A stretch of 64,000 nt of DNA from NCBI GenBank assembly GCA_945957605.1, contig CAMFLR010000001.1, forward strand, positions 248,001-312,000. The letters are read 5' to 3'. Source of the stretch: an uncultured Isosphaeraceae bacterium. GTDB taxonomy: Bacteria; Planctomycetota; Planctomycetia; Isosphaerales; Isosphaeraceae. Shown here one piece after another: positions 1-64,000 of this stretch. The notes below the pieces were generated by a model. That model was not told where the DNA came from. It was given only the letters and a program-made list of their open reading frames with translations, and did not search any database. Each line of letters starts with the position of its first letter. Position 1 is the first letter of the stretch. The translations under genes and the position numbers were made by a program.

Positions 1-115
1 AGATAACGGGATCGATCGTCACGAGGGAGTTTGTCGCGTCGTCGATAGCGAACAGTGTGCCGGCCTGCGACACTCCGCGTTTTGGGTGGCTATCGCGAAT
101 GTTTGCATTGGGCAA
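1..115 (-). CDS. Left-edge partial gene, possible repeat/propeller-type protein
   Basis: On the minus strand one frame stays open from an in-frame TGA near position 150 to the left edge. Its visible residues include the stretch AGTLFAIDDATNSLVTIDPV, which resembles the repeat unit of DUF4394-type or other propeller proteins that read 'G-T-L-Y-A-I-D ... L-V-T-I-D-P'. There is no ATG; possible starts are TTG at 115 or GTG at 73. Only about 38 residues are visible, so the family call is an impression. It could instead be the remnant of a longer gene broken by the upstream TGA, because the same frame is also open before that stop. Confidence 0.35.
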   Translation of the reverse strand, partial: MPNANIRDSHPKRGVSQAGTLFAIDDATNSLVTIDPVI

Positions 116-345
116 TCGGCTGACCGTGGACTTCGCCCGCCGACAACTACCTCATTTTTGGGTGATAGTCAGTTCTGCAAAACGGAGTCTATCTCCGATG
201 ATCTTCATCTTGACGGTTCCTGACCCTTGGCTATCCTTGCGGCGTCGGAAAACATGCACTGATTGTATGCAAACCGAGTGAACCGCCGGAACGACATGGG
301 GCAGGGAAGGATTCCCGTCTCCCCGGGTCGATGGAGCGACCGTCC

Positions 346-2244
346 ATGATCCTGGCGCAAGTGCCTTTGGTGCTCGCACTTATCGCGTATAGTGACGTGG
401 CGGTTACCCCCGCGCGCTCCGATCACGCGAACACCTCGTTTCATCGCAGCCTCGCCGCGCTCGACCGTCCCAGTGAACGAACGGTCGAAACCCTGAGGCG
501 CCACGACCTCGAATCACGCTATCGCCGCGATGTTCCCGGCGTCTTGATGCAGCTCGAAAAGACCGCGCGGGCCAATCCCGATTGCGAAATCGTCTACGCG
601 CTCGCTGAGCTTTCGTGGATCGAAGGCAAGCGGCTCGACTATCGCCGTAAAGGCGATGCGCTCGACCGTTATGTCGATGCCGTCGCGTATGCGTATGATT
701 TTCTGTTTGCGCCCGAACTTGCGGCAGGACGGCAACCGTCTGATCCGCGATTTCGTCTCGCGTGCGACCTTTACAATGGCGGTCTCGATCGTTTGATTCG
801 CGCTGCGCAATCGAACGGGCGGATTGAGCCTGATGGGTTGATCAAGCTCAAGGTTCACGGGCGCGAGCAAGTGTTTCGCGTGTTTCTCGACGCCACGAAA
901 TCACCCTGGCGCGCAGCCGACGTCGACCAGATCATCCTCTGCTCCGACTGGGAAGTGAGCGGCCTGCCCACGAAAACCTATCAGTATGGGCTGGGCGTGC
1001 CGTTGATCGCCGTGCGCAAGAGCGATCGTTCGGCGCCTGGTCCCGAGCGGTTTTATCCCAGCGAAATGGCATTCCCACTCACTGCGTTTCTGGTGCCGAA
1101 TTCCAAGCTCCAGAAAGGGAACGTGAACGTGGACGAGCCGCGCGAATGTACGCTCGAACTGGTCGATCCGGTTCGTGTTCATTCTGTCGGCAACGCCCCT
1201 GCCCTTGCACTCGAGTCGGACCTCTCAACACCGCTCGCATACATGTGGGCACATACCGACCTGAGCAAGTATCGCTGGTCGGGGCTGCTGCGGCCCGGTG
1301 CGAACATGGAACGCGCGGGCCTGATGCTGATTCGCCCTTATGAGCCGCACAAGATTCCTGTGGTGATGGTGCACGGCCTGGCATCGTCACCGCTGGCATG
1401 GATTCCGATGCTCAACGACCTGTTGCGCGACCCGCGCATTCAGGAAAAGTATCAGTTCATGCTTTATCTTTACCCGACTGGCGTGCCGTTTCCGATCGCC
1501 GCCGCAGGGTTACGCGAGACGCTGGGCGAGGCGCGCGACACCTTCAACCGGAACGGCGGTGACGTCGAGTTTGATCAGATGGTGCTGCTTGGCCATAGCA
1601 TGGGCGGTTTGCTCAGTCATGCGATGGTTGTTGATAGTGGCGACAAGTTCTGGATGCTCAATTCCGACCGACGGCTCGACGATATTATCGGCCCGCCCGA
1701 CGTGCTGACGGAATTGAGGCGGTACATGGACTTCAAGCATCTGGACTTCGTGAAGCGCGTGGTGTTCCTCGCCACGCCGCACCGAGGTTCAGATCTGAGT
1801 CGAGGCGTCGTTGGCCGTGTCAGCGCGGGATTGATTAGCGATCCCGACCACATTGCCAAACTGCTCTCGCGACTCGTGAAGGACAACCCCGACGCGTTCG
1901 ATCGCCGGCGTTTCAAGCGATTGCCGACAAGCATCGAAACGCTCGAAACGAATGGCAAGATTCTGCTCGCGCTGCTGGCGATGTCGCCATCGCCGCAGGT
2001 GGCGTTCCATTCGATCATCGGCTCGACACGCCCCGGCCCGCGAGAGACTTCGACTGACGGCGTTGTGCCGTACACGAGTTCGCACATCGAGAATGCCGAA
2101 AGCGAATTGGTCGTGCGATCGGATCACGGCGTGCAGAAAGATCCCGCGGCGATCCTCGAAGTGCGGCGCATTTTGCTCAGGCATATTGGAATTGAGCCGC
2201 AGAGCGATGTTGCCACCGAGACGAAAAAGATCATCAGACAGTGA
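346..2244 (+). CDS. Secreted or membrane-anchored lipase-like alpha/beta hydrolase
   Basis: A 632-residue protein with a hydrophobic N-terminus typical of a signal peptide. The second half has the alpha/beta-hydrolase pattern: a strand followed by VHGLASSP (oxyanion-hole region, His343), the nucleophile elbow GHSMGG with Ser418, ATPHRGS, then an acid and His near DGVVPY and SDHGVQ close to the C-terminus. GHSMGG and TPHRGS are typical of triacylglycerol lipase/PGAP1-like esterases. The first 300 residues carry no family I recognise. The longest frame opens at 331, but the ATG at 346 has GGAG nine bases upstream and puts the hydrophobic segment at the terminus. The substrate is unknown; an ester hydrolase acting outside the cytoplasm is the safe call. 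Confidence 0.85.
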   Translation: MILAQVPLVLALIAYSDVAVTPARSDHANTSFHRSLAALDRPSERTVETLRRHDLESRYRRDVPGVLMQLEKTARANPDCEIVYALAELSWIEGKRLDYRRKGDALDRYVDAVAYAYDFLFAPELAAGRQPSDPRFRLACDLYNGGLDRLIRAAQSNGRIEPDGLIKLKVHGREQVFRVFLDATKSPWRAADVDQIILCSDWEVSGLPTKTYQYGLGVPLIAVRKSDRSAPGPERFYPSEMAFPLTAFLVPNSKLQKGNVNVDEPRECTLELVDPVRVHSVGNAPALALESDLSTPLAYMWAHTDLSKYRWSGLLRPGANMERAGLMLIRPYEPHKIPVVMVHGLASSPLAWIPMLNDLLRDPRIQEKYQFMLYLYPTGVPFPIAAAGLRETLGEARDTFNRNGGDVEFDQMVLLGHSMGGLLSHAMVVDSGDKFWMLNSDRRLDDIIGPPDVLTELRRYMDFKHLDFVKRVVFLATPHRGSDLSRGVVGRVSAGLISDPDHIAKLLSRLVKDNPDAFDRRRFKRLPTSIETLETNGKILLALLAMSPSPQVAFHSIIGSTRPGPRETSTDGVVPYTSSHIENAESELVVRSDHGVQKDPAAILEVRRILLRHIGIEPQSDVATETKKIIRQ

Positions 2245-2287
2245 CGACCACTCAGCGAAGTCGTCACTGATTTGTTGTCTTATTTTT
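2239..2287 (+). terminator. Rho-independent terminator of the lipase gene
   Basis: A perfect 10-bp inverted repeat (2239-2248 and 2260-2269, arm CAGTGACGAC) overlaps the TGA stop of the hydrolase gene and is followed by a T-rich stretch ending in TTATTTTT. It lies between convergent genes, so it may also help stop the minus-strand transcript. Confidence 0.75.
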
Positions 2288-4919
2288 ATCGTTTCACGAA
2301 TTTCTTTGGCCCCGCCGGCGCAAGCTTGTGCGGGGTGATTTTCGTTACGAAATTGCTGCCGGGAATATGGCTGCCGTTGCCATCCAGGGCGACACCGCTT
2401 GTGTCGACCACGGCCGCCGATCCTGTACCCACAACCGCGAGCTGATACCGTTTGCCGGCCGTGAGCGGCGATTTCAAGCGAAGAGTCACGGAAGAATCAG
2501 CGAAATTGTACGTGGCTGACTTGACGAAAACGCGCACCTTACTGTTGCTCGCAGCTAGAATCACATAATTGTTCACATTCTCCGCCGAGTGGCGATCGAG
2601 CGGCTCGCTGAAGTGAACAATGATGGTTGTAAGTTCGCTTGAGGTGACCGAGGTTACCTGCGGTCCGCCAGGCGAGGTCTGTGTTTCACTGACGAGGTTC
2701 GAGTCCGCGGTCGCGTAGGTAGAGTTACCCTCATATGAAGCAGTGAAGAGATGGGTGCCGATCGTTCCCGCAGCATTGAGCTGGAAATGTGCTTGGGCGA
2801 GTCGGTCGACAGGCATTTTGCCGATCAATGTACCGTCTTCGTAGAGGTCGACATTTCCCGTCGGTGTCGGAGTTGTCGCGCCCGATTGGGATGCCGCGAC
2901 GGTCGCCGTCAAAACATAATTCCCACCGAGAGCGATGCTGTTGGTGCTGGTGGAAAGCGTGATTTTGCTTGGTGCCACGCCGGGAACTTTGCCGATGACG
3001 GTTTCGGTGACTGTGTTCGACGCGGTTGATTTGTAGAACAAGCCGCCATCGTAGACGGCCGAAATCGATTGAGTCCCAGCAGGAAGCGCCGAGGTAGTTA
3101 ACATTGCGGTGTGAGCATCATTGAGTGGGATCGTGCCAAGGGCGACCGAACCGTTGTAGAACGTCACCGAGCCATCGGGGGCGAACCCTTGCATCGCTTG
3201 GTCGACTGTTGCGGTCAGGGTGATTGGAGATCCAGACGACTGTGTGTTCGCGCTCGACGCCAGGATTACGGAAGTCGGGGCTGCGGCGATCGAAACAGCC
3301 AAAGGCGTCGCTGCACTACCCGCGTACACCAGTACGATGTGTCGAGTTGAACCGAAAACGCCTCCTTCGACTGGCTGATAGACCGCGATGAAATGTCGAG
3401 TCCCTGGTAAATACTCGGGGAAAGACATTTTGAGTTCATAGCCAGTGACATTCAGAGATGTTAACAGGACGCCTTGCTCGTTATAGAGTGCGAGAGTTCC
3501 CGATGTGAGCGGATTGCCTGAAACGTCACGAACTGTTGCGGTGAGATGAATGGTGTCGCCGAACGATATCGCCGTGCGATCGGCTGTGAGTGTCGTGAAG
3601 GTTTCAAATGGGTTGATCGTTTGATCGATCACATTCGATATCACCTGGCCGTTGTGACTATCGCCCAGGTAAAACGCTTTGATCTGGTGCGAACCATAGT
3701 TGAGCTGGTCCGTGGTATAGGTCGCATTGCCAAGAGCGTCTAGTGGCAGCGTGGCTACAGGCACATTTCCATCGTAGAACTGAACAAGACCGGTCGCGGG
3801 TTCGCCGCCGATGGACTTGACTGTGGCCGTGTATGTCACGGGTATGGAGTAGACAGGGGCGCTGTTCGAGGTTGTCAGCGAAATCGTGGGAGCGGGCACG
3901 ATCTGAAGTTGGTCGAGGTTGCTGACGAGTGGGTTGCTTGAATCGTTTCTCGCAGTGACGGCCAGGAACCAATTTTGCCCGTTGGGGCCAGATGCCATAA
4001 TTTGAGCGGAATGCAACGCGTCTTCTGGGATCTCGATTAAACTGGCTCTCTTGTTGGCGATATCAAAAACACCAAGTTGGGCGGTCGCCACCGAATTGTA
4101 AATGATGGAATTGCCTGGACCGATTCCAATCGAGTTGCCCGCAAATTGGATAGCATAAGTGACGAATTGATGCGTTGTAAGGTTGAAGGTTCCCAGCCCG
4201 GCCGAAGCTCCCAAGGACGTGAAGTACCAGAAGTTACCGTCAGGCCCGAGGATCAGGTCATCAGATGACGTTGAAAGCGAAAACTCCGTGAATTGATTTG
4301 TAGCAAGATCGATCGTTGCAATCCGCGGCTTGGGTCCGCTTTCCGTAAACCAGATTGATCCGTCCGGACCAGATGCCACACTCGAGATCGAATCGCTTGC
4401 CGTTGGCACTGAGAATGTTGCGAGAGATTGAGTGGCTGGGTCGTAACTGTACAAGGTTTTTGAAACGAAGGATCCAAGGTTGTTGAACCAGAGTTTGCCG
4501 CTCCTGTCGAAAGCAAGATCAGGGTCGAATGAAGATGCATATGGGTTGAGAGGATCAATCGAAACGGAAAGTTGCGTGACCTCTCCACTACTGGGATTGA
4601 TTGTTGCAAACGAGCCATGATTTCCCACGAAGTCGGCAACCCACAGGTCGCCGTCAGGCGCGAAGATCATGGTTGTTGGTGTTACACTTCCGGCGGGCAA
4701 CGTGTAGTTGTGTGTAACCTGCGTTTGTGGATTGAAGGAATGTACTGTGCCCGATTGATAGTCGGAAAGCCAGAATGTACCCGACTGGTCGGCGACCAGA
4801 CCGTTGGGCACGGAATAGTTACTAAACGGGAAGGGATGTTCCGCCACGCTGTATGCCATGAGTCGGCGCGATTCGAGATTTTCCAATGCGAGTGCGCGAA
4901 GAGTCTTTCGTAGTGTCAT
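2286..4919 (-). CDS. Extracellular protein: Vgb-like propeller plus Ig-like repeats
   Basis: An 877-residue predicted surface or secreted protein. Residues 1-20 contain LENLESRRLMA, close to the LEPR-XLL leader motif found on large planctomycete extracellular proteins. Residues about 25-310 form short repeats of the streptogramin-lyase (Vgb) type propeller, with phrases such as 'PDGSIWFTE', 'PDGNFWYFT' and 'PDGDLWVAD'. Residues about 320-760 are several bacterial Ig-like domains of the 'VTYTATV ... G.V.FYDG ... ATYTTD' type. The last 110 residues resemble an SbsA-type Ig-like domain ending in a basic tail. The long frame begins 102 codons earlier, but ATG 4919 has AGGA upstream and starts the leader. 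Antibiotic lyase activity should not be inferred: here the propeller is probably structural or ligand-binding. Confidence 0.8.
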   Translation of the reverse strand: MTLRKTLRALALENLESRRLMAYSVAEHPFPFSNYSVPNGLVADQSGTFWLSDYQSGTVHSFNPQTQVTHNYTLPAGSVTPTTMIFAPDGDLWVADFVGNHGSFATINPSSGEVTQLSVSIDPLNPYASSFDPDLAFDRSGKLWFNNLGSFVSKTLYSYDPATQSLATFSVPTASDSISSVASGPDGSIWFTESGPKPRIATIDLATNQFTEFSLSTSSDDLILGPDGNFWYFTSLGASAGLGTFNLTTHQFVTYAIQFAGNSIGIGPGNSIIYNSVATAQLGVFDIANKRASLIEIPEDALHSAQIMASGPNGQNWFLAVTARNDSSNPLVSNLDQLQIVPAPTISLTTSNSAPVYSIPVTYTATVKSIGGEPATGLVQFYDGNVPVATLPLDALGNATYTTDQLNYGSHQIKAFYLGDSHNGQVISNVIDQTINPFETFTTLTADRTAISFGDTIHLTATVRDVSGNPLTSGTLALYNEQGVLLTSLNVTGYELKMSFPEYLPGTRHFIAVYQPVEGGVFGSTRHIVLVYAGSAATPLAVSIAAAPTSVILASSANTQSSGSPITLTATVDQAMQGFAPDGSVTFYNGSVALGTIPLNDAHTAMLTTSALPAGTQSISAVYDGGLFYKSTASNTVTETVIGKVPGVAPSKITLSTSTNSIALGGNYVLTATVAASQSGATTPTPTGNVDLYEDGTLIGKMPVDRLAQAHFQLNAAGTIGTHLFTASYEGNSTYATADSNLVSETQTSPGGPQVTSVTSSELTTIIVHFSEPLDRHSAENVNNYVILAASNSKVRVFVKSATYNFADSSVTLRLKSPLTAGKRYQLAVVGTGSAAVVDTSGVALDGNGSHIPGSNFVTKITPHKLAPAGPKKFVKR

Positions 4920-5212
4920 GGTGCAACATTCCTGTGGTGATACATCCGTTGTGTCGATCGCTCTTAACCGTCGCTCGAAACTTCGCGCGGTTAATTCAGG
5001 GCGGCTTAGCATGCGTCGATCGATGCACAGTTTTAGCCCGGCTGCTCTCGGGAGTGCAAGTCGTTTCAATTTACGTAAATAAGCGTGATTATCTTTTCTT
5101 GCTGTGTCCCCGCAAGTGATTCCGGCCAGAAGTCCGCTCGGGATTAGACGTTTAGGAAAAATAGCGGTATCATGCTTGCGACGCTGTATTTCCCGAACGC
5201 CGAGGCAGTCCG

Positions 5213-6571
5213 ATGGCCGAGACAATTGCGGATTTTCTTGTCGACTTCGCGCTCAAAACCCGGTTTGAAGACCTTCCGGCCGGTGTGATTGTCGAGGCGC
5301 GGCGGCGGTTGGTCGATGCGCTCGGCTGCGCGGCGGGGGCACTGCATGAGCCGGCACCGCAATTTGCGCGCAAGGCTGCTCTGGCGATTGGCTCGAACTC
5401 GGCGGCGGTGATTGGCGGCGGACGTGCAAGTGCTGACTGGGCGGCGTTTGCCAACGGCGTGCATATCCGTTACCTCGATTGCAATGACACGTACCTGTCA
5501 CTCGAGCCTGCGCACCCGAGCGATAACTGGGCCGCGATCATGGCGGTGGGGGAACTCGTCGGCGCAAATGGGGCCGACTGGATCACTGCGGCGGCGATTG
5601 CTTACGAAGTACAATGTCGCTTATGTGATGCGGTGAGCATTCGTGCACGCGGGTGGGATCATACGACGAACGGTTCGCTGTCGACGAGTTTGGCGGCGGC
5701 GAAGTTGCTTGGCCTCGACCGTGCGCAGACGATGCACGCGCTGGGAATTGCCGGGACGACTGGCACAGCGCTGCGATTGACGCGCGCAGGCGAACTATCG
5801 ATGTGGAAGGGCTGTGCGTTTGCGCACGCCGCTCGAAATGGTGTGTTCGCAGCTTTGCTGGCTCGCGAAGGGATGACTGGCCCTGCGCCACTCTTCGAGG
5901 GGGACATGGGCTTCTTCCAGCAAGTTTCGGGCAAGTTCCATCTGCCGAAGCTGGGTGGGCCGACAGACGCCGACTGGATGCTGCCCAAGACGTCGATCAA
6001 ATTCGTGCCGGCTGAATATCATAGCCAGTCGGCGATCGCGGTTGCTTTCAATCTGCGGAAGAAGATTGGCGATCCGAAACGCATCAAAGAGCTTGAGATC
6101 GCCACGTTTAAGACTGCGGTAGAGATCATCGGCCAGGACCCGGAGAAGTGGGCGCCACAGACGCGGGAAACCGCTGACCATAGCTTGCCTTATTGTACGG
6201 CGGTGGCGTTGCTGGATGGCGATGTCTCGGCCGCGCAATTCACGCCCGAGCGGATGGCCGATCCTTATCTGCGCGATCTCGTGGCGCGGACGAAGATCGT
6301 CGAAGATCCGGCGCTAACAGCAGGCTACCCTGCGGGTATTCCCAACCGCGTGAGTGTGACATTGGACGATGGTTCGGTGCTCGTTGAAGAGATGGCGTTC
6401 CCGCCCGGTCATGATAAGAATCCGCTTGATGACGCGGGGCTGGCGATCAAGTTCCACGGACTGGTTGATCCTGAACTTGGGAAGTCGCGTGCAGATGAGA
6501 TTTGGGCGCGGGTGATGCGTCTTGAGACTGACGCCAGGCCGCACGAGGTGATTGGTTTGCTGACGAAGTGA
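5213..6571 (+). CDS. MmgE/PrpD family protein (2-methylcitrate dehydratase-like)
   Basis: A 452-residue protein matching the MmgE/PrpD fold over its full length: an N-terminal helical domain with 'RRRLVDALGCAAGAL', the conserved 'HPSDNW' and 'RGWDHTT' loops, and a C-terminal domain with 'LPYCTAVALLDG'. PrpD dehydrates 2-methylcitrate in propionate breakdown; other members act on different hydroxyacids. A methylisocitrate-lyase-like gene lies at 10744-11631, supporting the propionate role, but no methylcitrate synthase is in view. GAGG stands upstream of ATG 5213. An APH-like gene follows after 61 bases with its own strong Shine-Dalgarno site, so they may be co-transcribed. The family call is firm; the exact substrate is not. 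Confidence 0.88.
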   Translation: MAETIADFLVDFALKTRFEDLPAGVIVEARRRLVDALGCAAGALHEPAPQFARKAALAIGSNSAAVIGGGRASADWAAFANGVHIRYLDCNDTYLSLEPAHPSDNWAAIMAVGELVGANGADWITAAAIAYEVQCRLCDAVSIRARGWDHTTNGSLSTSLAAAKLLGLDRAQTMHALGIAGTTGTALRLTRAGELSMWKGCAFAHAARNGVFAALLAREGMTGPAPLFEGDMGFFQQVSGKFHLPKLGGPTDADWMLPKTSIKFVPAEYHSQSAIAVAFNLRKKIGDPKRIKELEIATFKTAVEIIGQDPEKWAPQTRETADHSLPYCTAVALLDGDVSAAQFTPERMADPYLRDLVARTKIVEDPALTAGYPAGIPNRVSVTLDDGSVLVEEMAFPPGHDKNPLDDAGLAIKFHGLVDPELGKSRADEIWARVMRLETDARPHEVIGLLTK

Positions 6572-6632
6572 CGGAAATAGTCGGCTGTGCCGTGTTGAAC
6601 GCGTTTCAAGCCGGAGAAGGAGGACTCGTAAG

Positions 6633-7670
6633 ATGAAATCCAGCTTGGATCAAGTCTTGCGGCAATATCCTCACCGGGCACAGCCGATTGGACCGATCGA
6701 GTCACTTGGTAATGCGGGTGGAGAAAGCGGCGCATCGCTTTGGCGGTTTGAGTCGGGAATTGGTCCGCTTGTCGCTCGGGCATGGCCGCTGGATGGGCCT
6801 GGTGAGGAGCTGATCTGGTGGATTCATCATCGCCAGACCTCGTTGAAAGACTTGCCGTATGTGCCAGTTCCCGTGCAGACGACTGTAGGGCTGACATACG
6901 TTAATATGCTGGGGCAATTCTGGGATTTACAGCCCTGGATGAGAGGGGCAGCCGACGCGGGAAGGCCCCCGGCTGACGCGCGCTTGAAGGCGGCGTTCGC
7001 TGGCCTCGCAGAGATTCACGTCGGGTTGAGCTACAACGAAGTCGATGTCGCGCTGGGCAAACCGTCGATCGTGTCCACTAGCGCGGCAATTCAAGCGCGA
7101 TGGGATGAAGTCGAGAGTTTGCTCGCCTTCGAACTCGATTTGATGAAAGCGGCCGTGGCCGCGAGACGCGATGATTCTCTGGGAAAAATGGCTGAGCCGT
7201 GGTTGATGGCGGCCCGAGATGGGCTGAGCCGACTATCGAAGCGTTTGCGGCTTTACGCTGCGGTCAGAGTGAATATCCAGCCAGTTTTGCGCGACGTGCG
7301 CCCCGACCATTTCCTGTTCGACGGCGCAGAACTGACAGGCTTGGTCGACTATGGTGCGATGGCGATGGATACGGTTGCGATCGATCTCGCCAGAATTCTG
7401 GTGGAATGGATCGGCGAAAATGCGGTGGCAGAGTCGATAGCGATGGCGGCTTACGAAGCGATCAGGCCACTTCGATCGCTGGAGCGCGACTTGCTTGATG
7501 TTGCTCGCGAGGCGGCCATCTGGCTCGGCCCTGCGCGATGGATTCGCTGGCACTTCATCGAGAGAAGGCCGTTTGCCAATCCGAATGCCGTGGAGACGGG
7601 ACTGAAGCGGACGATGAGCCATTTTGATGAGCGCATCAGGTCATCAGGGCTTTGGCTTCCGCCTGAGTGA
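6633..7670 (+). CDS. Divergent aminoglycoside-phosphotransferase-fold protein
   Basis: A 345-residue protein of the APH/choline-kinase-like fold. The C-terminal half has a catalytic-loop equivalent, LRDVRPDHFLFDG, with Asp221 in place of the usual HGDxxxxN motif, and a metal-site equivalent GLVDYGAM with Asp239 followed by 'AIDLARIL'. The usual His before the catalytic Asp is Arg and the Asn is His, so the active site is atypical though both Asp residues remain. Start at ATG 6633 is set by GGAGAAGGAGG just upstream. Its last 35 bases overlap the convergent ymdB gene. It is probably a small-molecule kinase or inactive relative; drug resistance should not be assumed. Confidence 0.75.
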   Translation: MKSSLDQVLRQYPHRAQPIGPIESLGNAGGESGASLWRFESGIGPLVARAWPLDGPGEELIWWIHHRQTSLKDLPYVPVPVQTTVGLTYVNMLGQFWDLQPWMRGAADAGRPPADARLKAAFAGLAEIHVGLSYNEVDVALGKPSIVSTSAAIQARWDEVESLLAFELDLMKAAVAARRDDSLGKMAEPWLMAARDGLSRLSKRLRLYAAVRVNIQPVLRDVRPDHFLFDGAELTGLVDYGAMAMDTVAIDLARILVEWIGENAVAESIAMAAYEAIRPLRSLERDLLDVAREAAIWLGPARWIRWHFIERRPFANPNAVETGLKRTMSHFDERIRSSGLWLPPE

Positions 7671-8445
7671 TATTCACTCGACTAATCGCAGTCGCTTTTC
7701 CCGAGCTTGGGTCGATCTCGACAAGTGCGCCGCAGAGTCGCGGGTCACCCGTTGCGACTTCAAAATAGTGCGGTACATTCGTCAAAGTCGCGGGCAAGAC
7801 GCGATCGTAGCGGCGACCCAGAATTGAGTCGTACGGACCAGTCATTCCTACGTCTGTTTGATAAGCGGTGCCTTGCGGTTGAATATGATCATCAGCCGTC
7901 GCAACGTGCGTGTGCGTGCCGAGTACCGCCGAGACGCGGCCATCGAGGTAGCGGCCGAGCAGTTGTTTGTCGCTGGTTGCTTCCGCGTGAACGTCGACGA
8001 GGATGACGCGAGCCATCATATCGAGTCGGGCGAGGACTCGATCGGCAGCGCGGAAGGGACAGTCAACCGGCTTCATGAATGTGCGGCCCATCAGGCTAAA
8101 TACGCCGACGGGTGTGCCGTCACGAGCCTGGACGACGACCGATTCGGCGCCAGGCGCGTCAGACGGCCAGTTGGCGGCGCGAAGGATTCGGTCGGACTTT
8201 TCGAAGAGCGTAAAGACTTCGTCCTTGCGATACGCATGGTCGCCGAGCGTGAAGACGTCGACGCCAGCATCGACGAGCTCTTCGTGGCATTTCGTCGTCA
8301 GACCAGATCCACCGGCCGAGTTCTCGGCGTTGCACACGACCAGCCCGATATCCCAGCGCGGAATGATCCGGGGGAGCACCTGGCTGATGATCTTGCGGCC
8401 GGGCGAGCCAACCACGTCGCCAATGAAGAGTATTTTTAGCGACAT
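7636..8445 (-). CDS. ymdB: YmdB family metallophosphoesterase
   Basis: A 269-residue match to the TIGR00282/YmdB family of dimetal phosphodiesterases, which hydrolyse cyclic nucleotides such as 2',3'-cAMP in Bacillus. Visible metal-site motifs are GDVVGSPG at the N-terminus, NAENSAGG, VDVHAEATS and GTHTHVATAD. The usual GNH motif reads GDH here (Asp69-His70), replacing an Asn metal ligand. The gene lies 48 bases downstream of rny on the same strand, the order known from Bacillus ymdA-ymdB. It is expected to act in the cytoplasm, linked to RNA turnover. Confidence 0.92.
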   Translation of the reverse strand: MSLKILFIGDVVGSPGRKIISQVLPRIIPRWDIGLVVCNAENSAGGSGLTTKCHEELVDAGVDVFTLGDHAYRKDEVFTLFEKSDRILRAANWPSDAPGAESVVVQARDGTPVGVFSLMGRTFMKPVDCPFRAADRVLARLDMMARVILVDVHAEATSDKQLLGRYLDGRVSAVLGTHTHVATADDHIQPQGTAYQTDVGMTGPYDSILGRRYDRVLPATLTNVPHYFEVATGDPRLCGALVEIDPSSGKATAISRVNITQAEAKALMT

Positions 8446-8493
8446 CGTGCGTTCTGCCAGGTCTTATGTTCGGATGTACGCGCAGGTGAATGA

Positions 8494-10035
8494 TTAACGT
8501 GCGAACTCGACGGTGCGAGTCTCGCGAAGTACCGTCACTTTCACTTCGCCCGGGTAGGTCAATTGTTCCTGGATCGCCTTGGCAATGTCGCGAGCGAGCT
8601 TTGCCGTCAGGTCGTCGTTGAGTTGTTCCGAGTTCGCGATCACGCGGATTTCGCGACCGGCTTGAATGGCATAAGCCTGGTCGACGCCAGGGAAGCCACA
8701 AGCGACGGCTTCGAGTTCTTCAAGACGACGGACGTATTTTTCCAGCGTCTCGCGACGCGCGCCCGGACGGCTGGCACTGACGGCGTCAGCAGCGGCGACA
8801 AGCACGGTGAAGGGATTCTCGATCCGGATGTCGTCGTGATGTCCGAGCGCGGCATGCACCACTTCGCGGCCTTCACCGTAGCGTTTGGTGAGTTCGGCAC
8901 CAATTTTCGGGTGCCCGCCTTCCATTTCGTGGTCGGCCGCCTTGCCGATGTCGTGCAGCAAGCCGCAGCGACGTCCCAACGCGCCGTCCATGCCGAGTTC
9001 CTCGGCAAGCAGGCCAGTAAGAAACGCAACTTCGAGTGAGTGTTGAAGCACGTTTTGCGAGTAGCTTGTGCGGAACTTGAGGCGGCCGAGAAGGTCGTGC
9101 AACTTGTCGTGCAGGCCGGGAACGTTGGCTTCCTGGGCGGCGGCGCGGCCAATCTGACGAATGTGCCGCTCCATTTCTTCCTGCGTCTCAAGCACGACTT
9201 CTTCAATGCGGCTCGGATGAATTCGGCCATCGAGGATGAGCTTTTCGAGCGCGAGCTTGGCGGTTTCGCGGCGGACGTTATCGAAGGCCGAGACGATGAC
9301 GACCCCCGGCGTGTCGTCGACAATCACATCGACGCCGGTCGCCTTTTCGAAGGCGCGGATGTTACGACCTTCGCGGCCGATGATGCGGCCTTTCATGTCG
9401 TCGGACGGAATGTCGACGGTGCTGGTCGTCGTGTCGGCGGTGTGGCCGGAGGCGTAACGCTGAATCGTTGTGATGAGGATTTCGCGGGCTTTCGACTGGC
9501 ACGTTTCCTTGAGTTGCTGCTCGTGCTTGAGAATCAGTCCGCCGACTTCATGCGACAGTTCAGACTCGAGACGGCGAAGGAGTGTCTCGCGAGCGTCGTC
9601 TCGTGACAGGCCAGAGAGGCGCTGGAGGATGTCGCGTTGTTCGCTGATGAGTGATTTGGCTTCGGCGTTGCGCTGCGAGAGTTCTTCCTGCTGGGTGGCA
9701 AGGAAGCGCTGCACCGTGTCCATCTCGCGTTCTTTTTTCGTGATATGCTCGTGTTTTTGGTCGAGCACGTCTTCACGTTTTTCGAGGCGGCGTTCGGCGT
9801 CGCGAATCTGCTTGCGCCCCTCTTCCGCTTCGCGCTCGAGCCCTTCGCGGCGGCGGATCATTTCTTCCTTGGCTTTGAGGTCGGCGTCGATGCGGATCGT
9901 TTCCGCTTCGCGCTTGGCGTCGCTGAGGATTTCGTCGGCGAGTGCGCGAGCGGTCTTGGTCTTGAGTCGTTGATAAAAGAACAGGCCGCCGCCGCCGACG
10001 AGCGTGCCGACGAACAAACCGACCAGAACCATCAT
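8494..10035 (-). CDS. rny: Ribonuclease Y
   Basis: A membrane-anchored endoribonuclease that starts mRNA decay. The protein of about 513 residues has the standard order: one N-terminal transmembrane helix ([15 protein letters not shown]), a long charged coiled coil to about residue 200, a KH domain with [12 protein letters not shown], and an HD domain whose metal-binding pair is in [10 protein letters not shown] (His-Asp about residues 361-362). Length equals that of Bacillus RNase Y. The longest frame begins with GTG at 10047; ATG 10035 has GGAAGG at good spacing and places the helix at the terminus. It forms an operon with ymdB downstream. Confidence 0.96.
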
Positions 10036-10150
10036 CGCACCTTCCACGTCGCTTTATCCTTTCCGTGCGGCCGCGTTCACCTTCGCCTGGGAGCGATGGT
10101 CGAGAGCGAGGCGTTCCGGAACCGATCGACGTTCACCGGCGCAGGCGGAG

Positions 10151-10453
10151 TCATGATGCGTGCAGACCGCAGCAAAGGCTTCGCCGTAAAACAACCATGG
10201 ATTCGACCCTTGCACGCAGTCGGACGAGATCGTCCGGGTATGCAGGATCGTCAGGGTCGCGTGTCGCACCTGGTCGCAAGACGGCAAAGGGAATCACGCA
10301 AACAGGCATTTGGGCCTGATACGCGAACAGCCCTTCGAGAATGCCGCGAATTGTCGCAAGCCGACGCCAGAGCGCAACATGCGTTCCGTACGCGCTCAAT
10401 GCGCGCGGAATACAAAGCAGCACGATGGCCAGGCACGCGAACAGTGCGAGCAT
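10151..10453 (-). CDS. Small hypothetical membrane protein
   Basis: A 100-residue frame with one clear N-terminal hydrophobic segment (MLALFACLAIVLLCIPRAL) followed by a basic amphipathic region and a polar tail rich in Asp and Arg. ATG 10453 is preceded by AAGGA at a normal distance, which is the main reason for accepting it. It lies just upstream of rny on the same strand with a gap of about 115 bases. I recognise no family. The competing plus-strand frame through this region is mostly a shadow of rny. Confidence 0.5.
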   Translation of the reverse strand: MLALFACLAIVLLCIPRALSAYGTHVALWRRLATIRGILEGLFAYQAQMPVCVIPFAVLRPGATRDPDDPAYPDDLVRLRARVESMVVLRRSLCCGLHAS

Positions 10454-10743
10454 CCCAGATCCTTGACTCAGGTTGGTCGGGTGCGGTGATCGGCTTCGGA
10501 TCGCTTCACTTTCGAATCATGAGGTGCCCGAATATCGACGCCGCGAGGACGCGACATCCTTCGACCCCAAAGTGCAAGCAACCGCGCGTTCGAAAAGTCG
10601 AATGAGAGACCAGATTCGGAGCTTCGCCGAGCTGAGGGACGCGCGGTCGAATGCTCCGAGTCAATGCCTCCAAGATGTCTCCATCTCGAAGCTTGCGCTT
10701 ATCGTACCAGAACCGCCCCACGAATCAACGCCTCGCCCACCGC

Positions 10744-11631
10744 TTATCCGCCACCCGGCGGAGCCTCGAAATAGCTGCGATCACGACTCTCCCAATCGTC
10801 GTAGCCCAGCAGTTCGTATAATTGCTTGCGTGTTTGCATTGAATTGAGTTGGTCTTTTTGCGTCCCGTTTTGCTTCAGGGCGATGAGGGTGTCTTCGGCT
10901 GCCTTCATGGCGGCGCGGAAGGCGGTAAGAGGGTAGAGCGCTGCGCGATAGCCGAGTTGCGAAAGTTCGTCGATCGTAAGTAATGGCGAGCGACCAAATT
11001 CGGTCATGTTGGCGATCAGCGGTGCTGGAACTGCGCGGGCGAACTCGGCGAATTCTTCACGTGATTCGAGTGCTTCGGGGAAGATCATATCGGCACCAGC
11101 GGCGAGGTAGGCTCGCGCTCGATTTACTGCACCATCCATCCCCTCAACATTGCGTGCGTCTGTCCGAGCGATAATGACGAAGTTGGGATCGCGCCTGGCG
11201 GCGGTCGCTGCGCGGATCTTGGCGACCATCACTTCGGACGGAACCAGAGCCTTACCCGAAAGGTGGCCGCAACGTTTGGGGAGTTGCTGATCTTCCAGGT
11301 GCAGACCCGCCGCTCCGGCTTCTTCGTAAAGCTGGACAGTGCGCTCGACGTTCATTGCCTCGCCAAAACCGGTATCGGCGTCGCAAAGGACCGGAAGGCG
11401 CGTGGCGCGGGCCAGAACGGCTGCTGCTTGGGCAAATTCGGTGACTGAGAGCAGCCCAATGTCGGGAACGCCGGCCCAACCTGCTGATAAAGCGCCCCCT
11501 GAGAGGTAGACGGCTTCAAAGCCCAGGCTTTCCGCGAGGCGTGCGGTGAGAGCGTTGAACGCGCCGGGGATTATGATGGTGCGATTTTGCCAGGCATCGC
11601 GAAGTCGTTGGCCGGGTGGGAGATGGGGCAT
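10744..11631 (-). CDS. prpB: Methylisocitrate lyase-like protein (PrpB/ICL-PEPM family)
   Basis: A 295-residue TIM-barrel enzyme of the isocitrate lyase/PEP mutase superfamily. The catalytic-loop motif is KRCGHLSGK; DADTGFGE (Mg site), HLEDQ and IARTDAR are also present. KRCGH with this length fits methylisocitrate lyase, which cleaves 2-methylisocitrate to pyruvate and succinate. Other superfamily members (oxaloacetate decarboxylase, carboxyphosphonoenolpyruvate mutase) share the fold, so the substrate rests on motif and on the PrpD-family gene 4 kb away. The C-terminus ends in an ordinary polar tail. No adjacent prpC was found. Confidence 0.85.
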   Translation of the reverse strand: MPHLPPGQRLRDAWQNRTIIIPGAFNALTARLAESLGFEAVYLSGGALSAGWAGVPDIGLLSVTEFAQAAAVLARATRLPVLCDADTGFGEAMNVERTVQLYEEAGAAGLHLEDQQLPKRCGHLSGKALVPSEVMVAKIRAATAARRDPNFVIIARTDARNVEGMDGAVNRARAYLAAGADMIFPEALESREEFAEFARAVPAPLIANMTEFGRSPLLTIDELSQLGYRAALYPLTAFRAAMKAAEDTLIALKQNGTQKDQLNSMQTRKQLYELLGYDDWESRDRSYFEAPPGGG

Positions 11632-11823
11632 GGCGAATCTTTCCTGGGTGTCGGGTCTATTGGCTTAATCTACCGCGTTGTCTTGAAGGTCGCGAGATAA
11701 GGCATGAAACATGCGCGAAACCGGATGTGTTGCGATTGACGTAGATCGGCGTGCGGACTAAATTTCGGCCGGAGCCAAGGACGGCCGCTGCCCAATTTTG
11801 GGCCGTCTTCAGGGAGGTGAGCT

Positions 11824-13368
11824 GTGAGTTCTTCGGCGAAAACTCCGTCGCGTCCACGCGCGTTTCTCGTCTCGACAGCGCGAACGGCTGAGGCCGAACG
11901 TCTGTTTCATGCGCTATCGCCAGCACTTGCAACACTGGGGACGATCCGTCGGGTCGCGAATCCAGAGAGTTCGCTTCTGTTCATCGCGAGCGAGGCGGAA
12001 GCTGCAGGTCACACTCCCATTCAGGTTGCGATTGGGCCGCTGGACTCTTGCTATCTCACCCCCGCCGTACCAACGCTCCTCATCCCGATCTGGGATTACC
12101 CTCATATTCCGACGACCGACGTCAACTACAACGGCCGCACGAACTGGGCACGGATTGCGGGGCGGGCTGACGCGGTCCTCGCGCCGAGCACGTTTATCGC
12201 CGATACGTTTCGCCACGCACAGGTTCCGGTTCCGGTCGACGTGGTGAACCCCCCTGCTCCGCAAGATTGGCTTGAGTTGCCGACGTGGGGCGAGCGGATG
12301 CCGGTCAGCTTGACTGTCCCGCATGTGATTTGGGGCGGTGAAACAGGTGACGACGCCGACGATGAGGAGATCGTTCTGCGTGGCCCTGCGCGGCGGCAAA
12401 AGGTATCAGCGGGCCGGCGTGCGATCCGCCGCGTCAAACCATATCTCAGCAACGCGACGATCGAAAAACTCGATCGCTATCGCGAATCACTGAGCCCTTT
12501 GATTCAACCTAACCCGGCAAAAATGGCGGCCGGCGTGGGCAAAGTTTGCTACCGCACTCTCGTTCGCCCTTGGATCAGCGACGGGGTCCGCACGCGTCTC
12601 AAGTCGGCGGCAGTCCGCGTCGGACGCAAGCACACGGCGCACGCGCATCACATGGCGTCCGACCGCTTGCCCGCCGCAGAACTCACGCTTTCGGGTTTGG
12701 TCTACTCAGCGGTTGTTGACTATCGCGAACCAATTCGCGATGAAATTTCGCTCATCACGGCATTTTTGCATGCGTTTAGCGACAGACCGGATGTTACCCT
12801 CGTTTTGCGTCTGGAAACGACGCACGAACGCGAGGTGAGCGACCTGGCGCGGTTGCACTCTGTTTGCCGGAGCACTGGCAAGACGTTGCAGTGCCGCATT
12901 GTGGTTGTGCTTGGTCCGGTCGCCGAAAGTGATCGAGTGGGGATTGCTCGGGCTACCAGCTACTTCGTCGAAACGAGCCAAACTTGCGGGCATTCGCTCG
13001 ATATGATCGAGTCGCTCGCGGCGGGACGGCCTGTCATCGCGCCGGGGCATTCGGCTTATGCCGAGTGGATTGACGAACGCGTCGGCTTTTCCGCGAGCAC
13101 AACCACCGAGCCGACGTTCTGGCCGATCGACCCGACGCGCACTCATACAACGACGTGGGAACGCGTGATCTGGAGCGATCTACACGCGAAGCTCGTTGAC
13201 TCGGCGGCCGTTGTGGCGGGAAGTCCTCGGCATTATGAGGAGCTTTCGTCAGCGGCGCGACGGCTTTATCGCGAACGAGCGAATCAAGAAGCGGTGGCGC
13301 GGCAAATCGGTCGCGCGATTGACCGCATCAAGCATCACACGCCGGGCGCATTCACCTGGGTGGCGTGA
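11824..13368 (+). CDS. Glycosyltransferase-like protein (GT-B fold)
   Basis: A 514-residue protein whose C-terminal third has the GT4-type donor-site pattern: 'YFVETSQTCGHSLDMIESLAAGRPVIAP', where glycosyltransferases show an E-x7-E arrangement. The N-terminal half resembles an acceptor domain ('ADAVLAPSTFIADTFRHA ... VPVDVVNPP'), interrupted by a basic insertion near residues 170-280. Start is GTG 11824, fixed by a near-perfect Shine-Dalgarno stretch AGGGAGGTGA three bases upstream. It is transcribed away from the minus-strand glycosyltransferase run at 14.2-17.9 kb but belongs to the same glycan region. Sugar donor and acceptor cannot be read from sequence. Confidence 0.78.
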   Translation: MSSSAKTPSRPRAFLVSTARTAEAERLFHALSPALATLGTIRRVANPESSLLFIASEAEAAGHTPIQVAIGPLDSCYLTPAVPTLLIPIWDYPHIPTTDVNYNGRTNWARIAGRADAVLAPSTFIADTFRHAQVPVPVDVVNPPAPQDWLELPTWGERMPVSLTVPHVIWGGETGDDADDEEIVLRGPARRQKVSAGRRAIRRVKPYLSNATIEKLDRYRESLSPLIQPNPAKMAAGVGKVCYRTLVRPWISDGVRTRLKSAAVRVGRKHTAHAHHMASDRLPAAELTLSGLVYSAVVDYREPIRDEISLITAFLHAFSDRPDVTLVLRLETTHEREVSDLARLHSVCRSTGKTLQCRIVVVLGPVAESDRVGIARATSYFVETSQTCGHSLDMIESLAAGRPVIAPGHSAYAEWIDERVGFSASTTTEPTFWPIDPTRTHTTTWERVIWSDLHAKLVDSAAVVAGSPRHYEELSSAARRLYRERANQEAVARQIGRAIDRIKHHTPGAFTWVA

Positions 13369-13434
13369 ATTTCGAATTGGAGTGGTGTCACGAGTTCAGC
13401 CCGATCTTTGGCGTGATGTCATGGAGGTATGACC

Positions 13435-13833
13435 ATGAAAGGACTCTGGTACAAGGCAGCGGCGGCGACTTTCTTGGTTGTCGGCCTCATTTTTTATTCG
13501 GCCAATGGATCCGAGAATGCGCCCGCCGAGCAGGATGTGCAAAAACTGACGATGGTCCGTGTTGGGCGTCATTACATCAATCTTCAACACATCAGTTACG
13601 CTTCGATCGAGAACGATTCGGTCACGCTAGTTTTCAACGCGAATCCTACCAACGCGATGATCCTGACTGGAGTTGACGCTCAGGTCATGCGTCAGTGGCT
13701 AGATCGCGTCGCATCCAGCGTCAGATTGCCACCACCTGCACCAGTTCATATCCCGCCATCTGCAGAAAACCAGACTAACCCTTCGTCTCCTCAAGCACGA
13801 AGACCTCAAAGCTTTTTTCCGTATAACAGATGA
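13435..13833 (+). CDS. Small exported hypothetical protein
   Basis: A 132-residue protein with a signal peptide or N-terminal anchor (basic start, then AAAATFLVVGLIFYSA), a central globular part and a Pro-rich C-terminal tail (PPPAPVHIPPS). The core 'VRVGRHYINLQHISYASIENDSVTLVFN ... MILTGVDAQVMRQWLD' resembles the compact fold of small DUF-type proteins that carry a conserved threshold residue pattern, but I cannot name a family. GGAGGT lies six bases before ATG 13435; the ATG at 13429 sits directly on this site, so the second ATG is chosen. A terminator follows at 13876. Confidence 0.7.
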   Translation: MKGLWYKAAAATFLVVGLIFYSANGSENAPAEQDVQKLTMVRVGRHYINLQHISYASIENDSVTLVFNANPTNAMILTGVDAQVMRQWLDRVASSVRLPPPAPVHIPPSAENQTNPSSPQARRPQSFFPYNR

Positions 13834-13875
13834 TTCTTATTTAATCATCGCTTGGCAAATTACGGGAAAGAAATG

Positions 13876-13923
13876 ATCGACGTCGCCTCCATGGTTTCAT
13901 GAAGGCAGCGTCGATTCTTTTTG
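13876..13923 (+). terminator. Terminator of the small exported protein gene
   Basis: Arms ATCGACG (13876-13882) and CGTCGAT (13909-13915), with inner paired segments GCCT/AGGC and CATG/CATG, are followed by TCTTTTTG. It lies between convergent genes and stops just short of the minus-strand coiled-coil gene end at 13925. Confidence 0.75.
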
Positions 13924-13924
13924 T

Positions 13925-14170
13925 TCAACCGAGGACGAGCGACGAAGTGTCGGACGCTTTGAGTTCGGCGATTTCGTCTTTAAGTTCGGCGACCTGATGT
14001 TGCAAGCGGTACACCTCGGTGACGAGGTCGTCCATCACCATGCGCACCTCTTCGAACGAGCCGGCGACGCACGTCTTGAGGTTGGCCTCGAGCTCCGCGC
14101 GGATTGGCCGGCGAATGAACTCGGTGCGTTGGTAGAGGTTGCGAAGAAAACGCTTGAGGAGGCGTTTCAT
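13925..14170 (-). CDS. Small coiled-coil protein of the glycan cluster
   Basis: An 81-residue protein with a basic N-terminus (MKRLLKRFLRNLYQR) and a C-terminal heptad-rich stretch (VYRLQHQVAELKDEIAELK) that should form a coiled coil. It lies 37 bases downstream of the double glycosyltransferase gene on the same strand and is probably co-transcribed. No family is recognised. Position and shape suggest a partner or oligomerisation factor for a neighbouring enzyme, which is inference only. Confidence 0.68.
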   Translation of the reverse strand: MKRLLKRFLRNLYQRTEFIRRPIRAELEANLKTCVAGSFEEVRMVMDDLVTEVYRLQHQVAELKDEIAELKASDTSSLVLG

Positions 14171-14207
14171 CGAGGTGTACTCCTAGTCTGCGTACCAGCG
14201 ATGATCA

Positions 14208-16733
14208 TCAAGAAACGGGTTTGCTATCGACGCGGATTTCGCCGCTCTGGCCAATCTGGAAGTGAGGACGATGCAAGGCACGCGAGCCGCCGTTGCGCCG
14301 GGCGCCGAGCGATGCTTCGATGGCGGCTGCGTACAGCTCGGCTACGCGCGACCAAGAGTGATGATCGCGGACGTATTTCATCGCGGCTGTGCCGAGATCG
14401 GCGCGGGCTTGCGGGCTTGTCGCCATGCGGAATAGCTCGTCGGTGAGCTGCGCCTGGCTCGACTCATCGACCCAGGGTAATTTGCACACAACATGATTCG
14501 GAAAATCAGCGAATGTGCCGACATTCGTGATGAATGCGGTGATTCCTTGCCGTAGCAGGTCGAGCAGCGACGACGAAGTCTCGCCGTTCGTCGGCGGACG
14601 ACGGAGGTTGAGGCCGATATCAGCCGTGGCGACGAGCTCGACGAATTCATCGGCTGGCCGGGCGCCGAGGAAGCGTACGCGTGATTCGAGCTGGAGATTC
14701 GCAACCTCGGCACGCGATGCGCCATCGTCGTATTCGGGACCGACGATCACGAAGAGTGCGTCAGGATCGTGCGCGGCGACCTTGGCGAAGGCCCGCAACG
14801 ACTCGACGTTCATCTTGGTCGAGTGGACCAGTCCAAAATTGCCAATGATCAGCACGTTTTGCGGCAGCCCGTATTTGGCGCGAAGCGTTGCCTTGCGCTC
14901 AGGGGATACAGGCTCGATGTTCGCGCCGTAGGGGACGACGGTGAGCTGACCTTGATAGCCGGGATAGATGCGGCGGGTTTGGTCGACACACCACGGAGAG
15001 TGGAAGACCATGCCCGTTGCGTGGCGGAAGATGCGATGGTTGACGAACAAACCTTCGCGAGCACACGCGGCGACGACTCCGCCCGGCAGCTTCGACCAGC
15101 GGTCGAGCATCGGGCCGTATTTGATTGCGGCGTCTTTATCGTAGGCGGCCAGTTCGTCGCGGAAAGTGTTGTGTCCTGCGCCGTTGACCATCGCGTCCCA
15201 GTAGCGGAAGCCGGCCAGACTGTAGTCGTGCAGCGTTACGAGGCCCGGGTAGCGCGGCATCATTTCGTACATGTACTTGTGAAGCGGCGAGTTGCCCATC
15301 TGGTAGACAACCGCGTGATACCCCAGAATCGCGGCGTTGCGATCGAAGAGCCGGTAGTCGTGACAGGCGAACGTGAGCGACTTCAGCTTGATCTCGGGAA
15401 CATACGAGCTGTCGTGATAAATGTCGATTGTGTAATGCGACTTGAGGGCTTCGACGAGCCGGTCTGAATAGTCAGAGATGCCCGAGAGAAGCGGCGGGAA
15501 CGGCGAGAAGAAGGCGACGCGTTTGCGTGCCGAGTGTGATCGATCGACGCGGTATTTTTTGCCGGTTGCAAGCGGTTCGAGTGCTTTGAGTGCGAGCTCG
15601 GCCGTGGTTTTCCAGTCGAAGTTGGCGGCTTGTTTGGGGGCGAGGCGGCGGAATTCGGCGGCGCGGAAGGGATTGCCCAAAATCGATTCGAGTTGCGTGC
15701 GCATCGCATCGGCACTGCCGGCGTCTGCAAGTAGTCCCGCTTTGCCGACGATTTCGATTTGCGACGAGTTGTTGCCGGCGATCACCGGAGCGCCGCAGTA
15801 CATCGCTTCGAGTACTGGCAGTCCGAATCCTTCGTAGCGCGATGGGAAGACGAAGCTGGCACAGCTTCGGTAGAGCGATCGCAGGGTTTCGTCGTTGATG
15901 CGCGGGGTGACGACGAGTCGGTCGGCGATTCCGCGTTCACTGGCGTACGATTTGAGCTTGTCGGCCTCGTCCTGATTGGGGGCGTATGTGAGCACAAGCT
16001 GGTGCGAGGAGCGAAGCGTTTCGGGCAAGGCGGCGAAGGCGTCGATCAGGCCCCAAACGTTCTTGCGGAATTCCATCGAACCCATCGAGAACACGAACGG
16101 GTCGGTGATTCCCAGGTTTTCGAGCGTCGCCTGGTCGGCATGCACGGGTGCAGGGCTGAAGAAGTTCGCATTCGTGCCGGTTTTGATGTTGAAGACGCGC
16201 GTGGGATCAATGCCAAGGTGTTCGATGAAGTCGCCGCGGGTCGACTCGGAGATCGCAAGCAGTGCGTGGTAGCGTTTCAGTAGTTCGACGCCCCGGAAGT
16301 AGAATCGCGCGTACTCGGGGCCTGGCCAGCGAGAAATGTACTGGTCGGGAAAGAGCAGCGGGACGAGGTCGTAAACAATCGACGCGATCTTCATTCCGTT
16401 CAGCGGCGGCGTGGGCGGAAGGAAGTCGAAGCGGATTTCCGATGGGTTGGTGAGCAGGAAGAGGTCGACGCCGTCGACGTTCGTTCCCAGTCGGCGGCGA
16501 ACCACGTCGGCGAGATTGCGATCGCCGAATGCTGGATCGCCTGAGAGATACTTGATCTCGGCGCGACCCTTGCCCGGCACGAAATCGAGCGGAGCGTCTT
16601 GCTGCGCGTACAGAATGATTTCGTGGCCGCTATTGAGGGCAAGCAGGGCGTTCACAAAGTCATGGGTGTAGCGGCCCACACCGCGGTATCGGCTTTCGGT
16701 TTGTGTGCCGAAGACTTCGATAGCAATCCTCAC
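14208..16733 (-). CDS. Fused double GT4 glycosyltransferase
   Basis: An 841-residue cytoplasmic enzyme with two GT-B glycosyltransferase modules in one chain. Module one (residues 1 to about 385) begins with the GVGRYTHDFVNALL acceptor-domain signature and carries the donor-site motif PSRYEGFGLPVLEAMYCGAPVI with the E-x7-E spacing typical of GT4. Module two (about 400-830) starts at VAFFSPFPPLLSGISDYSDRL and has 'IGNFGLVHSTKN'-like strand-loop elements and 'GETSSSLLDLLRQGITAFIT', a weaker donor site. Such fusions often add two consecutive sugars. It is 33 bases downstream of another GT4 gene, same strand. Confidence 0.9.
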   Translation of the reverse strand: MRIAIEVFGTQTESRYRGVGRYTHDFVNALLALNSGHEIILYAQQDAPLDFVPGKGRAEIKYLSGDPAFGDRNLADVVRRRLGTNVDGVDLFLLTNPSEIRFDFLPPTPPLNGMKIASIVYDLVPLLFPDQYISRWPGPEYARFYFRGVELLKRYHALLAISESTRGDFIEHLGIDPTRVFNIKTGTNANFFSPAPVHADQATLENLGITDPFVFSMGSMEFRKNVWGLIDAFAALPETLRSSHQLVLTYAPNQDEADKLKSYASERGIADRLVVTPRINDETLRSLYRSCASFVFPSRYEGFGLPVLEAMYCGAPVIAGNNSSQIEIVGKAGLLADAGSADAMRTQLESILGNPFRAAEFRRLAPKQAANFDWKTTAELALKALEPLATGKKYRVDRSHSARKRVAFFSPFPPLLSGISDYSDRLVEALKSHYTIDIYHDSSYVPEIKLKSLTFACHDYRLFDRNAAILGYHAVVYQMGNSPLHKYMYEMMPRYPGLVTLHDYSLAGFRYWDAMVNGAGHNTFRDELAAYDKDAAIKYGPMLDRWSKLPGGVVAACAREGLFVNHRIFRHATGMVFHSPWCVDQTRRIYPGYQGQLTVVPYGANIEPVSPERKATLRAKYGLPQNVLIIGNFGLVHSTKMNVESLRAFAKVAAHDPDALFVIVGPEYDDGASRAEVANLQLESRVRFLGARPADEFVELVATADIGLNLRRPPTNGETSSSLLDLLRQGITAFITNVGTFADFPNHVVCKLPWVDESSQAQLTDELFRMATSPQARADLGTAAMKYVRDHHSWSRVAELYAAAIEASLGARRNGGSRALHRPHFQIGQSGEIRVDSKPVS

Positions 16734-16766
16734 GTGAACACCCCTTGCAGAGATGATTTGAGATTC

Positions 16767-17903
16767 TCAGGCCGCGCGAACGATTGCCGGAGCATTCTTG
16801 CGCTTCCATGCGCAGTGCTCGTCGACAATCAGGCGGGCGACGCGTTCCCAGTCGTAGCGTTCGAACAACTCGGCTGGCTTGATCACGCCGTCGCCGTGCT
16901 GTCGGAACGAACGCCAGGCGGCGTCCACCGTCGACCCGTCGCGCGGGTCGAAGAGGTAAACGCCTTCATGTTGAAATTCGCGAATCGAGCTGTTGTGGCT
17001 GGTCAAAACCGGGGTGCCGTGGCGGAGGGAGTCGACAACCGGGAAGCCGAAGCCTTCGTAGAGGGACGGGTAGATCGACCACGATGCCTTTTGGTAGAGG
17101 CGGCAAAGTGAACGATCGGAGATGTTGCCCAGGAACCGCACGCGGCGGCCACCGGCGGGACGAGTCATCGCTCGCAACTCGCGGCGCGAGGTGAGCCAGC
17201 CCATTCGGCCAACCCACCAGAGCTCCATGTCGGGCGGAAGAGCAGTCGAGTTGTGGAACCAGTCGAGAAGGAATCCGGCGTTCTTGCGTGGCTCGACGGT
17301 GGAAACCGCCAGGCCAATCTTGGGCGAACGGCGAACCTTGTGCGGGTAGCGATGCGTTTTCAGGCAGAGGCTCATTCCCGAATGCGCGACCTTGATGCGG
17401 TCGGGCGGCATCGGGCTAAGCCAGGCGGCGTCGGCCTTTGTCGAGTGTGAGACGGCGACGGCGATGTCAGACTTCAAAAGCGTGTCGGAGTAGAAGCGTT
17501 CGAATCCGCCGCGGGCCGCTTCAGGGAAAGTGAAGCCGACGATCAGCGGGCAGAGGTCGTGGAGAACGCTGACCTCGAACGGGAAGATGCGAATTCCGTC
17601 GGTACGGACGCCGCAGTACAGGCCCATGCTGGCGGAATCAGGTGGCGCGAGCGGCGTGCGTTCGCCGTGCCAGACGCGGCGGGCCCAGAGTTCGATGTCC
17701 TGGTCGGGCGACCAGCTTATGCCGGCGAGCGGCTGAATTTCTTCGCTTTTGTGGAAGAACCTGACGTTAACGCCCTGCGCGGCAAGCGCGAGAGCGAGTC
17801 GCGCGGTGTAGCGCGGGATGCCCGCGAACCAGCGCCAGGCGAACGGCTCGGCTTCAATGAACACCGTTGGCCGGTCGAGATTTGTTTGCCCCTGATCGTC
17901 CAT
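16767..17903 (-). CDS. GT4 family glycosyltransferase
   Basis: A 378-residue GT-B enzyme. The acceptor domain includes WFAGIPRYTARLALAL; the donor site is PSLYEGFGFPVVDSLRHGTP, with Glu in the first position and Asp in the second of the E-x7-E-like pair, then VLTSHNSSIREF. 'AVSTVEPRKNAGFLLDWF' is the GT4 hinge motif. ATG 17903 is chosen over the GTG at 17912 because GGAG lies eight bases before it. The gene leads directly into the double glycosyltransferase gene downstream, with which it probably shares a transcript. Confidence 0.88.
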   Translation of the reverse strand: MDDQGQTNLDRPTVFIEAEPFAWRWFAGIPRYTARLALALAAQGVNVRFFHKSEEIQPLAGISWSPDQDIELWARRVWHGERTPLAPPDSASMGLYCGVRTDGIRIFPFEVSVLHDLCPLIVGFTFPEAARGGFERFYSDTLLKSDIAVAVSHSTKADAAWLSPMPPDRIKVAHSGMSLCLKTHRYPHKVRRSPKIGLAVSTVEPRKNAGFLLDWFHNSTALPPDMELWWVGRMGWLTSRRELRAMTRPAGGRRVRFLGNISDRSLCRLYQKASWSIYPSLYEGFGFPVVDSLRHGTPVLTSHNSSIREFQHEGVYLFDPRDGSTVDAAWRSFRQHGDGVIKPAELFERYDWERVARLIVDEHCAWKRKNAPAIVRAA

Positions 17904-18005
17904 GCCCGCCACTCCGACGATTTCGACAATATCTCAATTCGAGTCTGCGTGGATCGGCGAGGGGGACGATCCGGCGCGGTCCACGCGTCTTGTGTTCTGC
18001 GTCAA

Positions 18006-19190
18006 CTACCGCTTGGCCTTCTCCTTCTCTTTCTTCTTGTCATTCGCGAGGGCAACAAGCGAGTCCATCATGTCTTCGATTCGCTTGGCATTCGGTTGAG
18101 CCTTGTATTTCGGCAGGCTAACCCAATGTGTGGCGGTGTCGGACCGGGGCTCGAGTTCGCGTTTGATCGCGTCGGCCAGGTCGGTCGTGAATGCCACTGC
18201 GCCGTCGCGATTCATGTGCGTCGAGTCGATGAACACTTCGTTGGCATATTCTGAGAAGCGGCCATCGACAACCGTGACGCCCTTGTGCTTCGCGGCCATC
18301 GACTTCACGAACTGTGTGTAAGTTTCTTCGATGCCGATTTCTACACGATGCTTGACCGTGCTAGGCGCGATCGGCGGCAAGATCCAGAAGACGGGGACGT
18401 CGAGACTGGCCGCGAGGTCGAAGAACTTGTGAATGTACAGTTCCGAGAACGGGTGGCACTTCCAGTCCTTCTCGAAAAGGAAGGGCGAGGCCGGATCGAC
18501 ATAACCCGTGAATTTCGGGTTATATGTGGGGTGATTTGCGCCACGGTTCATGAGCGCGTTTCGCGCCATGATCACAATCTCGTGGAGGCGCGGCGGTTCG
18601 GTGCCGTTCAAGCCCGCGAGGATGTTCTTGCGAATTTCCTCGCGGCAGCGGAGCGTGGGGATTTTGGAAAGCAGGAAGAGGCGGGCGAAGAGTTGGGAGT
18701 CGGACGTGGCGATGGCGAAATCGAGAAAGTCGCGCGTAGTTGCCATCTCGGGCAGCACGCGTTCGTTCCAGGTGTAACCCATCGCCAGCGCGGTCCACTT
18801 GAACTCGACGACAATCGCTTCGGGCTTGCAACCCGCGGCGAGCGCGTGCTTGAAGACCGTGTAGCTGGCGAACGGCTGGGCGCCACTGAGCGCGAAGTTG
18901 TAGGCGGTTTTGCCGAGCTTTTCTTCGAGGATGCGAGGAGAGACACCGCCACGCGTGAGGCTCGTCCCGAAGCAGGGAATTTGCGTCTTGCGTGCGACGT
19001 GTTTGACCGACCGCGCCGTCACGCTCCATTCCAGGGCGTAAGGCGTGCTGAAATCGCGGCGGTACGAAACATAAGTCTCGAACCCAACGACGATCACCAG
19101 CATCCCCAGCACGCCGAACGGGGCTTTGATCCGCCGCTTCGGCTTGGGCGTTTCGTCCATCGTCAATTCCTTCGCAGATTCATCGGCCAT
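18006..19190 (-). CDS. SGNH-like protein paired with MBOAT (AlgJ/AlgX-like role)
   Basis: A 394-residue protein with a short cytoplasmic tail, one N-terminal membrane helix (FGVLGMLVIVVGFETYVSY) and a periplasmic SGNH-hydrolase-like domain. Block I is CFGTSLTRGGVSP with the probable nucleophile Ser, and block V is DSTHMNRDG with Asp322 and His325. The C-terminus is Lys/Glu-rich. It follows the MBOAT gene after 28 bases, the usual pairing in which MBOAT moves acyl groups across the membrane and the SGNH partner transfers them to a polysaccharide. The long frame would overlap the MBOAT gene; ATG 19190 has GAGGA at eight bases. Confidence 0.8.
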   Translation of the reverse strand: MADESAKELTMDETPKPKRRIKAPFGVLGMLVIVVGFETYVSYRRDFSTPYALEWSVTARSVKHVARKTQIPCFGTSLTRGGVSPRILEEKLGKTAYNFALSGAQPFASYTVFKHALAAGCKPEAIVVEFKWTALAMGYTWNERVLPEMATTRDFLDFAIATSDSQLFARLFLLSKIPTLRCREEIRKNILAGLNGTEPPRLHEIVIMARNALMNRGANHPTYNPKFTGYVDPASPFLFEKDWKCHPFSELYIHKFFDLAASLDVPVFWILPPIAPSTVKHRVEIGIEETYTQFVKSMAAKHKGVTVVDGRFSEYANEVFIDSTHMNRDGAVAFTTDLADAIKRELEPRSDTATHWVSLPKYKAQPNAKRIEDMMDSLVALANDKKKEKEKAKR

Positions 19191-19218
19191 TCGAGATGTC
19201 CTCACGTGCTCAAGCGGC

Positions 19219-20634
19219 TTAGAACTGGAAGTAGATGAACTGGCTGCCCTGGAAGTTTCCACCCAGGATGAACGCGTAGAAGCAAAGCGTGTAGAAGACG
19301 CTTCGCACGTACCACGGGGTACGGGAGACGATGTCGAGGTCTTTCGAGAGGTATTGTGCGAGCTGCACGAGGAACAGCGGCAGGATGATGAGCGTCACCT
19401 GGGCGAGGTAGATGCCCTGCGGAATCGCCGGCCGTTTGACGATCGCCTGGAGCATGCCGCCAACCTGTGCAAGCGACGACGATGCGAAGAAGAGCCAGCC
19501 GAGGCAGACGAGGTGGAACGTCACGACAATACATGCGACCTTCCACCAGACCTGATCGGCAGGGTTCTTGGGGGCGATTTTTTCGAGCCACGGCTTGAGC
19601 ATGCGATGGCCAACGAGTAGCACGCCTTGATACGTGCCCCAGACGACGAACGTCCATGCTGCGCCATGCCAGAGGCCGCCGATGATCATCGTCAGCATGA
19701 GGTTGCGATAGAGGAACCAGCGTCCGCCGCGATTACCGCCGAGCGGGATGTACAGATAGTCGCGGAGCCAGGTGGAGAGGCTGATGTGCCAGCGGCTCCA
19801 GAAATCTTGCGGGCTGGTGGCGAAGTACGGCAGGTTGAAGTTGAGTGCGAGCTCGAAGCCGAGACACTTGGCGATACCGCGGGCTGCATCGGTGTAGCCG
19901 GAGAAGTCGCAATAGATCTGGAATGCGAAGGCGTAGATCGCCAGCATCGCCAGGCCGCCGTCGATCGTCTCCCAGCGCCCGAAAAGCTCTTTGACGATCG
20001 GCGAGAGATTGTCGGCGACAACGACCTTCTTCGTGAGACCCCAGAAGATGAGGTAGCAGCCCTGGTAGAACTGGTCGATGTTGAACTTGCGCTTGTTCTG
20101 GATCTGCGGCAGCAAGGTCGTGGGCCGCATGATCGGGCCGGCGACGAGGTGCGGGAAGAACGAGACGAACGCCGCGAACTCGATGAAGTTCTTGGTGGGC
20201 GGGATGTCTTTACGATAGACGTCGATGACGTAGCTCATCGACTGGAAGGTGTAGAAGGAGATACCGATCGGCAGGACGATTTCGAGGTGTCCGATGGGCA
20301 CGTGAATGCCCATACGGCCAAGCGCGAGCTGCAGGCTTTCGGCGAAGAAGTTGACGTATTTGAAGTAGCCGAGCATGCCGAGGTTGAGCGCCATGCTCAG
20401 GAGCACGAAGCCCTTGCGCTTGCGCGGTTCCTCGATACGATCGACCATGATGCCGCAGGCATAGTCCATTACCGTGGACAGAATCAGCAGCGCGAGAAAT
20501 TTAGGATTCCAGCAGGAATAGAAGTAGTATCCCGCACCAAGAAGCAGCCAGTTCTGCGGTTTTTTGGGGAGGAGCCAGTAGACTGGCAAGAGAATCAGGA
20601 AGAAGTAGGCAAAAGGCAGCGAGTTAAATAGCAT
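19219..20634 (-). CDS. MBOAT family O-acyltransferase (AlgI-like)
   Basis: A 471-residue polytopic membrane protein typical of the AlgI branch of the MBOAT family: N-terminal 'MLFNSLPFAYFFLILLPVYW', the core 'LPIGISFYTFQSMSYVIDVYR', 'FFPHLVAGPI' and the catalytic His323 in GLWHGAAWTF. These proteins pass acetyl or similar groups to exported polysaccharides. GAGG lies about eight bases before ATG 20634. It is the first gene of a pair with the SGNH protein downstream and sits among glycosyltransferase genes, so the likely substrate is the glycan they build. Confidence 0.95.
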   Translation of the reverse strand: MLFNSLPFAYFFLILLPVYWLLPKKPQNWLLLGAGYYFYSCWNPKFLALLILSTVMDYACGIMVDRIEEPRKRKGFVLLSMALNLGMLGYFKYVNFFAESLQLALGRMGIHVPIGHLEIVLPIGISFYTFQSMSYVIDVYRKDIPPTKNFIEFAAFVSFFPHLVAGPIMRPTTLLPQIQNKRKFNIDQFYQGCYLIFWGLTKKVVVADNLSPIVKELFGRWETIDGGLAMLAIYAFAFQIYCDFSGYTDAARGIAKCLGFELALNFNLPYFATSPQDFWSRWHISLSTWLRDYLYIPLGGNRGGRWFLYRNLMLTMIIGGLWHGAAWTFVVWGTYQGVLLVGHRMLKPWLEKIAPKNPADQVWWKVACIVVTFHLVCLGWLFFASSSLAQVGGMLQAIVKRPAIPQGIYLAQVTLIILPLFLVQLAQYLSKDLDIVSRTPWYVRSVFYTLCFYAFILGGNFQGSQFIYFQF

Positions 20635-20774
20635 GACCGAACCTCATCCCTGAGTCTCTGTCCACCTAAACCCTGCGCGGACCTTCCGTGTCCACGTTCG
20701 CGGCCGTAGGCTTACCTTAGCGCGATCGGCGCGTCAAGCCCAAGGATAAACGAAGGCCGTTCAATAACGGCGAA

Positions 20775-21521
20775 TCAGGATTCGTCTTCGCAGGCGAGCG
20801 AGATGGGTCGAAGTGCCTTGATCGAGTCCATCAGGAATTCCGTAAGCGCGGCCATGTTCGCTTTTTCGGCCTCGCGACTCGGTTGTGGAGCCAGAAACGG
20901 CGCGAGGTCGAGCGGTTGGCCGAAGATCACCCGCGCGTTCGATGGACTTCTGGCCGCCAGGAAGACGTTGTTCGTGGGTGGTGTGCCGCGGATGTAGGCG
21001 GGAATCACCGGCACTTTCGCGTGCAACGTGAGAAACGCTGCGCCCGATTTTCCTTCGCCGAAAGTGCGACCGGAGTCGGGGGTAATGCGGCCTTCGGGAA
21101 AGATCGGCACGATTTTCCCCTCTTCGAGCGCACGCAGACATTCGCGCGTCGCGGCAAGGTCTCGGCCGTCGCGCTTCACAGGAATGCAGCCCAGGAAATG
21201 GGTGAGGATGCTCAGCGGCCAGAGGTTGTAGAACTGCTCGGCAATGACGAATCCCAACACGCGGTTCGTGCCGGCCTGGAGCAGAAAATTGTCGACGCCG
21301 CACGTGTGGTTGGCGATGAGAATCGCTGCGCCGCGGGCGGGAAGTGGTGCGGTGTTGAACAAGCGGATGCGATGGACGCACTTGCAATAAAGCCAGTTGA
21401 CGGCCCAGAGCAGCGAGTGGAGGCCGCCGAGATCGCCACGATCGGCGGCCGGTGCGCGTCGGGGCATGAGGAGCCAGGGGATCAGCAGTACCAGAGCGGA
21501 AAGGATGACAAGCGCTGTCAC
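20775..21521 (-). CDS. PlsC-type 1-acylglycerol-phosphate acyltransferase
   Basis: A 248-residue membrane-associated acyltransferase. It has one N-terminal hydrophobic segment, the H-x4-D motif in NHTCGVDN (His72, Asp77), the substrate-binding FPEGRI motif and the downstream 'VPVIPAYIRGT' block of the PlsC/LPLAT family. It should acylate lysophosphatidate or a related lipid. A longer frame (to 21762) in another reading phase is a shadow. Transcribed divergently from the small lipoprotein gene at 21783. Confidence 0.9.
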   Translation of the reverse strand: MTALVILSALVLLIPWLLMPRRAPAADRGDLGGLHSLLWAVNWLYCKCVHRIRLFNTAPLPARGAAILIANHTCGVDNFLLQAGTNRVLGFVIAEQFYNLWPLSILTHFLGCIPVKRDGRDLAATRECLRALEEGKIVPIFPEGRITPDSGRTFGEGKSGAAFLTLHAKVPVIPAYIRGTPPTNNVFLAARSPSNARVIFGQPLDLAPFLAPQPSREAEKANMAALTEFLMDSIKALRPISLACEDES

Positions 21522-21616
21522 GACTGGTCTCGTCGGCCCGAAAAAATGCCGCTTCGCGTCGGCGATTGCTCAGAATAACATGCCAGCGGCGCGAGGCGAA
21601 GGAAGTGGCCGGACAA

Positions 21617-21645
21617 TTGCAGCATGGCTGCTTGCGTCTTATAAT
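21617..21645 (+). promoter_or_regulatory. Sigma70-type promoter of the small lipoprotein gene
   Basis: TTGCAG (21617-21622) and a consensus TATAAT (21640-21645) are separated by exactly 17 bases. The expected start near 21652 gives a leader of about 130 bases to the GTG start at 21783. Confidence 0.6.
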
Positions 21646-21782
21646 CCGCGCAGAGTCGATTTGGTGGTCCGTGTCGCCCGCGGTGCTTTTGTGAGCACGC
21701 GGCCTGGTTGTGACGACCAACGACGCGCCGTCATTGTTGACGGATGATACGCTTTGTCGCACCGCACCGGAGAGGACGTCTC

Positions 21783-22088
21783 GTGAAAAACCTTCGCCGC
21801 GCGTTCTGCTGCTCGTTCGCTCTTGCCGCCGCGCTTTTCACGGTTGGCTGCGAGCAGTCGACCCCCGAGCCTTCGGCTCCCCCCAAGCTTCCCGCCAATA
21901 CGGCCAAAGCGCCTGTTAGCGATATGAAACCGGCTGAATCGAAGCCGGAAGAGAAGAAGGCTGACGAGAAGAAAGCCGAAGCCAAACCGGCTGACGCGAA
22001 GCCTGCTGAAACGAAGCCGGAAGAAAAGAAGGCGGACGCCAAGCCCGCTGATGGCAAGCCGGCGCTCGAAGCTCCGAATAGCAAGTAA
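21783..22088 (+). CDS. Small lipoprotein with Lys/Glu/Pro/Ala repeat tail
   Basis: A 101-residue protein with a basic start, a hydrophobic core and a lipobox-like FTVGC, so Cys would be lipidated. The position -3 residue is Thr, slightly off consensus. The mature part is almost entirely low-complexity repeats built from KPAE, KPEEKKAD and KPAD units, highly charged and probably unstructured, as in spacer or wall-associated lipoproteins. GTG 21783 is preferred over ATG 21744 because GAGAGG lies seven bases before it and the signal peptide then sits at the terminus. Followed at once by a hairpin terminator. Confidence 0.72.
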   Translation: MKNLRRAFCCSFALAAALFTVGCEQSTPEPSAPPKLPANTAKAPVSDMKPAESKPEEKKADEKKAEAKPADAKPAETKPEEKKADAKPADGKPALEAPNSK

Positions 22089-22117
22089 TGCAAACGCGTT
22101 GTCGCAATGAAATTCCA

Positions 22118-22200
22118 GGGGTGGGTGCCACTGGCTTGGCCAGTGGTCTTTTTTTCCTCCGGTAGCACTGAAGAGCACTGGCATAGCCAGTGGCACCCCG
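22118..22200. repeat. Paired palindromic (REP/BIME-like) element
   Basis: Two small hairpins in opposite orientation share the core GCCACTGGC/GCCAGTGGC. The outer arms GGGTGCCACTGGC (22123-22135) and GCCAGTGGCACCC (22186-22198) are perfect 13-bp complements, so the whole block can fold as one large cruciform or as two small hairpins. From memory, this type of sequence recurs in intergenic regions of planctomycete genomes; within the window it occurs once. Confidence 0.65.
22128..22155 (+). terminator. Terminator of the lipoprotein gene, inside the palindrome
   Basis: An 8-bp stem CCACTGGC (22128-22135) / GCCAGTGG (22139-22146) with a 3-base loop is followed by TCTTTTTTT, a good Rho-independent terminator 40 bases after the lipoprotein stop. 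It is the left half of the palindromic element. Confidence 0.7.
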
Positions 22201-22244
22201 GTTTTTTGTTGAGACAACGCTTTTGTGTGATGTCGATGAAAACA

Positions 22245-22289
22245 CGAAACAGTCGCGCGGCGTGTGATTCACATCGCGCGGCTGTTTCG
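22245..22289 (-). terminator. Terminator of the FAH-family gene
   Basis: Fifteen-base arms (22245-22259 and 22275-22289, one mismatch) enclose a second small stem TGTGA/TCACA. On the minus strand this stands 19 bases after the stop of the FAH-family gene and is followed by TGTTTTC. Confidence 0.65.
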
Positions 22290-22307
22290 TTGATGATTTG
22301 ACGTGAT

Positions 22308-23177
22308 TTACAGCGGCAACAAGGGCCCCTGTACCACCGAGTTGGCGAGGGTGCCGATCCCGTCGATCGAGATCTTCACGTGGTCGCCGCCTTTGAGTGA
22401 GAATTCGTCGGGCGGGACGATTCCGGTGCCGGTGACCATGAAGGCTCCGTACGGGAAAAGATTGTCGCGGCCGAGCCAGTCGACGAGCTCTTCAAACTTG
22501 CGCGCCATGCGATCGAGCGAGGTTTCGCCCGAAACGATCGTCGCGCCGTCACGCTCGATTTGAAGCGAGATTTTCACTTCCTGGATCGGCGGCATCGATT
22601 CGACGAGCGTCACTGCTGGGCCGAGAGCGCAGCAGGCGTCGTAAACCTTGGCCTGTGGCAGATAGAGCGGATTTTGGCCTTCGATGTCGCGGGCACTGAC
22701 GTCGTTGCCGATCGTGTAGCCGACGATCTTCAAGGCGGGATTGAGCACGAGCGCGAGTTCGGGCTCGGGAACGCACCAGCGAGTGTCGCGACGGACGCGG
22801 ATCGCAGCGCCTGGGCCTACGACGCGCGATGGAGTCGCTTTGAAGAAGAGTTCGGGGCGCGGGGCGCTATAAACCAGGTCGTAAAACGATCCGCCCGACT
22901 CCGACTCTTCCTGGCGGGCGACCTTGCTGCGGAGATAGGTCACGCCGGCTCCCCAGACTTCCTGGCGGTCGATGGGAGCGAAGATGATCGCGTCGGCGTG
23001 AGAGACGAGCGGGCCGGCGTTCTCGGCCCATTCCTTGGCAAGCTGCGCGGGGTTCTGCGCGTGGAGGAGGTCTTCGAGTGCGGCGCCGACGGGGCCAATC
23101 GGGCGGACTCCGGTGTCGGTGAATTCGCCGACAATTGGTCTGGGGTCTGAACTTGTGGCGAATTTGCAGAGCCGCAT
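22308..23177 (-). CDS. Fumarylacetoacetate hydrolase (FAH) family protein
   Basis: A 289-residue member of the FAH superfamily. The metal-binding acidic residues lie in PEPELALVL and near [23 protein letters not shown]; '[12 protein letters not shown]' and the C-terminal '[22 protein letters not shown]' are classic family blocks. Enzymes of this family hydrolyse or decarboxylate diketo acids or related sugar acids (for example 2,4-diketo-3-deoxy acids in sugar-acid pathways); the exact substrate is undetermined. The open frame runs to 23534, but family members start near [11 protein letters not shown] 23177 has AGGGAG about eleven bases upstream. Transcribed divergently from the ketosynthase gene. 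Confidence 0.88.
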
Positions 23178-23280
23178 GATGAGGTCATCTCCCTGGCAAA
23201 AAGCACAATCTTCGCGAGATTCTTCCATAATCGCCAGAGTCGGGCTGGTCAATCTGGCCGTTTTTTTGTCCATTAGGGGT

Positions 23281-23304
23281 GAGTGAAGCGATCTCGCTTC
23301 GCTC
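23281..23304. repeat. Near-perfect inverted repeat in divergent promoter region
   Basis: Arms of 11 bases (23281-23291 and 23294-23304) with one mismatch and a 2-base centre lie between the divergent FAH and ketosynthase genes. It could be a regulator site or another dispersed palindrome; no start site was placed. Confidence 0.45.
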
Positions 23305-23430
23305 CAGCGAGCCACCAACCCTTGATGCACTACCTTGATACCTGCTCGTTGAGCGACGCAAGGATTCACCGATTCCATTCGCGGACGGTTCGCCGTTCGT
23401 CGCGGGATCTGGCATGGGCGAGGGGTTGGG

Positions 23431-24696
23431 ATGCCGGAACGGGTCGTGGTGGTCGGACATAGCGCGATCACCTGCCTCGGGCGCGACATGGACGCGACGT
23501 GGCAGGGTTTGATGGAGTGCCGCTCGGGGCTCAAAAGCCACGAGAAACTCAGCCCCGATCGTTACTTGCGCGACGTCGCCGGCCTGGTCGAAGGCTACGA
23601 TCCTGGCACTCCGACCGAGGAAGCTCTCGTTTCGCGGCTCGAAGCCAAGTCGATCCATATGGCGATCGCCGCCGCGCGCATGGCGCTTGCCGATGCCGGG
23701 CTTGATCGCATTCAAGCTTCCGACGACTACGATCCGCATCGCGTTGCCGTGTGCGTCGGCTCGGCATTTGGCGGACAGGACCTGCTTCAACTCGAACTCG
23801 ACCGGTCGTCGCGACGAAAGACGAACTCCGTCGGCCCATATCTGGTGCCTGGAATGATCATCAATCAGGCGTCGGGACAGATTGCACAGCACTTCAACGC
23901 TTATGGTCCAAGTGTTTCGCCCGCGAATGCCTGCGCGGCGGGTGGGCACTCCGTCGCGATGGCTGCGATGCACTTGGTTGCCGGTGAGGCTGACTTTGCG
24001 ATCTGTGGCGGAACGGAGAGTGCGTTCACGCCGTCGATCGTGAATGGATTTGCGACGATGAAGGCGCTGGCGAATCGCAAGGAGGGGGATCGTGCTCATA
24101 CGGATCCTTCGCAGGCGAGCCGGCCGTTCAGTGCCGATCGTATGGGTTTTGTGATGAGCGAAGGTGCGGCCTTGCTGGTTCTCGCGACGGAATCGGCAGC
24201 GCGGAAGTGGGGCTTGCCGGTTCAGGCCGAGCTGATCGGTTGGGGGACCAATTCCGACGGTTACCACGTAACGACGCCTCATCACGATCGTATCGCCTAC
24301 CTGCTCAAGAACACGCTGAGTCGCGCGAAGCTGAGCCCGAGTCAGGTCGATTATTACAATGCCCACGGCACAAGTACCGTGGTGCTCGACAGGCTCGAGA
24401 CCGAGGTTCTCAAGGAAGTTTTGGGGCAACGTGCGCGGGAAATACCGGTCAGTTCGATTAAAGGGGCGATCGGGCATGCGCTCGGGGCGGCCTCGGCCAT
24501 CGAAGCAGCGGTTTGCGTGCACAGTTTGATGGAACAGCGCGTGCCGCCGACGATCAATCACGTACCCGACCCTGAGCTCGACCTCGATTTTGTGCCCAAC
24601 CATTCGCGCCCGGCCAATCTCGAAGTAGTGGTGAGCGCTTCTTTCGGATTTGGCGGGACGAACAATGTTTTGATCTTCAAGAGAGGCGACCAATGA
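23431..24696 (+). CDS. Beta-ketoacyl-ACP synthase II-like enzyme
   Basis: A 421-residue thiolase-fold condensing enzyme of the FabF type. The catalytic triad is intact: Cys168 in NACAAGG, His312 in NAHGTST and His349 in IGHALGA; the Gly-rich end FGFGGTNN is also present. It should condense malonyl-ACP with an acyl primer. The next gene is an ACP whose ATG overlaps its stop (ATGA), so the two are translationally coupled and the ketosynthase probably works with that ACP. Clustered with an LpxL-like acyltransferase, so it may belong to a specialised lipid pathway rather than housekeeping synthesis. Confidence 0.93.
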
Positions 24697-24950
24697 ACGA
24701 CCAGAGCTTGCAGGCCGAACTGATCGACTCCGTTCGTGCGATTGCGCGGATTCCGTCGGACATCGCGATCGCCAGCGACAGCCGGCTCGTGGAAGACCTC
24801 GGAATCGACTCGCTCGATCTGGTGAGCATTGTGCTCAACACGCAAGAGCGCTACGGCATCGCGATCGACGAGGACGAAGTCGCGCGGATGCACTCGGTTG
24901 CAGACCTCGTGACGTACGTTTCGCGGCATCTGAACGCGGCGGCGGCCTGA
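24693..24950 (+). CDS. Acyl carrier protein
   Basis: An 85-residue, acidic four-helix carrier. The phosphopantetheine site is Ser40 in LGIDSLDLVS; the flanking 'VEDLGIDSLDL' and 'IDEDEVARMHSVADLVTYV' match ACPs. It overlaps the ketosynthase gene by four bases. The helix II/III sequence after the serine differs enough from a housekeeping AcpP (DSLDTVELV) that a dedicated pathway role is plausible. No separate transcription signal is needed. Confidence 0.94.
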   Translation: MNDQSLQAELIDSVRAIARIPSDIAIASDSRLVEDLGIDSLDLVSIVLNTQERYGIAIDEDEVARMHSVADLVTYVSRHLNAAAA

Positions 24951-25061
24951 GTCGAAGTTCTGGGCTAGGTTTGCCGATAATTACGACTGTCCCTCATAGC
25001 CGGGTTGTACGAACGCGTCTTGCAAGGATGTAAGACGAGCCCCGCCCAAGGACGGAACACT

Positions 25062-25991
25062 ATGTGGCAGCGCTGGATGGTCGTGCACAAGGTCGTGCTG
25101 AAGACGGTTCTCCCCGTGCTTCGCCACTTGCCGCATCGCGCTTCCGTCGCCATTCTGGGCGCGATGGGACGGCTCGACCTCACGCTTGTTCCGAAACAGG
25201 CGAAGCTCTATGAGGCGGCCGTTGCCGAGGCGGCAAAACGCATCGGTGCCGATTGGGACGTGAAGAAAGTCAGTCATGCCTTGTCGCGCCAAACCTACCG
25301 CTGGCGCACGCGTGACTTCCTGCTCGACGGCCGCGGCGACGCCAAGGTTTCACGCTGGTTCAAGGTGATTGGCCGCGAGCATCTCGACGCCGCGATGGCC
25401 GAGGGCCGGGGCGTGATCATGCTGGCGAACCATTTCGGCTCTCACCTACTCTCTTCGCACTGGATGTTCCGCGAGGGGTATCCCCTGCGCTGGTTCTCCG
25501 AGAAACCGCGCAACGTGTCGAACTTCATGGCGAAGAAGTTCCAGACGAACGGCCCGCTCGGTCAGGAGCGGATGTTTATTTCGCGACGGTCGACTCCGGC
25601 CGATGCTGCGTCGGCGATTCTTCGCGCCAGCCGCGCGTTGAGTGCGGGAATGATCGTCAAGGTCGCGTGCGACGTACGCTGGTCGGGGGCTCACACCGCG
25701 ATGGCGTCGTTCCTGGGACGATCGCTCTCGTTCACGAAGACATGGGTGAATCTGGCAGCGATGTCGGGCGCGGCGATCATGCCGGTGTTTTGCCGGCTTG
25801 AAGAAGACGGGACCTACGTGCTCGAATTCCTGCCGACGTACCACGTTCCGCCCGATGCCCCGCGTACCGGTCAAGACGCCTGGTGGGTGCAAAATGCGCT
25901 CAATGCGATCGAGGAGCAGGTTCGCCTGCATCCCGAACAGAGCAACGACTACTTCTTCTGGGCCGACGAGATTGGCGAACAGGCGGCCTGA
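25062..25991 (+). CDS. LpxL/HtrB-like lipid acyltransferase
   Basis: A 309-residue LPLAT-fold protein with the family blocks 'GVIMLANHFGSHLLSSHWMF', 'MFISRRSTPAD' and a C-terminal 'NDYFFWADE'. HtrB/LpxL enzymes acylate lipid A from acyl-ACP, which fits the ACP gene 110 bases upstream. The motif His124 is followed five residues on by Leu129 where H-x4-D/E enzymes have an acid, so the catalytic pair is either displaced or altered. The long frame uses TTG at 25005; ATG 25062 with AAGGA ten bases upstream is chosen. Confidence 0.75.
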   Translation: MWQRWMVVHKVVLKTVLPVLRHLPHRASVAILGAMGRLDLTLVPKQAKLYEAAVAEAAKRIGADWDVKKVSHALSRQTYRWRTRDFLLDGRGDAKVSRWFKVIGREHLDAAMAEGRGVIMLANHFGSHLLSSHWMFREGYPLRWFSEKPRNVSNFMAKKFQTNGPLGQERMFISRRSTPADAASAILRASRALSAGMIVKVACDVRWSGAHTAMASFLGRSLSFTKTWVNLAAMSGAAIMPVFCRLEEDGTYVLEFLPTYHVPPDAPRTGQDAWWVQNALNAIEEQVRLHPEQSNDYFFWADEIGEQAA

Positions 25992-26095
25992 TCGCGATTG
26001 GCCTTGCCGCCTTTGGGTATAACGGATAAACAACCACGATTGCGGCTCGCCTTTGGGCGTTGCGAACACGGATGTTACACCCGAGGAATGAATCC

Positions 26096-27466
26096 ATGGG
26101 CGACGGTGCGGTGGTGGAAGCGAAGCGTCGCGCGGGTTCGAGCGTGTGGCCCTGGGCGATTCTCCTGCTCACGGTGCTGCCGGCCATCTGGCACGTCGTT
26201 TACTTTCCGAATGAGCTCGACCCTGAGTTTCCCAAGGTCGACCGGCCGACGTTCAGCAAGATGCCTCCGCCCGCCTACCGTCTCGCCGAGCCTGGCGACA
26301 CGCTTGACCGCGTGGCGATGTATATGGCTGCGGCAGGCGTCGCGATTTCGCTGGTCGGTCTGATTCGTTCGCGCCGGGAGACAACACTCTGGCCGACGTC
26401 ACTGGTGCTCTGCCTCGCCGCGCTCTGGCACGCGTCGACCCCCGGCCCTACGTTTGACGGCTGGCACGGGCTCGGCTTTCGGGCGATCTTCGACGGCAAT
26501 ACACCTGCGTGGGAGCGCGTTCTGATTGCGCTTGGCGCGTTCGGAGCTGCGACGGTCGTTGCGCTCAATCTGCGTGCCTGGTTCAAATCGAGCCGTAGCA
26601 ATGGCGAAACGTGGGTGAGTAGCAATCGCGGCCTGCTGCTTGCGGCGTTCGTGTTGGTTGCTGCTCGCCAGTTCGAAATCCCAGGTGTCGAACCGGTTGG
26701 CTACTGGCCGCGATGGGCACAAATTTGGGGATTACTTGCGTTCGATCTCGCGTTGTTTCGTTCACTGGGAATGCAGGGATTTCCACGTTTCCGGGCTCGG
26801 ATGGGCTGGACGACGCTCGCTGCCGGCGCTTGGTTGGTGCTGGTTGTCGTCGGGGTAAAAGTCTCGTGGTTCCATCGCCCGCTCGAACGGTTGCATGAAG
26901 TCGAACCGGGCAAGGTCTACATCTCGGCGATGCCGACGTATCCCGGTCTCCAGGTGGCGCAATCGCGGCATCAGTTCAAGACGATCATCAACCTCTTCCC
27001 GGAAGACACCGATCAGCGCAGTTCGCGACTGCCTGATGAACATCGCTTCGTCCGTGAGAACGGGATCAAGTACATCGAGGCGTCTGCGAGTGACAATCAC
27101 TCCGATGAATTCCTCGATTTGTGTCTCGCGACGGTTCAGGATCCGGCTAACTTGCCGGTTTTGATCCATTGCCACGGCTGTATGGATCGTTCGCCGGGTT
27201 GGATGGGGGTTTATCGTTTCATCGTCCAGGGGCGGCCGCTCGACTCGATTCTCAAGGAGATCGAGGCGCATCGCGGGTATCGGCCGAAGGCGTCGATCAC
27301 GTTGTTGTTCAACCGTGTCCTTGAAGCGCGGGCGCCGGAGCGTTATCAGGCTGATCCGACGGCGGCGTTGTTGCAGAAAAACGCGCACGGCATCAAAATC
27401 ACGCCCTATGTTCCACCCAAGGCTCGCAAGTTGACGCAAGCGGGCGAGCCTCCGGTGCGCCCGTAA
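26096..27466 (+). CDS. Polytopic membrane protein with HCX5R phosphatase-like domain
   Basis: A 456-residue protein. Residues up to about 260 contain roughly six hydrophobic segments (for example WPWAILLLTVLPAIWHVVYF and RGLLLAAFVLVA). The C-terminal part is soluble and holds the cysteine-phosphatase signature HCX5R: Cys359 in HCHGCMDRSPG, with Arg365, preceded by 'FKTIINLFPED' and 'ASASDNHSDEF', where DSP-like enzymes keep their general acid. It resembles lipid or dual-specificity phosphatases. Start ATG 26096 has GAGGA about nine bases upstream; the longer frame opens at 26060. It closes the ketosynthase-ACP-acyltransferase run, suggesting a lipid phosphate substrate, which is inference. 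Confidence 0.72.
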   Translation: MGDGAVVEAKRRAGSSVWPWAILLLTVLPAIWHVVYFPNELDPEFPKVDRPTFSKMPPPAYRLAEPGDTLDRVAMYMAAAGVAISLVGLIRSRRETTLWPTSLVLCLAALWHASTPGPTFDGWHGLGFRAIFDGNTPAWERVLIALGAFGAATVVALNLRAWFKSSRSNGETWVSSNRGLLLAAFVLVAARQFEIPGVEPVGYWPRWAQIWGLLAFDLALFRSLGMQGFPRFRARMGWTTLAAGAWLVLVVVGVKVSWFHRPLERLHEVEPGKVYISAMPTYPGLQVAQSRHQFKTIINLFPEDTDQRSSRLPDEHRFVRENGIKYIEASASDNHSDEFLDLCLATVQDPANLPVLIHCHGCMDRSPGWMGVYRFIVQGRPLDSILKEIEAHRGYRPKASITLLFNRVLEARAPERYQADPTAALLQKNAHGIKITPYVPPKARKLTQAGEPPVRP

Positions 27467-27509
27467 TTGGGCGCGTCGGACAAATTGGATCGAACCTGTT
27501 TCACTGCAT

Positions 27510-27552
27510 GGGTGTCGGGGGTGTCAGTCCCTTTTTGACGACCTTGACACCC
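27510..27552. repeat. Short palindromic repeat element
   Basis: GGGTGTC occurs at 27510-27516 and 27519-27525, and its complement GACACCC at 27546-27552, enclosing a core that contains a short T run. From memory the core TGTCAGTCCCTTTTTGACGA is found scattered in planctomycete intergenic DNA; that recurrence cannot be checked here. It lies upstream of the aminotransferase. Confidence 0.5.
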
Positions 27553-27622
27553 GGGCGATGATCGCTAGAGTTACCAGGCGTTTTCTGGCGATGCTCGCCC
27601 CAAAAAGTTGGCCCATTTTCCC

Positions 27623-28915
27623 ATGAGTTCACACTTGCCGGTTCTGAGTGCGTCGGCCCGACGGACATCTCCGCCTGTCATCAGCAGCCTCATGCAAGCC
27701 GCCTTGGCCAATCCGGCCTTGATTTCGCTGGCTGCGGGTTTTGTTGATCAGGAGAGCCTGCCCGCCGCAGCGACCGCGCGCGTGATGACCGAAGTGTTGA
27801 ACGACCCTGTCGAAGGCCGTCGCGCTCTTCAATACGGCACGACCGCCGGCGACACCGAACTGCGATCGCAGATCCTCCGGCTGCTGGAACGCGGCGAAGG
27901 TGTTAGCGAAGGAGCTTACGAGGCGTATCTGCCGCAGGTCGTTGTGACCCAGGGGTCGCAGCAACTGCTTTACCTCGTCGCCGAGGCACTGCTCGACCCA
28001 GGCGATATCGTGCTTGTTGAGTCGCCGACGTACTTCGTCTTCCTCGGTGTGCTCGAAACCCACGGCGCCAGGGCGATTGGCGTGCCGATCGACGACGGCG
28101 GCATGAAACTCGATGCCCTCGAAGCGACGCTCGAAGAAATCTCTGCTCGTGGTGAACTGGGGCGAGTGAAGCTGATTTATTCGATCACCGAGCACTCGAA
28201 TCCGACGGGTCTCAGCCTCGCCCCCGACCGCCGAAAGGGATTGGTGGAGATCGCCCAGCGTTGGTCGAAGGAGCGGCCGATCTACGTTCTCGAAGATGCG
28301 GCCTATCGCGGACTTTCTTACACCGATGGCCCAGAGCCGCGCAGTGCGTGGAGCTATGACGAGACCGGCGATACCGTCATTCTCGCGAGGACGTTCAGCA
28401 AGACGTATAGCCCCGGGATGAAGACGGGATTCGGCGTTTTGCCGAAGTCGTTGGTTAAGCCGATTCTCGGGCTTAAAGGGAATCACGACTTCGGTTCGTC
28501 GAATTTGCACCAGATGGTGTTGGCACGTGTCTTGCGTGAAGGCGTATACATTGAGCAGGTCGAGTTGCTCAAGTCGCTGTACAAGGCGAAGCGCGACACG
28601 ATGCTCGAGGCGCTCGATCAGCACTTTGCCGGTTTTGACGGCCAGGTAAAGTGGACTCGCCCCGCAGGCGGGTTGTTTGTATGGTTCAGCGCTCCAGAGG
28701 GGGTCGACCTCGGTCCGCTTGGGTCGGTCTGGCCGAACTGTCAGTCGAAGGGAGTCATTTACGTGCCCGGACAATACGCATTCGCGCACGAACCGACTCC
28801 GCCCGAAACAAACCACGCCCGGCTCTGCTTCGGCGTGCCGGACGAAGCCGATCTTAAAGAAGGTATCGCGCGGCTTGCCGCCGCACTGGCCGAATGTTTG
28901 GATCCTGTCGCCTGA
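27623..28915 (+). CDS. PLP-dependent aminotransferase (2-aminoadipate/MocR-like fold)
   Basis: A 430-residue fold-type I PLP enzyme close to LysN/2-aminoadipate aminotransferases and MocR C-domains. Lys260 in RTFSKTYSPGMKTGF is the Schiff-base lysine; 'ITEHSNPTGLSL', 'YVLEDAAYRGL' and the N-terminal 'ISLAAGFVDQESLP' are family blocks. Substrate is probably an amino acid with a 2-oxo acid partner. The longest frame starts with TTG at 27608; ATG 27623 is used although its Shine-Dalgarno signal is weak. Its context between lipid genes gives no pathway hint. Confidence 0.88.
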   Translation: MSSHLPVLSASARRTSPPVISSLMQAALANPALISLAAGFVDQESLPAAATARVMTEVLNDPVEGRRALQYGTTAGDTELRSQILRLLERGEGVSEGAYEAYLPQVVVTQGSQQLLYLVAEALLDPGDIVLVESPTYFVFLGVLETHGARAIGVPIDDGGMKLDALEATLEEISARGELGRVKLIYSITEHSNPTGLSLAPDRRKGLVEIAQRWSKERPIYVLEDAAYRGLSYTDGPEPRSAWSYDETGDTVILARTFSKTYSPGMKTGFGVLPKSLVKPILGLKGNHDFGSSNLHQMVLARVLREGVYIEQVELLKSLYKAKRDTMLEALDQHFAGFDGQVKWTRPAGGLFVWFSAPEGVDLGPLGSVWPNCQSKGVIYVPGQYAFAHEPTPPETNHARLCFGVPDEADLKEGIARLAAALAECLDPVA

Positions 28916-29029
28916 AGCGATTCTGACGAGCGTCCGGATGGAACCGGCGCATCGGGCGAAAGCCGCTAAGTAACCGTCGACTCCGAATTGAACGCGCGGG
29001 TCGGATGGCATGGATGCCGGGAGGTTTGA

Positions 29030-30310
29030 GTGCGATTCGGAATCCTCCAGCGCTACGTAAGCGGTGAAGTCCTGCGCTCGTTCCTCCTCGCGCTGTTGAC
29101 GATCACGATTGTCTTCGTCCTCTTCATCGTCATGACCGAGGCCACACGCAACGGCCTCGGTCCTCGCGATATTCTGGCGCTCATCCCGTTCGTCGTCCCC
29201 GGCAGCCTCCCCTATACCGTGCCGGTCTCTCTACTGTTCGCGGTGACGGTCGTCTATGGCCGCTTGGCCGGCGATAACGAGGTGATCGCGGTCAAGACTG
29301 CTGGGTTGAGCGTTTGGGCGGTGCTCTGGCCGTCGATGTCGCTGGGCCTGGTGATCAGTGCGGCGCTGGTGTTTTCGTCGCAGTACGCGATCCCGATGGC
29401 GAACACGCTCGCTTTCAGGACGATGGTCAAAAGTTACGAAGACGCTTTCTACAAACTACTCAAGAAGGAACGCGAGTTCCGCACGCCCGACTCGCCGTTT
29501 GTGATCCAGATCAAGGATCTCGACGGGCATACGATGATCGGCGCGATCTTCAAGCACAGACCGCCCAAACGCCCGATCGTTCCTGGCGAACCTGAGCCGA
29601 CGTACTTCGACAAGGTGATTCAGGCGAAGACGGCGACCATCGAGTTCGACCTGCCGAACGACGTGATGCACGTCAAACTCGACGGCGCGGACATCAGCGA
29701 TGGCGCGAAGCCGCCGGGGCCGCCGAAACCGGGCGAAACCGTTAATCCTGAGGAGCCGCAAGGGTCGTCATTCGTCATCAACGACAGCACGATCGACGTG
29801 CCTCTGCCGCGCGAATTCAAGCGGCCGATGGATAAACGTATCCAGCAGATGACGAATAGTGAGATCGACATCAAACAACGCGAATTCCGTGATAAGCTTC
29901 TTTTCGAGCGCAAACGACAGGCCTACTCGGCCGGTCTGTGGATCGGCTCGGGCTTACCACAGCGCGTCGATTGGCCCGGATTTCAGACTGCGTTTATCGA
30001 CTACCGCTTCTGGGAGCAGAAGTGGAACGAGTTTGAGACCGAGAAACAGATGCGCACCGCGATGGCGTGTGGCAGCTTTTTCTTCGTGTTTCTCGGTAGT
30101 CCGGTCGGCATTCGATTCGCACGTCGCGACTTCCTGTCGGCGTTCATCACCTGTTTCGTCCCGATCATCATCATCTATTACCCGCTCATGCTTGGCGGCG
30201 TGAACATAAGTAAGGACGGCCTGCTTCATCCAGTCCTCGCCCTCTGGATGGGCAACATCGTGCTGTTCGTCCTTGCGTTTCTTACGCTGCGGCCGGTGAT
30301 CCGGCATTAA
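29030..30310 (+). CDS. LptF/LptG family permease, first copy
   Basis: A 426-residue protein of the YjgP/YjgQ (LptF/LptG) family: N-terminal helices (YVSGEVLRSFLLALLTITIVF, PYTVPVSLLFAVTVVYGRLAGDNEVIAVKTAG), a long soluble domain from about residue 145 to 345 and three C-terminal helices. The 'RLAGDNEVIAVKTAG' motif is the family hallmark. These permeases, with LptB, extract LPS from the inner membrane. Start GTG 29030 has GGAGG six bases upstream. The second permease gene follows after 28 bases, as in an lptF-lptG operon; an lptB gene is not in view. Confidence 0.9.
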   Translation: MRFGILQRYVSGEVLRSFLLALLTITIVFVLFIVMTEATRNGLGPRDILALIPFVVPGSLPYTVPVSLLFAVTVVYGRLAGDNEVIAVKTAGLSVWAVLWPSMSLGLVISAALVFSSQYAIPMANTLAFRTMVKSYEDAFYKLLKKEREFRTPDSPFVIQIKDLDGHTMIGAIFKHRPPKRPIVPGEPEPTYFDKVIQAKTATIEFDLPNDVMHVKLDGADISDGAKPPGPPKPGETVNPEEPQGSSFVINDSTIDVPLPREFKRPMDKRIQQMTNSEIDIKQREFRDKLLFERKRQAYSAGLWIGSGLPQRVDWPGFQTAFIDYRFWEQKWNEFETEKQMRTAMACGSFFFVFLGSPVGIRFARRDFLSAFITCFVPIIIIYYPLMLGGVNISKDGLLHPVLALWMGNIVLFVLAFLTLRPVIRH

Positions 30311-30338
30311 TCGCCATAGACTGGCGGAGCCCTGATCG

Positions 30339-31517
30339 ATGGGTATTCTCGACCGGCAACGGTATTGGGCCTTCGGTAAGGCCTATGTGATTTGCTTCGT
30401 CGCGCTCGTGGGCCTGTACGTCGTTATCGACGCGTTCACGAACGTGGATGAATTTGCGGAGGTCTCCGAGACCACGCTCCAGCTCTTTTCGAACATGGGC
30501 TGGTACTACCTCATCAAGATGAGCATGTTCTACGACCGTCTTTGCGGCGTCATCACGATGATGGCGGCGATTTTCACGGTCACCTGGATGCAAAAGAACA
30601 ACGAACTGCTCGCCATGCTCGCCGCCGGTATTAGTACCAGGCGCGTGATTCGGCCGGTGCTCATCTCGTCGATGCTTGTAAGCGGAATCGCGGTGGCGAA
30701 TCAAGAATTGATCATGCCTCGGATTGCCGAAGACCTGCAGAAGCCGCCTGACGACGACAGCGTGCGCCGGGTGATGGTGACGACGCGGCACGACTCGAAC
30801 GACTTGACGCTATCGGCCTCCGGTCAGGCGGATCGTCGATTCAAGACGCTTTTTTACTTCAGCGCGACGATTCCGGTGACGGTCGCTGAAGAGTTGCTGG
30901 AGATTCAGGCGAACCAGGCGCGGTATTTTCCGCCCGATTCGAACACGCCGCTCAAGGACGGCTGGCTGCTGCACAACGCGCGGCTGGTTACCCCGCCAAC
31001 GAGCGACGCCCACACGAACGTGCTCACGAAGCTCGACTCGCTCGAAGGCTTCCCGATGCCGTTGATTGTGACCGAAGATTCAGCCGAGTACGCCAAGGAT
31101 GCGCTTCCAGGCGACATCTACTTCCTGAAGTCGGACCTGACGTTCGATGCGATGACACGGTCTCGGCAATGGTACCAGTTCGCCGACACGCGCGAGTTGA
31201 TCGTCGCCCTTCGCGAAATGCACAACAAACCCGAGTGGGTGGACATCGAAGTCTTTCTGCACAGCCGGATGATTCGCCCGCTAGCAGCGCTCGCGCTCTT
31301 GGGAATCAGCCTGCCCATCGTCCTGGGCGGCCAGGGACGAAATATGTTCGTTAACCTGGGCCTCTCGCTGCTCACGTCGGGCATTTTCTACGCCTCGACG
31401 TTCATGTCGGGCTATTTCGGCTCGAATGGTGCCATTCCTGCGACTCTCGCTGCCTGGATACCGCTGTTCATTTTCGGAACACTCGCGGTCGCGCGGTGGG
31501 ATACAATCCGCACCTGA
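30339..31517 (+). CDS. LptF/LptG family permease, second copy
   Basis: A 392-residue partner of the preceding permease, also YjgP/YjgQ-like. It opens with 'RQRYWAFGKAYVICFVALVGLYVVIDAF', has 'LAMLAAGISTRRVIRPVLIS', the LptG-type coupling region, then a periplasmic domain and C-terminal helices including 'LAALALLGISLPIVLGGQGRN' and 'FYASTFMSGYFGSNGAIPATLAAWIPLFIFG'. That C-terminal pattern fits LptG more than LptF. It is probably co-transcribed with the gene 28 bases upstream and followed by a hairpin. Confidence 0.9.
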   Translation: MGILDRQRYWAFGKAYVICFVALVGLYVVIDAFTNVDEFAEVSETTLQLFSNMGWYYLIKMSMFYDRLCGVITMMAAIFTVTWMQKNNELLAMLAAGISTRRVIRPVLISSMLVSGIAVANQELIMPRIAEDLQKPPDDDSVRRVMVTTRHDSNDLTLSASGQADRRFKTLFYFSATIPVTVAEELLEIQANQARYFPPDSNTPLKDGWLLHNARLVTPPTSDAHTNVLTKLDSLEGFPMPLIVTEDSAEYAKDALPGDIYFLKSDLTFDAMTRSRQWYQFADTRELIVALREMHNKPEWVDIEVFLHSRMIRPLAALALLGISLPIVLGGQGRNMFVNLGLSLLTSGIFYASTFMSGYFGSNGAIPATLAAWIPLFIFGTLAVARWDTIRT

Positions 31518-31547
31518 GCGGAACGTTCAATCTCGTGTTGATCAAAT

Positions 31548-31578
31548 GCGACGTCCTGCCACCTTGGTAGGACGTCGC
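31548..31578 (+). terminator. Hairpin after the LptF/LptG pair
   Basis: Ten-base arms GCGACGTCCT (31548-31557) and AGGACGTCGC (31569-31578) start 31 bases after the permease stop. No strong T run follows, so termination may need Rho or be partial. Confidence 0.55.
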
Positions 31579-31744
31579 GTTCGCGCGCGGCTTCGCCAAT
31601 CCCACCGACCCTACCCACCTGTCCCACCTCGCCTTCTGATCTCTGTTTTCGGCATGCAAAATGGTCGATGTTTCTCGTGAGCAGTTCGCAACCAAGCAAC
31701 GCCTAATACTTAAGTGCTCTATTTTGCCCAATTATCCCAATCGG

Positions 31745-31772
31745 TTTGAAACACACGCCTTTCGTGGTAAGC
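31745..31772 (+). promoter_or_regulatory. Possible sigma70 promoter of the second ketosynthase
   Basis: TTGAAA (31745-31750) and TAAGCT (31767-31772) with 16 bases between. The -10 is weak; placement is tentative. Confidence 0.3.
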
Positions 31773-31870
31773 TATGTGCTATACGCAAGAACGCCGATTG
31801 AGGTGAGTGGCTGGACGGGAGTTCAGTTACTCCGTGACAACCAGGTTTAGCCGCCGTGGCGGGGGTTGGA

Positions 31871-33154
31871 ATGCGTCGCGTGGTGATCACGGGAATCGGA
31901 ATTGTTTCTCCCAACGGACTTGGGCGCCAGTCGTTCACCGATGCGATTTCCGAGGGGCGCTCGGGAGTCGGACCGATCGAAAGCTTTGACACTTCGGGCC
32001 AGGCGATTCGGATTGCTGGCGAGGTGAAAGGCTTCGACGTGATGAAGTACCTTGGTGAAAACAAGAAGAACGCCAAGACGATGGGTCGGGCGATCGGCTT
32101 CGCCGTGGGTGCGGCGGCGATGGCGATGGAAGACTCAGGGATCGACGTCTCCCGGATGGATCCGACCCGGTTTGGCGTTTGTATGGGGGCCGGCATCACG
32201 CCGGTCGACATCCGCGAGCTTGTCGAACCGATTGCGCGAGGGATTGGCGACGACGGCTTCAGCTTGAGCCGTTTTGCCGCAGCGCGTGCCGGCTCGATGG
32301 ACCCGCTCTGGTTGCTCAAACATCTGCCGAACATGGCGGCTGCGCATCTTTCCATTCTGCACCACGCGATGGGTCCCAACAGTACCGTGGTTACGGCCTG
32401 CGCTGCGGGAACCCAGGCCGTGGGCGACGCCTTCCGGCTCATCGGCCGGGGCGATGCCGACGTGATGATGGCGGGCGGCTGCGATAGTCGCATCGACCCG
32501 CTCATGCTCGTCGCTTACGAAGCGATGAAAGCCGTCAGCCACTCGCTCCGCCCTGCCTCGGAAGTGTCGCGGCCGTTCGACGGCGAGCGCGATGGTTTCG
32601 TGCTGGGCGAAGGGGCGGCGGTGCTCATCCTCGAAAGCCTTCAGCATGCTCGCCGCCGCAAGGCACGGATCTTCGCCGAGGTGCGTGGTTACGGCTCGTC
32701 GTTCGATGCGCACGGACTGACCCGTCCCGAACCCGAAGGCCGAGGCGCTGCTCTTTCGATGACATCTGCACTTCGCGAAGCGCGAATCGACGCGGCAGAC
32801 GTCGACTACATCAACGCGCACGGCACCTCGACGCGCCTGAACGACCTGATGGAAACGGTCGCGGTCAAGCGGGTGTTTGGCCATCGTGCTCGCAAGATTC
32901 CGATGAGTTCGCAAAAGTCGATGGTGGGTCACCTCATCGGCGCGTCGGGAGCGCTCGAAGCAGCCGCGACGGCGATTTCGCTCGATAGTGGAGTCGTCCC
33001 TCCGACGATCAATCAATCGACGCCCGACCCGGCGTGCGACCTCGACTATGTACCGAACACCGCGCGAGAAATGACGTCGCGCACTGCGATCTCGAACAGC
33101 TTCGGATTCGGCGGGCAAAACGCCACGCTCGTGATGTCGAAGTTCCACGGTTGA
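31871..33154 (+). CDS. Beta-ketoacyl-ACP synthase II-like enzyme, second copy
   Basis: A 427-residue FabF-type condensing enzyme distinct from the one at 23431. The catalytic triad is Cys177 in TACAAGT, His317 in NAHGTST and His354 in MVGHLIG; the Gly-rich end FGFGGQN is present. ATG 31871 fits the family start MRRVVITGIG; a GTG at 31856 is also open. There is no ACP directly beside it. Its position after the LptF/LptG pair suggests either a general elongation role or a role in envelope lipid assembly. Confidence 0.93.
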   Translation: MRRVVITGIGIVSPNGLGRQSFTDAISEGRSGVGPIESFDTSGQAIRIAGEVKGFDVMKYLGENKKNAKTMGRAIGFAVGAAAMAMEDSGIDVSRMDPTRFGVCMGAGITPVDIRELVEPIARGIGDDGFSLSRFAAARAGSMDPLWLLKHLPNMAAAHLSILHHAMGPNSTVVTACAAGTQAVGDAFRLIGRGDADVMMAGGCDSRIDPLMLVAYEAMKAVSHSLRPASEVSRPFDGERDGFVLGEGAAVLILESLQHARRRKARIFAEVRGYGSSFDAHGLTRPEPEGRGAALSMTSALREARIDAADVDYINAHGTSTRLNDLMETVAVKRVFGHRARKIPMSSQKSMVGHLIGASGALEAAATAISLDSGVVPPTINQSTPDPACDLDYVPNTAREMTSRTAISNSFGFGGQNATLVMSKFHG

Positions 33155-33292
33155 TCAAACGATGTTCACGCAGTTTGTTTATGCGTGAACATCGCAACAT
33201 AATTTGAGAAAAACTGCGCCGCGGGATTGACGTCGCGTGGCGGATCGTTGATATATGGTCTCGGAGCATCGCGAATTCCGAGGGCGTAAATC

Positions 33293-34513
33293 ATGTCCGG
33301 CGATTGGAGTGGCGGCGAGGGCGGCGGCAGTTGGGGCGGTGAAGGCGATAACGACGTCTTCACCGAACGCTCGTCGCAAAGTTGGTTCTCACGCATCATG
33401 GGCGCGCTGGTGGGCATTCCCATCGGCCTGATTCTTTTCCTCGGCTCGTTCGTTCTGCTCTTCTGGAACGAAGGCCGCGCCGTACACACTGCGCAGGGGT
33501 TGGCCGAAGGGAAAGCGGGCGTCGTTCACCTCGAACAAGGCCCCATCAACGCTGCCGACGATGGCAAGCTCATCCATTTCACCGGCTCGGCTCACAGCGA
33601 CGAGACGCTGAAAGACCCGGTTTTCGGTGTGAGCGCCAAAGGGATTCGCCTTAGCCGGCTGGTGCGGATGTATCAGTGGAAGGAAACGAGCGAAACGCAT
33701 ACGCGCAAGAAGCTCGGTGGTGGCCAGGAACGCGTGACGACCTACCGTTACGTGAAAGACTGGGCTGCGAAACCGATCAACTCGGCGGCATTCAAGGAGC
33801 CGGGCGGACATCAAAATCCGCCGAACTGGCCGTTCGAGGACTGGTCGCTCCAGGCGGAAAAAGTGACGCTCGGCCAGTTCGCGCTATCGTCGGGACTGGT
33901 CGGCCAGATTCGCAAGAGCGAGTCGGTGCCGCTGAATCAGGCGTTGCTTGATGCGTTGCCCGATAGTGTCAAATCCGGCATGCGGCTCGACGGCTTGCGA
34001 TTTTATCGAGGCGCCGATCCCGGCCGTCCCGAAGTTGGTGACATGACCGTCACCTTCGACCAGACGCTACCTCAGGAGGTGAGTGTTCTGGGCGCACAGT
34101 CGGGCAGCAACTTGGCCGCCTACAAAACCAAATCCGGCACGACGATCGAGCGTCTGCAACTCGGAGTCGTTCCTGCCGACGCGATGTTCGAGCAGGCCGA
34201 AACCGAAAACCGGATCATGACGTGGGTCATCCGCGCGGTTGGTTTCGTGCTGATGGGCGTCGGGATCTCGCTCGTCATGTCGCTGGCGACAGTGCTGGCC
34301 GACTTCATTCCGTTCCTGGGCAATTTCGTCGGCTTTGCCGCCGTGCTCGCTGCTTTCAGCCTCGCGGCCGTTTTCTCGCTCGTCACGATTGCCATTGGCT
34401 GGATTAGCTATCGGCCGATCATTGGCATTTCAGTGCTTGCAGCCGCGGTGATTCTCCTTGTGGGTATCGTCCGGGCGGGGAGAGATCGTCGTCCGCGGAC
34501 GGCCCCGATTTGA
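33293..34513 (+). CDS. TMEM43 family membrane protein
   Basis: A 406-residue protein matching the TMEM43/LUMA family (formerly DUF1625) in order: Gly-rich N-terminal tail, first membrane helix (GIPIGLILFLGSFVLLFWNEGRAVHTAQGL), a long extracytoplasmic domain, and a cluster of three C-terminal helices (TWVIRAVGFVLMGVGISLVM and following). The 'FWNEGRAV' motif after helix 1 is the hallmark. The human homologue is an inner nuclear membrane protein; bacterial function is unknown. GAGGGCG stands upstream of ATG; transcription signals were not placed. It is flanked by unrelated genes. Confidence 0.85.
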   Translation: MSGDWSGGEGGGSWGGEGDNDVFTERSSQSWFSRIMGALVGIPIGLILFLGSFVLLFWNEGRAVHTAQGLAEGKAGVVHLEQGPINAADDGKLIHFTGSAHSDETLKDPVFGVSAKGIRLSRLVRMYQWKETSETHTRKKLGGGQERVTTYRYVKDWAAKPINSAAFKEPGGHQNPPNWPFEDWSLQAEKVTLGQFALSSGLVGQIRKSESVPLNQALLDALPDSVKSGMRLDGLRFYRGADPGRPEVGDMTVTFDQTLPQEVSVLGAQSGSNLAAYKTKSGTTIERLQLGVVPADAMFEQAETENRIMTWVIRAVGFVLMGVGISLVMSLATVLADFIPFLGNFVGFAAVLAAFSLAAVFSLVTIAIGWISYRPIIGISVLAAAVILLVGIVRAGRDRRPRTAPI

Positions 34514-34594
34514 TTGCTTAAATTGACGCGGCTTGGAAGACGAAGTTTAATGCTGTGAGGTGGTTACGCAGATTGCGCGTTTGAGGTTAGGCCA

Positions 34595-35992
34595 ATGGAT
34601 CGACCCGCGTCGCGATGTGCCGGTCCAATCTCTCGCCGCGGGTTTCTCCGCATTGGCGGTGTCGGCGCTTTGGGGCTGTCCGACCTGCTCCGCAATCGCG
34701 CAATGGCTTCCGCAGCGAAAAAGACCTCTGAGCCAGACACGGCGGTGATTTTCGTCTGGCTGCCGGGTGGTCCGCCGCACATGGAGATGTACGACCTCAA
34801 GCCCAGCGCGCCTGCGGAGTATCGCGGACTCTTCAAACCGATTCCCACCGTTGTGCCCGGACTCGACGTTTGCGAATTGCTGCCTCGGCACGCCAAGGTC
34901 GCGAATCAATTCAACATCATTCGTTCCGTTGCTCACGAATTTGCCGACCATGGCGGCGGGCATAAGCGTTTTTTGACCGGCCGAATTCCCGCGACGCCGA
35001 CCGAGTTCGTCAACGATGCGCCAATGGTGGGCTCGATCGTTTCCAAATTGCGCGAGAAGCGGGATATCGGGCTGCCGAATTACATCGCGGGCGTCGATGG
35101 CGGCAGAGGCGGAGTCGACACATTCAGCTTTGGTTCGGCCTATCTTGGCCCCGCAACGACTCCGTTCATCATCGAAGGCAACCCGAACGCCGCTGACTTC
35201 AAGGTGAACAACCTCGAGCTGGCGAATGGCTTGCGCGATCGTCTCGACGATCGGACGCGGCTGCTGCACGCCTTCGACAGGATGCGAGCCGAAGTTGGGA
35301 AGTCGAATGCACTGCAGGCGCACGACGAGTTCAATCGCCGCGCACTCGACTTGCTGACCAGTGTCCGCGCACGTGATGCGTTCGATCTCTCGCAGGAAGA
35401 TCCTCGGTTGCGCGATCGCTACGGACGGCATCCGTGGGGCCAGCGCGCGATCCTGGCGCGTCGGCTCGTCGAAGCCGGATGTAGTTTCGTCACGATGGTG
35501 ATGGAGAACCCTGTTGAGCCCGGAAAGACTGTGCCGCCGGGTGTCATTTACAACTGGGATTCTCACGCGGTGAACGGGCACATTTTTGACGATGCACGTT
35601 GCCGTTTACCAATTTATGATCAGGTGATCACGACGCTCGTTGAGGATCTGACCGAGCGTGGATTAACGAAGCGCGTGATGCTCGTCGTTACCGGCGAGTT
35701 CGGCCGAACACCGCGCATCAGTTACGACAAAGGGCGGCCGGGACGCGACCACTGGCCGTCGGCGATGTCGATGCTCGTTTGTGGCGGCGGAATGCGGACG
35801 GGGCAGGTGATTGGCTCGACGAATGCGAAGGGCGAGAACCCGAAGGACCGTCCGCTGTCGCCGAACGACCTGTGGGCTACGGTCTACCGGCACCTGGGGA
35901 TCGACCCTGAGATCACGTTTCCCGATCTCAGCGGCCGGCCAATGCCAATTTTGCCCTTTGGAACGCCGATTAACGAACTGCTTCCTGCCTAA
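34595..35992 (+). CDS. DUF1501 family protein with Tat signal
   Basis: A 465-residue member of DUF1501, a sulfatase/phosphatase-fold family abundant in planctomycetes. The twin-arginine motif SRRGFL lies at residues 13-18, followed by a hydrophobic stretch, so it should be folded in the cytoplasm and exported. Alkaline-phosphatase-superfamily blocks include 'VIFVWLPGGPPHMEMYDLKP', 'TGEFGRTPRI' and 'GRDHWP'. No enzyme activity is established for the family. DUF1501 proteins often follow DUF1549/DUF1553 genes with cytochrome domains; here none is adjacent. A hairpin (35998-36019) follows its stop. Confidence 0.88.
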   Translation: MDRPASRCAGPISRRGFLRIGGVGALGLSDLLRNRAMASAAKKTSEPDTAVIFVWLPGGPPHMEMYDLKPSAPAEYRGLFKPIPTVVPGLDVCELLPRHAKVANQFNIIRSVAHEFADHGGGHKRFLTGRIPATPTEFVNDAPMVGSIVSKLREKRDIGLPNYIAGVDGGRGGVDTFSFGSAYLGPATTPFIIEGNPNAADFKVNNLELANGLRDRLDDRTRLLHAFDRMRAEVGKSNALQAHDEFNRRALDLLTSVRARDAFDLSQEDPRLRDRYGRHPWGQRAILARRLVEAGCSFVTMVMENPVEPGKTVPPGVIYNWDSHAVNGHIFDDARCRLPIYDQVITTLVEDLTERGLTKRVMLVVTGEFGRTPRISYDKGRPGRDHWPSAMSMLVCGGGMRTGQVIGSTNAKGENPKDRPLSPNDLWATVYRHLGIDPEITFPDLSGRPMPILPFGTPINELLPA

Positions 35993-35997
35993 TCATA

Positions 35998-36019
35998 CAT
36001 GTTGCGACGCGGCAACATG
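35998..36019 (+). terminator. Small hairpin after the DUF1501 gene
   Basis: A perfect 8-bp inverted repeat CATGTTGC (35998-36005) / GCAACATG (36012-36019) begins six bases after the stop. There is no T run, so it may be an RNA 3'-end or partial terminator. Confidence 0.4.
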
Positions 36020-36249
36020 GAAGTTGTGTTATCTCAGCATGCTTGGTCCTCATTTGACAGCATGTCCTACGTGGCCAAGGTTCTTGTAGAGGCGGTCGCA
36101 TCCGGTCGTTCCTGACTGGACGACACGTCAGAGTTTGTTACCACCCGCGCATGCGGCCGAGATTGCCGTGAGTGTGCCGATTCGCCGGGGCGAAGGGTGC
36201 CCACGCGTCTGCGGGGAAGGTGCGCGCTTAACGTTCAGGAGCGGAAGCT

Positions 36250-36687
36250 TTGAGAAACCACACAGGCTATGACCCGTTTTCTGGATCGGGCGAAATCGCG
36301 ATATCCGCTGCGAACCGGCGCTCGTCTGAACGGCATGCCGCGGCAGAAGACCAGGCCTGGATCGGCTGGTGGGAAGGGCGACTGTTCCGCAAGTCGCCCG
36401 CCACGCTTGTTGACATCAGCCAGGGTGGTTCGAAGTTGGTCGCCGAGTATCCGCCTCCGCGCAGGTCTGCGATCTGGATCTGCGTGGCGGGGCGGCACAC
36501 AACCGAGTGGATCGAAGGAGAGGCGCTCGAGGTTTCGCGCCAACCGGATAACACCGCAGTCGTCCGGGTGAAGTTCCGCGAAGTTTGCCCGTACGCGTTT
36601 TTCGAGGTTGTCGTTTACGGCAGCTCGTCTGGAAGTGATTCGGCTCACTGGACGCGTGAAGCCGCATATCGTTCCAACGCTTATTGA
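36250..36687 (+). CDS. PilZ-like domain protein, first of a tandem pair
   Basis: A 145-residue single-domain protein. Residues 24-28 (RSSER) fit the RxxxR switch and residues 55-60 (DISQGG) fit the DxSxxG c-di-GMP binding motif of PilZ domains. It should act in the cytoplasm as a c-di-GMP receptor, with an unknown target. The start is TTG 36250: AGGAG lies eight bases upstream and no ATG is well placed. The C-terminal block CPYAFFEVVVYG is repeated in modified form in the next gene (CPYPLFKAVVLG), showing they are paralogues. Confidence 0.68.
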   Translation: MRNHTGYDPFSGSGEIAISAANRRSSERHAAAEDQAWIGWWEGRLFRKSPATLVDISQGGSKLVAEYPPPRRSAIWICVAGRHTTEWIEGEALEVSRQPDNTAVVRVKFREVCPYAFFEVVVYGSSSGSDSAHWTREAAYRSNAY

Positions 36688-36765
36688 TCAATTCGCAGGC
36701 TCGATTCCGTGGTCGAGCCTGCGAACGCAGATTTGGTACCAGGCCCCCAACGGAGCGCGAGGATA

Positions 36766-37194
36766 ATGGTTGTCATCCCTGAAATGCTAGCGTCGTCGCA
36801 CTGGCTGGATGAAGTCGACGATACCGCATGGCCGCCTGCAAACGTCGCCGACCGGCGCGGCGGCCCACGTTACCTTGCGAAGGTTGTCGACGCGTGGTTG
36901 ACCTGGCAATGCCCGCGAACCCGCGAACCTGTTGCAACACCCGCGCTGATCCTTGAGTTCAGCGAAAGTGGCGCGTTTGTCGTTGTCGACGAAGCGCCCG
37001 ATCCTCAATGCTCTGGGTGGCTTGGACTCGACGCGCCGACGTCGCCGTTGGGAGTTGAAGCCCGAGTGGTTGCGGTCGATTCGACGAAGTTCGGCCCACA
37101 CGTGTTGCGGCTTGCGTTCACCACCCCCTGCCCTTACCCGCTGTTCAAGGCGGTGGTTCTGGGCCGACGGGATCAAGACGCGCCTCGCGCGTAA
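36766..37194 (+). CDS. Degenerate PilZ-like protein, second of a tandem pair
   Basis: A 142-residue paralogue of the preceding gene. RGGPR (residues 31-35) still fits RxxxR, but the second motif reads EFSESG (64-69), with Glu in the Asp/Asn position. C-di-GMP binding may be weakened or lost. ATG 36766 is used: GGAG lies ten bases upstream, whereas the longer frame starts with GTG at 36709. The gene is 78 bases after the first copy and could share its transcript. Possibly a heterodimer partner of the first protein. Confidence 0.62.
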   Translation: MVVIPEMLASSHWLDEVDDTAWPPANVADRRGGPRYLAKVVDAWLTWQCPRTREPVATPALILEFSESGAFVVVDEAPDPQCSGWLGLDAPTSPLGVEARVVAVDSTKFGPHVLRLAFTTPCPYPLFKAVVLGRRDQDAPRA

Positions 37195-37317
37195 CCTGCC
37201 ACGCGGCACGACCCCTTTGCGTCGACAGCCCTGATCTACGACGATCTCTCAAACGGGATCGTCGCGGATCAGGGTTTTTCGTTGCGCCGACAGGCCAAGG
37301 CACGGGATCGGTCGAGC

Positions 37318-38694
37318 ATGCTTCATCGCCGGCTTTCGTTACTGCACGCCGTCAGTCTGAATATGTCGATGATGGTGGGCGTCGGCCCGTTCGTCACGAT
37401 TCCACTTCTACTGAAGGAAATGAATGGTCCGCAGGCGATGCTCACGTGGATTGTTGGAGCGATCGTTGCGGCGTGTGATGCCCTGGTCTGGAGCGAGTTG
37501 GCGGCTGCTTTTCCTGGATCGGGCGGAACGTATCACTTTTTCGACGTCGTTTACGGCGAGCGCGGAATTGGTCGCGCTCTGAAGTTTCTCTTCGTCTGGC
37601 AATTCCTCATCAGCGGTCCGCTCGAAATGGCGAGCGGTATGCTCGGGTTTTCCGCGTACGCAAGTTCGATCTGGCCGTCGCTTAAGCTGCCTGTGCTGGC
37701 GGTCGGTTTAGGGAGATGGCCGTTGTGGACGATCACCCGCGGACATTTCCTCGCCGCGCTCACGATGATTGGACTCATCGTTCTCGCTTACCGTCGCATT
37801 GAAGCGGCTGGGAAGTTGATGATCGTGCTGTGGTCGGGCATGCTCGCAACGGTCGTCTGGGTGATCGCCGCGGCGTGGATTCATGCCGATCCGTCGATTC
37901 CGCTCGACGTTCCACCCGGCGCGCTTGAGCTAAACGCCGACCACCTTCGTGGAATGGGCCTTGCGCTTGGCCTCGCGATGTACGCCTACTTCGGCTACTA
38001 CCAGGTTTGCTACCTGGGCGATGAGGTAACGAATCCGGCAAAGGTGATTCCACGATCGATGTCGATTGCGATCGTTGCGGTCGCGTCGATTTACATGCTG
38101 ATGAATTTCGGCATTTTGAAGGCAATTCCCTGGCGCGAAGCGATGGATTCGCAGCATATTGCGAGCGATCTCATCGCACGATACGACGGGATGGGATGGT
38201 CGCACTTTCTGAGCCTGATGGTGATGTGGACAGCCGTCGCCGCGTGCTTCGCTGCGCTCCTTGGTTACAGCCGAGTGCCCTACGCTGCTTCGGTCTCAGG
38301 CCATTTCTTTCGGACGTTCGCAGCGACGCATCCTCGTGGGGATTTTCCGCACCGATCACTGCTGCTGATGGGCGGGATCGCCGTGGTTGCGTGTCTTGCG
38401 GATCTGGAAACGGTGATCGCAGCGCTGCTCACCACGCGTATCCTCATTCAATTCATCGCGCAAATCTGCACGGTGATTTACCTGAGAACACGACCTGAGT
38501 TGTTCGCCAAGATGCCATTCCGAATGCCGCTGTATCCGCTTCCGGCGATTGTGGCGTTTGTCGGCTGGAGCTGGGTTTTCGGCACGACTTCGAAACTGGC
38601 GCTGATCATCGGTTTGGCCAGTCTGGCCGCGGGAATTGTGGCTTTCGTCGCCTGGGATCGACTTCGTGATCGCGCGCTGATTAACGAGGCGTGA
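37318..38694 (+). CDS. APC-family amino acid permease
   Basis: A 458-residue polytopic protein of the amino acid/polyamine/organocation superfamily. The N-terminal 'HAVSLNMSMMVGVGPFVTIPLLL' has the unwound-helix glycine region, followed by 'WSELAAAFPGSGGTYHFF', the conserved helix-2/3 stretch, and 'FGYYQVCYLGDEVTNPAKVIPRSM' typical of helix 6-7. About twelve helices can be counted. The substrate is unknown. The longest frame opens with TTG at 37282; ATG 37318 is more plausible, though its ribosome site is weak. Its 3' end overlaps the convergent 1527-residue gene by 14 bases. Confidence 0.88.
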   Translation: MLHRRLSLLHAVSLNMSMMVGVGPFVTIPLLLKEMNGPQAMLTWIVGAIVAACDALVWSELAAAFPGSGGTYHFFDVVYGERGIGRALKFLFVWQFLISGPLEMASGMLGFSAYASSIWPSLKLPVLAVGLGRWPLWTITRGHFLAALTMIGLIVLAYRRIEAAGKLMIVLWSGMLATVVWVIAAAWIHADPSIPLDVPPGALELNADHLRGMGLALGLAMYAYFGYYQVCYLGDEVTNPAKVIPRSMSIAIVAVASIYMLMNFGILKAIPWREAMDSQHIASDLIARYDGMGWSHFLSLMVMWTAVAACFAALLGYSRVPYAASVSGHFFRTFAATHPRGDFPHRSLLLMGGIAVVACLADLETVIAALLTTRILIQFIAQICTVIYLRTRPELFAKMPFRMPLYPLPAIVAFVGWSWVFGTTSKLALIIGLASLAAGIVAFVAWDRLRDRALINEA

Positions 38695-41600
38695 GCACGA
38701 CTGCACGGAGGTCAAAAAGTGCGTTACGAATGGTGCCGAGCGGGCGGATTTCCAGGCGATTGAGACCGGCCTGCAACTTCGCCTCGTAGACGAAAATGCT
38801 GTGATACGACGACCACGCGCCCGTCGACCCTGCGGTTTTGCGGACGCGGGTATCGCCGATACGCAGCTCATAGGCGTTGCCGGCGGAATCATCGGGACAG
38901 GCGAATTCGAATGTCACCGTATAAGTGCCAGCACGCGGCGCGCGGAAGTTCCAGACAGCGCGGTCGTCGCTCGACTGCCAGTAGCCGAGATTGCCGTAAG
39001 TTGGCTCGAAGATGAGTGTCGAACCATAAACCTCGGCAGTGGTGGCGTCGAGACGGATCAGCCCGTCTTTTCCCGGTTCAATCGTGCGTGGCACATTGCC
39101 CGCGAGTGTTTTGGGACGGATTCCACCGGCGGTGAGAAACGCGAGCAGATCGACCGCATTTTCGGGCGTGAGCTGAGTTTCCAACCCTTCGGGCATGAGC
39201 GACTTTCCGGAAGACGCCAGCATTTCGAGGTTCGACCGCAGCACTGCCTCGGATTCACCCCCCTGCCGTTTCAGGACGATCGTGCTTGCGGTCTCAGATG
39301 CGATCAAGCCTGTCGTGGTGCGGCCGTCTCGCAGTTCGGCGGTGTAGGCCATGTAGCGGCCGTCGACGTCGCGATTGGGGTCGAAGATCGCGGTGAACAG
39401 AGCTTCGGGCGAGCGATCCGTCAAAGCGGCGAGGTCGGGGCCGATCTCGAAGCCCTTGCCGCCGAGAACGTGGCATCCGGAGCAGACGTTCGCAAACACG
39501 GTTGCCCCGCGCGTTGCGTCGCCGCGGGTGTCTTTGAGCGCAAGATACTGGGCGACGATCTTCGCCCTCGCACCTTTTGCACTATCGACCCCAAGCAGCG
39601 TAATTGCACGCGTTTTTACCTGATCATTTGGGCTTGTGAGCAAGCGTTGGCGATGCGCAGGATCCACTTCGACGAGAGGAATCGTCCCCGTCTCGATTGC
39701 TGCGAGAAGCTGGAGTGACGTGGAAGGGCGATCGGCGAGAGCATCGAGCAAAGTGGCGCGCGCTTGAGGGCCGAACGATTTCCAACGTGCGATCAAATCG
39801 TCGAGCGTTGCCTGAAACTCAGTACCGACAAGCGCGCGAATCGCGGCGGATTGAATTTCGGGAGCAACGCTCGGGTCGAGCAATCCCGTGAGAAATGTGA
39901 GATTGGTCTGTGTCGTTCCGGGCCGGGCCAGCCAGCGAATCGCTGCCTTGGCGTCGGCTGATTTTGCCCCTTTGCGGGCTACTTCTGCCTGCGCGGCGGC
40001 ATCGAAGCGGTCGAGATCTTCCGCTTCGGCCGTGAGCGACTCGCGTGATTTGGCGTCGATCGTCGTCACCAGTCGCGCGAGGGCCGAAATCCGCCAGGGG
40101 GCGGGAGGCACGCGCTTGGTATCGAGGAGCGTTTTGTAAGCCGCGGAGATTTCCTCGGGTGTGCCGTGGCTAATAATCGCCATGAGCGGTTCGATCAGCG
40201 CACGTCCGCGTTCGTCGTTGCGCGCGATGAGCGAGGCCAGGACATCGGCTGCGCCGTGGACGCTTGATGAGAGGACAGCGGCGCGAATCCAGGGGTCTTC
40301 GCTCGTTGCAATAAGGCTCAGGACCTTGTGCGAATCTGGAGTGTCGAGAGCTCCCAGGCTGAGCGCAAGCTGGTATCGGACTCGGGTGTCGGGATCGCTC
40401 TTGAGCGCGAGACAGGCGGTTGCCAACTCAGGTTCGTTTGCCAATCTCGGTTCGGCCAGTCGAATCGCTTGCTGACGCACATGGGCGTCGAGATCCGTGA
40501 ACGCCGTCTGCAGCGTGGCAGACTCGAGAGCGTTCAGCCCGCTCAGCGTCCAGAGCGCCTGACTTCGTGATTCGGCATGTCGGCTTTTCGCCGCGATCTT
40601 TCCGAGTGTCGCGACCGCGCCGGTGCCGCCGCGTTCGATCAAGACGCGCTGAATCATGTCGCGTAAGGTGCCGTTAGGATTGTCGAGCGCGGCGGCGAGT
40701 TCGGCGTCGTTGAGCTTGGCAAGATTCGGCACCTGCCGCGCTTCGGTTCCTGCGGGCAAGATCCGATAAATTCGGCCGCGATCGTGCCCTGCCCGAACGT
40801 CGAGCGTCCGCAAGACTTCGGGGCTGATCCACCGGGGATGTTCGATGACGAACCGCGCCATATCGACGACGTAAAGCGCTCCATCGGGACCGGTACGCAT
40901 CTGTACGGGGCGAAACCAGGCGTCGGTCGAGGAAAGGAACTCGCTCGTGCGTTCATCTTCGGGCCGACTTCCCGCGAAGGTTACGCCTGATGCCGTAAGA
41001 TGCTGATGATGTACGAGGTTGTGAACAGGTTCGCATATGAACGCATCGCCGCGATATTTGATATCAAGGAGTGAGTCGCGATAAATGGCGATGCCGCAAG
41101 CGGAAGTGACGTGATTTGCAGCTTGCGGCTCGTTGTAGCGTTCGAGCGTCACACTCGAAGGGAACAATCGGGCAGAATCCGGATTACGCGGAACGTAAAC
41201 GAGCGGGCTGGGCGTGGGAACGTACGGGTTGCGCTTGGCGTATTCGTCGGGCAGCGGCCAGTGAAAAATCCAGTTGCTGTTGTTGCAGCCGAATTGATCG
41301 CCCCAGTCGTTGTGCACGCGACCCTGCTGGCTCAGGCCGGTTACAGGTTCGAGCGTTTTGAGGTCGAACGACAGGCGAAAGTCGCGCCCGCCGAGTTCGA
41401 CTTCCTTATCCCCTGCACCGGCGAATACGCGTCCGCCGAACAGACCGCTTGCGCCATAGATGTAATTGTCGAGGTTGAACGAAAGGCCGTTGATTCGCGC
41501 TTGCTGGTTTTCGGTTGTGAAGCCGTGGGCAATCACGCGTTTTTCGTCGGCCTTGCCGTCACCGTTGGTGTCGCGTGCGAAGATGATCTCAGGAGCGGCG

Positions 41601-43264
41601 GTGATGAGCACGCCGTCGCGATAGGCCATCACGCCGGTCGGCATCGGCAGGTCGCGCAGGAATTCAGTTGCGGTGTCGTACTTACCGTCGCCGTTGGTGT
41701 CGCGCAATGCCTTGATCACGCCACCGGGCGAAAAGTTACCGTCCATTCCGAGCGGGTAGTCACGCATTTCGGCGACCCAGAGCGTACCGTCCGCACCCCA
41801 GTCGATTGCGACCGGGCTCTGAATCAACGGTTCGGCAGCGGCAACTTGCACGCGCAGTTCGGGCTTGATGGTCATCGCCTGAACCGACTGCTCGGGCGTG
41901 AGCTTGGGTGGCATCGGTGCGAATGAGAAACGGTCGGGGACGATTGCATGAACCGCGTTGATGATGATGTTTTCAACACCGGTTTTGAACTTCGTCGGCT
42001 TGGCGTAATAGACCATCGCGCCTGCGCCTTCGTAACCGCCTTCCTTGAGAATTCGCTCGCTGGGGATGTAGCAAGGGGCGTCGTTCGAGTAGGCGTTGAG
42101 CCAGATGCGGCCGGGGTCGTATTCCTTCTTGAGCCGGAGCGCGTAATCAACCACAACCTCGCCGGGCAGGAAGACCATCGCCAGGTCGTCGCCGAAGAGC
42201 CACGACGTCACGCGATAGTCGATCGCTTCGGGAATCTTTTCGCCGCGGTCGAGCTTTTTGAGGAAGAACGACGCGTTGTAGCCAGGGTAGCTGCCGCGCT
42301 TGACGAGTTCTTCGAGCTGTGCCCGAGTTGGTAGGGTGTCGAACGGCAGCGACACTTTCGCAGAGTTTGCCGTCGGAGCCGACTTCAGCGGTGTGAGCTG
42401 CGTTTTGAGCAGTCGATTGGTTTCGTCGACGAGCAATTTTGCGTGAGCCCGCGCCTTGTCAATCGAGTTCGGGCCGTGCATCGCTATTGGATTGGAATCG
42501 GCGCCGCAACCGATGACAGTCAGTGCGATCGCGCCGGGGTGATCGCGTTCGAGCATCTCCTGGGCACAACCGGCCCAGTCGCCGTGGGCGACATTGTCGA
42601 GCGGGTTCAGCGTCGTGCAGTGGCAGGCGTAATTGACGAGAATCGCGCGAATGGCACCGTCGGGTGTGGTGATGCGCAGAACAGGCAGCGAATGGTCGAC
42701 CGGACCGCCTTTTGTGCGACGGTTGTTCGCGAAGCCCGCCTTGCCCTGTCCCCAGCTTACGAGGCTCGGTTGCCGATTGCGGAGCGCGGCGATCGAAACG
42801 TCAACGAGTGCTTTTTTGACGAGATCAGTATATTGATCGATACTCGCCTGTTCGGCAGGCGTGAAGTCGCGTCCAAAGATATGGGGCGCGACGGTTTTCA
42901 GCATTGGTGCGCTGTGGGTGTGCGAGGCGGAGATGCAAACGCCGTCGCGCGGGACGCCGGCTTTTTCGAGGGCTGCGGCAAGTTCGGCGACCATGGAGTC
43001 GGGAATGCCGAGGTTATCGATCGAGACGAGCACGACGGGCTTTTTGCCGTCTTCGCCGATGGCCAGTGCTTTGGCCCAGATGGGTCCACCGCCGGCAGGA
43101 GCCTCGGTCTTGCGTGCGGCGTATCCGCTGAGTCTCGTGGGAAACGTGGGCGTGACTTCGATTTTGGCCGCGCCGACGAGGAGCGTGTCTACTGCGTGGG
43201 CTGAGGTCGCGAATAGAAACAGCCCAAGCAGGGCCCAAGCCGAACGGAGGCGAATCATCAGCAC
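38681..43264 (-). CDS. Ceramidase-like / PVC-type propeller / HEAT / cytochrome c fusion
   Basis: A 1527-residue exported multidomain protein. After a signal peptide (to about residue 24), residues 25-450 resemble neutral ceramidases, with likely zinc ligands His115/His117 (SHTHSAP) and His215 (YACHCTTL). Residues about 452-850 form the PVC-type propeller ('VQVAAAEPLIQSPVAIDWGADGTLWVAEMRDYP'), 850-1240 are HEAT-like repeats, and 1250-1380 are a cytochrome c domain with CSGCH (Cys1261, Cys1264, His1265). Residues 1390-1527 look like a carbohydrate-binding or discoidin-like module. The heme motif suggests electron transfer from an oxidised sugar or alcohol. The ceramidase Ser motif (GDxSP) reads GDWAG, so ceramidase activity is doubtful. 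Confidence 0.88.
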   Translation of the reverse strand: MLMIRLRSAWALLGLFLFATSAHAVDTLLVGAAKIEVTPTFPTRLSGYAARKTEAPAGGGPIWAKALAIGEDGKKPVVLVSIDNLGIPDSMVAELAAALEKAGVPRDGVCISASHTHSAPMLKTVAPHIFGRDFTPAEQASIDQYTDLVKKALVDVSIAALRNRQPSLVSWGQGKAGFANNRRTKGGPVDHSLPVLRITTPDGAIRAILVNYACHCTTLNPLDNVAHGDWAGCAQEMLERDHPGAIALTVIGCGADSNPIAMHGPNSIDKARAHAKLLVDETNRLLKTQLTPLKSAPTANSAKVSLPFDTLPTRAQLEELVKRGSYPGYNASFFLKKLDRGEKIPEAIDYRVTSWLFGDDLAMVFLPGEVVVDYALRLKKEYDPGRIWLNAYSNDAPCYIPSERILKEGGYEGAGAMVYYAKPTKFKTGVENIIINAVHAIVPDRFSFAPMPPKLTPEQSVQAMTIKPELRVQVAAAEPLIQSPVAIDWGADGTLWVAEMRDYPLGMDGNFSPGGVIKALRDTNGDGKYDTATEFLRDLPMPTGVMAYRDGVLITAAPEIIFARDTNGDGKADEKRVIAHGFTTENQQARINGLSFNLDNYIYGASGLFGGRVFAGAGDKEVELGGRDFRLSFDLKTLEPVTGLSQQGRVHNDWGDQFGCNNSNWIFHWPLPDEYAKRNPYVPTPSPLVYVPRNPDSARLFPSSVTLERYNEPQAANHVTSACGIAIYRDSLLDIKYRGDAFICEPVHNLVHHQHLTASGVTFAGSRPEDERTSEFLSSTDAWFRPVQMRTGPDGALYVVDMARFVIEHPRWISPEVLRTLDVRAGHDRGRIYRILPAGTEARQVPNLAKLNDAELAAALDNPNGTLRDMIQRVLIERGGTGAVATLGKIAAKSRHAESRSQALWTLSGLNALESATLQTAFTDLDAHVRQQAIRLAEPRLANEPELATACLALKSDPDTRVRYQLALSLGALDTPDSHKVLSLIATSEDPWIRAAVLSSSVHGAADVLASLIARNDERGRALIEPLMAIISHGTPEEISAAYKTLLDTKRVPPAPWRISALARLVTTIDAKSRESLTAEAEDLDRFDAAAQAEVARKGAKSADAKAAIRWLARPGTTQTNLTFLTGLLDPSVAPEIQSAAIRALVGTEFQATLDDLIARWKSFGPQARATLLDALADRPSTSLQLLAAIETGTIPLVEVDPAHRQRLLTSPNDQVKTRAITLLGVDSAKGARAKIVAQYLALKDTRGDATRGATVFANVCSGCHVLGGKGFEIGPDLAALTDRSPEALFTAIFDPNRDVDGRYMAYTAELRDGRTTTGLIASETASTIVLKRQGGESEAVLRSNLEMLASSGKSLMPEGLETQLTPENAVDLLAFLTAGGIRPKTLAGNVPRTIEPGKDGLIRLDATTAEVYGSTLIFEPTYGNLGYWQSSDDRAVWNFRAPRAGTYTVTFEFACPDDSAGNAYELRIGDTRVRKTAGSTGAWSSYHSIFVYEAKLQAGLNRLEIRPLGTIRNALFDLRAVVLTPR

Positions 43265-43540
43265 GCTCCTGAAATCGTCGACTGCGTCTCCCGTCGGATT
43301 AGACTGACCGACCCTCGCGCTTCGGTCAAGGAATTATCACGAGAGCGCTCTTAGAAACAACATTCGGTTGGAGCGGCTGCCAATGCCGGGGGACGTGACG
43401 CCTGAGCGGGAACCTGCTACTCTAGACCTGTGTCGTGCTGAAGGTGCGACCTTTCCTTTTTCGTTTCGGTTGGCGATGAGGCGCAAGGGGTTGGGCCTGA
43501 CCGGTCCATCCTTTATGTGCGCCTGGAGGAGTTGGGTTCG

Positions 43541-44734
43541 ATGGCGTTGACTCTGGCCGAGCGTTCGAAGTTGATTGCCCCGTCGGCGACCCTGGCCATG
43601 GCCTCGGAGGCGAAACGCCTGAAAGCCGAAGGGATCGACGTTCTCGACTTCGCGCTGGGAGAACCCGACTTCAAAACGCCGGAGAATATTCAGGAAGCGG
43701 CGATCCGGGCGATCAAATCGGGCCAGACTCACTACACCCCGCCTGCCGGGATTCCCGAACTGCGCCAGGCAATTGCCGATCACTACACCAAAGCCTGCGG
43801 CCTGCCGACGCAAGCGGTGCAAGTCATCGTTTCCAACGGGGCGAAGCACTCGTTGCATAATGCGCTGATGGCCGTCACCGGCCCTGGCGACGAGGTGATC
43901 ATTCCCGCGCCTTACTGGGTCAGCTACTCCGACCTCGTCAAGCTCACGGGGGCGACACCCGTCATCGTGCAGACGACCGAGGCCGAGGGGTTCAAGCTCT
44001 CCCCCGCTGCGCTTCGCGCGAATCTGACTCCCCGCACCAAGCTGCTCATGCTCAACAGCCCGTCAAACCCGACTGGCGTTGTCTACGAGCGGGCCGAGCT
44101 CGAGGCACTGGCCGATGTCGTGCTCGAAGCGGGAATTGGGGTGATATCCGACGAGATTTACGAGCAACTGACTTACGGCGGTGCCGAGCCGACGGTATTC
44201 GCGACGCTCCGCCCCGGCCTTGCCGAGCGGACGATCACAATCTCCGGCGTCAGCAAGACTTACGCCATGACCGGTTGGCGAATTGGCTGGGCAGTCGCCT
44301 CGGCTTCGGTCGCGAAGTTCATGGGCGACTTGCAGAGCCAGGAGACGAGCAATCCCTGTTCTGTCAGCCAGTGGGCGGCGATCGAGGCGGTTGCCGGCCC
44401 GCAGGAATCGGTCAAGGCGATGCACGCCCAGTTCACCAAGCGCAGGGCGTACGTGCTGGAACGAATTGCCGGCCTTCCCGAAGTTACCTGTGTTGCGCCC
44501 GGCGGCGCTTTTTACGCTTTCATGAACATCTCGAAGCACATCGGCCGCGAACTGGGCGGAAAACTGATCAAGTCCGACACCGACTTCTGTTTGACCGCTC
44601 TGGCGAAAGCGCACATCGCGCTCGTCATGGGTTCGGCGTTCGGTACCGAAGGGTATGCGCGACTGTCATTTGCGACCGACCTCAAAACGCTTGAGCGCGG
44701 ATTCGACGCTCTCGAGTCGTTCTTGAAGGGCTAA
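43541..44734 (+). CDS. Class I aspartate/aromatic aminotransferase
   Basis: A 397-residue PLP enzyme of the aspartate aminotransferase Ib type. Lys239 in SGVSKTYAMTGWRIGW binds PLP; SPSNPTG and 'ISDEIYEQLTYGG' are family blocks, with the substrate Arg near 'YARLSFAT'. AspC/AspB-like activity (aspartate + 2-oxoglutarate) is likely, but aromatic or prephenate activity is possible. GGAGGAG lies about nine bases before ATG 43541, so this start is preferred over 43517. Confidence 0.92.
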   Translation: MALTLAERSKLIAPSATLAMASEAKRLKAEGIDVLDFALGEPDFKTPENIQEAAIRAIKSGQTHYTPPAGIPELRQAIADHYTKACGLPTQAVQVIVSNGAKHSLHNALMAVTGPGDEVIIPAPYWVSYSDLVKLTGATPVIVQTTEAEGFKLSPAALRANLTPRTKLLMLNSPSNPTGVVYERAELEALADVVLEAGIGVISDEIYEQLTYGGAEPTVFATLRPGLAERTITISGVSKTYAMTGWRIGWAVASASVAKFMGDLQSQETSNPCSVSQWAAIEAVAGPQESVKAMHAQFTKRRAYVLERIAGLPEVTCVAPGGAFYAFMNISKHIGRELGGKLIKSDTDFCLTALAKAHIALVMGSAFGTEGYARLSFATDLKTLERGFDALESFLKG

Positions 44735-44909
44735 TAGTCATATCTTGCATTCTTGCATGATAGGAATTGTGGTCGAGTTGCCGCTTGCCCTATCTCGTGT
44801 GTGGAGTAAGATTGGTTAATCGGACGGAGTCCGTCGCAGGCGGGAACCATCTCTTATTCCTCCCGCACGAAACCGCACGGTTCGCATCATCGGTCAGGGA
44901 GCTTCCAAC

Positions 44910-45485
44910 GTGCCCCTTCACGAGATCGACCGCGACCTGATCGACAGATGTCTCCGCCACGAGCCAGGGGCGTGGACCGACTTTGTCGACAGGTACATGG
45001 GGCTGATCTACCACGTGATTCATCACGTCAGCCACGCGCGGAGCCTGGTTTTCTCGCCGGCCGATGTCGAAGACCTCGCCGCCGAGATTTTTTTGGCCAT
45101 TGTTGACGACGATTACGCCGTACTCCGCCGCTTCAAGGGCATCAGCTCGCTGCCAAGCTACCTCACGGTGGTGTCGCGGCGGGTTTGTGTCAAGGAAGTG
45201 GTCAAGCGGTTCCGCGAGGCGGAACTCGGCCACACCCACGCGCATCGCCAGTCCATTACGAACGACGGCTCGGCAGAAGCTGAACCGGTCGCGGCCGCTG
45301 AGGAAGTGGAGCGCATGCTTCAAGACCTCGACGAGCGCGAGGCGAACGTCGTGCGGCTCTACCACCTCAAGTTTTTGAACTACCGGCAGATCGGCAAACA
45401 GCTCGGGATTCCCGAGAACTCGGTCGGGCCGATTCTAGCCAAAGCGCGTCAAAACCTGCGACGCGCGGCCGAACAGCGTGCCTGA
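44910..45485 (+). CDS. ECF-type RNA polymerase sigma factor
   Basis: A 191-residue sigma70-family protein with a region 2 core ('WTDFVDRYMGLIYHVIHHVSHARS ... DVEDLAAEIFLAIVDDDYAVLRRFKGISSLPSYLTVVSRR') and a region 4 helix-turn-helix ('LDEREANVVRLYHLKFLNYRQIGKQLGIPENSVGPILAKARQNLRR'). No sigma-1.1 region is present, as in ECF sigmas. GTG 44910 has AGGGAG about ten bases upstream. No anti-sigma gene is adjacent: the next gene, transcribed from the other side, is a lipoprotein, so regulation is not obvious. Confidence 0.93.
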   Translation: MPLHEIDRDLIDRCLRHEPGAWTDFVDRYMGLIYHVIHHVSHARSLVFSPADVEDLAAEIFLAIVDDDYAVLRRFKGISSLPSYLTVVSRRVCVKEVVKRFREAELGHTHAHRQSITNDGSAEAEPVAAAEEVERMLQDLDEREANVVRLYHLKFLNYRQIGKQLGIPENSVGPILAKARQNLRRAAEQRA

Positions 45486-45514
45486 TCGGCCTGGCTCTCA
45501 AATGAAACGCAATG

Positions 45515-46678
45515 TTACGGTTCGTTCGGCGTGGGGAATCCCGGCCGGACGACCCGTTCTATTGCGCTTTCATTGTTTGCAGCAGAGAGGTCGGCAGTGA
45601 GCGCGACAGGATCGTTGTCTCGGCTGCGATAGGCCCCTTCGGTGCCGACCGGCTCGGGTGCACCGAGGCGAACGTCGCCAGGAGCGGGGGCAGATCGGCT
45701 CGACCGGGTGCTCGAACGCGGGCGGACGGGCTCGCCTTCGCCGATCGCACGGCTGGCTCGGCCGCTAGGAGCGGCTGCGGGCCCGGCTGCGTACTGTGCG
45801 AGATTTACGCGCTTGGCGCCAGCGATCTCGGGCTCGGAGAAGCGGATCTGTCGATCTTCCTCAGAGATTGGCTTGTTCACCGTGAGGCGATCGATGTAGA
45901 TGTCGAGTTGGAGCTGTTCTTCGATCCATTCGAGACGCATCTGCTGAGGCAGCACGACCTTTTCGCCCGAGTCGTTGATCGCCACGGTTTGGGTTTGCGA
46001 GACTGTGGCGTGAGCGAGGAGCTTCGGCCTGCGACCACTGCGATCTTCCTGAAGGAGGCGGTGTTCGCGAATTTCACCCGACGGGGCGATGACCGTTTCC
46101 TTGATCAGGTTTTCGCCATTATTCCCGCGCCGCGTGGAGACGAGTTTGATCGTGCCGTTCTCGCCCGGCTTCGACTCGATCTTCGCGGCTTCTTCCCGCG
46201 TAATGGGTCGTAGTCCCATCGCTTCGACGATCCAGTCGGGCTGGAAGCTAGGTGGGAGGACCGAACGGTCGACGTCGTCGTAATTGCAAACGAGCACTTC
46301 GTTTTCGCCGCCACTTCGACCCTTCTTTGTCCAAAACCAGAACTCGTCTGAGTTCGAGCCGATGTCGGCGACCGTTCCAGCAGCCGAGTGGCTCAGTTTC
46401 AGAGCAAAGTTTCTTGGCCGCTCCATCGCCAATCGGCCGCTAACCTTGGCGCCGCCGGCGGTCGACGACTTCATATTGATACTCGTTCTGGCCTCGACGG
46501 CCTTGACGAGCGAAGCGTTCTCGTTGTGTCGTTCGATTGCTTCCTTGGCCGTGAGCGAGACCTTGGGCAAGGTCGGCTCGGGGCGCGCGGTCAGGTTGCC
46601 GTTACCGCCGAGGTGGCAGCCGGTCAGCGTGGCAAGCAACCCAAAGCTTATGGCCTGCAAGGCGAGACGACACTTCAT
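45515..46678 (-). CDS. Lipoprotein with LolA/DUF4292-like domain
   Basis: A 387-residue lipoprotein. The start MKCRLALQAISFGLLATLTGC carries a classic lipobox (LTGC), and GGGAGGTG lies seven bases before ATG 46678. The region 'VKAVEARTSINMKSSTAGGAKVSGRLAMERPRNFALKLSH' and following strands resemble LolA/LolB-fold carrier proteins. The C-terminal 80 residues are Arg/Ser/Pro-rich and probably disordered. It converges with the sigma factor gene. It may take part in lipoprotein or lipid handling at the envelope; this is a fold-level inference. Confidence 0.75.
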   Translation of the reverse strand: MKCRLALQAISFGLLATLTGCHLGGNGNLTARPEPTLPKVSLTAKEAIERHNENASLVKAVEARTSINMKSSTAGGAKVSGRLAMERPRNFALKLSHSAAGTVADIGSNSDEFWFWTKKGRSGGENEVLVCNYDDVDRSVLPPSFQPDWIVEAMGLRPITREEAAKIESKPGENGTIKLVSTRRGNNGENLIKETVIAPSGEIREHRLLQEDRSGRRPKLLAHATVSQTQTVAINDSGEKVVLPQQMRLEWIEEQLQLDIYIDRLTVNKPISEEDRQIRFSEPEIAGAKRVNLAQYAAGPAAAPSGRASRAIGEGEPVRPRSSTRSSRSAPAPGDVRLGAPEPVGTEGAYRSRDNDPVALTADLSAANNESAIERVVRPGFPTPNEP

Positions 46679-47127
46679 CTTACGACACCTCCCCGATGTC
46701 GCCGGCCTCGATGCGAGGGGGGCGAGCACCCGGCGTTTGACGAACGTAACCTGGCCGGGTTGGGAGTTCGCGAGGGGAGTCGGGATGGGCAGGCGCGGGA
46801 AAGTTAGCAAAACCCGCGTGATCCCACAAGGCCGACAACGCCCGCAATCGAGTGTTCCCAAAACCAAAGCGCAAGGCCACTTCAGTGAACTATCGGACAG
46901 GCGCGGGGTCAGGTCAAATCGGTAACTGGCGGTCGGTCAGGTTCGATGCGCGATTGGAACGATTGGGTGATCGGCACGGCCCGACCGTGATTTCCTTGAT
47001 TCCGGTTCCGGCTAGCTGCCGAGATGAGTAAGATGAAGAAACGGGTGCATGCCGATCGGTAGAAAGCCGCGCGGCTGCCTCGCGAGTGAATGTCCTCTGA
47101 TTCGACCCGAGCGACCGGAGCGCTGCC
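46679..47127. other. Divergent intergenic region, no gene seen
   Basis: About 450 bases between the lipoprotein gene (minus) and the receiver gene (plus). Frames here are interrupted or shadow the lipoprotein upstream region. I see no clear hairpin terminator or consensus promoter, although both genes should be transcribed outward from here. Confidence 0.5.
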
Positions 47128-47592
47128 TTGGATTCAACCAACGGCCCCCCGAAAATCCTGATCGCCGACGACAACCCGCAGAACATCGAGCTGCTCGAAG
47201 CGTACCTCGCCGATGTCGAGTGCGAAATCGAGACCGCGGTTGACGGCGAGGACACGCTGAAACGCGTCGAGTCGTTCCGCCCCGACCTGCTCTTGCTCGA
47301 CGTGATGATGCCGCGGCTTTCGGGTTTCGAGGTCTGCAAGAAGCTTCGGGCGAACCCCGAAACCCGTGACCTCATGATCTTGATGGTCACCGCGCTCAAC
47401 GAGACGTCGGACTACGACCGTGGCGTTCAGGCCGGCACCGACGATTTTCTCTCCAAGCCGGTGAACAAGGTCGAACTGCTCTGCCGAGTTCGGAGCCTGC
47501 TGCGCGTCCGGCATTTCAAGAACCAATTCGAACGCACGCTTGCCTATCTCGCCGACTTCGAGAAGGCCAGCCGCGGCGTCGAGATCAAGTAA
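47128..47592 (+). CDS. Single-domain response regulator (CheY-like)
   Basis: A 154-residue receiver domain. Asp58 in LLLLDVMMPRLSG is the phospho-acceptor; 'ADDNPQN' (acidic pocket), 'MVTALNE' (switch Thr) and 'SKPVNKVEL' (Lys) complete the active site. A C-terminal extension of about 30 residues ('RVRSLLRVRHFKNQFERTLAYLADFEKAS') looks helical and may be a dimerisation or output segment. TTG 47128 has GGAG eight bases upstream. No histidine kinase is adjacent, so its partner is elsewhere. Confidence 0.9.
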   Translation: MDSTNGPPKILIADDNPQNIELLEAYLADVECEIETAVDGEDTLKRVESFRPDLLLLDVMMPRLSGFEVCKKLRANPETRDLMILMVTALNETSDYDRGVQAGTDDFLSKPVNKVELLCRVRSLLRVRHFKNQFERTLAYLADFEKASRGVEIK

Positions 47593-47662
47593 AGTTTGGC
47601 GATCGTTTCTGTTTGTCGCGGCAACCCCAGCACGCGAGTTACCTCGAGAAGATTCCGCGACA

Positions 47663-48874
47663 ATGTCATCCCCCGCCGCCGCCCCCCATAAACTGCCGCG
47701 CGTGATCGTCAAGAAGCGGGCCGCTCGCCCGTTCTTCGCGCGGCATCCCTGGCTGTTCGTCACCTCAATCGACCGCGTCGAAGGCTCGCCGCAAATGGGC
47801 GACGAGGTCGAGGTCTTCAGCTACGAAGGGCAATTCATCGCGCGCGGGCTGTTCAACCCAGCGTCCGGAATTCGCGTTCGTCTCTACCGCTGGGAGAACG
47901 CGCCGGTCGACGATGCCTTCTTGTCCGACCAAATTCACTCGGCCGTGCGCTGGCGTGAAGATGGGTTGGGACTGAAGGGAGACAACGTTGGCGCTCGTCT
48001 GATTTTCAGCGAGGCCGACGGACTTTCCGGCCTGACTGTCGATCGCTTCGATCGCTGGCTGGTGGCGCAGTTCACGGGTGCCGCACTGTTTGCGCGGCGC
48101 GAATCGATTTTGAAGACGCTCTCAGAACTGCCAGACATTGCTGGAATCGTCATTCGCGGCGATCGCTCGACGGCCGATGCTGAAGGGCTTCAAGTTGAAG
48201 AAGCGGTTGCTTGGGGTAATTTGCCCAGCGAGCCGATTGAGGTCGTCGAGCACGGAATTCGTTATCACGTTGACCTTACCACGGGGCAGAAAACCGGCTT
48301 TTATTTCGATCAGCGCGACAATCGCGCGGCGGTGGCGAAGTTTGCCGCGGGTCGTAAGGTGCTCGATCTTTATTCATACACCGGCGGTTTTGCGCTGAAT
48401 GCGGCGAAGAACGGTGCGATTTCCGCGCTGGGGATTGATTCATCGCAGCCAGCGATCGAGTTGGCGAAGCGCAATGCAGCGAGTAATGGTGCCGAGAACG
48501 CCAAGTTTGAGGCGGGCGATGTGCTCGACACGGTTGATCGTTTGCGCGATGCAGGCGAACGATTCGGGCTGATTGTTTGCGATCCGCCCAAGTTTGCGCG
48601 CCATCCCAAGGGGTTGGAGAAGGCGGTCAAAGCGTATTTGAATCTCAATCGCGCAGTGATCGATTTGCTCGAACCCAATGGGATTCTTGCGACTTGCTCG
48701 TGCTCGGGAGCGATGGAACGCACGCTATTCGCCGATGTGCTGGGGCGTGTAGCCGAACTTTCAGGCCGGGCGATTCAGATTCTCGGCCAGCGCGGACAGG
48801 CGGCGGATCATCCCGTTTCGGCTTCGTGTCTTGAAACTGACTATTTGAAATGTTTTATTTGCCGCGTTGTTTAG
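47663..48874 (+). CDS. rlmI: RlmI-like 23S rRNA (cytosine-5) methyltransferase
   Basis: A 403-residue class I SAM-dependent methyltransferase of the RlmI/YccW type. The N-terminal part 'VIVKKRAARPFFARHPWLFVTSIDRVEG ... GDEVEVFSYEGQFIARGLFNP' is a PUA domain; the catalytic domain has 'VLDLYSYTGGFALNAAKNGA' (SAM site), 'CDPPKFAR' and 'LATCSCSGAM' with the conserved Cys residues. It should methylate C1962 of 23S rRNA. The reported frame begins at 47540 in an overlap with the receiver gene; ATG 47663 is 71 bases after that stop and starts the family. Confidence 0.92.
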   Translation: MSSPAAAPHKLPRVIVKKRAARPFFARHPWLFVTSIDRVEGSPQMGDEVEVFSYEGQFIARGLFNPASGIRVRLYRWENAPVDDAFLSDQIHSAVRWREDGLGLKGDNVGARLIFSEADGLSGLTVDRFDRWLVAQFTGAALFARRESILKTLSELPDIAGIVIRGDRSTADAEGLQVEEAVAWGNLPSEPIEVVEHGIRYHVDLTTGQKTGFYFDQRDNRAAVAKFAAGRKVLDLYSYTGGFALNAAKNGAISALGIDSSQPAIELAKRNAASNGAENAKFEAGDVLDTVDRLRDAGERFGLIVCDPPKFARHPKGLEKAVKAYLNLNRAVIDLLEPNGILATCSCSGAMERTLFADVLGRVAELSGRAIQILGQRGQAADHPVSASCLETDYLKCFICRVV

Positions 48875-48910
48875 ATCTTTAAATATCGAGCCGAAATCCG
48901 CAACAACAAG

Positions 48911-48937
48911 AGCCGGAGGCTAACGGAACTGTCGGCT
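48911..48937. repeat. Palindromic repeat element
   Basis: AGCCG (48911-48915) and CGGCT (48933-48937) frame a spacer that includes GAGGCTAACGGAACT. From memory the AGCCGGAGGCTAACG core is a familiar dispersed intergenic palindrome in planctomycetes. It lies 37 bases after the rlmI stop. Confidence 0.5.
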
Positions 48938-48945
48938 TATGAATT

Positions 48946-49005
48946 CTTCGTTACCTTCTGTTCAAAATGCATTCAGAATTCGGAATTGAACAGAAGGTAA
49001 CGAAG
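48946..49005. repeat. Perfect 19-bp inverted repeat between convergent genes
   Basis: The arms at 48946-48964 and 48987-49005 are exact complements of 19 bases around a 22-base centre containing GAATTC. No T run follows on either strand. It sits between convergent rlmI and blaI and could end both transcripts by forming a long stem, or be a non-autonomous mobile repeat. Confidence 0.7.
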
Positions 49006-49119
49006 TTTGGAAAAATGGTAGGAATTCGATGGAAATCTGTGTTTGGGTATTCAGAATTTCGAGGCCAATAGAGCCATCTTGGTGTGGTGGGATAAACTTC
49101 GGCTCGCCTTGGAATGCCA

Positions 49120-49500
49120 TTACTTTCCGTGCTTTTCGATCAGGTCGCGGAGCATGCGGCGATCTTGATCGGTGAGCGGCTCGGCTTTGACCAGATGCGT
49201 CAGCAGTGGCGTGAGTGATCCGCCGCAGAGTTTGTCGGCCACTGCGCGGAGACGTCGGCCGATTAGCTCGTCGCGATTGATCGCGGCCCGGAATACGTGC
49301 ACCCCTTCCGTGCGGTCGCGTGCGACGCATCCCTTTGCTTCCAGGCGATCGAGCAGCTTCTGCACCGTCGCATACTGCGACGCGCCCACGTCCTCGTACG
49401 CCGTTTCGGCGAGCTGACGGATCGTTGCCGGGCCCTTGTTCCATAGCCCTTCCAGCACCGCCAGTTCAGCTTCAGTCACATCCTGCGATGTCCGCGCCAT
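49120..49500 (-). CDS. BlaI/MecI family transcriptional repressor
   Basis: A 126-residue winged-helix repressor: 'TEAELAVLEGLWNKGPATIRQLAETAY' and 'YATVQKLLDRLEAKGCVARDR' are the helix-turn-helix and wing of BlaI proteins, followed by a dimerisation helix. ATG 49500 has GAGGAG upstream; the longer frame to 49620 has no ribosome site. Two dyads (49519-49531 and 49544-49556) lie in its own promoter, so autorepression is likely. No BlaR1 (M56 peptidase) gene is adjacent, which is unusual for the pair. Confidence 0.92.
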   Translation of the reverse strand: MARTSQDVTEAELAVLEGLWNKGPATIRQLAETAYEDVGASQYATVQKLLDRLEAKGCVARDRTEGVHVFRAAINRDELIGRRLRAVADKLCGGSLTPLLTHLVKAEPLTDQDRRMLRDLIEKHGK

Positions 49501-49518
49501 CTCGCTCCTCTGCCAAAG

Positions 49519-49531
49519 AGACAAATTGTCT
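49519..49531. promoter_or_regulatory. Operator 1 of blaI
   Basis: A perfect 13-base palindrome (arms AGACAA/TTGTCT, one central A) centred 25 bases upstream of the BlaI start, over the predicted transcription start. Its outer form AGAC-N5-GTCT matches the second dyad. Confidence 0.65.
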
Positions 49532-49537
49532 GAAATA

Positions 49538-49566
49538 AGGGTAAGACATCCAGTCTGATTGGTCAA
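49538..49566 (-). promoter_or_regulatory. Promoter of blaI
   Basis: On the minus strand TTGACC (49561-49566) and TACCCT (49538-49543) are separated by exactly 17 bases. Operator 2 fills the spacer and operator 1 lies just downstream. Confidence 0.5.
49544..49556. promoter_or_regulatory. Operator 2 of blaI, inside the promoter spacer
   Basis: AGAC-N5-GTCT, the same spacing as operator 1, with start-to-start distance 25 bases (about 2.4 helix turns). It lies between the -35 and -10 elements, so occupancy should block polymerase. Confidence 0.5.
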
Positions 49567-49678
49567 GCGGGTTACGCGCAATTGTGCGCGATTGACGGTT
49601 TTACCGTGGCCGCTCATCATAGGCGAGACTTTCGTGCATCTGAATCAACTCGGCATTTTCCCTCGCGCGACTTGCACC

Positions 49679-51196
49679 ATGTTTCACTCAAAAACCATTT
49701 GCATCTGGATATTCGTTGGAATGCTGGCTACGAGCGCGCAGGCGGCGGAAACGCCTCGTCCCTTCGCGATCAAAGTGATCGACGATCAAACCGGGCGCGG
49801 CGTGCCGCTCATTGAATTACGCACGACCGATAGCACTCGATACATCACCGACAACGCCGGACTCGTTGCATTTTACGAGCCGGGATTAATGGATATCGAC
49901 GTCTTCTTCAGCGTGAAGGGGCATGGATACGAGCACGCGGCCGACGGCTTTGGCATTCGTGGCGTACGGCTCAAGCCCAAGGCGGGCGGCGAGGCGACGA
50001 TCAAGGTCAAGCGGATCAACATTGCCGAACGGCTTTATCGCGTCACAGGCGGTGGGCTTTATCGCGATAGCGTGCTGCTCGGTCGGCAAGCTCCGATCAA
50101 GAATCCCGTGCTCGACGGCCAGGTTCTGGGACAAGACAGCGTTGTGAACGGAGTTTGCAACGGCACGCTCTACTGGTTCTGGGGTGACACGAATCGGCCG
50201 TCGTATCCGCTCGGCAATTTTCACGTCCCAGGCGCGATCTCGAAATTGCCCGATCAAGGCGGGCTCGATCCGGAAGTGGGCGTCGACCTGGAATATTTCG
50301 TCGGCAACGACGGCTTCGCCAAGCCGACCGCCAAACTTCCAGGTGATGGTCCGACGTGGATTTTCGGCGTGATCGTGCTCAAGGGGGCTGATGGCCGCGA
50401 CCACATGATGGGTTCGTACGTCAAGGTGCGCAACATGCTCGACGTTTACGAGCATGGCGCGGTTGAGTTCGACGAATCGTCGCATGAGTGGAGAAAACGT
50501 GCGACGTGGCCCGAGAAAATGGCGCTCTACCCTAGCGGTCAGCCGGTGATCGTCGATGAGAATGGGGAAAAATGGGTCGTGTTCGCGCACGAATTGCCCA
50601 ACGTTCGCGTGCGAGCCAACATCGAGTCTTATCTCGATATCAATCAATACGAATCCTGGACTCCTCTTCTGAAGGACGATCCCAAGACGATTGAACGCGA
50701 CATTGCAGGGCGTGTGGTTCAGGGCTGGAAGAAGCAAACTCCGCCCATGACGTTCGACCTTCAGACTCGCATGGTGAAGGCCGGCAAGCTCAAGGGGGAT
50801 GAAGGGACGATCGTTCTTCGTGACGCCACGAGCGGCACGCCGATTCGCCCGCATACGTCGACCGTTCTTTGGAACAACTATCGCAAGAAGTGGAGCATGA
50901 TCGTCCTGGAAGCGGGCGGGAAATCGTCGTTTCTGGGCGAGGTCTGGTATGCCGAAGCGGATGCGATTACCGGCCCCTGGCGCGATGCGGTGAAAGTCGT
51001 TACACACGATAAATACAGCTTCTACAATCCTCGGCTGCATCCGTATTTTGCGAAAGAGAACGGCAAGATTCTCTTCTTCGAGGGGACGTACACGGCGATG
51101 TTTTCAGGCAATCTCGACCCGACCCCTCGGTACGACTACAATCAGGTGATGTATCGCCTGGATCTTTCCGATCCGCGTTTGAAACTCTCCAAGTAA
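49679..51196 (+). CDS. Secreted hypothetical protein, predicted propeller fold
   Basis: A 505-residue exported protein with a clear signal peptide (ICIWIFVGMLATSAQA). An N-terminal Ig/CarboxypepD_reg-like domain ('KVIDDQTGRGVPLIELRTTDSTRYITDNAGLVAFY') precedes repeated blades such as 'NGTLYWFWGDTNRPSYPLGNFHVPGA' and 'VLWNNYRKKWSMIVLEAG', resembling DUF4185/GH43-like five-bladed propellers. Catalytic acids cannot be assigned confidently. ATG 49679 sits at the signal peptide; the longer frame begins at 49559. A sulfatase gene follows after 21 bases, suggesting action on a sulfated sugar polymer. Confidence 0.72.
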   Translation: MFHSKTICIWIFVGMLATSAQAAETPRPFAIKVIDDQTGRGVPLIELRTTDSTRYITDNAGLVAFYEPGLMDIDVFFSVKGHGYEHAADGFGIRGVRLKPKAGGEATIKVKRINIAERLYRVTGGGLYRDSVLLGRQAPIKNPVLDGQVLGQDSVVNGVCNGTLYWFWGDTNRPSYPLGNFHVPGAISKLPDQGGLDPEVGVDLEYFVGNDGFAKPTAKLPGDGPTWIFGVIVLKGADGRDHMMGSYVKVRNMLDVYEHGAVEFDESSHEWRKRATWPEKMALYPSGQPVIVDENGEKWVVFAHELPNVRVRANIESYLDINQYESWTPLLKDDPKTIERDIAGRVVQGWKKQTPPMTFDLQTRMVKAGKLKGDEGTIVLRDATSGTPIRPHTSTVLWNNYRKKWSMIVLEAGGKSSFLGEVWYAEADAITGPWRDAVKVVTHDKYSFYNPRLHPYFAKENGKILFFEGTYTAMFSGNLDPTPRYDYNQVMYRLDLSDPRLKLSK

Positions 51197-51217
51197 GCCG
51201 GCAAGGGTTCAATCGTT

Positions 51218-52528
51218 ATGTATGCGTTGCTGTTGCTCGCCTCGCTGACGATCAACGCCGCCGATCGGCCCAACGTCGTCTTCATTCTCGCCGACGACCT
51301 GGGCTACGGCGATCTCGGCTGCTACGGCGTGACTGATATCAAAACACCGCGCATCGATACAATCGCCCGCGACGGTGTGAAGTTCACCGACTTCCATTCG
51401 AACGGCCCCGTTTGCACGCCTACGCGTTGCGGCTTCATTACCGGTCGCTATCAGCAGCGGTTTGGCGGTCTGGAATGGGCGATTCCGCCGGGCGGGCAAA
51501 ATCTCGGACTGCCGAAGAATGAGCCGACGATTGCGACGGCCCTGCAAAAAGCGGGCTACGCGACTGCGATGTCGGGAAAGTGGCATCTCGGCTATACGAG
51601 CGATTGGGGGCCGAACGCGCACGGCTTCGAGCGATATTTTGGCCTGCTGAGCGGCAATCACGACTATGTGAGCCACCGCGAACATGATGGCCGGGCCGAC
51701 CTGTTTCTCAACGATAAACCCGTTGAGATGGAAGGCTACTCGACGCATTTGATCACAAAACATGCGATCAAGTGGCTCGATGAGATCAAAGACAAGCCGT
51801 TCTTTTTGTATGTCGCTTACAACGCCCCTCACTTTCCGTTCCAGACTCCCGAAACGAAGCAGCCAGTGCTGCAGAGGAACTTCAATACGGGGACGCGCGA
51901 AATCTACGGGCAAATGGTTGAATCGCTCGACGAAGGGGTCGGCAAGATCCTCGATCGGCTTGATGAGCTGGGTTTGTCGAAGAATACGCTCGTGGTTTTT
52001 GCGAGCGACAATGGTGGTGCGCAATACTCGCGTAATGCGCCGTTTGCCAAGGATAAGGGGACGCTCTGGGAAGGTGGAATTCGCGTATCGTGCGTCGCGC
52101 GATTTCCGGGTGTGATTCCTGCGGGGAAAGTGACGAACCAGGTCGCCATTACGATGGACTGGACGGCGACGATTGAGAAGCTTGCCGGCGCAACTCAGCC
52201 CGATTCACGGCCGCTCGAAGGGATCGACTTGATGCCGATCATTTCGGGCCAATCACCTGAAGTCGCTCGCACTTTGTTCTGGCGCAGGGTGGATGTGAAA
52301 GGCGTGCAGTCGCATCGCGCTGTGCGAGACGGCGATTGGAAGTATATCGACGCTCCCAAAGAAGGGCCGTTTCTTTACGATCTCGCGAGCGATCTGAGCG
52401 AAGCAAAGAACGTTGCCAGCGAGAATGCTGACGTCGTCGCACGATTGAAGCAGAAGGCCGATGACTGGGAAACGATGATCGAAGCGTCGCGCATCACGCC
52501 CAAGGCGATTGCAGCTTCTGTGAAGTGA
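51218..52528 (+). CDS. Formylglycine-dependent sulfatase
   Basis: A 436-residue type I sulfatase with an N-terminal signal sequence. Cys66 in VCTPTR fits the C-x-P-x-R motif converted to formylglycine; 'ILADDLGYGDLGCYG' holds metal-binding Asp residues, 'SGKWHLGY' the Lys/His pair, and 'FASDNGGAQYS' the C-terminal metal-site acids. It should remove sulfate esters from carbohydrates in the periplasm. It lies 21 bases after the propeller protein gene on the same strand, so the two are a likely operon. Confidence 0.93.
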   Translation: MYALLLLASLTINAADRPNVVFILADDLGYGDLGCYGVTDIKTPRIDTIARDGVKFTDFHSNGPVCTPTRCGFITGRYQQRFGGLEWAIPPGGQNLGLPKNEPTIATALQKAGYATAMSGKWHLGYTSDWGPNAHGFERYFGLLSGNHDYVSHREHDGRADLFLNDKPVEMEGYSTHLITKHAIKWLDEIKDKPFFLYVAYNAPHFPFQTPETKQPVLQRNFNTGTREIYGQMVESLDEGVGKILDRLDELGLSKNTLVVFASDNGGAQYSRNAPFAKDKGTLWEGGIRVSCVARFPGVIPAGKVTNQVAITMDWTATIEKLAGATQPDSRPLEGIDLMPIISGQSPEVARTLFWRRVDVKGVQSHRAVRDGDWKYIDAPKEGPFLYDLASDLSEAKNVASENADVVARLKQKADDWETMIEASRITPKAIAASVK

Positions 52529-52562
52529 TAAGCCGATATTCTCCAGGGACGGAGCGAGCGAT

Positions 52563-55001
52563 TTGAGTTCACCTCAGCGCAAGGAATTCGTGCGATTCGC
52601 GCTCGTACTTGCGGGACTCGTATCGCTCTTTTTTCATGAATCGCTGTTCGGCGGCAAGGTGCTAAGCTCGGCCGATGTGCTGTTCGTTCAGGCGAGCTTT
52701 CGCGACATCAAGGGGCCAGACTACGAACCGTACAACCGGCTGCTGATGGACCCGGTTCTGCAATTCCAACCCTGGATCGAGTTCAATCGCCAGGAACTAC
52801 ACGCGGGGCGATTGCCGCTCTGGAATCCTTCCAGCGGTTGTGGCACGCCTCATCTGGCGAATGGCCAAAGCGCGGTTTTCGATCCAGTTCAACTGATTGC
52901 CTACCTCGGTCCCCTGCCCCAGGCCTACGCGTGGATGGCGGCCGTGCGCCTCTGGATTGCGGGCGTGGGGATGTATTTGCTCGCGAGCCACTGGGGCGCG
53001 AAACGTGCGGGACGATTTTTCGCGGGGCTGGTGTATCCGTTCACGGGATTTCTCGTCGTCTGGCTGCTCTACCCGGTAACGAACGTAGCAGTCTGGTTGC
53101 CGTGGATTCTCTGGGCGAGCGACCGTTTGCTCGACCGTCCCAGCATCCGCAGGTTCGGCGCGATGGCGCTCGTTGTCGGGCTTTGTCTTGTCGGCGGGCA
53201 CGTCCAAACTTCGGCACATGTGCTGCTCGCGAGCGGGCTGAGTTTCTTGTGGCGAGTTCGAAGAATTCGTTTTCTCGCAGCGGTTTGCTGGACGGGCGCG
53301 ACCTTGCTGGGAATTGGAATCGCGGCGATTGAAATTCTGCCGCTGGCGGATTATCTCACCAAAAGTCCTGTGTGGACCGACCGCGCGGCCGAGCGCAAGC
53401 CGGTCTGGGAACTCGCAAAGCCGCGCATGCTCGACATGGCCTGTACTGGTTTGCCGTACGCGTTCGGCAGTCAGACGCGTGGGCATCCCAATCTTGCGCG
53501 TGCGCTGAATGTGCATAATCTCAATGAGTCGGCCGGGGGATTTGCGGGATTGGCGACGCTTGTGTTGCTTGCGCCTCTCGGTGTGATGCGAGGCTGGAAA
53601 CACAGTTCGCACGTGCGGTGGTTGACGCTGCTGACCGTCTTCGCGCTTCTCGCTGCCTATCGCTGGTTTCCCGCTGATAATTTCCTTCGCGCACTTCCCG
53701 TGCTAAACGTGACGGACAATCGCAGGCTGAGTCTTTGGATTGCGTTTGGTCTAACGCTTCTCGGAGCATTCGGGCTCGATCGTCTCGGATCGCTGCGCAG
53801 AATCCGCCACATGAAAATCGTCGCGCCACTTCTGTTTGTGGCGGCGATTCCGTGTGCGATCGCGGCCCTGGCGATCCCACTCTTCGAGGCGAAGATTCAC
53901 GCGAAGGCGGTAGAGCACTACGCACAAATGGCAAAAGAGACGCCTGGCGCGGATCCGGCGATTTATCGCGCCCGCGCAGATCGCCAAACGCGCGACACGA
54001 TTCGATTCGTTCAGCGGTATTACGGCATCGCGTCGGTGCATTTTGTGGGAATCGCAACGGCGATCGTTCTGATTCGCAAACGGACGCGCGGAATTCATTC
54101 GGCAGTGTTTCAACCCGCGTTCATCGCGCTCGTCCTGGTCGACGTGATCGGCTTCGGGATGGGACTCAACCCGGCGATACCTCCTGAAGACGATCGTCCC
54201 GTTCCAGCTGTGATTGCGTTTCTGAGGCAAGTGGCACCACCGCCGAATCGGGTCCTGGGTGTTGGCGAGGAGCTTCCACCTAACGTATGCATGCGCTATG
54301 GCTTGTGGGATATTCGCAACTACGATTCGGTCGAAATGACGAATTCGCTCGACTTTTTCTCGGCGCTTTATCCCCAGGTGAAGGGAGAGCGCACGAGTCG
54401 CCGCGCGGTGACGTGGGAAGGTGTTCTTCGCGCGCGGAAACCGCTGGAAATAGCGGGTGTTCGGGCGATTGTCGCGGCAACTCCTCCGCCTGAGGGAGCG
54501 TTTGCACGCGTCGAAAAAATCGGTGACGTCTGGGTTGCGCTGCCCGATGCCGCACCACTGGCAGTGTCTCGCAATGATCGCGGTGAAACTCTACCAATTG
54601 AGGCGATTCAAAAGCATCCAGACAAAATCGATTTAGAATTTCAAGCGAATGATAAAATTCGAGATATGAGCGAGGTTCAGGTTCATGTGACGCGCGATGA
54701 CGGTTGGCGTGGGAGCGAAAAGTCAAGTGGGTCAAGTGATGCTTTTTTGCGTCTCAAACATGCTTCAGGTGATATCACGCGTGAACTTGTCTATCGTCCG
54801 CCTATCGTTTATTTCGCGGGATTTCTTTCGTTTTTTTCGCTGATTATTACTGTTTTCACCTTGACTCGATTTGGTCTTTTGCCGTCTACTCGTTATATGC
54901 TCTTGAGGCTTGGACGGACCCAAGCCTTCGGGTTAGAATCGGATTCATTCAACCCCCTTCCCGACAATCCGACGGGCGAAAATTCGAGGAAGAGACGCTG
55001 A
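52563..55001 (+). CDS. YfhO-like polytopic membrane protein
   Basis: An 812-residue protein with about a dozen membrane helices in the first two-thirds and a soluble C-terminal domain. 'LLMDPVLQFQPWIEFNRQELHAGRLPLWNPSSGCGTPHLANGQSAVFDPVQLIAYL' matches the conserved N-terminal region of the YfhO (GT-C-like) family, and 'NVTDNRRLSLWIAFGLTLLGAFGLDRL' a later helix block. YfhO proteins attach sugars to surface polymers or modify teichoic-type chains in other bacteria. TTG 52563 has GGAG about nine bases upstream. Its stop overlaps the next ATG by one base. Confidence 0.78.
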   Translation: MSSPQRKEFVRFALVLAGLVSLFFHESLFGGKVLSSADVLFVQASFRDIKGPDYEPYNRLLMDPVLQFQPWIEFNRQELHAGRLPLWNPSSGCGTPHLANGQSAVFDPVQLIAYLGPLPQAYAWMAAVRLWIAGVGMYLLASHWGAKRAGRFFAGLVYPFTGFLVVWLLYPVTNVAVWLPWILWASDRLLDRPSIRRFGAMALVVGLCLVGGHVQTSAHVLLASGLSFLWRVRRIRFLAAVCWTGATLLGIGIAAIEILPLADYLTKSPVWTDRAAERKPVWELAKPRMLDMACTGLPYAFGSQTRGHPNLARALNVHNLNESAGGFAGLATLVLLAPLGVMRGWKHSSHVRWLTLLTVFALLAAYRWFPADNFLRALPVLNVTDNRRLSLWIAFGLTLLGAFGLDRLGSLRRIRHMKIVAPLLFVAAIPCAIAALAIPLFEAKIHAKAVEHYAQMAKETPGADPAIYRARADRQTRDTIRFVQRYYGIASVHFVGIATAIVLIRKRTRGIHSAVFQPAFIALVLVDVIGFGMGLNPAIPPEDDRPVPAVIAFLRQVAPPPNRVLGVGEELPPNVCMRYGLWDIRNYDSVEMTNSLDFFSALYPQVKGERTSRRAVTWEGVLRARKPLEIAGVRAIVAATPPPEGAFARVEKIGDVWVALPDAAPLAVSRNDRGETLPIEAIQKHPDKIDLEFQANDKIRDMSEVQVHVTRDDGWRGSEKSSGSSDAFLRLKHASGDITRELVYRPPIVYFAGFLSFFSLIITVFTLTRFGLLPSTRYMLLRLGRTQAFGLESDSFNPLPDNPTGENSRKRR

Positions 55002-55309
55002 TGGTCCACTTCACGTGCGATCTCTGCGGCAAAGATCTGACAGCTTCCGCTGACTCGCGATTCGTGGTGAAAATCGAGGTCTCCGCGGCCTTCGATCCCA
55101 ACCAGATTCGTGAGGACGACCTGGACGATGATCCGATGGAAGCTGTCGCCGAGTTGCTCCAACGCGATGCCGATCTGAGCTCAGAGGATCTCGCCGCTCA
55201 CGCTCCCAAAGGTTTCCGCTTCGACCTTTGCCCAACCTGCCGCTGCAAATTCGTCAAGGATCCCCTGGGCAGAGAATTCGTAAAGCTCTTCGACTTCAGT
55301 CAGAATTAA
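55001..55309 (+). CDS. Small zinc-ribbon-like protein
   Basis: A 102-residue acidic protein. Cys6/Cys9 (CDLC) and Cys77/Cys80 (CPTC, with Cys82 nearby) form two knuckles of a possible zinc ribbon, with a variable acidic region between. It starts on the final base of the YfhO gene stop (TGATG overlap), so expression is coupled. No function is known; proteins of this shape are common in planctomycetes and may bind nucleic acid or another protein. Confidence 0.78.
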   Translation: MVHFTCDLCGKDLTASADSRFVVKIEVSAAFDPNQIREDDLDDDPMEAVAELLQRDADLSSEDLAAHAPKGFRFDLCPTCRCKFVKDPLGREFVKLFDFSQN

Positions 55310-55332
55310 TTCATCGCAACATATAACATAGA

Positions 55333-55373
55333 AACAACGGCTGTCACGCATCGGGATGCGTAACGCCGTTGTT
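55333..55373. terminator. Bidirectional hairpin between convergent genes
   Basis: Arms AACAACGGC (55333-55341) and GCCGTTGTT (55365-55373) with an inner perfect stem ACGCATC/GATGCGT form a long hairpin 24 bases after the zinc-ribbon gene. It should serve both that gene and the kinase gene ending at 55406 on the other strand. Confidence 0.65.
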
Positions 55374-55405
55374 CTCTGTGCATTCAGCGTGCTTCGCCTC
55401 GGCCG

Positions 55406-56728
55406 TTATTTGGCGAGCATCATGAGCACGTTCGTCAGCACCGAGACGCCGAGCAGAATGCCGACGACGGCGATAACGGTGTTCTTGGAGTTGACCTTCG
55501 CGGCCATCTCGGCCTTTTCCGAGTCGCTCGCGCCACCAGAGCCGCCAACGACGTCGTCAGACGCATCGCCTTCGGCCAGACTTGCCAGGCTATCGAGCTT
55601 CTGGCCGGCGATCATCGGTGGCTCGCCTTGTAGCAGGCACCGCAGGTCGAGCAGCAGGTCGTCGGGCGTGGCGTAGCGATTGTTGCGATCGCGGGCCATC
55701 ATCGTTTCCACGACCATCCCCAAGCCGCTTGAGAGCTTGGTGTTGATGTGGTCGGGCGGGACGAGATTCACGTTCTTGTCGACGTGCTTCTTCATCACCT
55801 CGTTGGGCGTGTCGCCACCGTATGGAACCTTGCCGGTCACCATGTGGTAGAGCGTGGCACCCAGGCTGTAGATGTCGGCACGAATATCGACGTCGACCTG
55901 CCCGCGCACCTGTTCGGGGCTGATGTAGTAGGGCGTGCCGATTGCCATGCCCACTTCGGCCATCGCCCATTTTTCGTCGGCGGTGAGCCGGGCGAGGCCG
56001 AGGTCAGCAAGTTTGACGTTGCCGTCTTTGCAAAGAATGACGTTTTCGGGTTTGACGTCGCGGTGAATCAGACCGCGTTGATGCGCGTGCTTGAGCGCTT
56101 CGGCGACGGAAACGATCACGCGGAGCGCGACTTTCTCGTCGAAGATCTTGCTCTTGTCGAGCTCGTCTTTGATCGTTGCGCCTTCGACGTATTCCATCAC
56201 GAAGAAGAAATGGCCGTCGGTGTTGCCGGCGTCGATCGCGTTGACGATGTTGTTGTGCGAGAGTTTCGCGGCGATCTTGGCTTCGCGCTCGAAGCGCTTG
56301 ATGAAGTCTTTATTCTTGGCGAGGGATTCGAGCAAAACCTTGACGGCGACGATGCGGTCGACGCTGGTTTGCTTCGCCTTGTAGACGATTCCCATCGACC
56401 CTTTGCCGAGCTTCGAGATGATCTGATAGCCCGGGATCGAGAGTGATTTGACGCCTTCGCTGCCGTTTTCCTTGGCAAGTCGAAGCGATTGGTTTTTGGT
56501 GATGACCTTTGCGTCGACCATCACGTCGAGCAGGCTACGTCCCGGTTCATCCTTGTTGGTTCCGCTACCCGAAGCGGCGAGCTTGGCGCGATACGCCTTG
56601 CAGGCCTCGACTTCTTGCGGCGTGGCGAACCCGCGCCGGATGATCGAGGCTTCGAGACTCGCTTCATTGATCGCGGAGAGTCCGCGGGCGTCCTTGGGAG
56701 GACCGCTACTCTCGGGGGACGTGGCCAT
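55406..56728 (-). CDS. Tail-anchored Ser/Thr protein kinase
   Basis: A 440-residue Hanks-type kinase. The Gly loop is LGKGSMGIVYKAK; Lys130 (VAVK), His222-Arg223-Asp224 (HRDVKPEN), Asp242 (ADLGLAR, DLG instead of DFG) and SPEQ are present, so it should be active. The first 90 residues are a helical domain with 'QEVEACKAYRAKL', not a known sensor. Near the C-terminus one hydrophobic segment (VIAVVGILLGVSVLTNVLMML) anchors it in the membrane, with no PASTA or other extracytoplasmic domain. ATG 56728 has a weak Shine-Dalgarno; the longer frame starts upstream in the promoter. Its promoter at 56829-56856 is good. Confidence 0.93.
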   Translation of the reverse strand: MATSPESSGPPKDARGLSAINEASLEASIIRRGFATPQEVEACKAYRAKLAASGSGTNKDEPGRSLLDVMVDAKVITKNQSLRLAKENGSEGVKSLSIPGYQIISKLGKGSMGIVYKAKQTSVDRIVAVKVLLESLAKNKDFIKRFEREAKIAAKLSHNNIVNAIDAGNTDGHFFFVMEYVEGATIKDELDKSKIFDEKVALRVIVSVAEALKHAHQRGLIHRDVKPENVILCKDGNVKLADLGLARLTADEKWAMAEVGMAIGTPYYISPEQVRGQVDVDIRADIYSLGATLYHMVTGKVPYGGDTPNEVMKKHVDKNVNLVPPDHINTKLSSGLGMVVETMMARDRNNRYATPDDLLLDLRCLLQGEPPMIAGQKLDSLASLAEGDASDDVVGGSGGASDSEKAEMAAKVNSKNTVIAVVGILLGVSVLTNVLMMLAK

Positions 56729-56828
56729 CGAGGCAATTCCCTGGGTCTTCACGATTTGTTGGGCTTTGCTTGGGGTGGCTCGAAGGGCCGACGAGCGGCT
56801 TGGGAAAGCACGCTGCTGTCTACAAGTA

Positions 56829-56856
56829 AGTATGAAGGACACCCGCCCGTTGTCAA
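56829..56856 (-). promoter_or_regulatory. Sigma70 promoter of the kinase gene
   Basis: Consensus TTGACA (minus strand, 56851-56856) and CATACT (56829-56834) with 16 bases between. The start near 56822 gives a leader of roughly 95 bases. An inverted repeat CCCGTT/AACGGG overlaps the -35. Confidence 0.6.
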
Positions 56857-56944
56857 CGGGATAACTTGAGTCAGCATGTGATCTCAATATCAAAAACGGG
56901 GCCAAACGCCGTGAATCGACATCAAATGTGCCGTTTCGCGTAAC

Positions 56945-56973
56945 TTGTCGGCTGCTTCGGTGGCCGGTATAGT
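56945..56973 (+). promoter_or_regulatory. Sigma70 promoter of the leuB-like gene
   Basis: TTGTCG (56945-56950) and TATAGT (56968-56973) with exactly 17 bases between. The start near 56980 gives a leader of about 120 bases to TTG 57100. Confidence 0.55.
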
Positions 56974-56991
56974 GGACGCGTGATTCACGGA

Positions 56992-57020
56992 CTCGTAGAC
57001 AGGTCTATCCCGTCTACGAG
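56992..57020. repeat. Inverted repeat in the leuB-like leader
   Basis: Perfect 9-base arms CTCGTAGAC (56992-57000) and GTCTACGAG (57012-57020) lie just after the predicted transcription start. It may be an operator or an mRNA hairpin. Confidence 0.55.
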
Positions 57021-57099
57021 CGTGATCGCAATCGGTGACAATCACCTTGATGTTCCTCATTTGCAACTTGTAGCGATTTTGCTCGAAGCGGAGGCGGTC

Positions 57100-58215
57100 T
57101 TGGCGACGATCGGTGTCATCGCGGGCGACGGTGTGGGTCCAGAGGTTGTCGAGCAAGGGCTCGCGGTACTTGCCGATGTTTCCCGGCTCGACGGCAAGAC
57201 TTTTGACCTCGTCTCGTTCAATCTGGGTGGCGAACGCTACCTAAAAACAGGCGAGATTTTGCCCGAATCGGTCATTGCCGACCTGCGCAAGTGCGATGCG
57301 ATCTTCCTGGGCGCAGTCGGCCATCCCGGCGTCGCGCCTGGCATCCTTGAAAAAGGAATTCTGCTCAAGCTTCGCTTCGACTTTCATCAATATGTCAACC
57401 TTCGGCCCGTGAAGTTGTTTCCAGGCGTCGAAACGCCAATACGGGGCAAAGGGCCGGAAGAAATCGACATGGTCGTCGTTCGTGAAAACAACGAAGACCT
57501 CTATGTCGGCGCTGGCGGGTTCACCTACAAGGGAACGCCTGAAGAAGTCGCGATCCAGACATCGATCAACACCCGAGCTGGTGTCGAACGCGTCATTCGT
57601 TATGCGTTCGAGCTCGCGCGGCAACGTGGCAAGGTTAAGCCGTTTCGCGGCCTCTCCGACGCCGACAAAGCGAAGGGGCAGATCGGTCTGGTGACGATGG
57701 TCGCCAAAACGAACGTGCTCACGTTTGCGCACGACCTATGGATGCGCACGTTCACCGAAGTTTCGGCCGACTATCCTGATATCAAGACCGACTACAACCA
57801 TGTCGATGCCTGCTGCATGCGCATGGTGGTTTCGCCCGAGAAGTACGACGTCATTGTGACGACGAATATGTTCGGCGATATTATCACCGACCTTGGCGCT
57901 GTGCTTCAGGGCGGGATGGGGCTTGCTGCTTCGGGCAACCTGAATCCGCTCAAGACCGCGCCGAGCATGTTCGAGCCGGTTCACGGATCGGCCCCGGATA
58001 TCGCTGGCAAGGGAATCGCGAACCCGATCGCGGCGCTTTTGTCTGTGGCGATGTTGCTCGATCACGTAGATGCGCCGAAGGGTGCTAGCGCGATTCGCAA
58101 AGCGATTGGTACTGTGCTGGCGGCTGGAAAACCCCGCACGCCCGACTTGGGCGGCACGGCCAAGACCGCTGAAGTGGGTGCTGCAGTTCGAGCGGCTCTG
58201 GAGAAAAATGCATGA
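57100..58215 (+). CDS. leuB: 3-isopropylmalate dehydrogenase-like enzyme
   Basis: A 371-residue NAD-dependent beta-decarboxylating dehydrogenase. It begins 'IGVIAGDGVGPEVV', has the substrate loop 'RENNEDLYVGAGG', the conserved 'TKTNV'-type segment as AKTNVLTF, and 'NMFGDIITDLGAVLQGGMGLAASGN' with 'FEPVHGSAPDIAGKG', the NAD-binding block of LeuB. The leucine enzyme is the best fit, but tartrate or homoisocitrate dehydrogenases share the fold and the 'RENNEDLYVG' loop. TTG 57100 has GGAGG five bases upstream; the upstream frame to 56980 would lie in the promoter. Confidence 0.85.
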   Translation: MATIGVIAGDGVGPEVVEQGLAVLADVSRLDGKTFDLVSFNLGGERYLKTGEILPESVIADLRKCDAIFLGAVGHPGVAPGILEKGILLKLRFDFHQYVNLRPVKLFPGVETPIRGKGPEEIDMVVVRENNEDLYVGAGGFTYKGTPEEVAIQTSINTRAGVERVIRYAFELARQRGKVKPFRGLSDADKAKGQIGLVTMVAKTNVLTFAHDLWMRTFTEVSADYPDIKTDYNHVDACCMRMVVSPEKYDVIVTTNMFGDIITDLGAVLQGGMGLAASGNLNPLKTAPSMFEPVHGSAPDIAGKGIANPIAALLSVAMLLDHVDAPKGASAIRKAIGTVLAAGKPRTPDLGGTAKTAEVGAAVRAALEKNA

Positions 58216-58506
58216 GCGCATAGAATAAGTTGAGAACAGTTTGCTCTCCGACTTTCGACTTGCCGCGCCGACGATCCCGATCGCTGGAGCGTAAGACCGA
58301 CCGGATCTGAAAGGCTCCCGCGTCTGGCTCGACCCCGACTACCGCAGAGAGGCGACCACCTCGAACGAGGTGCGTTTCCTCCCCCCGGCCGCCGCCGTTG
58401 AACCGACATCGCGAAATCCAGGCCTTGCGTTCAGAGTCGTGTCCGTCCGCCCTGCATCGCCCCGCAGTGGAGGAACCTGCGGGCGAACCCACGGGAGAGT
58501 CGTCCA
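58216..58506. other. Long leader before the HNH gene, no frame accepted
   Basis: About 290 bases of G+C-rich sequence with a perfect short hairpin (CACCTCG at 58357-58363, CGAGGTG at 58366-58372). No supportable gene. Long leaders sometimes carry structured RNA, but I cannot assign one. Confidence 0.4.
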
Positions 58507-59139
58507 ATGAGCCTAGGCGCCTGCTCGGCACTCGACGCCAGCGTGCTCGTTCTCAACAAGTTCTATATGGCCGTGCATGTGATTTCCGTCCGGCGAGCGT
58601 TCTGCCTGCTCGTCAAGGATCTGGCGGAAGTCATCACGCTCGACGATGGCCGTTATACCTCGTACGACTTCGCCTCCTGGCGAGACGTTTCCGAGGCGCG
58701 CTCTCAGTTTCGCACGGCGGATGATGACTTCATCCGCACCGTGCACTTTGAAATCCAGGTCCCGCGGGTGATTCGCCTGCTGGGGTTCGACCGTTTGCCC
58801 AAAACGAAGGTGAAGTTCAATCGCCGCAATATTTTTGCGCGCGACAGTAACCGTTGCCAGTATTGCGGTAAACGCTTCCCGACAAGTGAGCTAAGCTTGG
58901 ATCACGTGCTGCCCCGCAGCCGTGGCGGTCAGGCGACGTGGGACAATATCGTGTGTGCCTGCGTCAAATGTAATGTCCGCAAAGGAGGGCGCACCCCCTG
59001 GGAAGCCGGCATGCGGCTCATCCAGGAACCGGTGAAGCCAAAAACCTCGCCAACCCTCAGCCTCAAGCTTAGCCACGGGAAGTACCAGAGCTGGCGAACA
59101 TTCCTCGACAACGCTTACTGGAGCGTGGAGCTAAAATAA
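58507..59139 (+). CDS. HNH endonuclease family protein
   Basis: A 210-residue protein with a zinc-bound HNH nuclease domain: CQYCG (Cys117, Cys120), LDHVLPRSRGG (Asp132, His133), Asn147 in WDNIV and C-x2-C (Cys152, Cys155) followed by NVRKGGRTP. The first 90 residues ('ALDASVLVLNKFYMAVHVISVRRAFCLL ... YTSYDFASWRD') form the companion domain of a very common chromosomal family with unknown cellular role. No restriction, toxin or prophage neighbour suggests a selfish function. ATG 58507 is the family start. Confidence 0.92.
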   Translation: MSLGACSALDASVLVLNKFYMAVHVISVRRAFCLLVKDLAEVITLDDGRYTSYDFASWRDVSEARSQFRTADDDFIRTVHFEIQVPRVIRLLGFDRLPKTKVKFNRRNIFARDSNRCQYCGKRFPTSELSLDHVLPRSRGGQATWDNIVCACVKCNVRKGGRTPWEAGMRLIQEPVKPKTSPTLSLKLSHGKYQSWRTFLDNAYWSVELK

Positions 59140-59269
59140 ACTCCGCGTCAGTTCTAAGACGTTTGTCAGAATTTCGCGGTCGCCCGTTGGAATTCGTTTT
59201 CGATTTGGTTTAGTATGATAGCGTGGATTGAGTCAGCGCAATCGTCATTGTTGACGAAGAGGAGAACCG

Positions 59270-60232
59270 ATGCGTACGACAGGCAGGCGGCGCTATGCCA
59301 GGTCAGGATTTACTCTGATCGAATTGCTCGTTGTGATCGCAATTATTGGCGTACTGGTTGCTTTGCTTTTGCCGGCCGTGCAGCAGGCGCGTGAAGCCGC
59401 CAATCGTACGCAGTGCTTGAATAACCTGAAGCAACTCGGAATCGCTGCGCAGACGTATCACGATTCGTTTTCGAGCTTCCCGTCGGGCTGGTTCTGTATC
59501 GAAACGAACACCGACCCGAATCAGCCGAACGTTTGCAACCCGCAATCGCCGATTTTCCCGAACGCGATTTACATGGGCGGCACGAACCCGTCGTGGAACG
59601 GTTTGACGTCGCTATTCCTGAAAATGGAATTGGACTCGAACTGGAACGAGTGCAATTTCTATCTTTCGCCCGGCGTCGTCGATAACGCCACGGCCGTTCG
59701 CCGTACGCTGAACATCTGGGTTTGCCCGTCGAATCGCCGCCCGCAAGCGGTCAATCCGACGACCGGTGCCACGGTTACCCCGCGCTGGGGACCGGCTGAC
59801 TATCGTGCGAATCTCTCGGCCGGGTATCAGCCTGGTTTCGTGCCAGGCCCGGCGGCTGCCAGCAATCCGGCTGCCTGGGTGTGGGACAACGGCATTTCGT
59901 ACTGCAATTCGACGACCTCGTTGGCCGATGTGACCGACGGTACGTCGAACACGGTTCTCTTTGGCGAAACGCTGCAAGGGACCTGGGCACAAGCGGGCGA
60001 CTGCTGCGTGCGGACGACCGTCGATCGCAAGATCAACCGGCCGATCGTGAACAGCTCGACAAACCCGCCGACCAACTCCTATACCTACTGGTCGAGCAAG
60101 CACCCGGGCGTCGTCAACTTCGCGATGTGCGACGGTTCGACCCGGGCCATGCAGGCGACGATCAACCCCAACACGCTCATCAAGTTCATGACGCGTTCCG
60201 GTGGCGAAGCCCTCTCGGCCGACGACAAGTAA
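59270..60232 (+). CDS. DUF1559 protein with prepilin-type leader
   Basis: A 320-residue protein of the DUF1559 family, greatly expanded in planctomycetes. The leader has the class III cleavage motif G13-F14-T-L-I-E18, with Glu at +5 after the predicted Gly-Phe cut, then a long hydrophobic helix ([28 protein letters not shown]). The body contains DUF1559 blocks '[25 protein letters not shown]' and a C-terminal '[26 protein letters not shown]'. It should assemble as a pilin-like surface protein. GAGGAGA lies six bases before ATG 59270. A strong terminator follows at 60256. Confidence 0.95.
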
Positions 60233-60255
60233 GCCGCTCGCGAGCTTCAATTCAT

Positions 60256-60300
60256 AACCTCTCGCGCCCGCTTTTTTGCGAGCGCGAGAGGTTTTGCTTT
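60256..60300 (+). terminator. Terminator of the DUF1559 gene
   Basis: Perfect 12-base arms AACCTCTCGCGC (60256-60267) and GCGCGAGAGGTT (60282-60293), with an inner CGC/GCG pair around six T, followed by TTGCTTT. It starts 24 bases after the stop. Confidence 0.85.
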
Positions 60301-60527
60301 GCGCGGTGCTCGAGAAAATGTCGCCGGAATCTGACTGTTGGTTTTTAATCATGAAGATCGCATGATTCTTGCAAGTCAGTATGACATCAGGATTGCATAT
60401 CTCTCACCGTTTTGGTTCATTGAATCGAATTGTCGCGAGTTGAGTCCAAGATAGGACCGGCTCTCAGATCGCATAATCCGAAAAACCGCATACCGTGCCG
60501 TGATCCGACCAGATCCGGGAGGGGAGA

Positions 60528-61172
60528 ATGGAAACGCGCGCCTGGACAAAATCGGGTGAAAAAATGTGCTGGATGCTCGTCCTTACGGGCGACTTTTTGC
60601 ACTGGTTCAAGTTCAAGGGGAACAACCCCAAGGGCCAGATGGCACAGGCGGCGGAAGCCGTGCTGGCCGGGAACGACCCGAGCCGCTTGCCTGGCTTCGA
60701 ACGCACCGAAACGGTTCGGTCGATCGACCGCGTTGTTGTTTCGCATGGCCGAGACACGGTCAAGTTCTACAAGGGTGTTGAGGCGATCGATTTTGGCGTC
60801 GGCGATAACGATCCGAACGAGATTGCCCGTACGGTGGTCCAAGCGGCGGGGCTTGCAGGCGAGGAGCGTTCGGAGGAGGTGGGAGTCGTCGAAGCGCTGA
60901 CGGGGCCGGCGATTCTGGGCGTGATTGCGGGAGTGCTCTGGTTCTTCGTGTTCATGTTGGCGACGGCCGATCAGCGCGGTGAAGACGAACCTCGAGTTCG
61001 CGGACGCAACGCGGGGCTCAAGCTCGCGTTTGTGTGGGTCGCAAATTTACTGGGTGAGAAGGGAACGATCGCCCTTGGCGTGCTTCTGGCGGTGTTCTTC
61101 ATCGGCTGGGGCGTGCGACGCATCGTCAAGCGGCCGCAGCAACTCGTCTGGGGCGCACAGTTGCCGGGGTGA
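60528..61172 (+). CDS. Hypothetical membrane protein
   Basis: A 214-residue protein with a soluble N-terminal half ('TRAWTKSGEKMCWMLVLTGDFLHWFKFKGNN ... YKGVEAIDFGVGDND') and two C-terminal membrane segments (TGPAILGVIAGVLWFFVFMLA and LGVLLAVFFIGWGVRRI). No family recognised. GGGAGGGGAG lies directly before ATG 60528, a strong start. It stands between the DUF1559 terminator and the SRPBCC gene, so its function is not hinted by neighbours. Confidence 0.72.
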   Translation: METRAWTKSGEKMCWMLVLTGDFLHWFKFKGNNPKGQMAQAAEAVLAGNDPSRLPGFERTETVRSIDRVVVSHGRDTVKFYKGVEAIDFGVGDNDPNEIARTVVQAAGLAGEERSEEVGVVEALTGPAILGVIAGVLWFFVFMLATADQRGEDEPRVRGRNAGLKLAFVWVANLLGEKGTIALGVLLAVFFIGWGVRRIVKRPQQLVWGAQLPG

Positions 61173-61278
61173 TTGACGCAAGTTCGCGAAGAGATGCTCA
61201 TGGCAGAATGGTCTTCCCAATGAGATCATGACCTGTCACATCGGAACAAGTTGCCGTGTGCTGCGTGTGGGACAGACG

Positions 61279-61719
61279 ATGAAATACTCCCAGGAACTGG
61301 TGATCGCCCGGCCAATCGGTCGGGTAATCGAACTGTTCGACGAACCGACTATTACGCCGCTCTGGCGAGAAGGATTGCTTTGTATCGAGCCACTCACAGG
61401 CGCGCCTGGTGAGCCTGGTTCGACTTCAAAATGGTGGTTTCAAGTGGGTGAACGGATGGTCGAAATGATCGAGACGGTCACCGTTCACAACTTACCGCAA
61501 GAACTCTCGATGACGTATGAAGGTCCCGCCACGATTCATTCTGTGCGGAACTCTTTTCAGGAGATCGACGCCTATTCCACGCGGTGGCGAGTTGAGACTG
61601 ACATCCAATTCACTGGTTTTATGAAGCTGCTGAAGGTGGTGACGGCCGGGTTGTACAAGCTTGAAACGCAGAAAATCATGCAGGTCTTCAAGGATTTTGC
61701 TGAGACTCATTCTGGATAG
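61279..61719 (+). CDS. SRPBCC/START-fold protein
   Basis: A 146-residue protein with the START-like pattern: strand 'MKYSQELVIARPIGRVIELFDEP' with the typical 'I..P...V...F' spacing, helix, 'WREGLLCIEPLTGAPGEPGSTSKWWF' and a C-terminal long helix 'MKLLKVVTAGLYKLETQKIMQVFKDFAE'. SRPBCC proteins bind hydrophobic ligands or act as cyclases; this one's ligand is unknown. The frame opens at 61228 with a poor start; ATG 61279 is used. A terminator shared with fdxA follows. Confidence 0.78.
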   Translation: MKYSQELVIARPIGRVIELFDEPTITPLWREGLLCIEPLTGAPGEPGSTSKWWFQVGERMVEMIETVTVHNLPQELSMTYEGPATIHSVRNSFQEIDAYSTRWRVETDIQFTGFMKLLKVVTAGLYKLETQKIMQVFKDFAETHSG

Positions 61720-61746
61720 ATATCGGCGAGGAATAAGCTGCGCATG

Positions 61747-61776
61747 AAAAAACCCCGGCGTTGACCGGGGTTTTTT
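61747..61776. terminator. Bidirectional terminator, SRPBCC gene and fdxA
   Basis: CCCCGG/CCGGGG stem with flanking A6 and T6 runs (61747-61776), so it works as a canonical Rho-independent terminator on both strands. Confidence 0.9.
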
Positions 61777-61805
61777 GTGAAACTCGCCTTTGAGGGGCGT
61801 GCAAA

Positions 61806-62108
61806 TCAATGCTTCTCAGCCTTGTTGCACGACTCGCCTTCGAGGGCGTCTTTCTTCTCGGTGATGACCGGGCACTTGGGAGCTTCTTCAGCGTTCAGCG
61901 CGGTGAAGTCCTTCCAGTCGTCCGGGAGGTTGTCTTCGTGGAAGATCGCTTCCACGGGGCACTCCGGAACGCAGGCCTCGCAGTCGATGCATTCTTCGGG
62001 GTGGATGTAGAGAATCTGGGCCCCTTCATAGAAGCAGTCGACGGGGCAAACGACGACGCAGTCCGTGTATTTGCAGTCAAAACACGGTTCGGCGACCACG
62101 TGGGCCAT
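61806..62108 (-). CDS. fdxA: 7Fe-type ferredoxin
   Basis: A 100-residue ferredoxin very like Azotobacter FdI. Cysteines 9, 12, 17, 21, 25, 40, 43, 46 and 50 line up with its positions 8, 11, 16, 20, 24, 39, 42, 45 and 49, so one 3Fe-4S and one 4Fe-4S cluster are expected. It ends in an acidic then Lys-rich tail. Electron donor to reductases or cytochromes P450 in the cytoplasm. AAGGAG lies five bases before ATG 62108; the longer frame has no support. Confidence 0.92.
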
Positions 62109-62242
62109 TGAGGTCTCCTTATGGGCGACTTCGCTGATTGACGCGAGAACGGGCGTGCTTGACTGGCACGTCCCTTCCCGGCGTTGGCCGAGGAATTCGA
62201 CCAAGGGAAACTCAATCCGCCGGGAAGAACGCGACCATCTTA

Positions 62243-62291
62243 GGCACCCTGCCTCTGACGGTCAAGTGGCTCTTGACCTTCCCAGGGTGCC
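62243..62291 (-). terminator. Hairpin after the cyclophilin gene
   Basis: Outer arms GGCACCCTG (62243-62251) and CAGGGTGCC (62283-62291), plus an inner perfect stem GGTCAAG (62260-62266) / CTTGACC (62272-62278), form a long hairpin 14 bases after the cyclophilin stop on the minus strand. No T run follows. Confidence 0.55.
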
Positions 62292-62304
62292 CAATTGTGG
62301 CTCA

Positions 62305-62916
62305 TCACTTGGTCTTACGCTTGGCGCTCTTGATGATCACCGGAGTGACCGGGACGTTCTCATGATTGTGGCCGGCCGAGTCGGACTTGGTCGCCGTTTC
62401 GACCTTGGCGATCGAGTCGACGACGTCCATACCGCTGATCACCTTGCCGAAGACAGCGTAGCCGCCACCGTAATTGTCGAGCTGCGGGTTGTCTTTGTGG
62501 TTGATGAAGAACTGCGACGTCGCCGAGTTCGGGTCCTGCGTGCGGGCCATTGCCAGCGTGCCGCGCGAGTTCGAGAGGCCGTTGCCCGACTCGTTCTTGA
62601 TCGGCGGGAACGCTTCTTCCTTCTTCTCGGTCATCACGTTGTTCGCTTCCTTCATGCCGCCGGTCTGGACCATGAAACCGGGGATGACGCGGTGGAACGT
62701 GACACCGTCGTAGAAGCCCTTGTCGACGTACTTGAGGAAGTTGGCGACCGAAATCGGCGCCTTGGCCTTGTCGAGCTCGACCGTGATCTGGCCGGCGGAG
62801 GTTTCGAGCACGACAATGGGCTTCTCGTCGTCGGCCTGCGCGGTCGCGCCGGCGAACGAAATCAAGGCCGCCGCAGCGACCGTCAGCGAAGCATGAAGAA
62901 GGTTTCGCACGTTCAT
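62305..62916 (-). CDS. Secreted cyclophilin-type peptidyl-prolyl isomerase
   Basis: A 203-residue protein with an N-terminal signal peptide ([23 protein letters not shown]) followed by a cyclophilin domain: '[16 protein letters not shown]' holds the catalytic Arg and hydrophobic pocket, and '[27 protein letters not shown]' the conserved C-terminal block. It catalyses proline isomerisation in the periplasm. The frame opens at 62976, but ATG 62916 starts the signal peptide and has GAGGAC upstream. Confidence 0.93.
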
Positions 62917-63057
62917 GTCCTCGTCCAAGAACTGTTGCAATGGGAGAGTTTCCGGCCGATCCCGCACAATTTGCATAACCGGCCGCCCACAGTCCGCGAC
63001 TCTATCACAGCCTGTTTGCCGATGTCGAGCCAGCCCACGACCTTACTGAAAAATGCA

Positions 63058-63090
63058 AAGCGGCCCCTGGAACTGATCCAGGGGCCGCTT
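63058..63090 (-). terminator. Terminator of the TPR gene
   Basis: Perfect 13-base arms (63058-63070 and 63078-63090, core CGGCCCCTGG) with a 7-base loop. On the minus strand this stands 27 bases after the stop and is followed by TGCATTTTTC. Confidence 0.85.
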
Positions 63091-63116
63091 CGAGGGTTGG
63101 TCGCGAGCTTTTGCGA

Positions 63117-64000
63117 TTAACGGTTGACCTTGTCGGACAGCGTCTTCAACTCGGCGACGAGGTCGGGCGAGAGCTGGTTGGCACCGGCTTTCGCGTTCTC
63201 GACATAGCTGGCTGCGCGACGGGCGCGGCTTTCGTCTTCGGCAATCAGCTTTGCCATGTGGAAGTTGAGGATCGGCAGCGACGGAGACTTCTTGAGACCC
63301 TTGCCGAACGACTCCTCAGCATCCGCCTTGCGGCCGAGCGACTGCTGAATCGTGCCGAGCGTGTCGAAGAACTCGGCGGGGAGAACCGAGTTGTCGGCCC
63401 GCTTCGCAAGGTTGTCGGCGATCTCGAGCGCTTCCTGGCTGCGGTTGAGATAGGTGTGGAGAATCCACGCCTTGTTGTTGATCGCCTCGACGTTGAGCGG
63501 CTGCTCCTTGAGCACGCCATCGAACACCACGAGCGAGCGGTTGAGGTAGTCGGTCCGCTCAGCGCCGTTGTGCATTTCGGCCAGCGAGAGGAGCAAATCG
63601 CCCAGGTTAAGCCTGGTGCTCAGGCTCTTCGAGAGGCTCGCAGCCTTCTCGGCCCAGGGGAGTGCCGTGATGAGCTGCATCGACCGGTGGAAGCCGACGG
63701 CAGCGGCCTGGCACATTGCTCCATCCTTATCCTTGCCGGCGAATTCCTCGGCGAGGGCCTTGGCGGCGACGAGATTCGCCGGGAGGGCGGGCTTGCCGGG
63801 ACCTGCGGGCTCGCACAGGACGCGAATCGCGATCGACAGGCCGTTCGCGTCTTCAGGGATGGCCTTGAGGCCGTCCCTGAGTGCAGCGATCGCGAGGTCA
63901 CGCGAGCGGTTGTTGATGTGCACCTCGGCGAGGAGGTGATAGGCGTCGGCGAACTTGGGGTTACGCTTGATGGCGTCGGTCAGCAGGGCGATGGCGGCGG
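63117..64000 (-). CDS. TPR-repeat protein, cut by the right edge
   Basis: At least 294 residues are visible and the frame stays open to the right edge, so the start lies outside. Repeats such as 'NPKFADAYHLLAEVH', 'ADNSVLPAEFFDTLGTIQQSLGRKADAEESFGKGLKKSP' and 'NKAWILHTYLNRSQEALEIADNLAKRAD' are tetratricopeptide (TPR) helices. The apparent start at 63923 is an internal GTG. TPR proteins mediate protein contacts; no partner is evident. A strong terminator follows at 63058. Confidence 0.85.
   Translation of the reverse strand, partial: AAIALLTDAIKRNPKFADAYHLLAEVHINNRSRDLAIAALRDGLKAIPEDANGLSIAIRVLCEPAGPGKPALPANLVAAKALAEEFAGKDKDGAMCQAAAVGFHRSMQLITALPWAEKAASLSKSLSTRLNLGDLLLSLAEMHNGAERTDYLNRSLVVFDGVLKEQPLNVEAINNKAWILHTYLNRSQEALEIADNLAKRADNSVLPAEFFDTLGTIQQSLGRKADAEESFGKGLKKSPSLPILNFHMAKLIAEDESRARRAASYVENAKAGANQLSPDLVAELKTLSDKVNR

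Follow-up and report, generated by a model that had tools for sequence, protein, structure and literature searches.

The locus

The window analysed here, a stretch of 64,000 nucleotides, comes from an Isosphaeraceae genome, and positions 23431-27466 of it hold four genes, all of them real and intact (Table 1). They encode a ketosynthase (KS1), an acyl carrier protein (ACP), an acyltransferase (LPLAT) and a membrane protein with a cysteine-phosphatase domain. Judged by their sequences, the four genes are probably a private unit for fatty-acid elongation, carriage and attachment with an added membrane phosphatase.

Table 1. The four-gene module and its conserved neighbours (window coordinates)
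Feature	Position	Strand	Description
FAA-hydrolase-family gene	22308..23276	-	Divergent, ~150 bp upstream of KS1; conserved flank without evident role
KS1	23431..24696	+	FabF-type beta-ketoacyl-ACP synthase, 421 aa, PF00109+PF02801
ACP	24693..24950	+	85 aa, PF00550, phosphopantetheine serine in GIDSLDL
LPLAT	25062..25991	+	309 aa, LpxL/LpxM/PatA superfamily acyltransferase, PF03279
7-TM phosphatase	26096..27466	+	ATG start, ORF may open at TTG 26060; seven helices and C-terminal PFA-DSP/Siw14-type Cys phosphatase domain
Aminotransferase	27608..28915	+	Class I/II, conserved downstream neighbour
LptF-like	29030..30310	+	LPS-export permease, sole LptF of the genome
LptG-like	30339..31517	+	LPS-export permease, sole LptG of the genome

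A ketosynthase and ACP apart from the housekeeping pair

The catalytic residues of KS1 (Cys168, His312, Lys344 and His349) are intact, with the motifs NACAAGG, NAHGTST and SIKGAIGH, and its best PDB matches are FabF structures (E 5e-85). In the tree it groups not with housekeeping FabF but in a separate, long-branched clade composed only of Isosphaeraceae (support 100/100). It also falls under the cut-off of the housekeeping equivalog model (fabF, 393/494 bits), and its orthologue was confined to Isosphaeraceae among the 14 genomes searched. The ketosynthase of genome G041, at 41% identity, was rejected as a KS1 relative and is part of a housekeeping fab operon. The ACP stays below cut-off with all NCBIfam ACP models that it matched, with 52.6/84 bits for the housekeeping model.

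A reading made from the sequence alone had described the ketosynthase as coupled to its own ACP through a 4-base overlap. The overlap is exact, since ATGA at 24693-24696 holds both the ACP start and the KS1 stop; it is restricted to the closest relatives, and other relatives have small gaps, mostly of 7-59 nt. The same reading placed the housekeeping fatty-acid genes out of view, and an acpP-fabF pair indeed lies elsewhere in the genome (G000:C1:1120637-1122081). A second FabF-like ketosynthase (KS2, 31856-33154), 4.4 kb downstream, was rejected as a module part: it belongs to another clade, and its position and strand vary.

An acyltransferase clade without the HX4(D/E) acid

The LPLAT open reading frame opens at TTG 25005, and the conserved start is ATG 25062. 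The product scores 56 bits with PF03279 (cut-off 22.3) and matches the folds of LpxM (Z 20.6) and PatA (Z 20.3), in agreement with its earlier description as LpxL-like. It is a single-domain protein without an N-terminal TPR domain. All 32 sequences compared have His124 and Asp204, and none has the HX4(D/E) acid: position 129 is Leu here and L, M, V or I throughout the clade. This loss had escaped the sequence-only reading, as had a separate canonical LpxL in the same genome, which keeps the acid (GHFGNWE). Profile comparison aligns Asp204 with D189, the first Asp of the LpxL DQD, whereas a pairwise phmmer comparison with PatA shifts it by two residues; we take this site to be the counterpart of PatA Glu200 and VexE Asp532.

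The module enzyme thus shares domain and fold with LpxL and LpxM but lacks their acid and reaches 36 bits with TIGR02207 (cut-off 298); because the acid is absent, acylation of lipid A cannot be assumed. With PatA, the mycobacterial PIM acyltransferase, it shares the fold and the catalytic His, but PatA keeps HX4D and uses acyl-CoA, and the module LPLAT scores 39 bits with PRK07920 (cut-off 209). VexE (Vi antigen) likewise combines the LPLAT fold with a replaced HX4(D/E) acid, a retained His and, if the profile alignment is right, the corresponding Asp (PMC9597891). It differs in having a large TPR domain and in sitting in a capsule locus. We know of no dedicated ACP or ketosynthase reported next to VexE.

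Loss of the acid, seen at position 129 in 32 of 32 sequences, could mean that the subfamily has become a non-catalytic scaffold. We hold this to be highly improbable: His124 and Asp204 are retained without exception, the latter in profile alignment with the first Asp of the DQD, and VexE is active with Tyr replacing the acid (PMC9597891).

A phosphatase domain fused to seven membrane helices

The fourth protein had been described as polytopic with a cysteine-phosphatase signature, and both features hold. Its HCHGCMDRS fits HCX5R, HCHxxxDR is conserved among relatives, and PF03162 is matched at 26.2 bits, slightly below the cut-off of 27. Seven helices precede the phosphatase domain in the structure model and by hydropathy. 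The fold matches, to PFA-DSP/Siw14 (Z 15.7), PTPMT1 (Z 13.5) and bacterial TpbA (Z 12.9), concern the C-terminal domain of the model and not the seven-helix part. The domain therefore shares fold and CX5R loop with these enzymes, but it forms the C-terminal end of a seven-helix membrane protein, unlike the stand-alone, soluble PFA-DSP/Siw14 phosphatases. The full-length architecture was found only in Isosphaeraceae.

Conservation across the family

The four-gene set occurs in nearly every member of the Isosphaeraceae and was not found outside the family in the searches run. The module LPLAT in particular is family-wide and was absent elsewhere in phylum-wide and named-genome scans; the phylum-wide matches outside the family (at most 79 bits) are taken, as a group, as ordinary LpxL-type proteins. 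The named-genome scan used alignment A2, the 32-row alignment A1 being too diverse. Family-wide conservation together with intact catalytic residues rules out chance. Since the set is confined to Isosphaeraceae in these searches, it probably builds a family-specific cell-envelope lipid.

The conserved block runs FAH-KS-ACP-LPLAT-phosphatase-aminotransferase-LptF-LptG. That the genes might not be kept together in relatives had been raised as a possible objection; KS1, ACP and LPLAT are contiguous in most genera, usually followed by the phosphatase, the aminotransferase and LptF/LptG. The most robust link is ACP-LPLAT, which persists without KS1 in two genera (G004, G021) and is duplicated without KS1 in Singulisphaera and relatives. 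The ACP of g7 and g15 is found beyond the FAA-hydrolase gene and not beside KS1, and LptF/LptG are away from the module in some genera (G003, G006, G007). In G029 the interval from LPLAT to aminotransferase holds a cupin and a histidinol dehydrogenase, which were set aside as not pathway-like. No clear operon end emerged from scans for promoters and terminators. The position of the module upstream of the genome's only LptF and LptG had gone unmentioned in the sequence-only reading.

The phosphatase is kept throughout the family, yet in four genera (g7, g9, g15, g20) its gene lies away from the module, which makes its place in a pathway weak. The neighbourhood might therefore hold no single pathway, with KS-ACP-LPLAT making one lipid and the phosphatase, aminotransferase and LptFG being independent envelope genes. 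The phosphatase would then have another substrate, for example phosphotyrosine in a protein or a soluble pyrophosphate, in line with its nearest relatives of known structure. The nearest folds, the Siw14/PFA-DSP inositol pyrophosphate phosphatases, speak for this arrangement, as does a promoter-like site upstream of the aminotransferase, although that site is not above chance. Against it, the phosphatase has the same Isosphaeraceae-only distribution as the LPLAT and directly follows it in most genera. Its domain is also joined to seven membrane helices, and the fold of PTPMT1, a known lipid phosphatase, is within reach (Z 13.5). On balance we find such an arrangement quite unlikely.

A proposed envelope-lipid acylation module

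The best explanation, to which we assign a probability of about one half, is an Isosphaeraceae-specific module for acylation of an envelope lipid. KS1 would start or elongate an acyl chain carried by the module's own ACP. The module encodes no dehydratase, no reductase and no long-chain hydroxylase, which counts against this reading, as do the missing HX4(D/E) acid and the genera in which the phosphatase, LptF/LptG or ACP lie apart; the reductases and a dehydratase would be borrowed from the housekeeping fatty-acid pathway. As read from the genes, KS1 and ACP most likely make a specialised chain, which the LPLAT would take directly from the module ACP and esterify, at the cytoplasmic face, to an envelope glycolipid, either lipid A (the likeliest acceptor) or one related to it; the LPLAT would serve as a further secondary acyltransferase alongside the canonical LpxL. 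The product may exit via the LptF/LptG encoded directly downstream, and the 7-TM phosphatase, whose catalytic domain is predicted to be periplasmic, may remove a phosphate from the exported lipid. In 1988 Kerger et al. reportedly described beta-hydroxy acids of long chain length in the lipid A of planctomycetes. The persistence of the ACP-LPLAT pair fits an ACP that feeds the acyltransferase, and acyl-ACP donors are preferred by LpxL and LpxM (PMC9597891). A pathway to lipid A exists as well, with LpxC and LpxK encoded in every genome tested besides the separate canonical LpxL.

The same ACP-to-LPLAT chemistry could instead serve an acceptor other than lipid A, such as a sugar nucleotide, the lipid anchoring an exported polysaccharide, or an amino-acid lipid (trimethylornithine, for instance). 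VexE, with which the LPLAT shares the missing acid, acylates UDP-GlcNAc and not lipid A (PMC9597891), and a canonical LpxL is encoded separately. Upstream, the window also carries glycosyltransferase genes and an MBOAT-like gene, but most of these polysaccharide genes do not accompany the module in relatives, and they were not counted among its parts. Trimethylornithine lipids are made by Isosphaeraceae but also by Gemmataceae-type species (PMC7828035), whereas the module LPLAT turned up in no family other than Isosphaeraceae. The sole LptFG, moreover, adjoins the module in most genera. A non-lipid-A acceptor is a real, if unfavoured, alternative.

That no system with this gene set had been described was too strong a claim. 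The rhizobial acpXL-fabZXL-fabF2XL-fabF1XL-adh-lpxXL cluster, a dedicated set for the very-long-chain acyl group of lipid A, works alike: it too brings a dedicated ACP, a FabF-type ketosynthase and an LpxL-family acyltransferase together, apart from housekeeping fatty-acid genes (PMC11901934). The Isosphaeraceae module, from another phylum, differs in having no FabZ, second ketosynthase (KS2 is not constant in the block) or dehydrogenase, in an LPLAT without HX4E and in its extra 7-TM phosphatase; a C26-C34 hydroxylated lipid A chain is a trait of the rhizobial VLCFA system. By NCBIfam scores, the module ACP (28.3/83 bits with PRK06508, which we take to be the AcpXL model) and KS1 (239/629 with PRK06501 and 22/320 with PRK06519, presumably the XL ketosynthase models) do not appear orthologous to AcpXL or FabFXL.

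A bolder version of the acylation module is a full private pathway. KS, ACP, acid-less LPLAT and 7-TM PFA-DSP phosphatase would together yield an envelope lipid, be it lipid A or another, that no other family has, and trimming of the LpxE/LpxF type would have given way to a PTP-type phosphatase in the periplasm. We consider this speculative and unlikely to hold in full.

The outer-membrane chemistry of planctomycetes is poorly known, and the module offers a handful of testable genes for an envelope trait at the level of the family. It would be an independent, non-rhizobial case of a dedicated ACP coupled to an LpxL-type enzyme, and its LPLATs would form a second group lacking the HX4 acid, besides VexE. 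Its phosphatase suggests that a PFA-DSP anchored in the membrane may act on lipids.

Organization of the four-gene module

In an Isosphaeraceae genome of 8.84 Mb (G000), a ketosynthase (KS1), an ACP, an acyltransferase of the LpxL/PatA fold (LPLAT), and a polytopic protein ending in a Cys-phosphatase domain with an HCX5R loop are encoded on one strand. Re-examination of the four genes returned the coordinates of the sequence-only reading, as well as its four-base overlap, in which the ACP start lies inside the KS1 stop codon. KS1 adopts the FabF fold with Cys168, His312, Lys344, and His349 intact, and the ACP carries its phosphopantetheine serine in the motif GIDSLDL. Among named records, an Isosphaeraceae MAG comes closest, with 77% LPLAT identity. 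A further FabF-like ketosynthase in the window, KS2, goes unmentioned in that reading.

Coordinates of the module and other features (window positions unless a locus, L, is named)
Feature	Position	Remarks
Four-gene module	23431-27466	one strand
KS1/ACP overlap	24693-24696	ATGA
LPLAT ORF opening	25005	TTG; homologues start at ATG 25062
LptF/LptG	29030-31517	only copies in G000
KS2	31856-33154	480 bits to fabF (cut-off 494); own Isosphaeraceae clade; position and strand variable
TMEM43-family membrane protein	33293-34513	254 bits; adjoins KS2
Polysaccharide-type cluster	14208-20634	minus strand; two GT4 glycosyltransferases, DUF1574/SGNH-like protein, MBOAT-like protein; mostly not conserved alongside the module
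LPLAT2 locus	L051:3776-10257	G000 contig C18, about 107 kb
Two ketosynthases, ACP, hotdog-type dehydratase-like protein, hydrolase	L153:6175-12138	G000 contig C1, about 350-356 kb; minus strand; not part of the window module
Module LPLAT, seemingly split by frame change	L050:9801-10717	genome G036
Module LPLAT, tandem duplicate	L044:9517-11405	genome G012
Small ACP-like protein	L151:6820-7122	genome G041, contig C20, another planctomycete family; second such protein, directly after acpP in a fab operon; GADEYDLLE, without the phosphopantetheine serine

Conservation of gene order

The window proteins were mapped onto regions of other Isosphaeraceae genomes, many of them drafts, to compare gene order. 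The usual order is a divergent FAA-hydrolase gene, KS1, ACP, LPLAT, phosphatase, aminotransferase, LptF, and LptG; the four module genes usually adjoin in relatives, in keeping with the compact lipid module of the sequence-only reading. By our count LPLAT occurs in 19 of the 21 genera sampled, the two genera without it being represented by genomes just 81% and 77% complete. KS1 is missing from two of these 19 (genomes G004 and G021), which keep ACP, LPLAT, and phosphatase; neither genome yielded a KS1 orthologue at another location, the best matches reaching 37-38% identity at full length. Singulisphaera-type genomes hold an extra ACP-LPLAT pair without KS1 (loci L032, L065, and L067), and genera g7 and g15 keep KS1 next to LPLAT with the ACP on the other side of the FAA-hydrolase gene. 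Across these layouts together, we regard ACP-LPLAT as the most persistent link, with KS1 next. The ATGA overlap is a local trait confined to the closest relatives.

The LPLAT active site

The AlphaFold model of LPLAT (pLDDT 90.5) matches LpxM (Z 20.6, 250 residues, rmsd 4.0) and PatA (Z 20.3, 233 residues, rmsd 3.0) in a fold search. Across 32 sequences of the LPLAT subfamily and its paralogue, His124 and Asp204 are invariant, and position 129, Glu in LpxL, is Leu, Met, Val, or Ile. Asp204 sits opposite the first Asp of the LpxL DQD motif in a profile comparison, although a pairwise alignment with PatA displaces it by two residues. For PatA, the suggested partner of the catalytic His is a separate acid, Glu200; the equivalent VexE residue, Asp532, matters, and VexE is active despite Tyr replacing the HX4 acid (PMC9597891). 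From the conserved residues and this analogy, we infer that LPLAT is active through a His124-Asp204 dyad.

LPLAT2, a second family-specific paralogue with the motifs SHLGAH and NGDIPW, neighbors an AMP-binding ligase, a GDSL-like protein, and an unknown 479-aa protein, an arrangement that recurs in most of ten loci. In contrast to the ACP-partnered window LPLAT, no ACP was found near LPLAT2 in G000, and its locus resembles a counterpart to the ACP-fed module in which a ligase does the feeding.

The 7-TM phosphatase

The phosphatase model (pLDDT 80.7) shows seven helices, only five of which are resolved by a hydropathy scan alone, followed by a domain matching PFA-DSP1 (Z 15.7), Siw14 (15.1), PTPMT1 (13.5), and TpbA (12.9). 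The HCHxxxDR signature is kept in all 21 aligned sequences. Basic loops after helices 2, 4, and 6, read from the sequence, suggest a periplasmic C-terminal domain.

Proposed pathway and its distribution

LpxC and LpxK were present in 13/13 genomes tested and PF03279 in 24/25, including 20/20 of high quality. Genomes outside the Isosphaeraceae usually encode one canonical PF03279 protein; those inside usually have a canonical one together with as many as two divergent paralogues, the window LPLAT being one of these. The canonical LpxL of G000 carries GHFGNWE.

The best reading is that KS1, borrowing FAS partners, would assemble a special acyl chain on the module ACP and LPLAT would transfer it to an envelope glycolipid. 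Lipid A is the most likely acceptor, but a polysaccharide anchor or another lipid may take its place. On the pathway as proposed, LptF/LptG would export the acylated product, which the phosphatase may trim; the phosphatase is the weakest member because four genera lack it at the locus. The nearest working parallel is the rhizobial acpXL-lpxXL system, in which a dedicated ACP, ketosynthases, and an LpxL-type enzyme place a C26-C34 chain on lipid A (PMC11901934). The likeness would lie in mode of working: the module lacks the other genes of that cluster and its proteins score far under the corresponding family cut-offs, so it is not a member of the rhizobial system.

Among 294 planctomycete genomes, the LPLAT profile gave 446-452 bits for the two Isosphaeraceae members and at most 79 bits in every other genome. 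A pattern scan across 84,980 species genomes hit 23 loci, whose labels read Isosphaeraceae, Singulisphaera, Tautonia, Planctomycetales, or Planctomycetota. In a class-wide sample the full-length phosphatase was found in all 32 Isosphaeraceae genomes (at least 460 bits), and other families matched its phosphatase domain only (about 72 bits or less); it is also kept in genera where it is unlinked from the module. KS1 forms a long-branch clade (100/100 support) apart from housekeeping FabF and KS2. Given this restricted distribution and the separate KS1 clade, LPLAT, the 7-TM phosphatase, and KS1 look like innovations at the level of the family.
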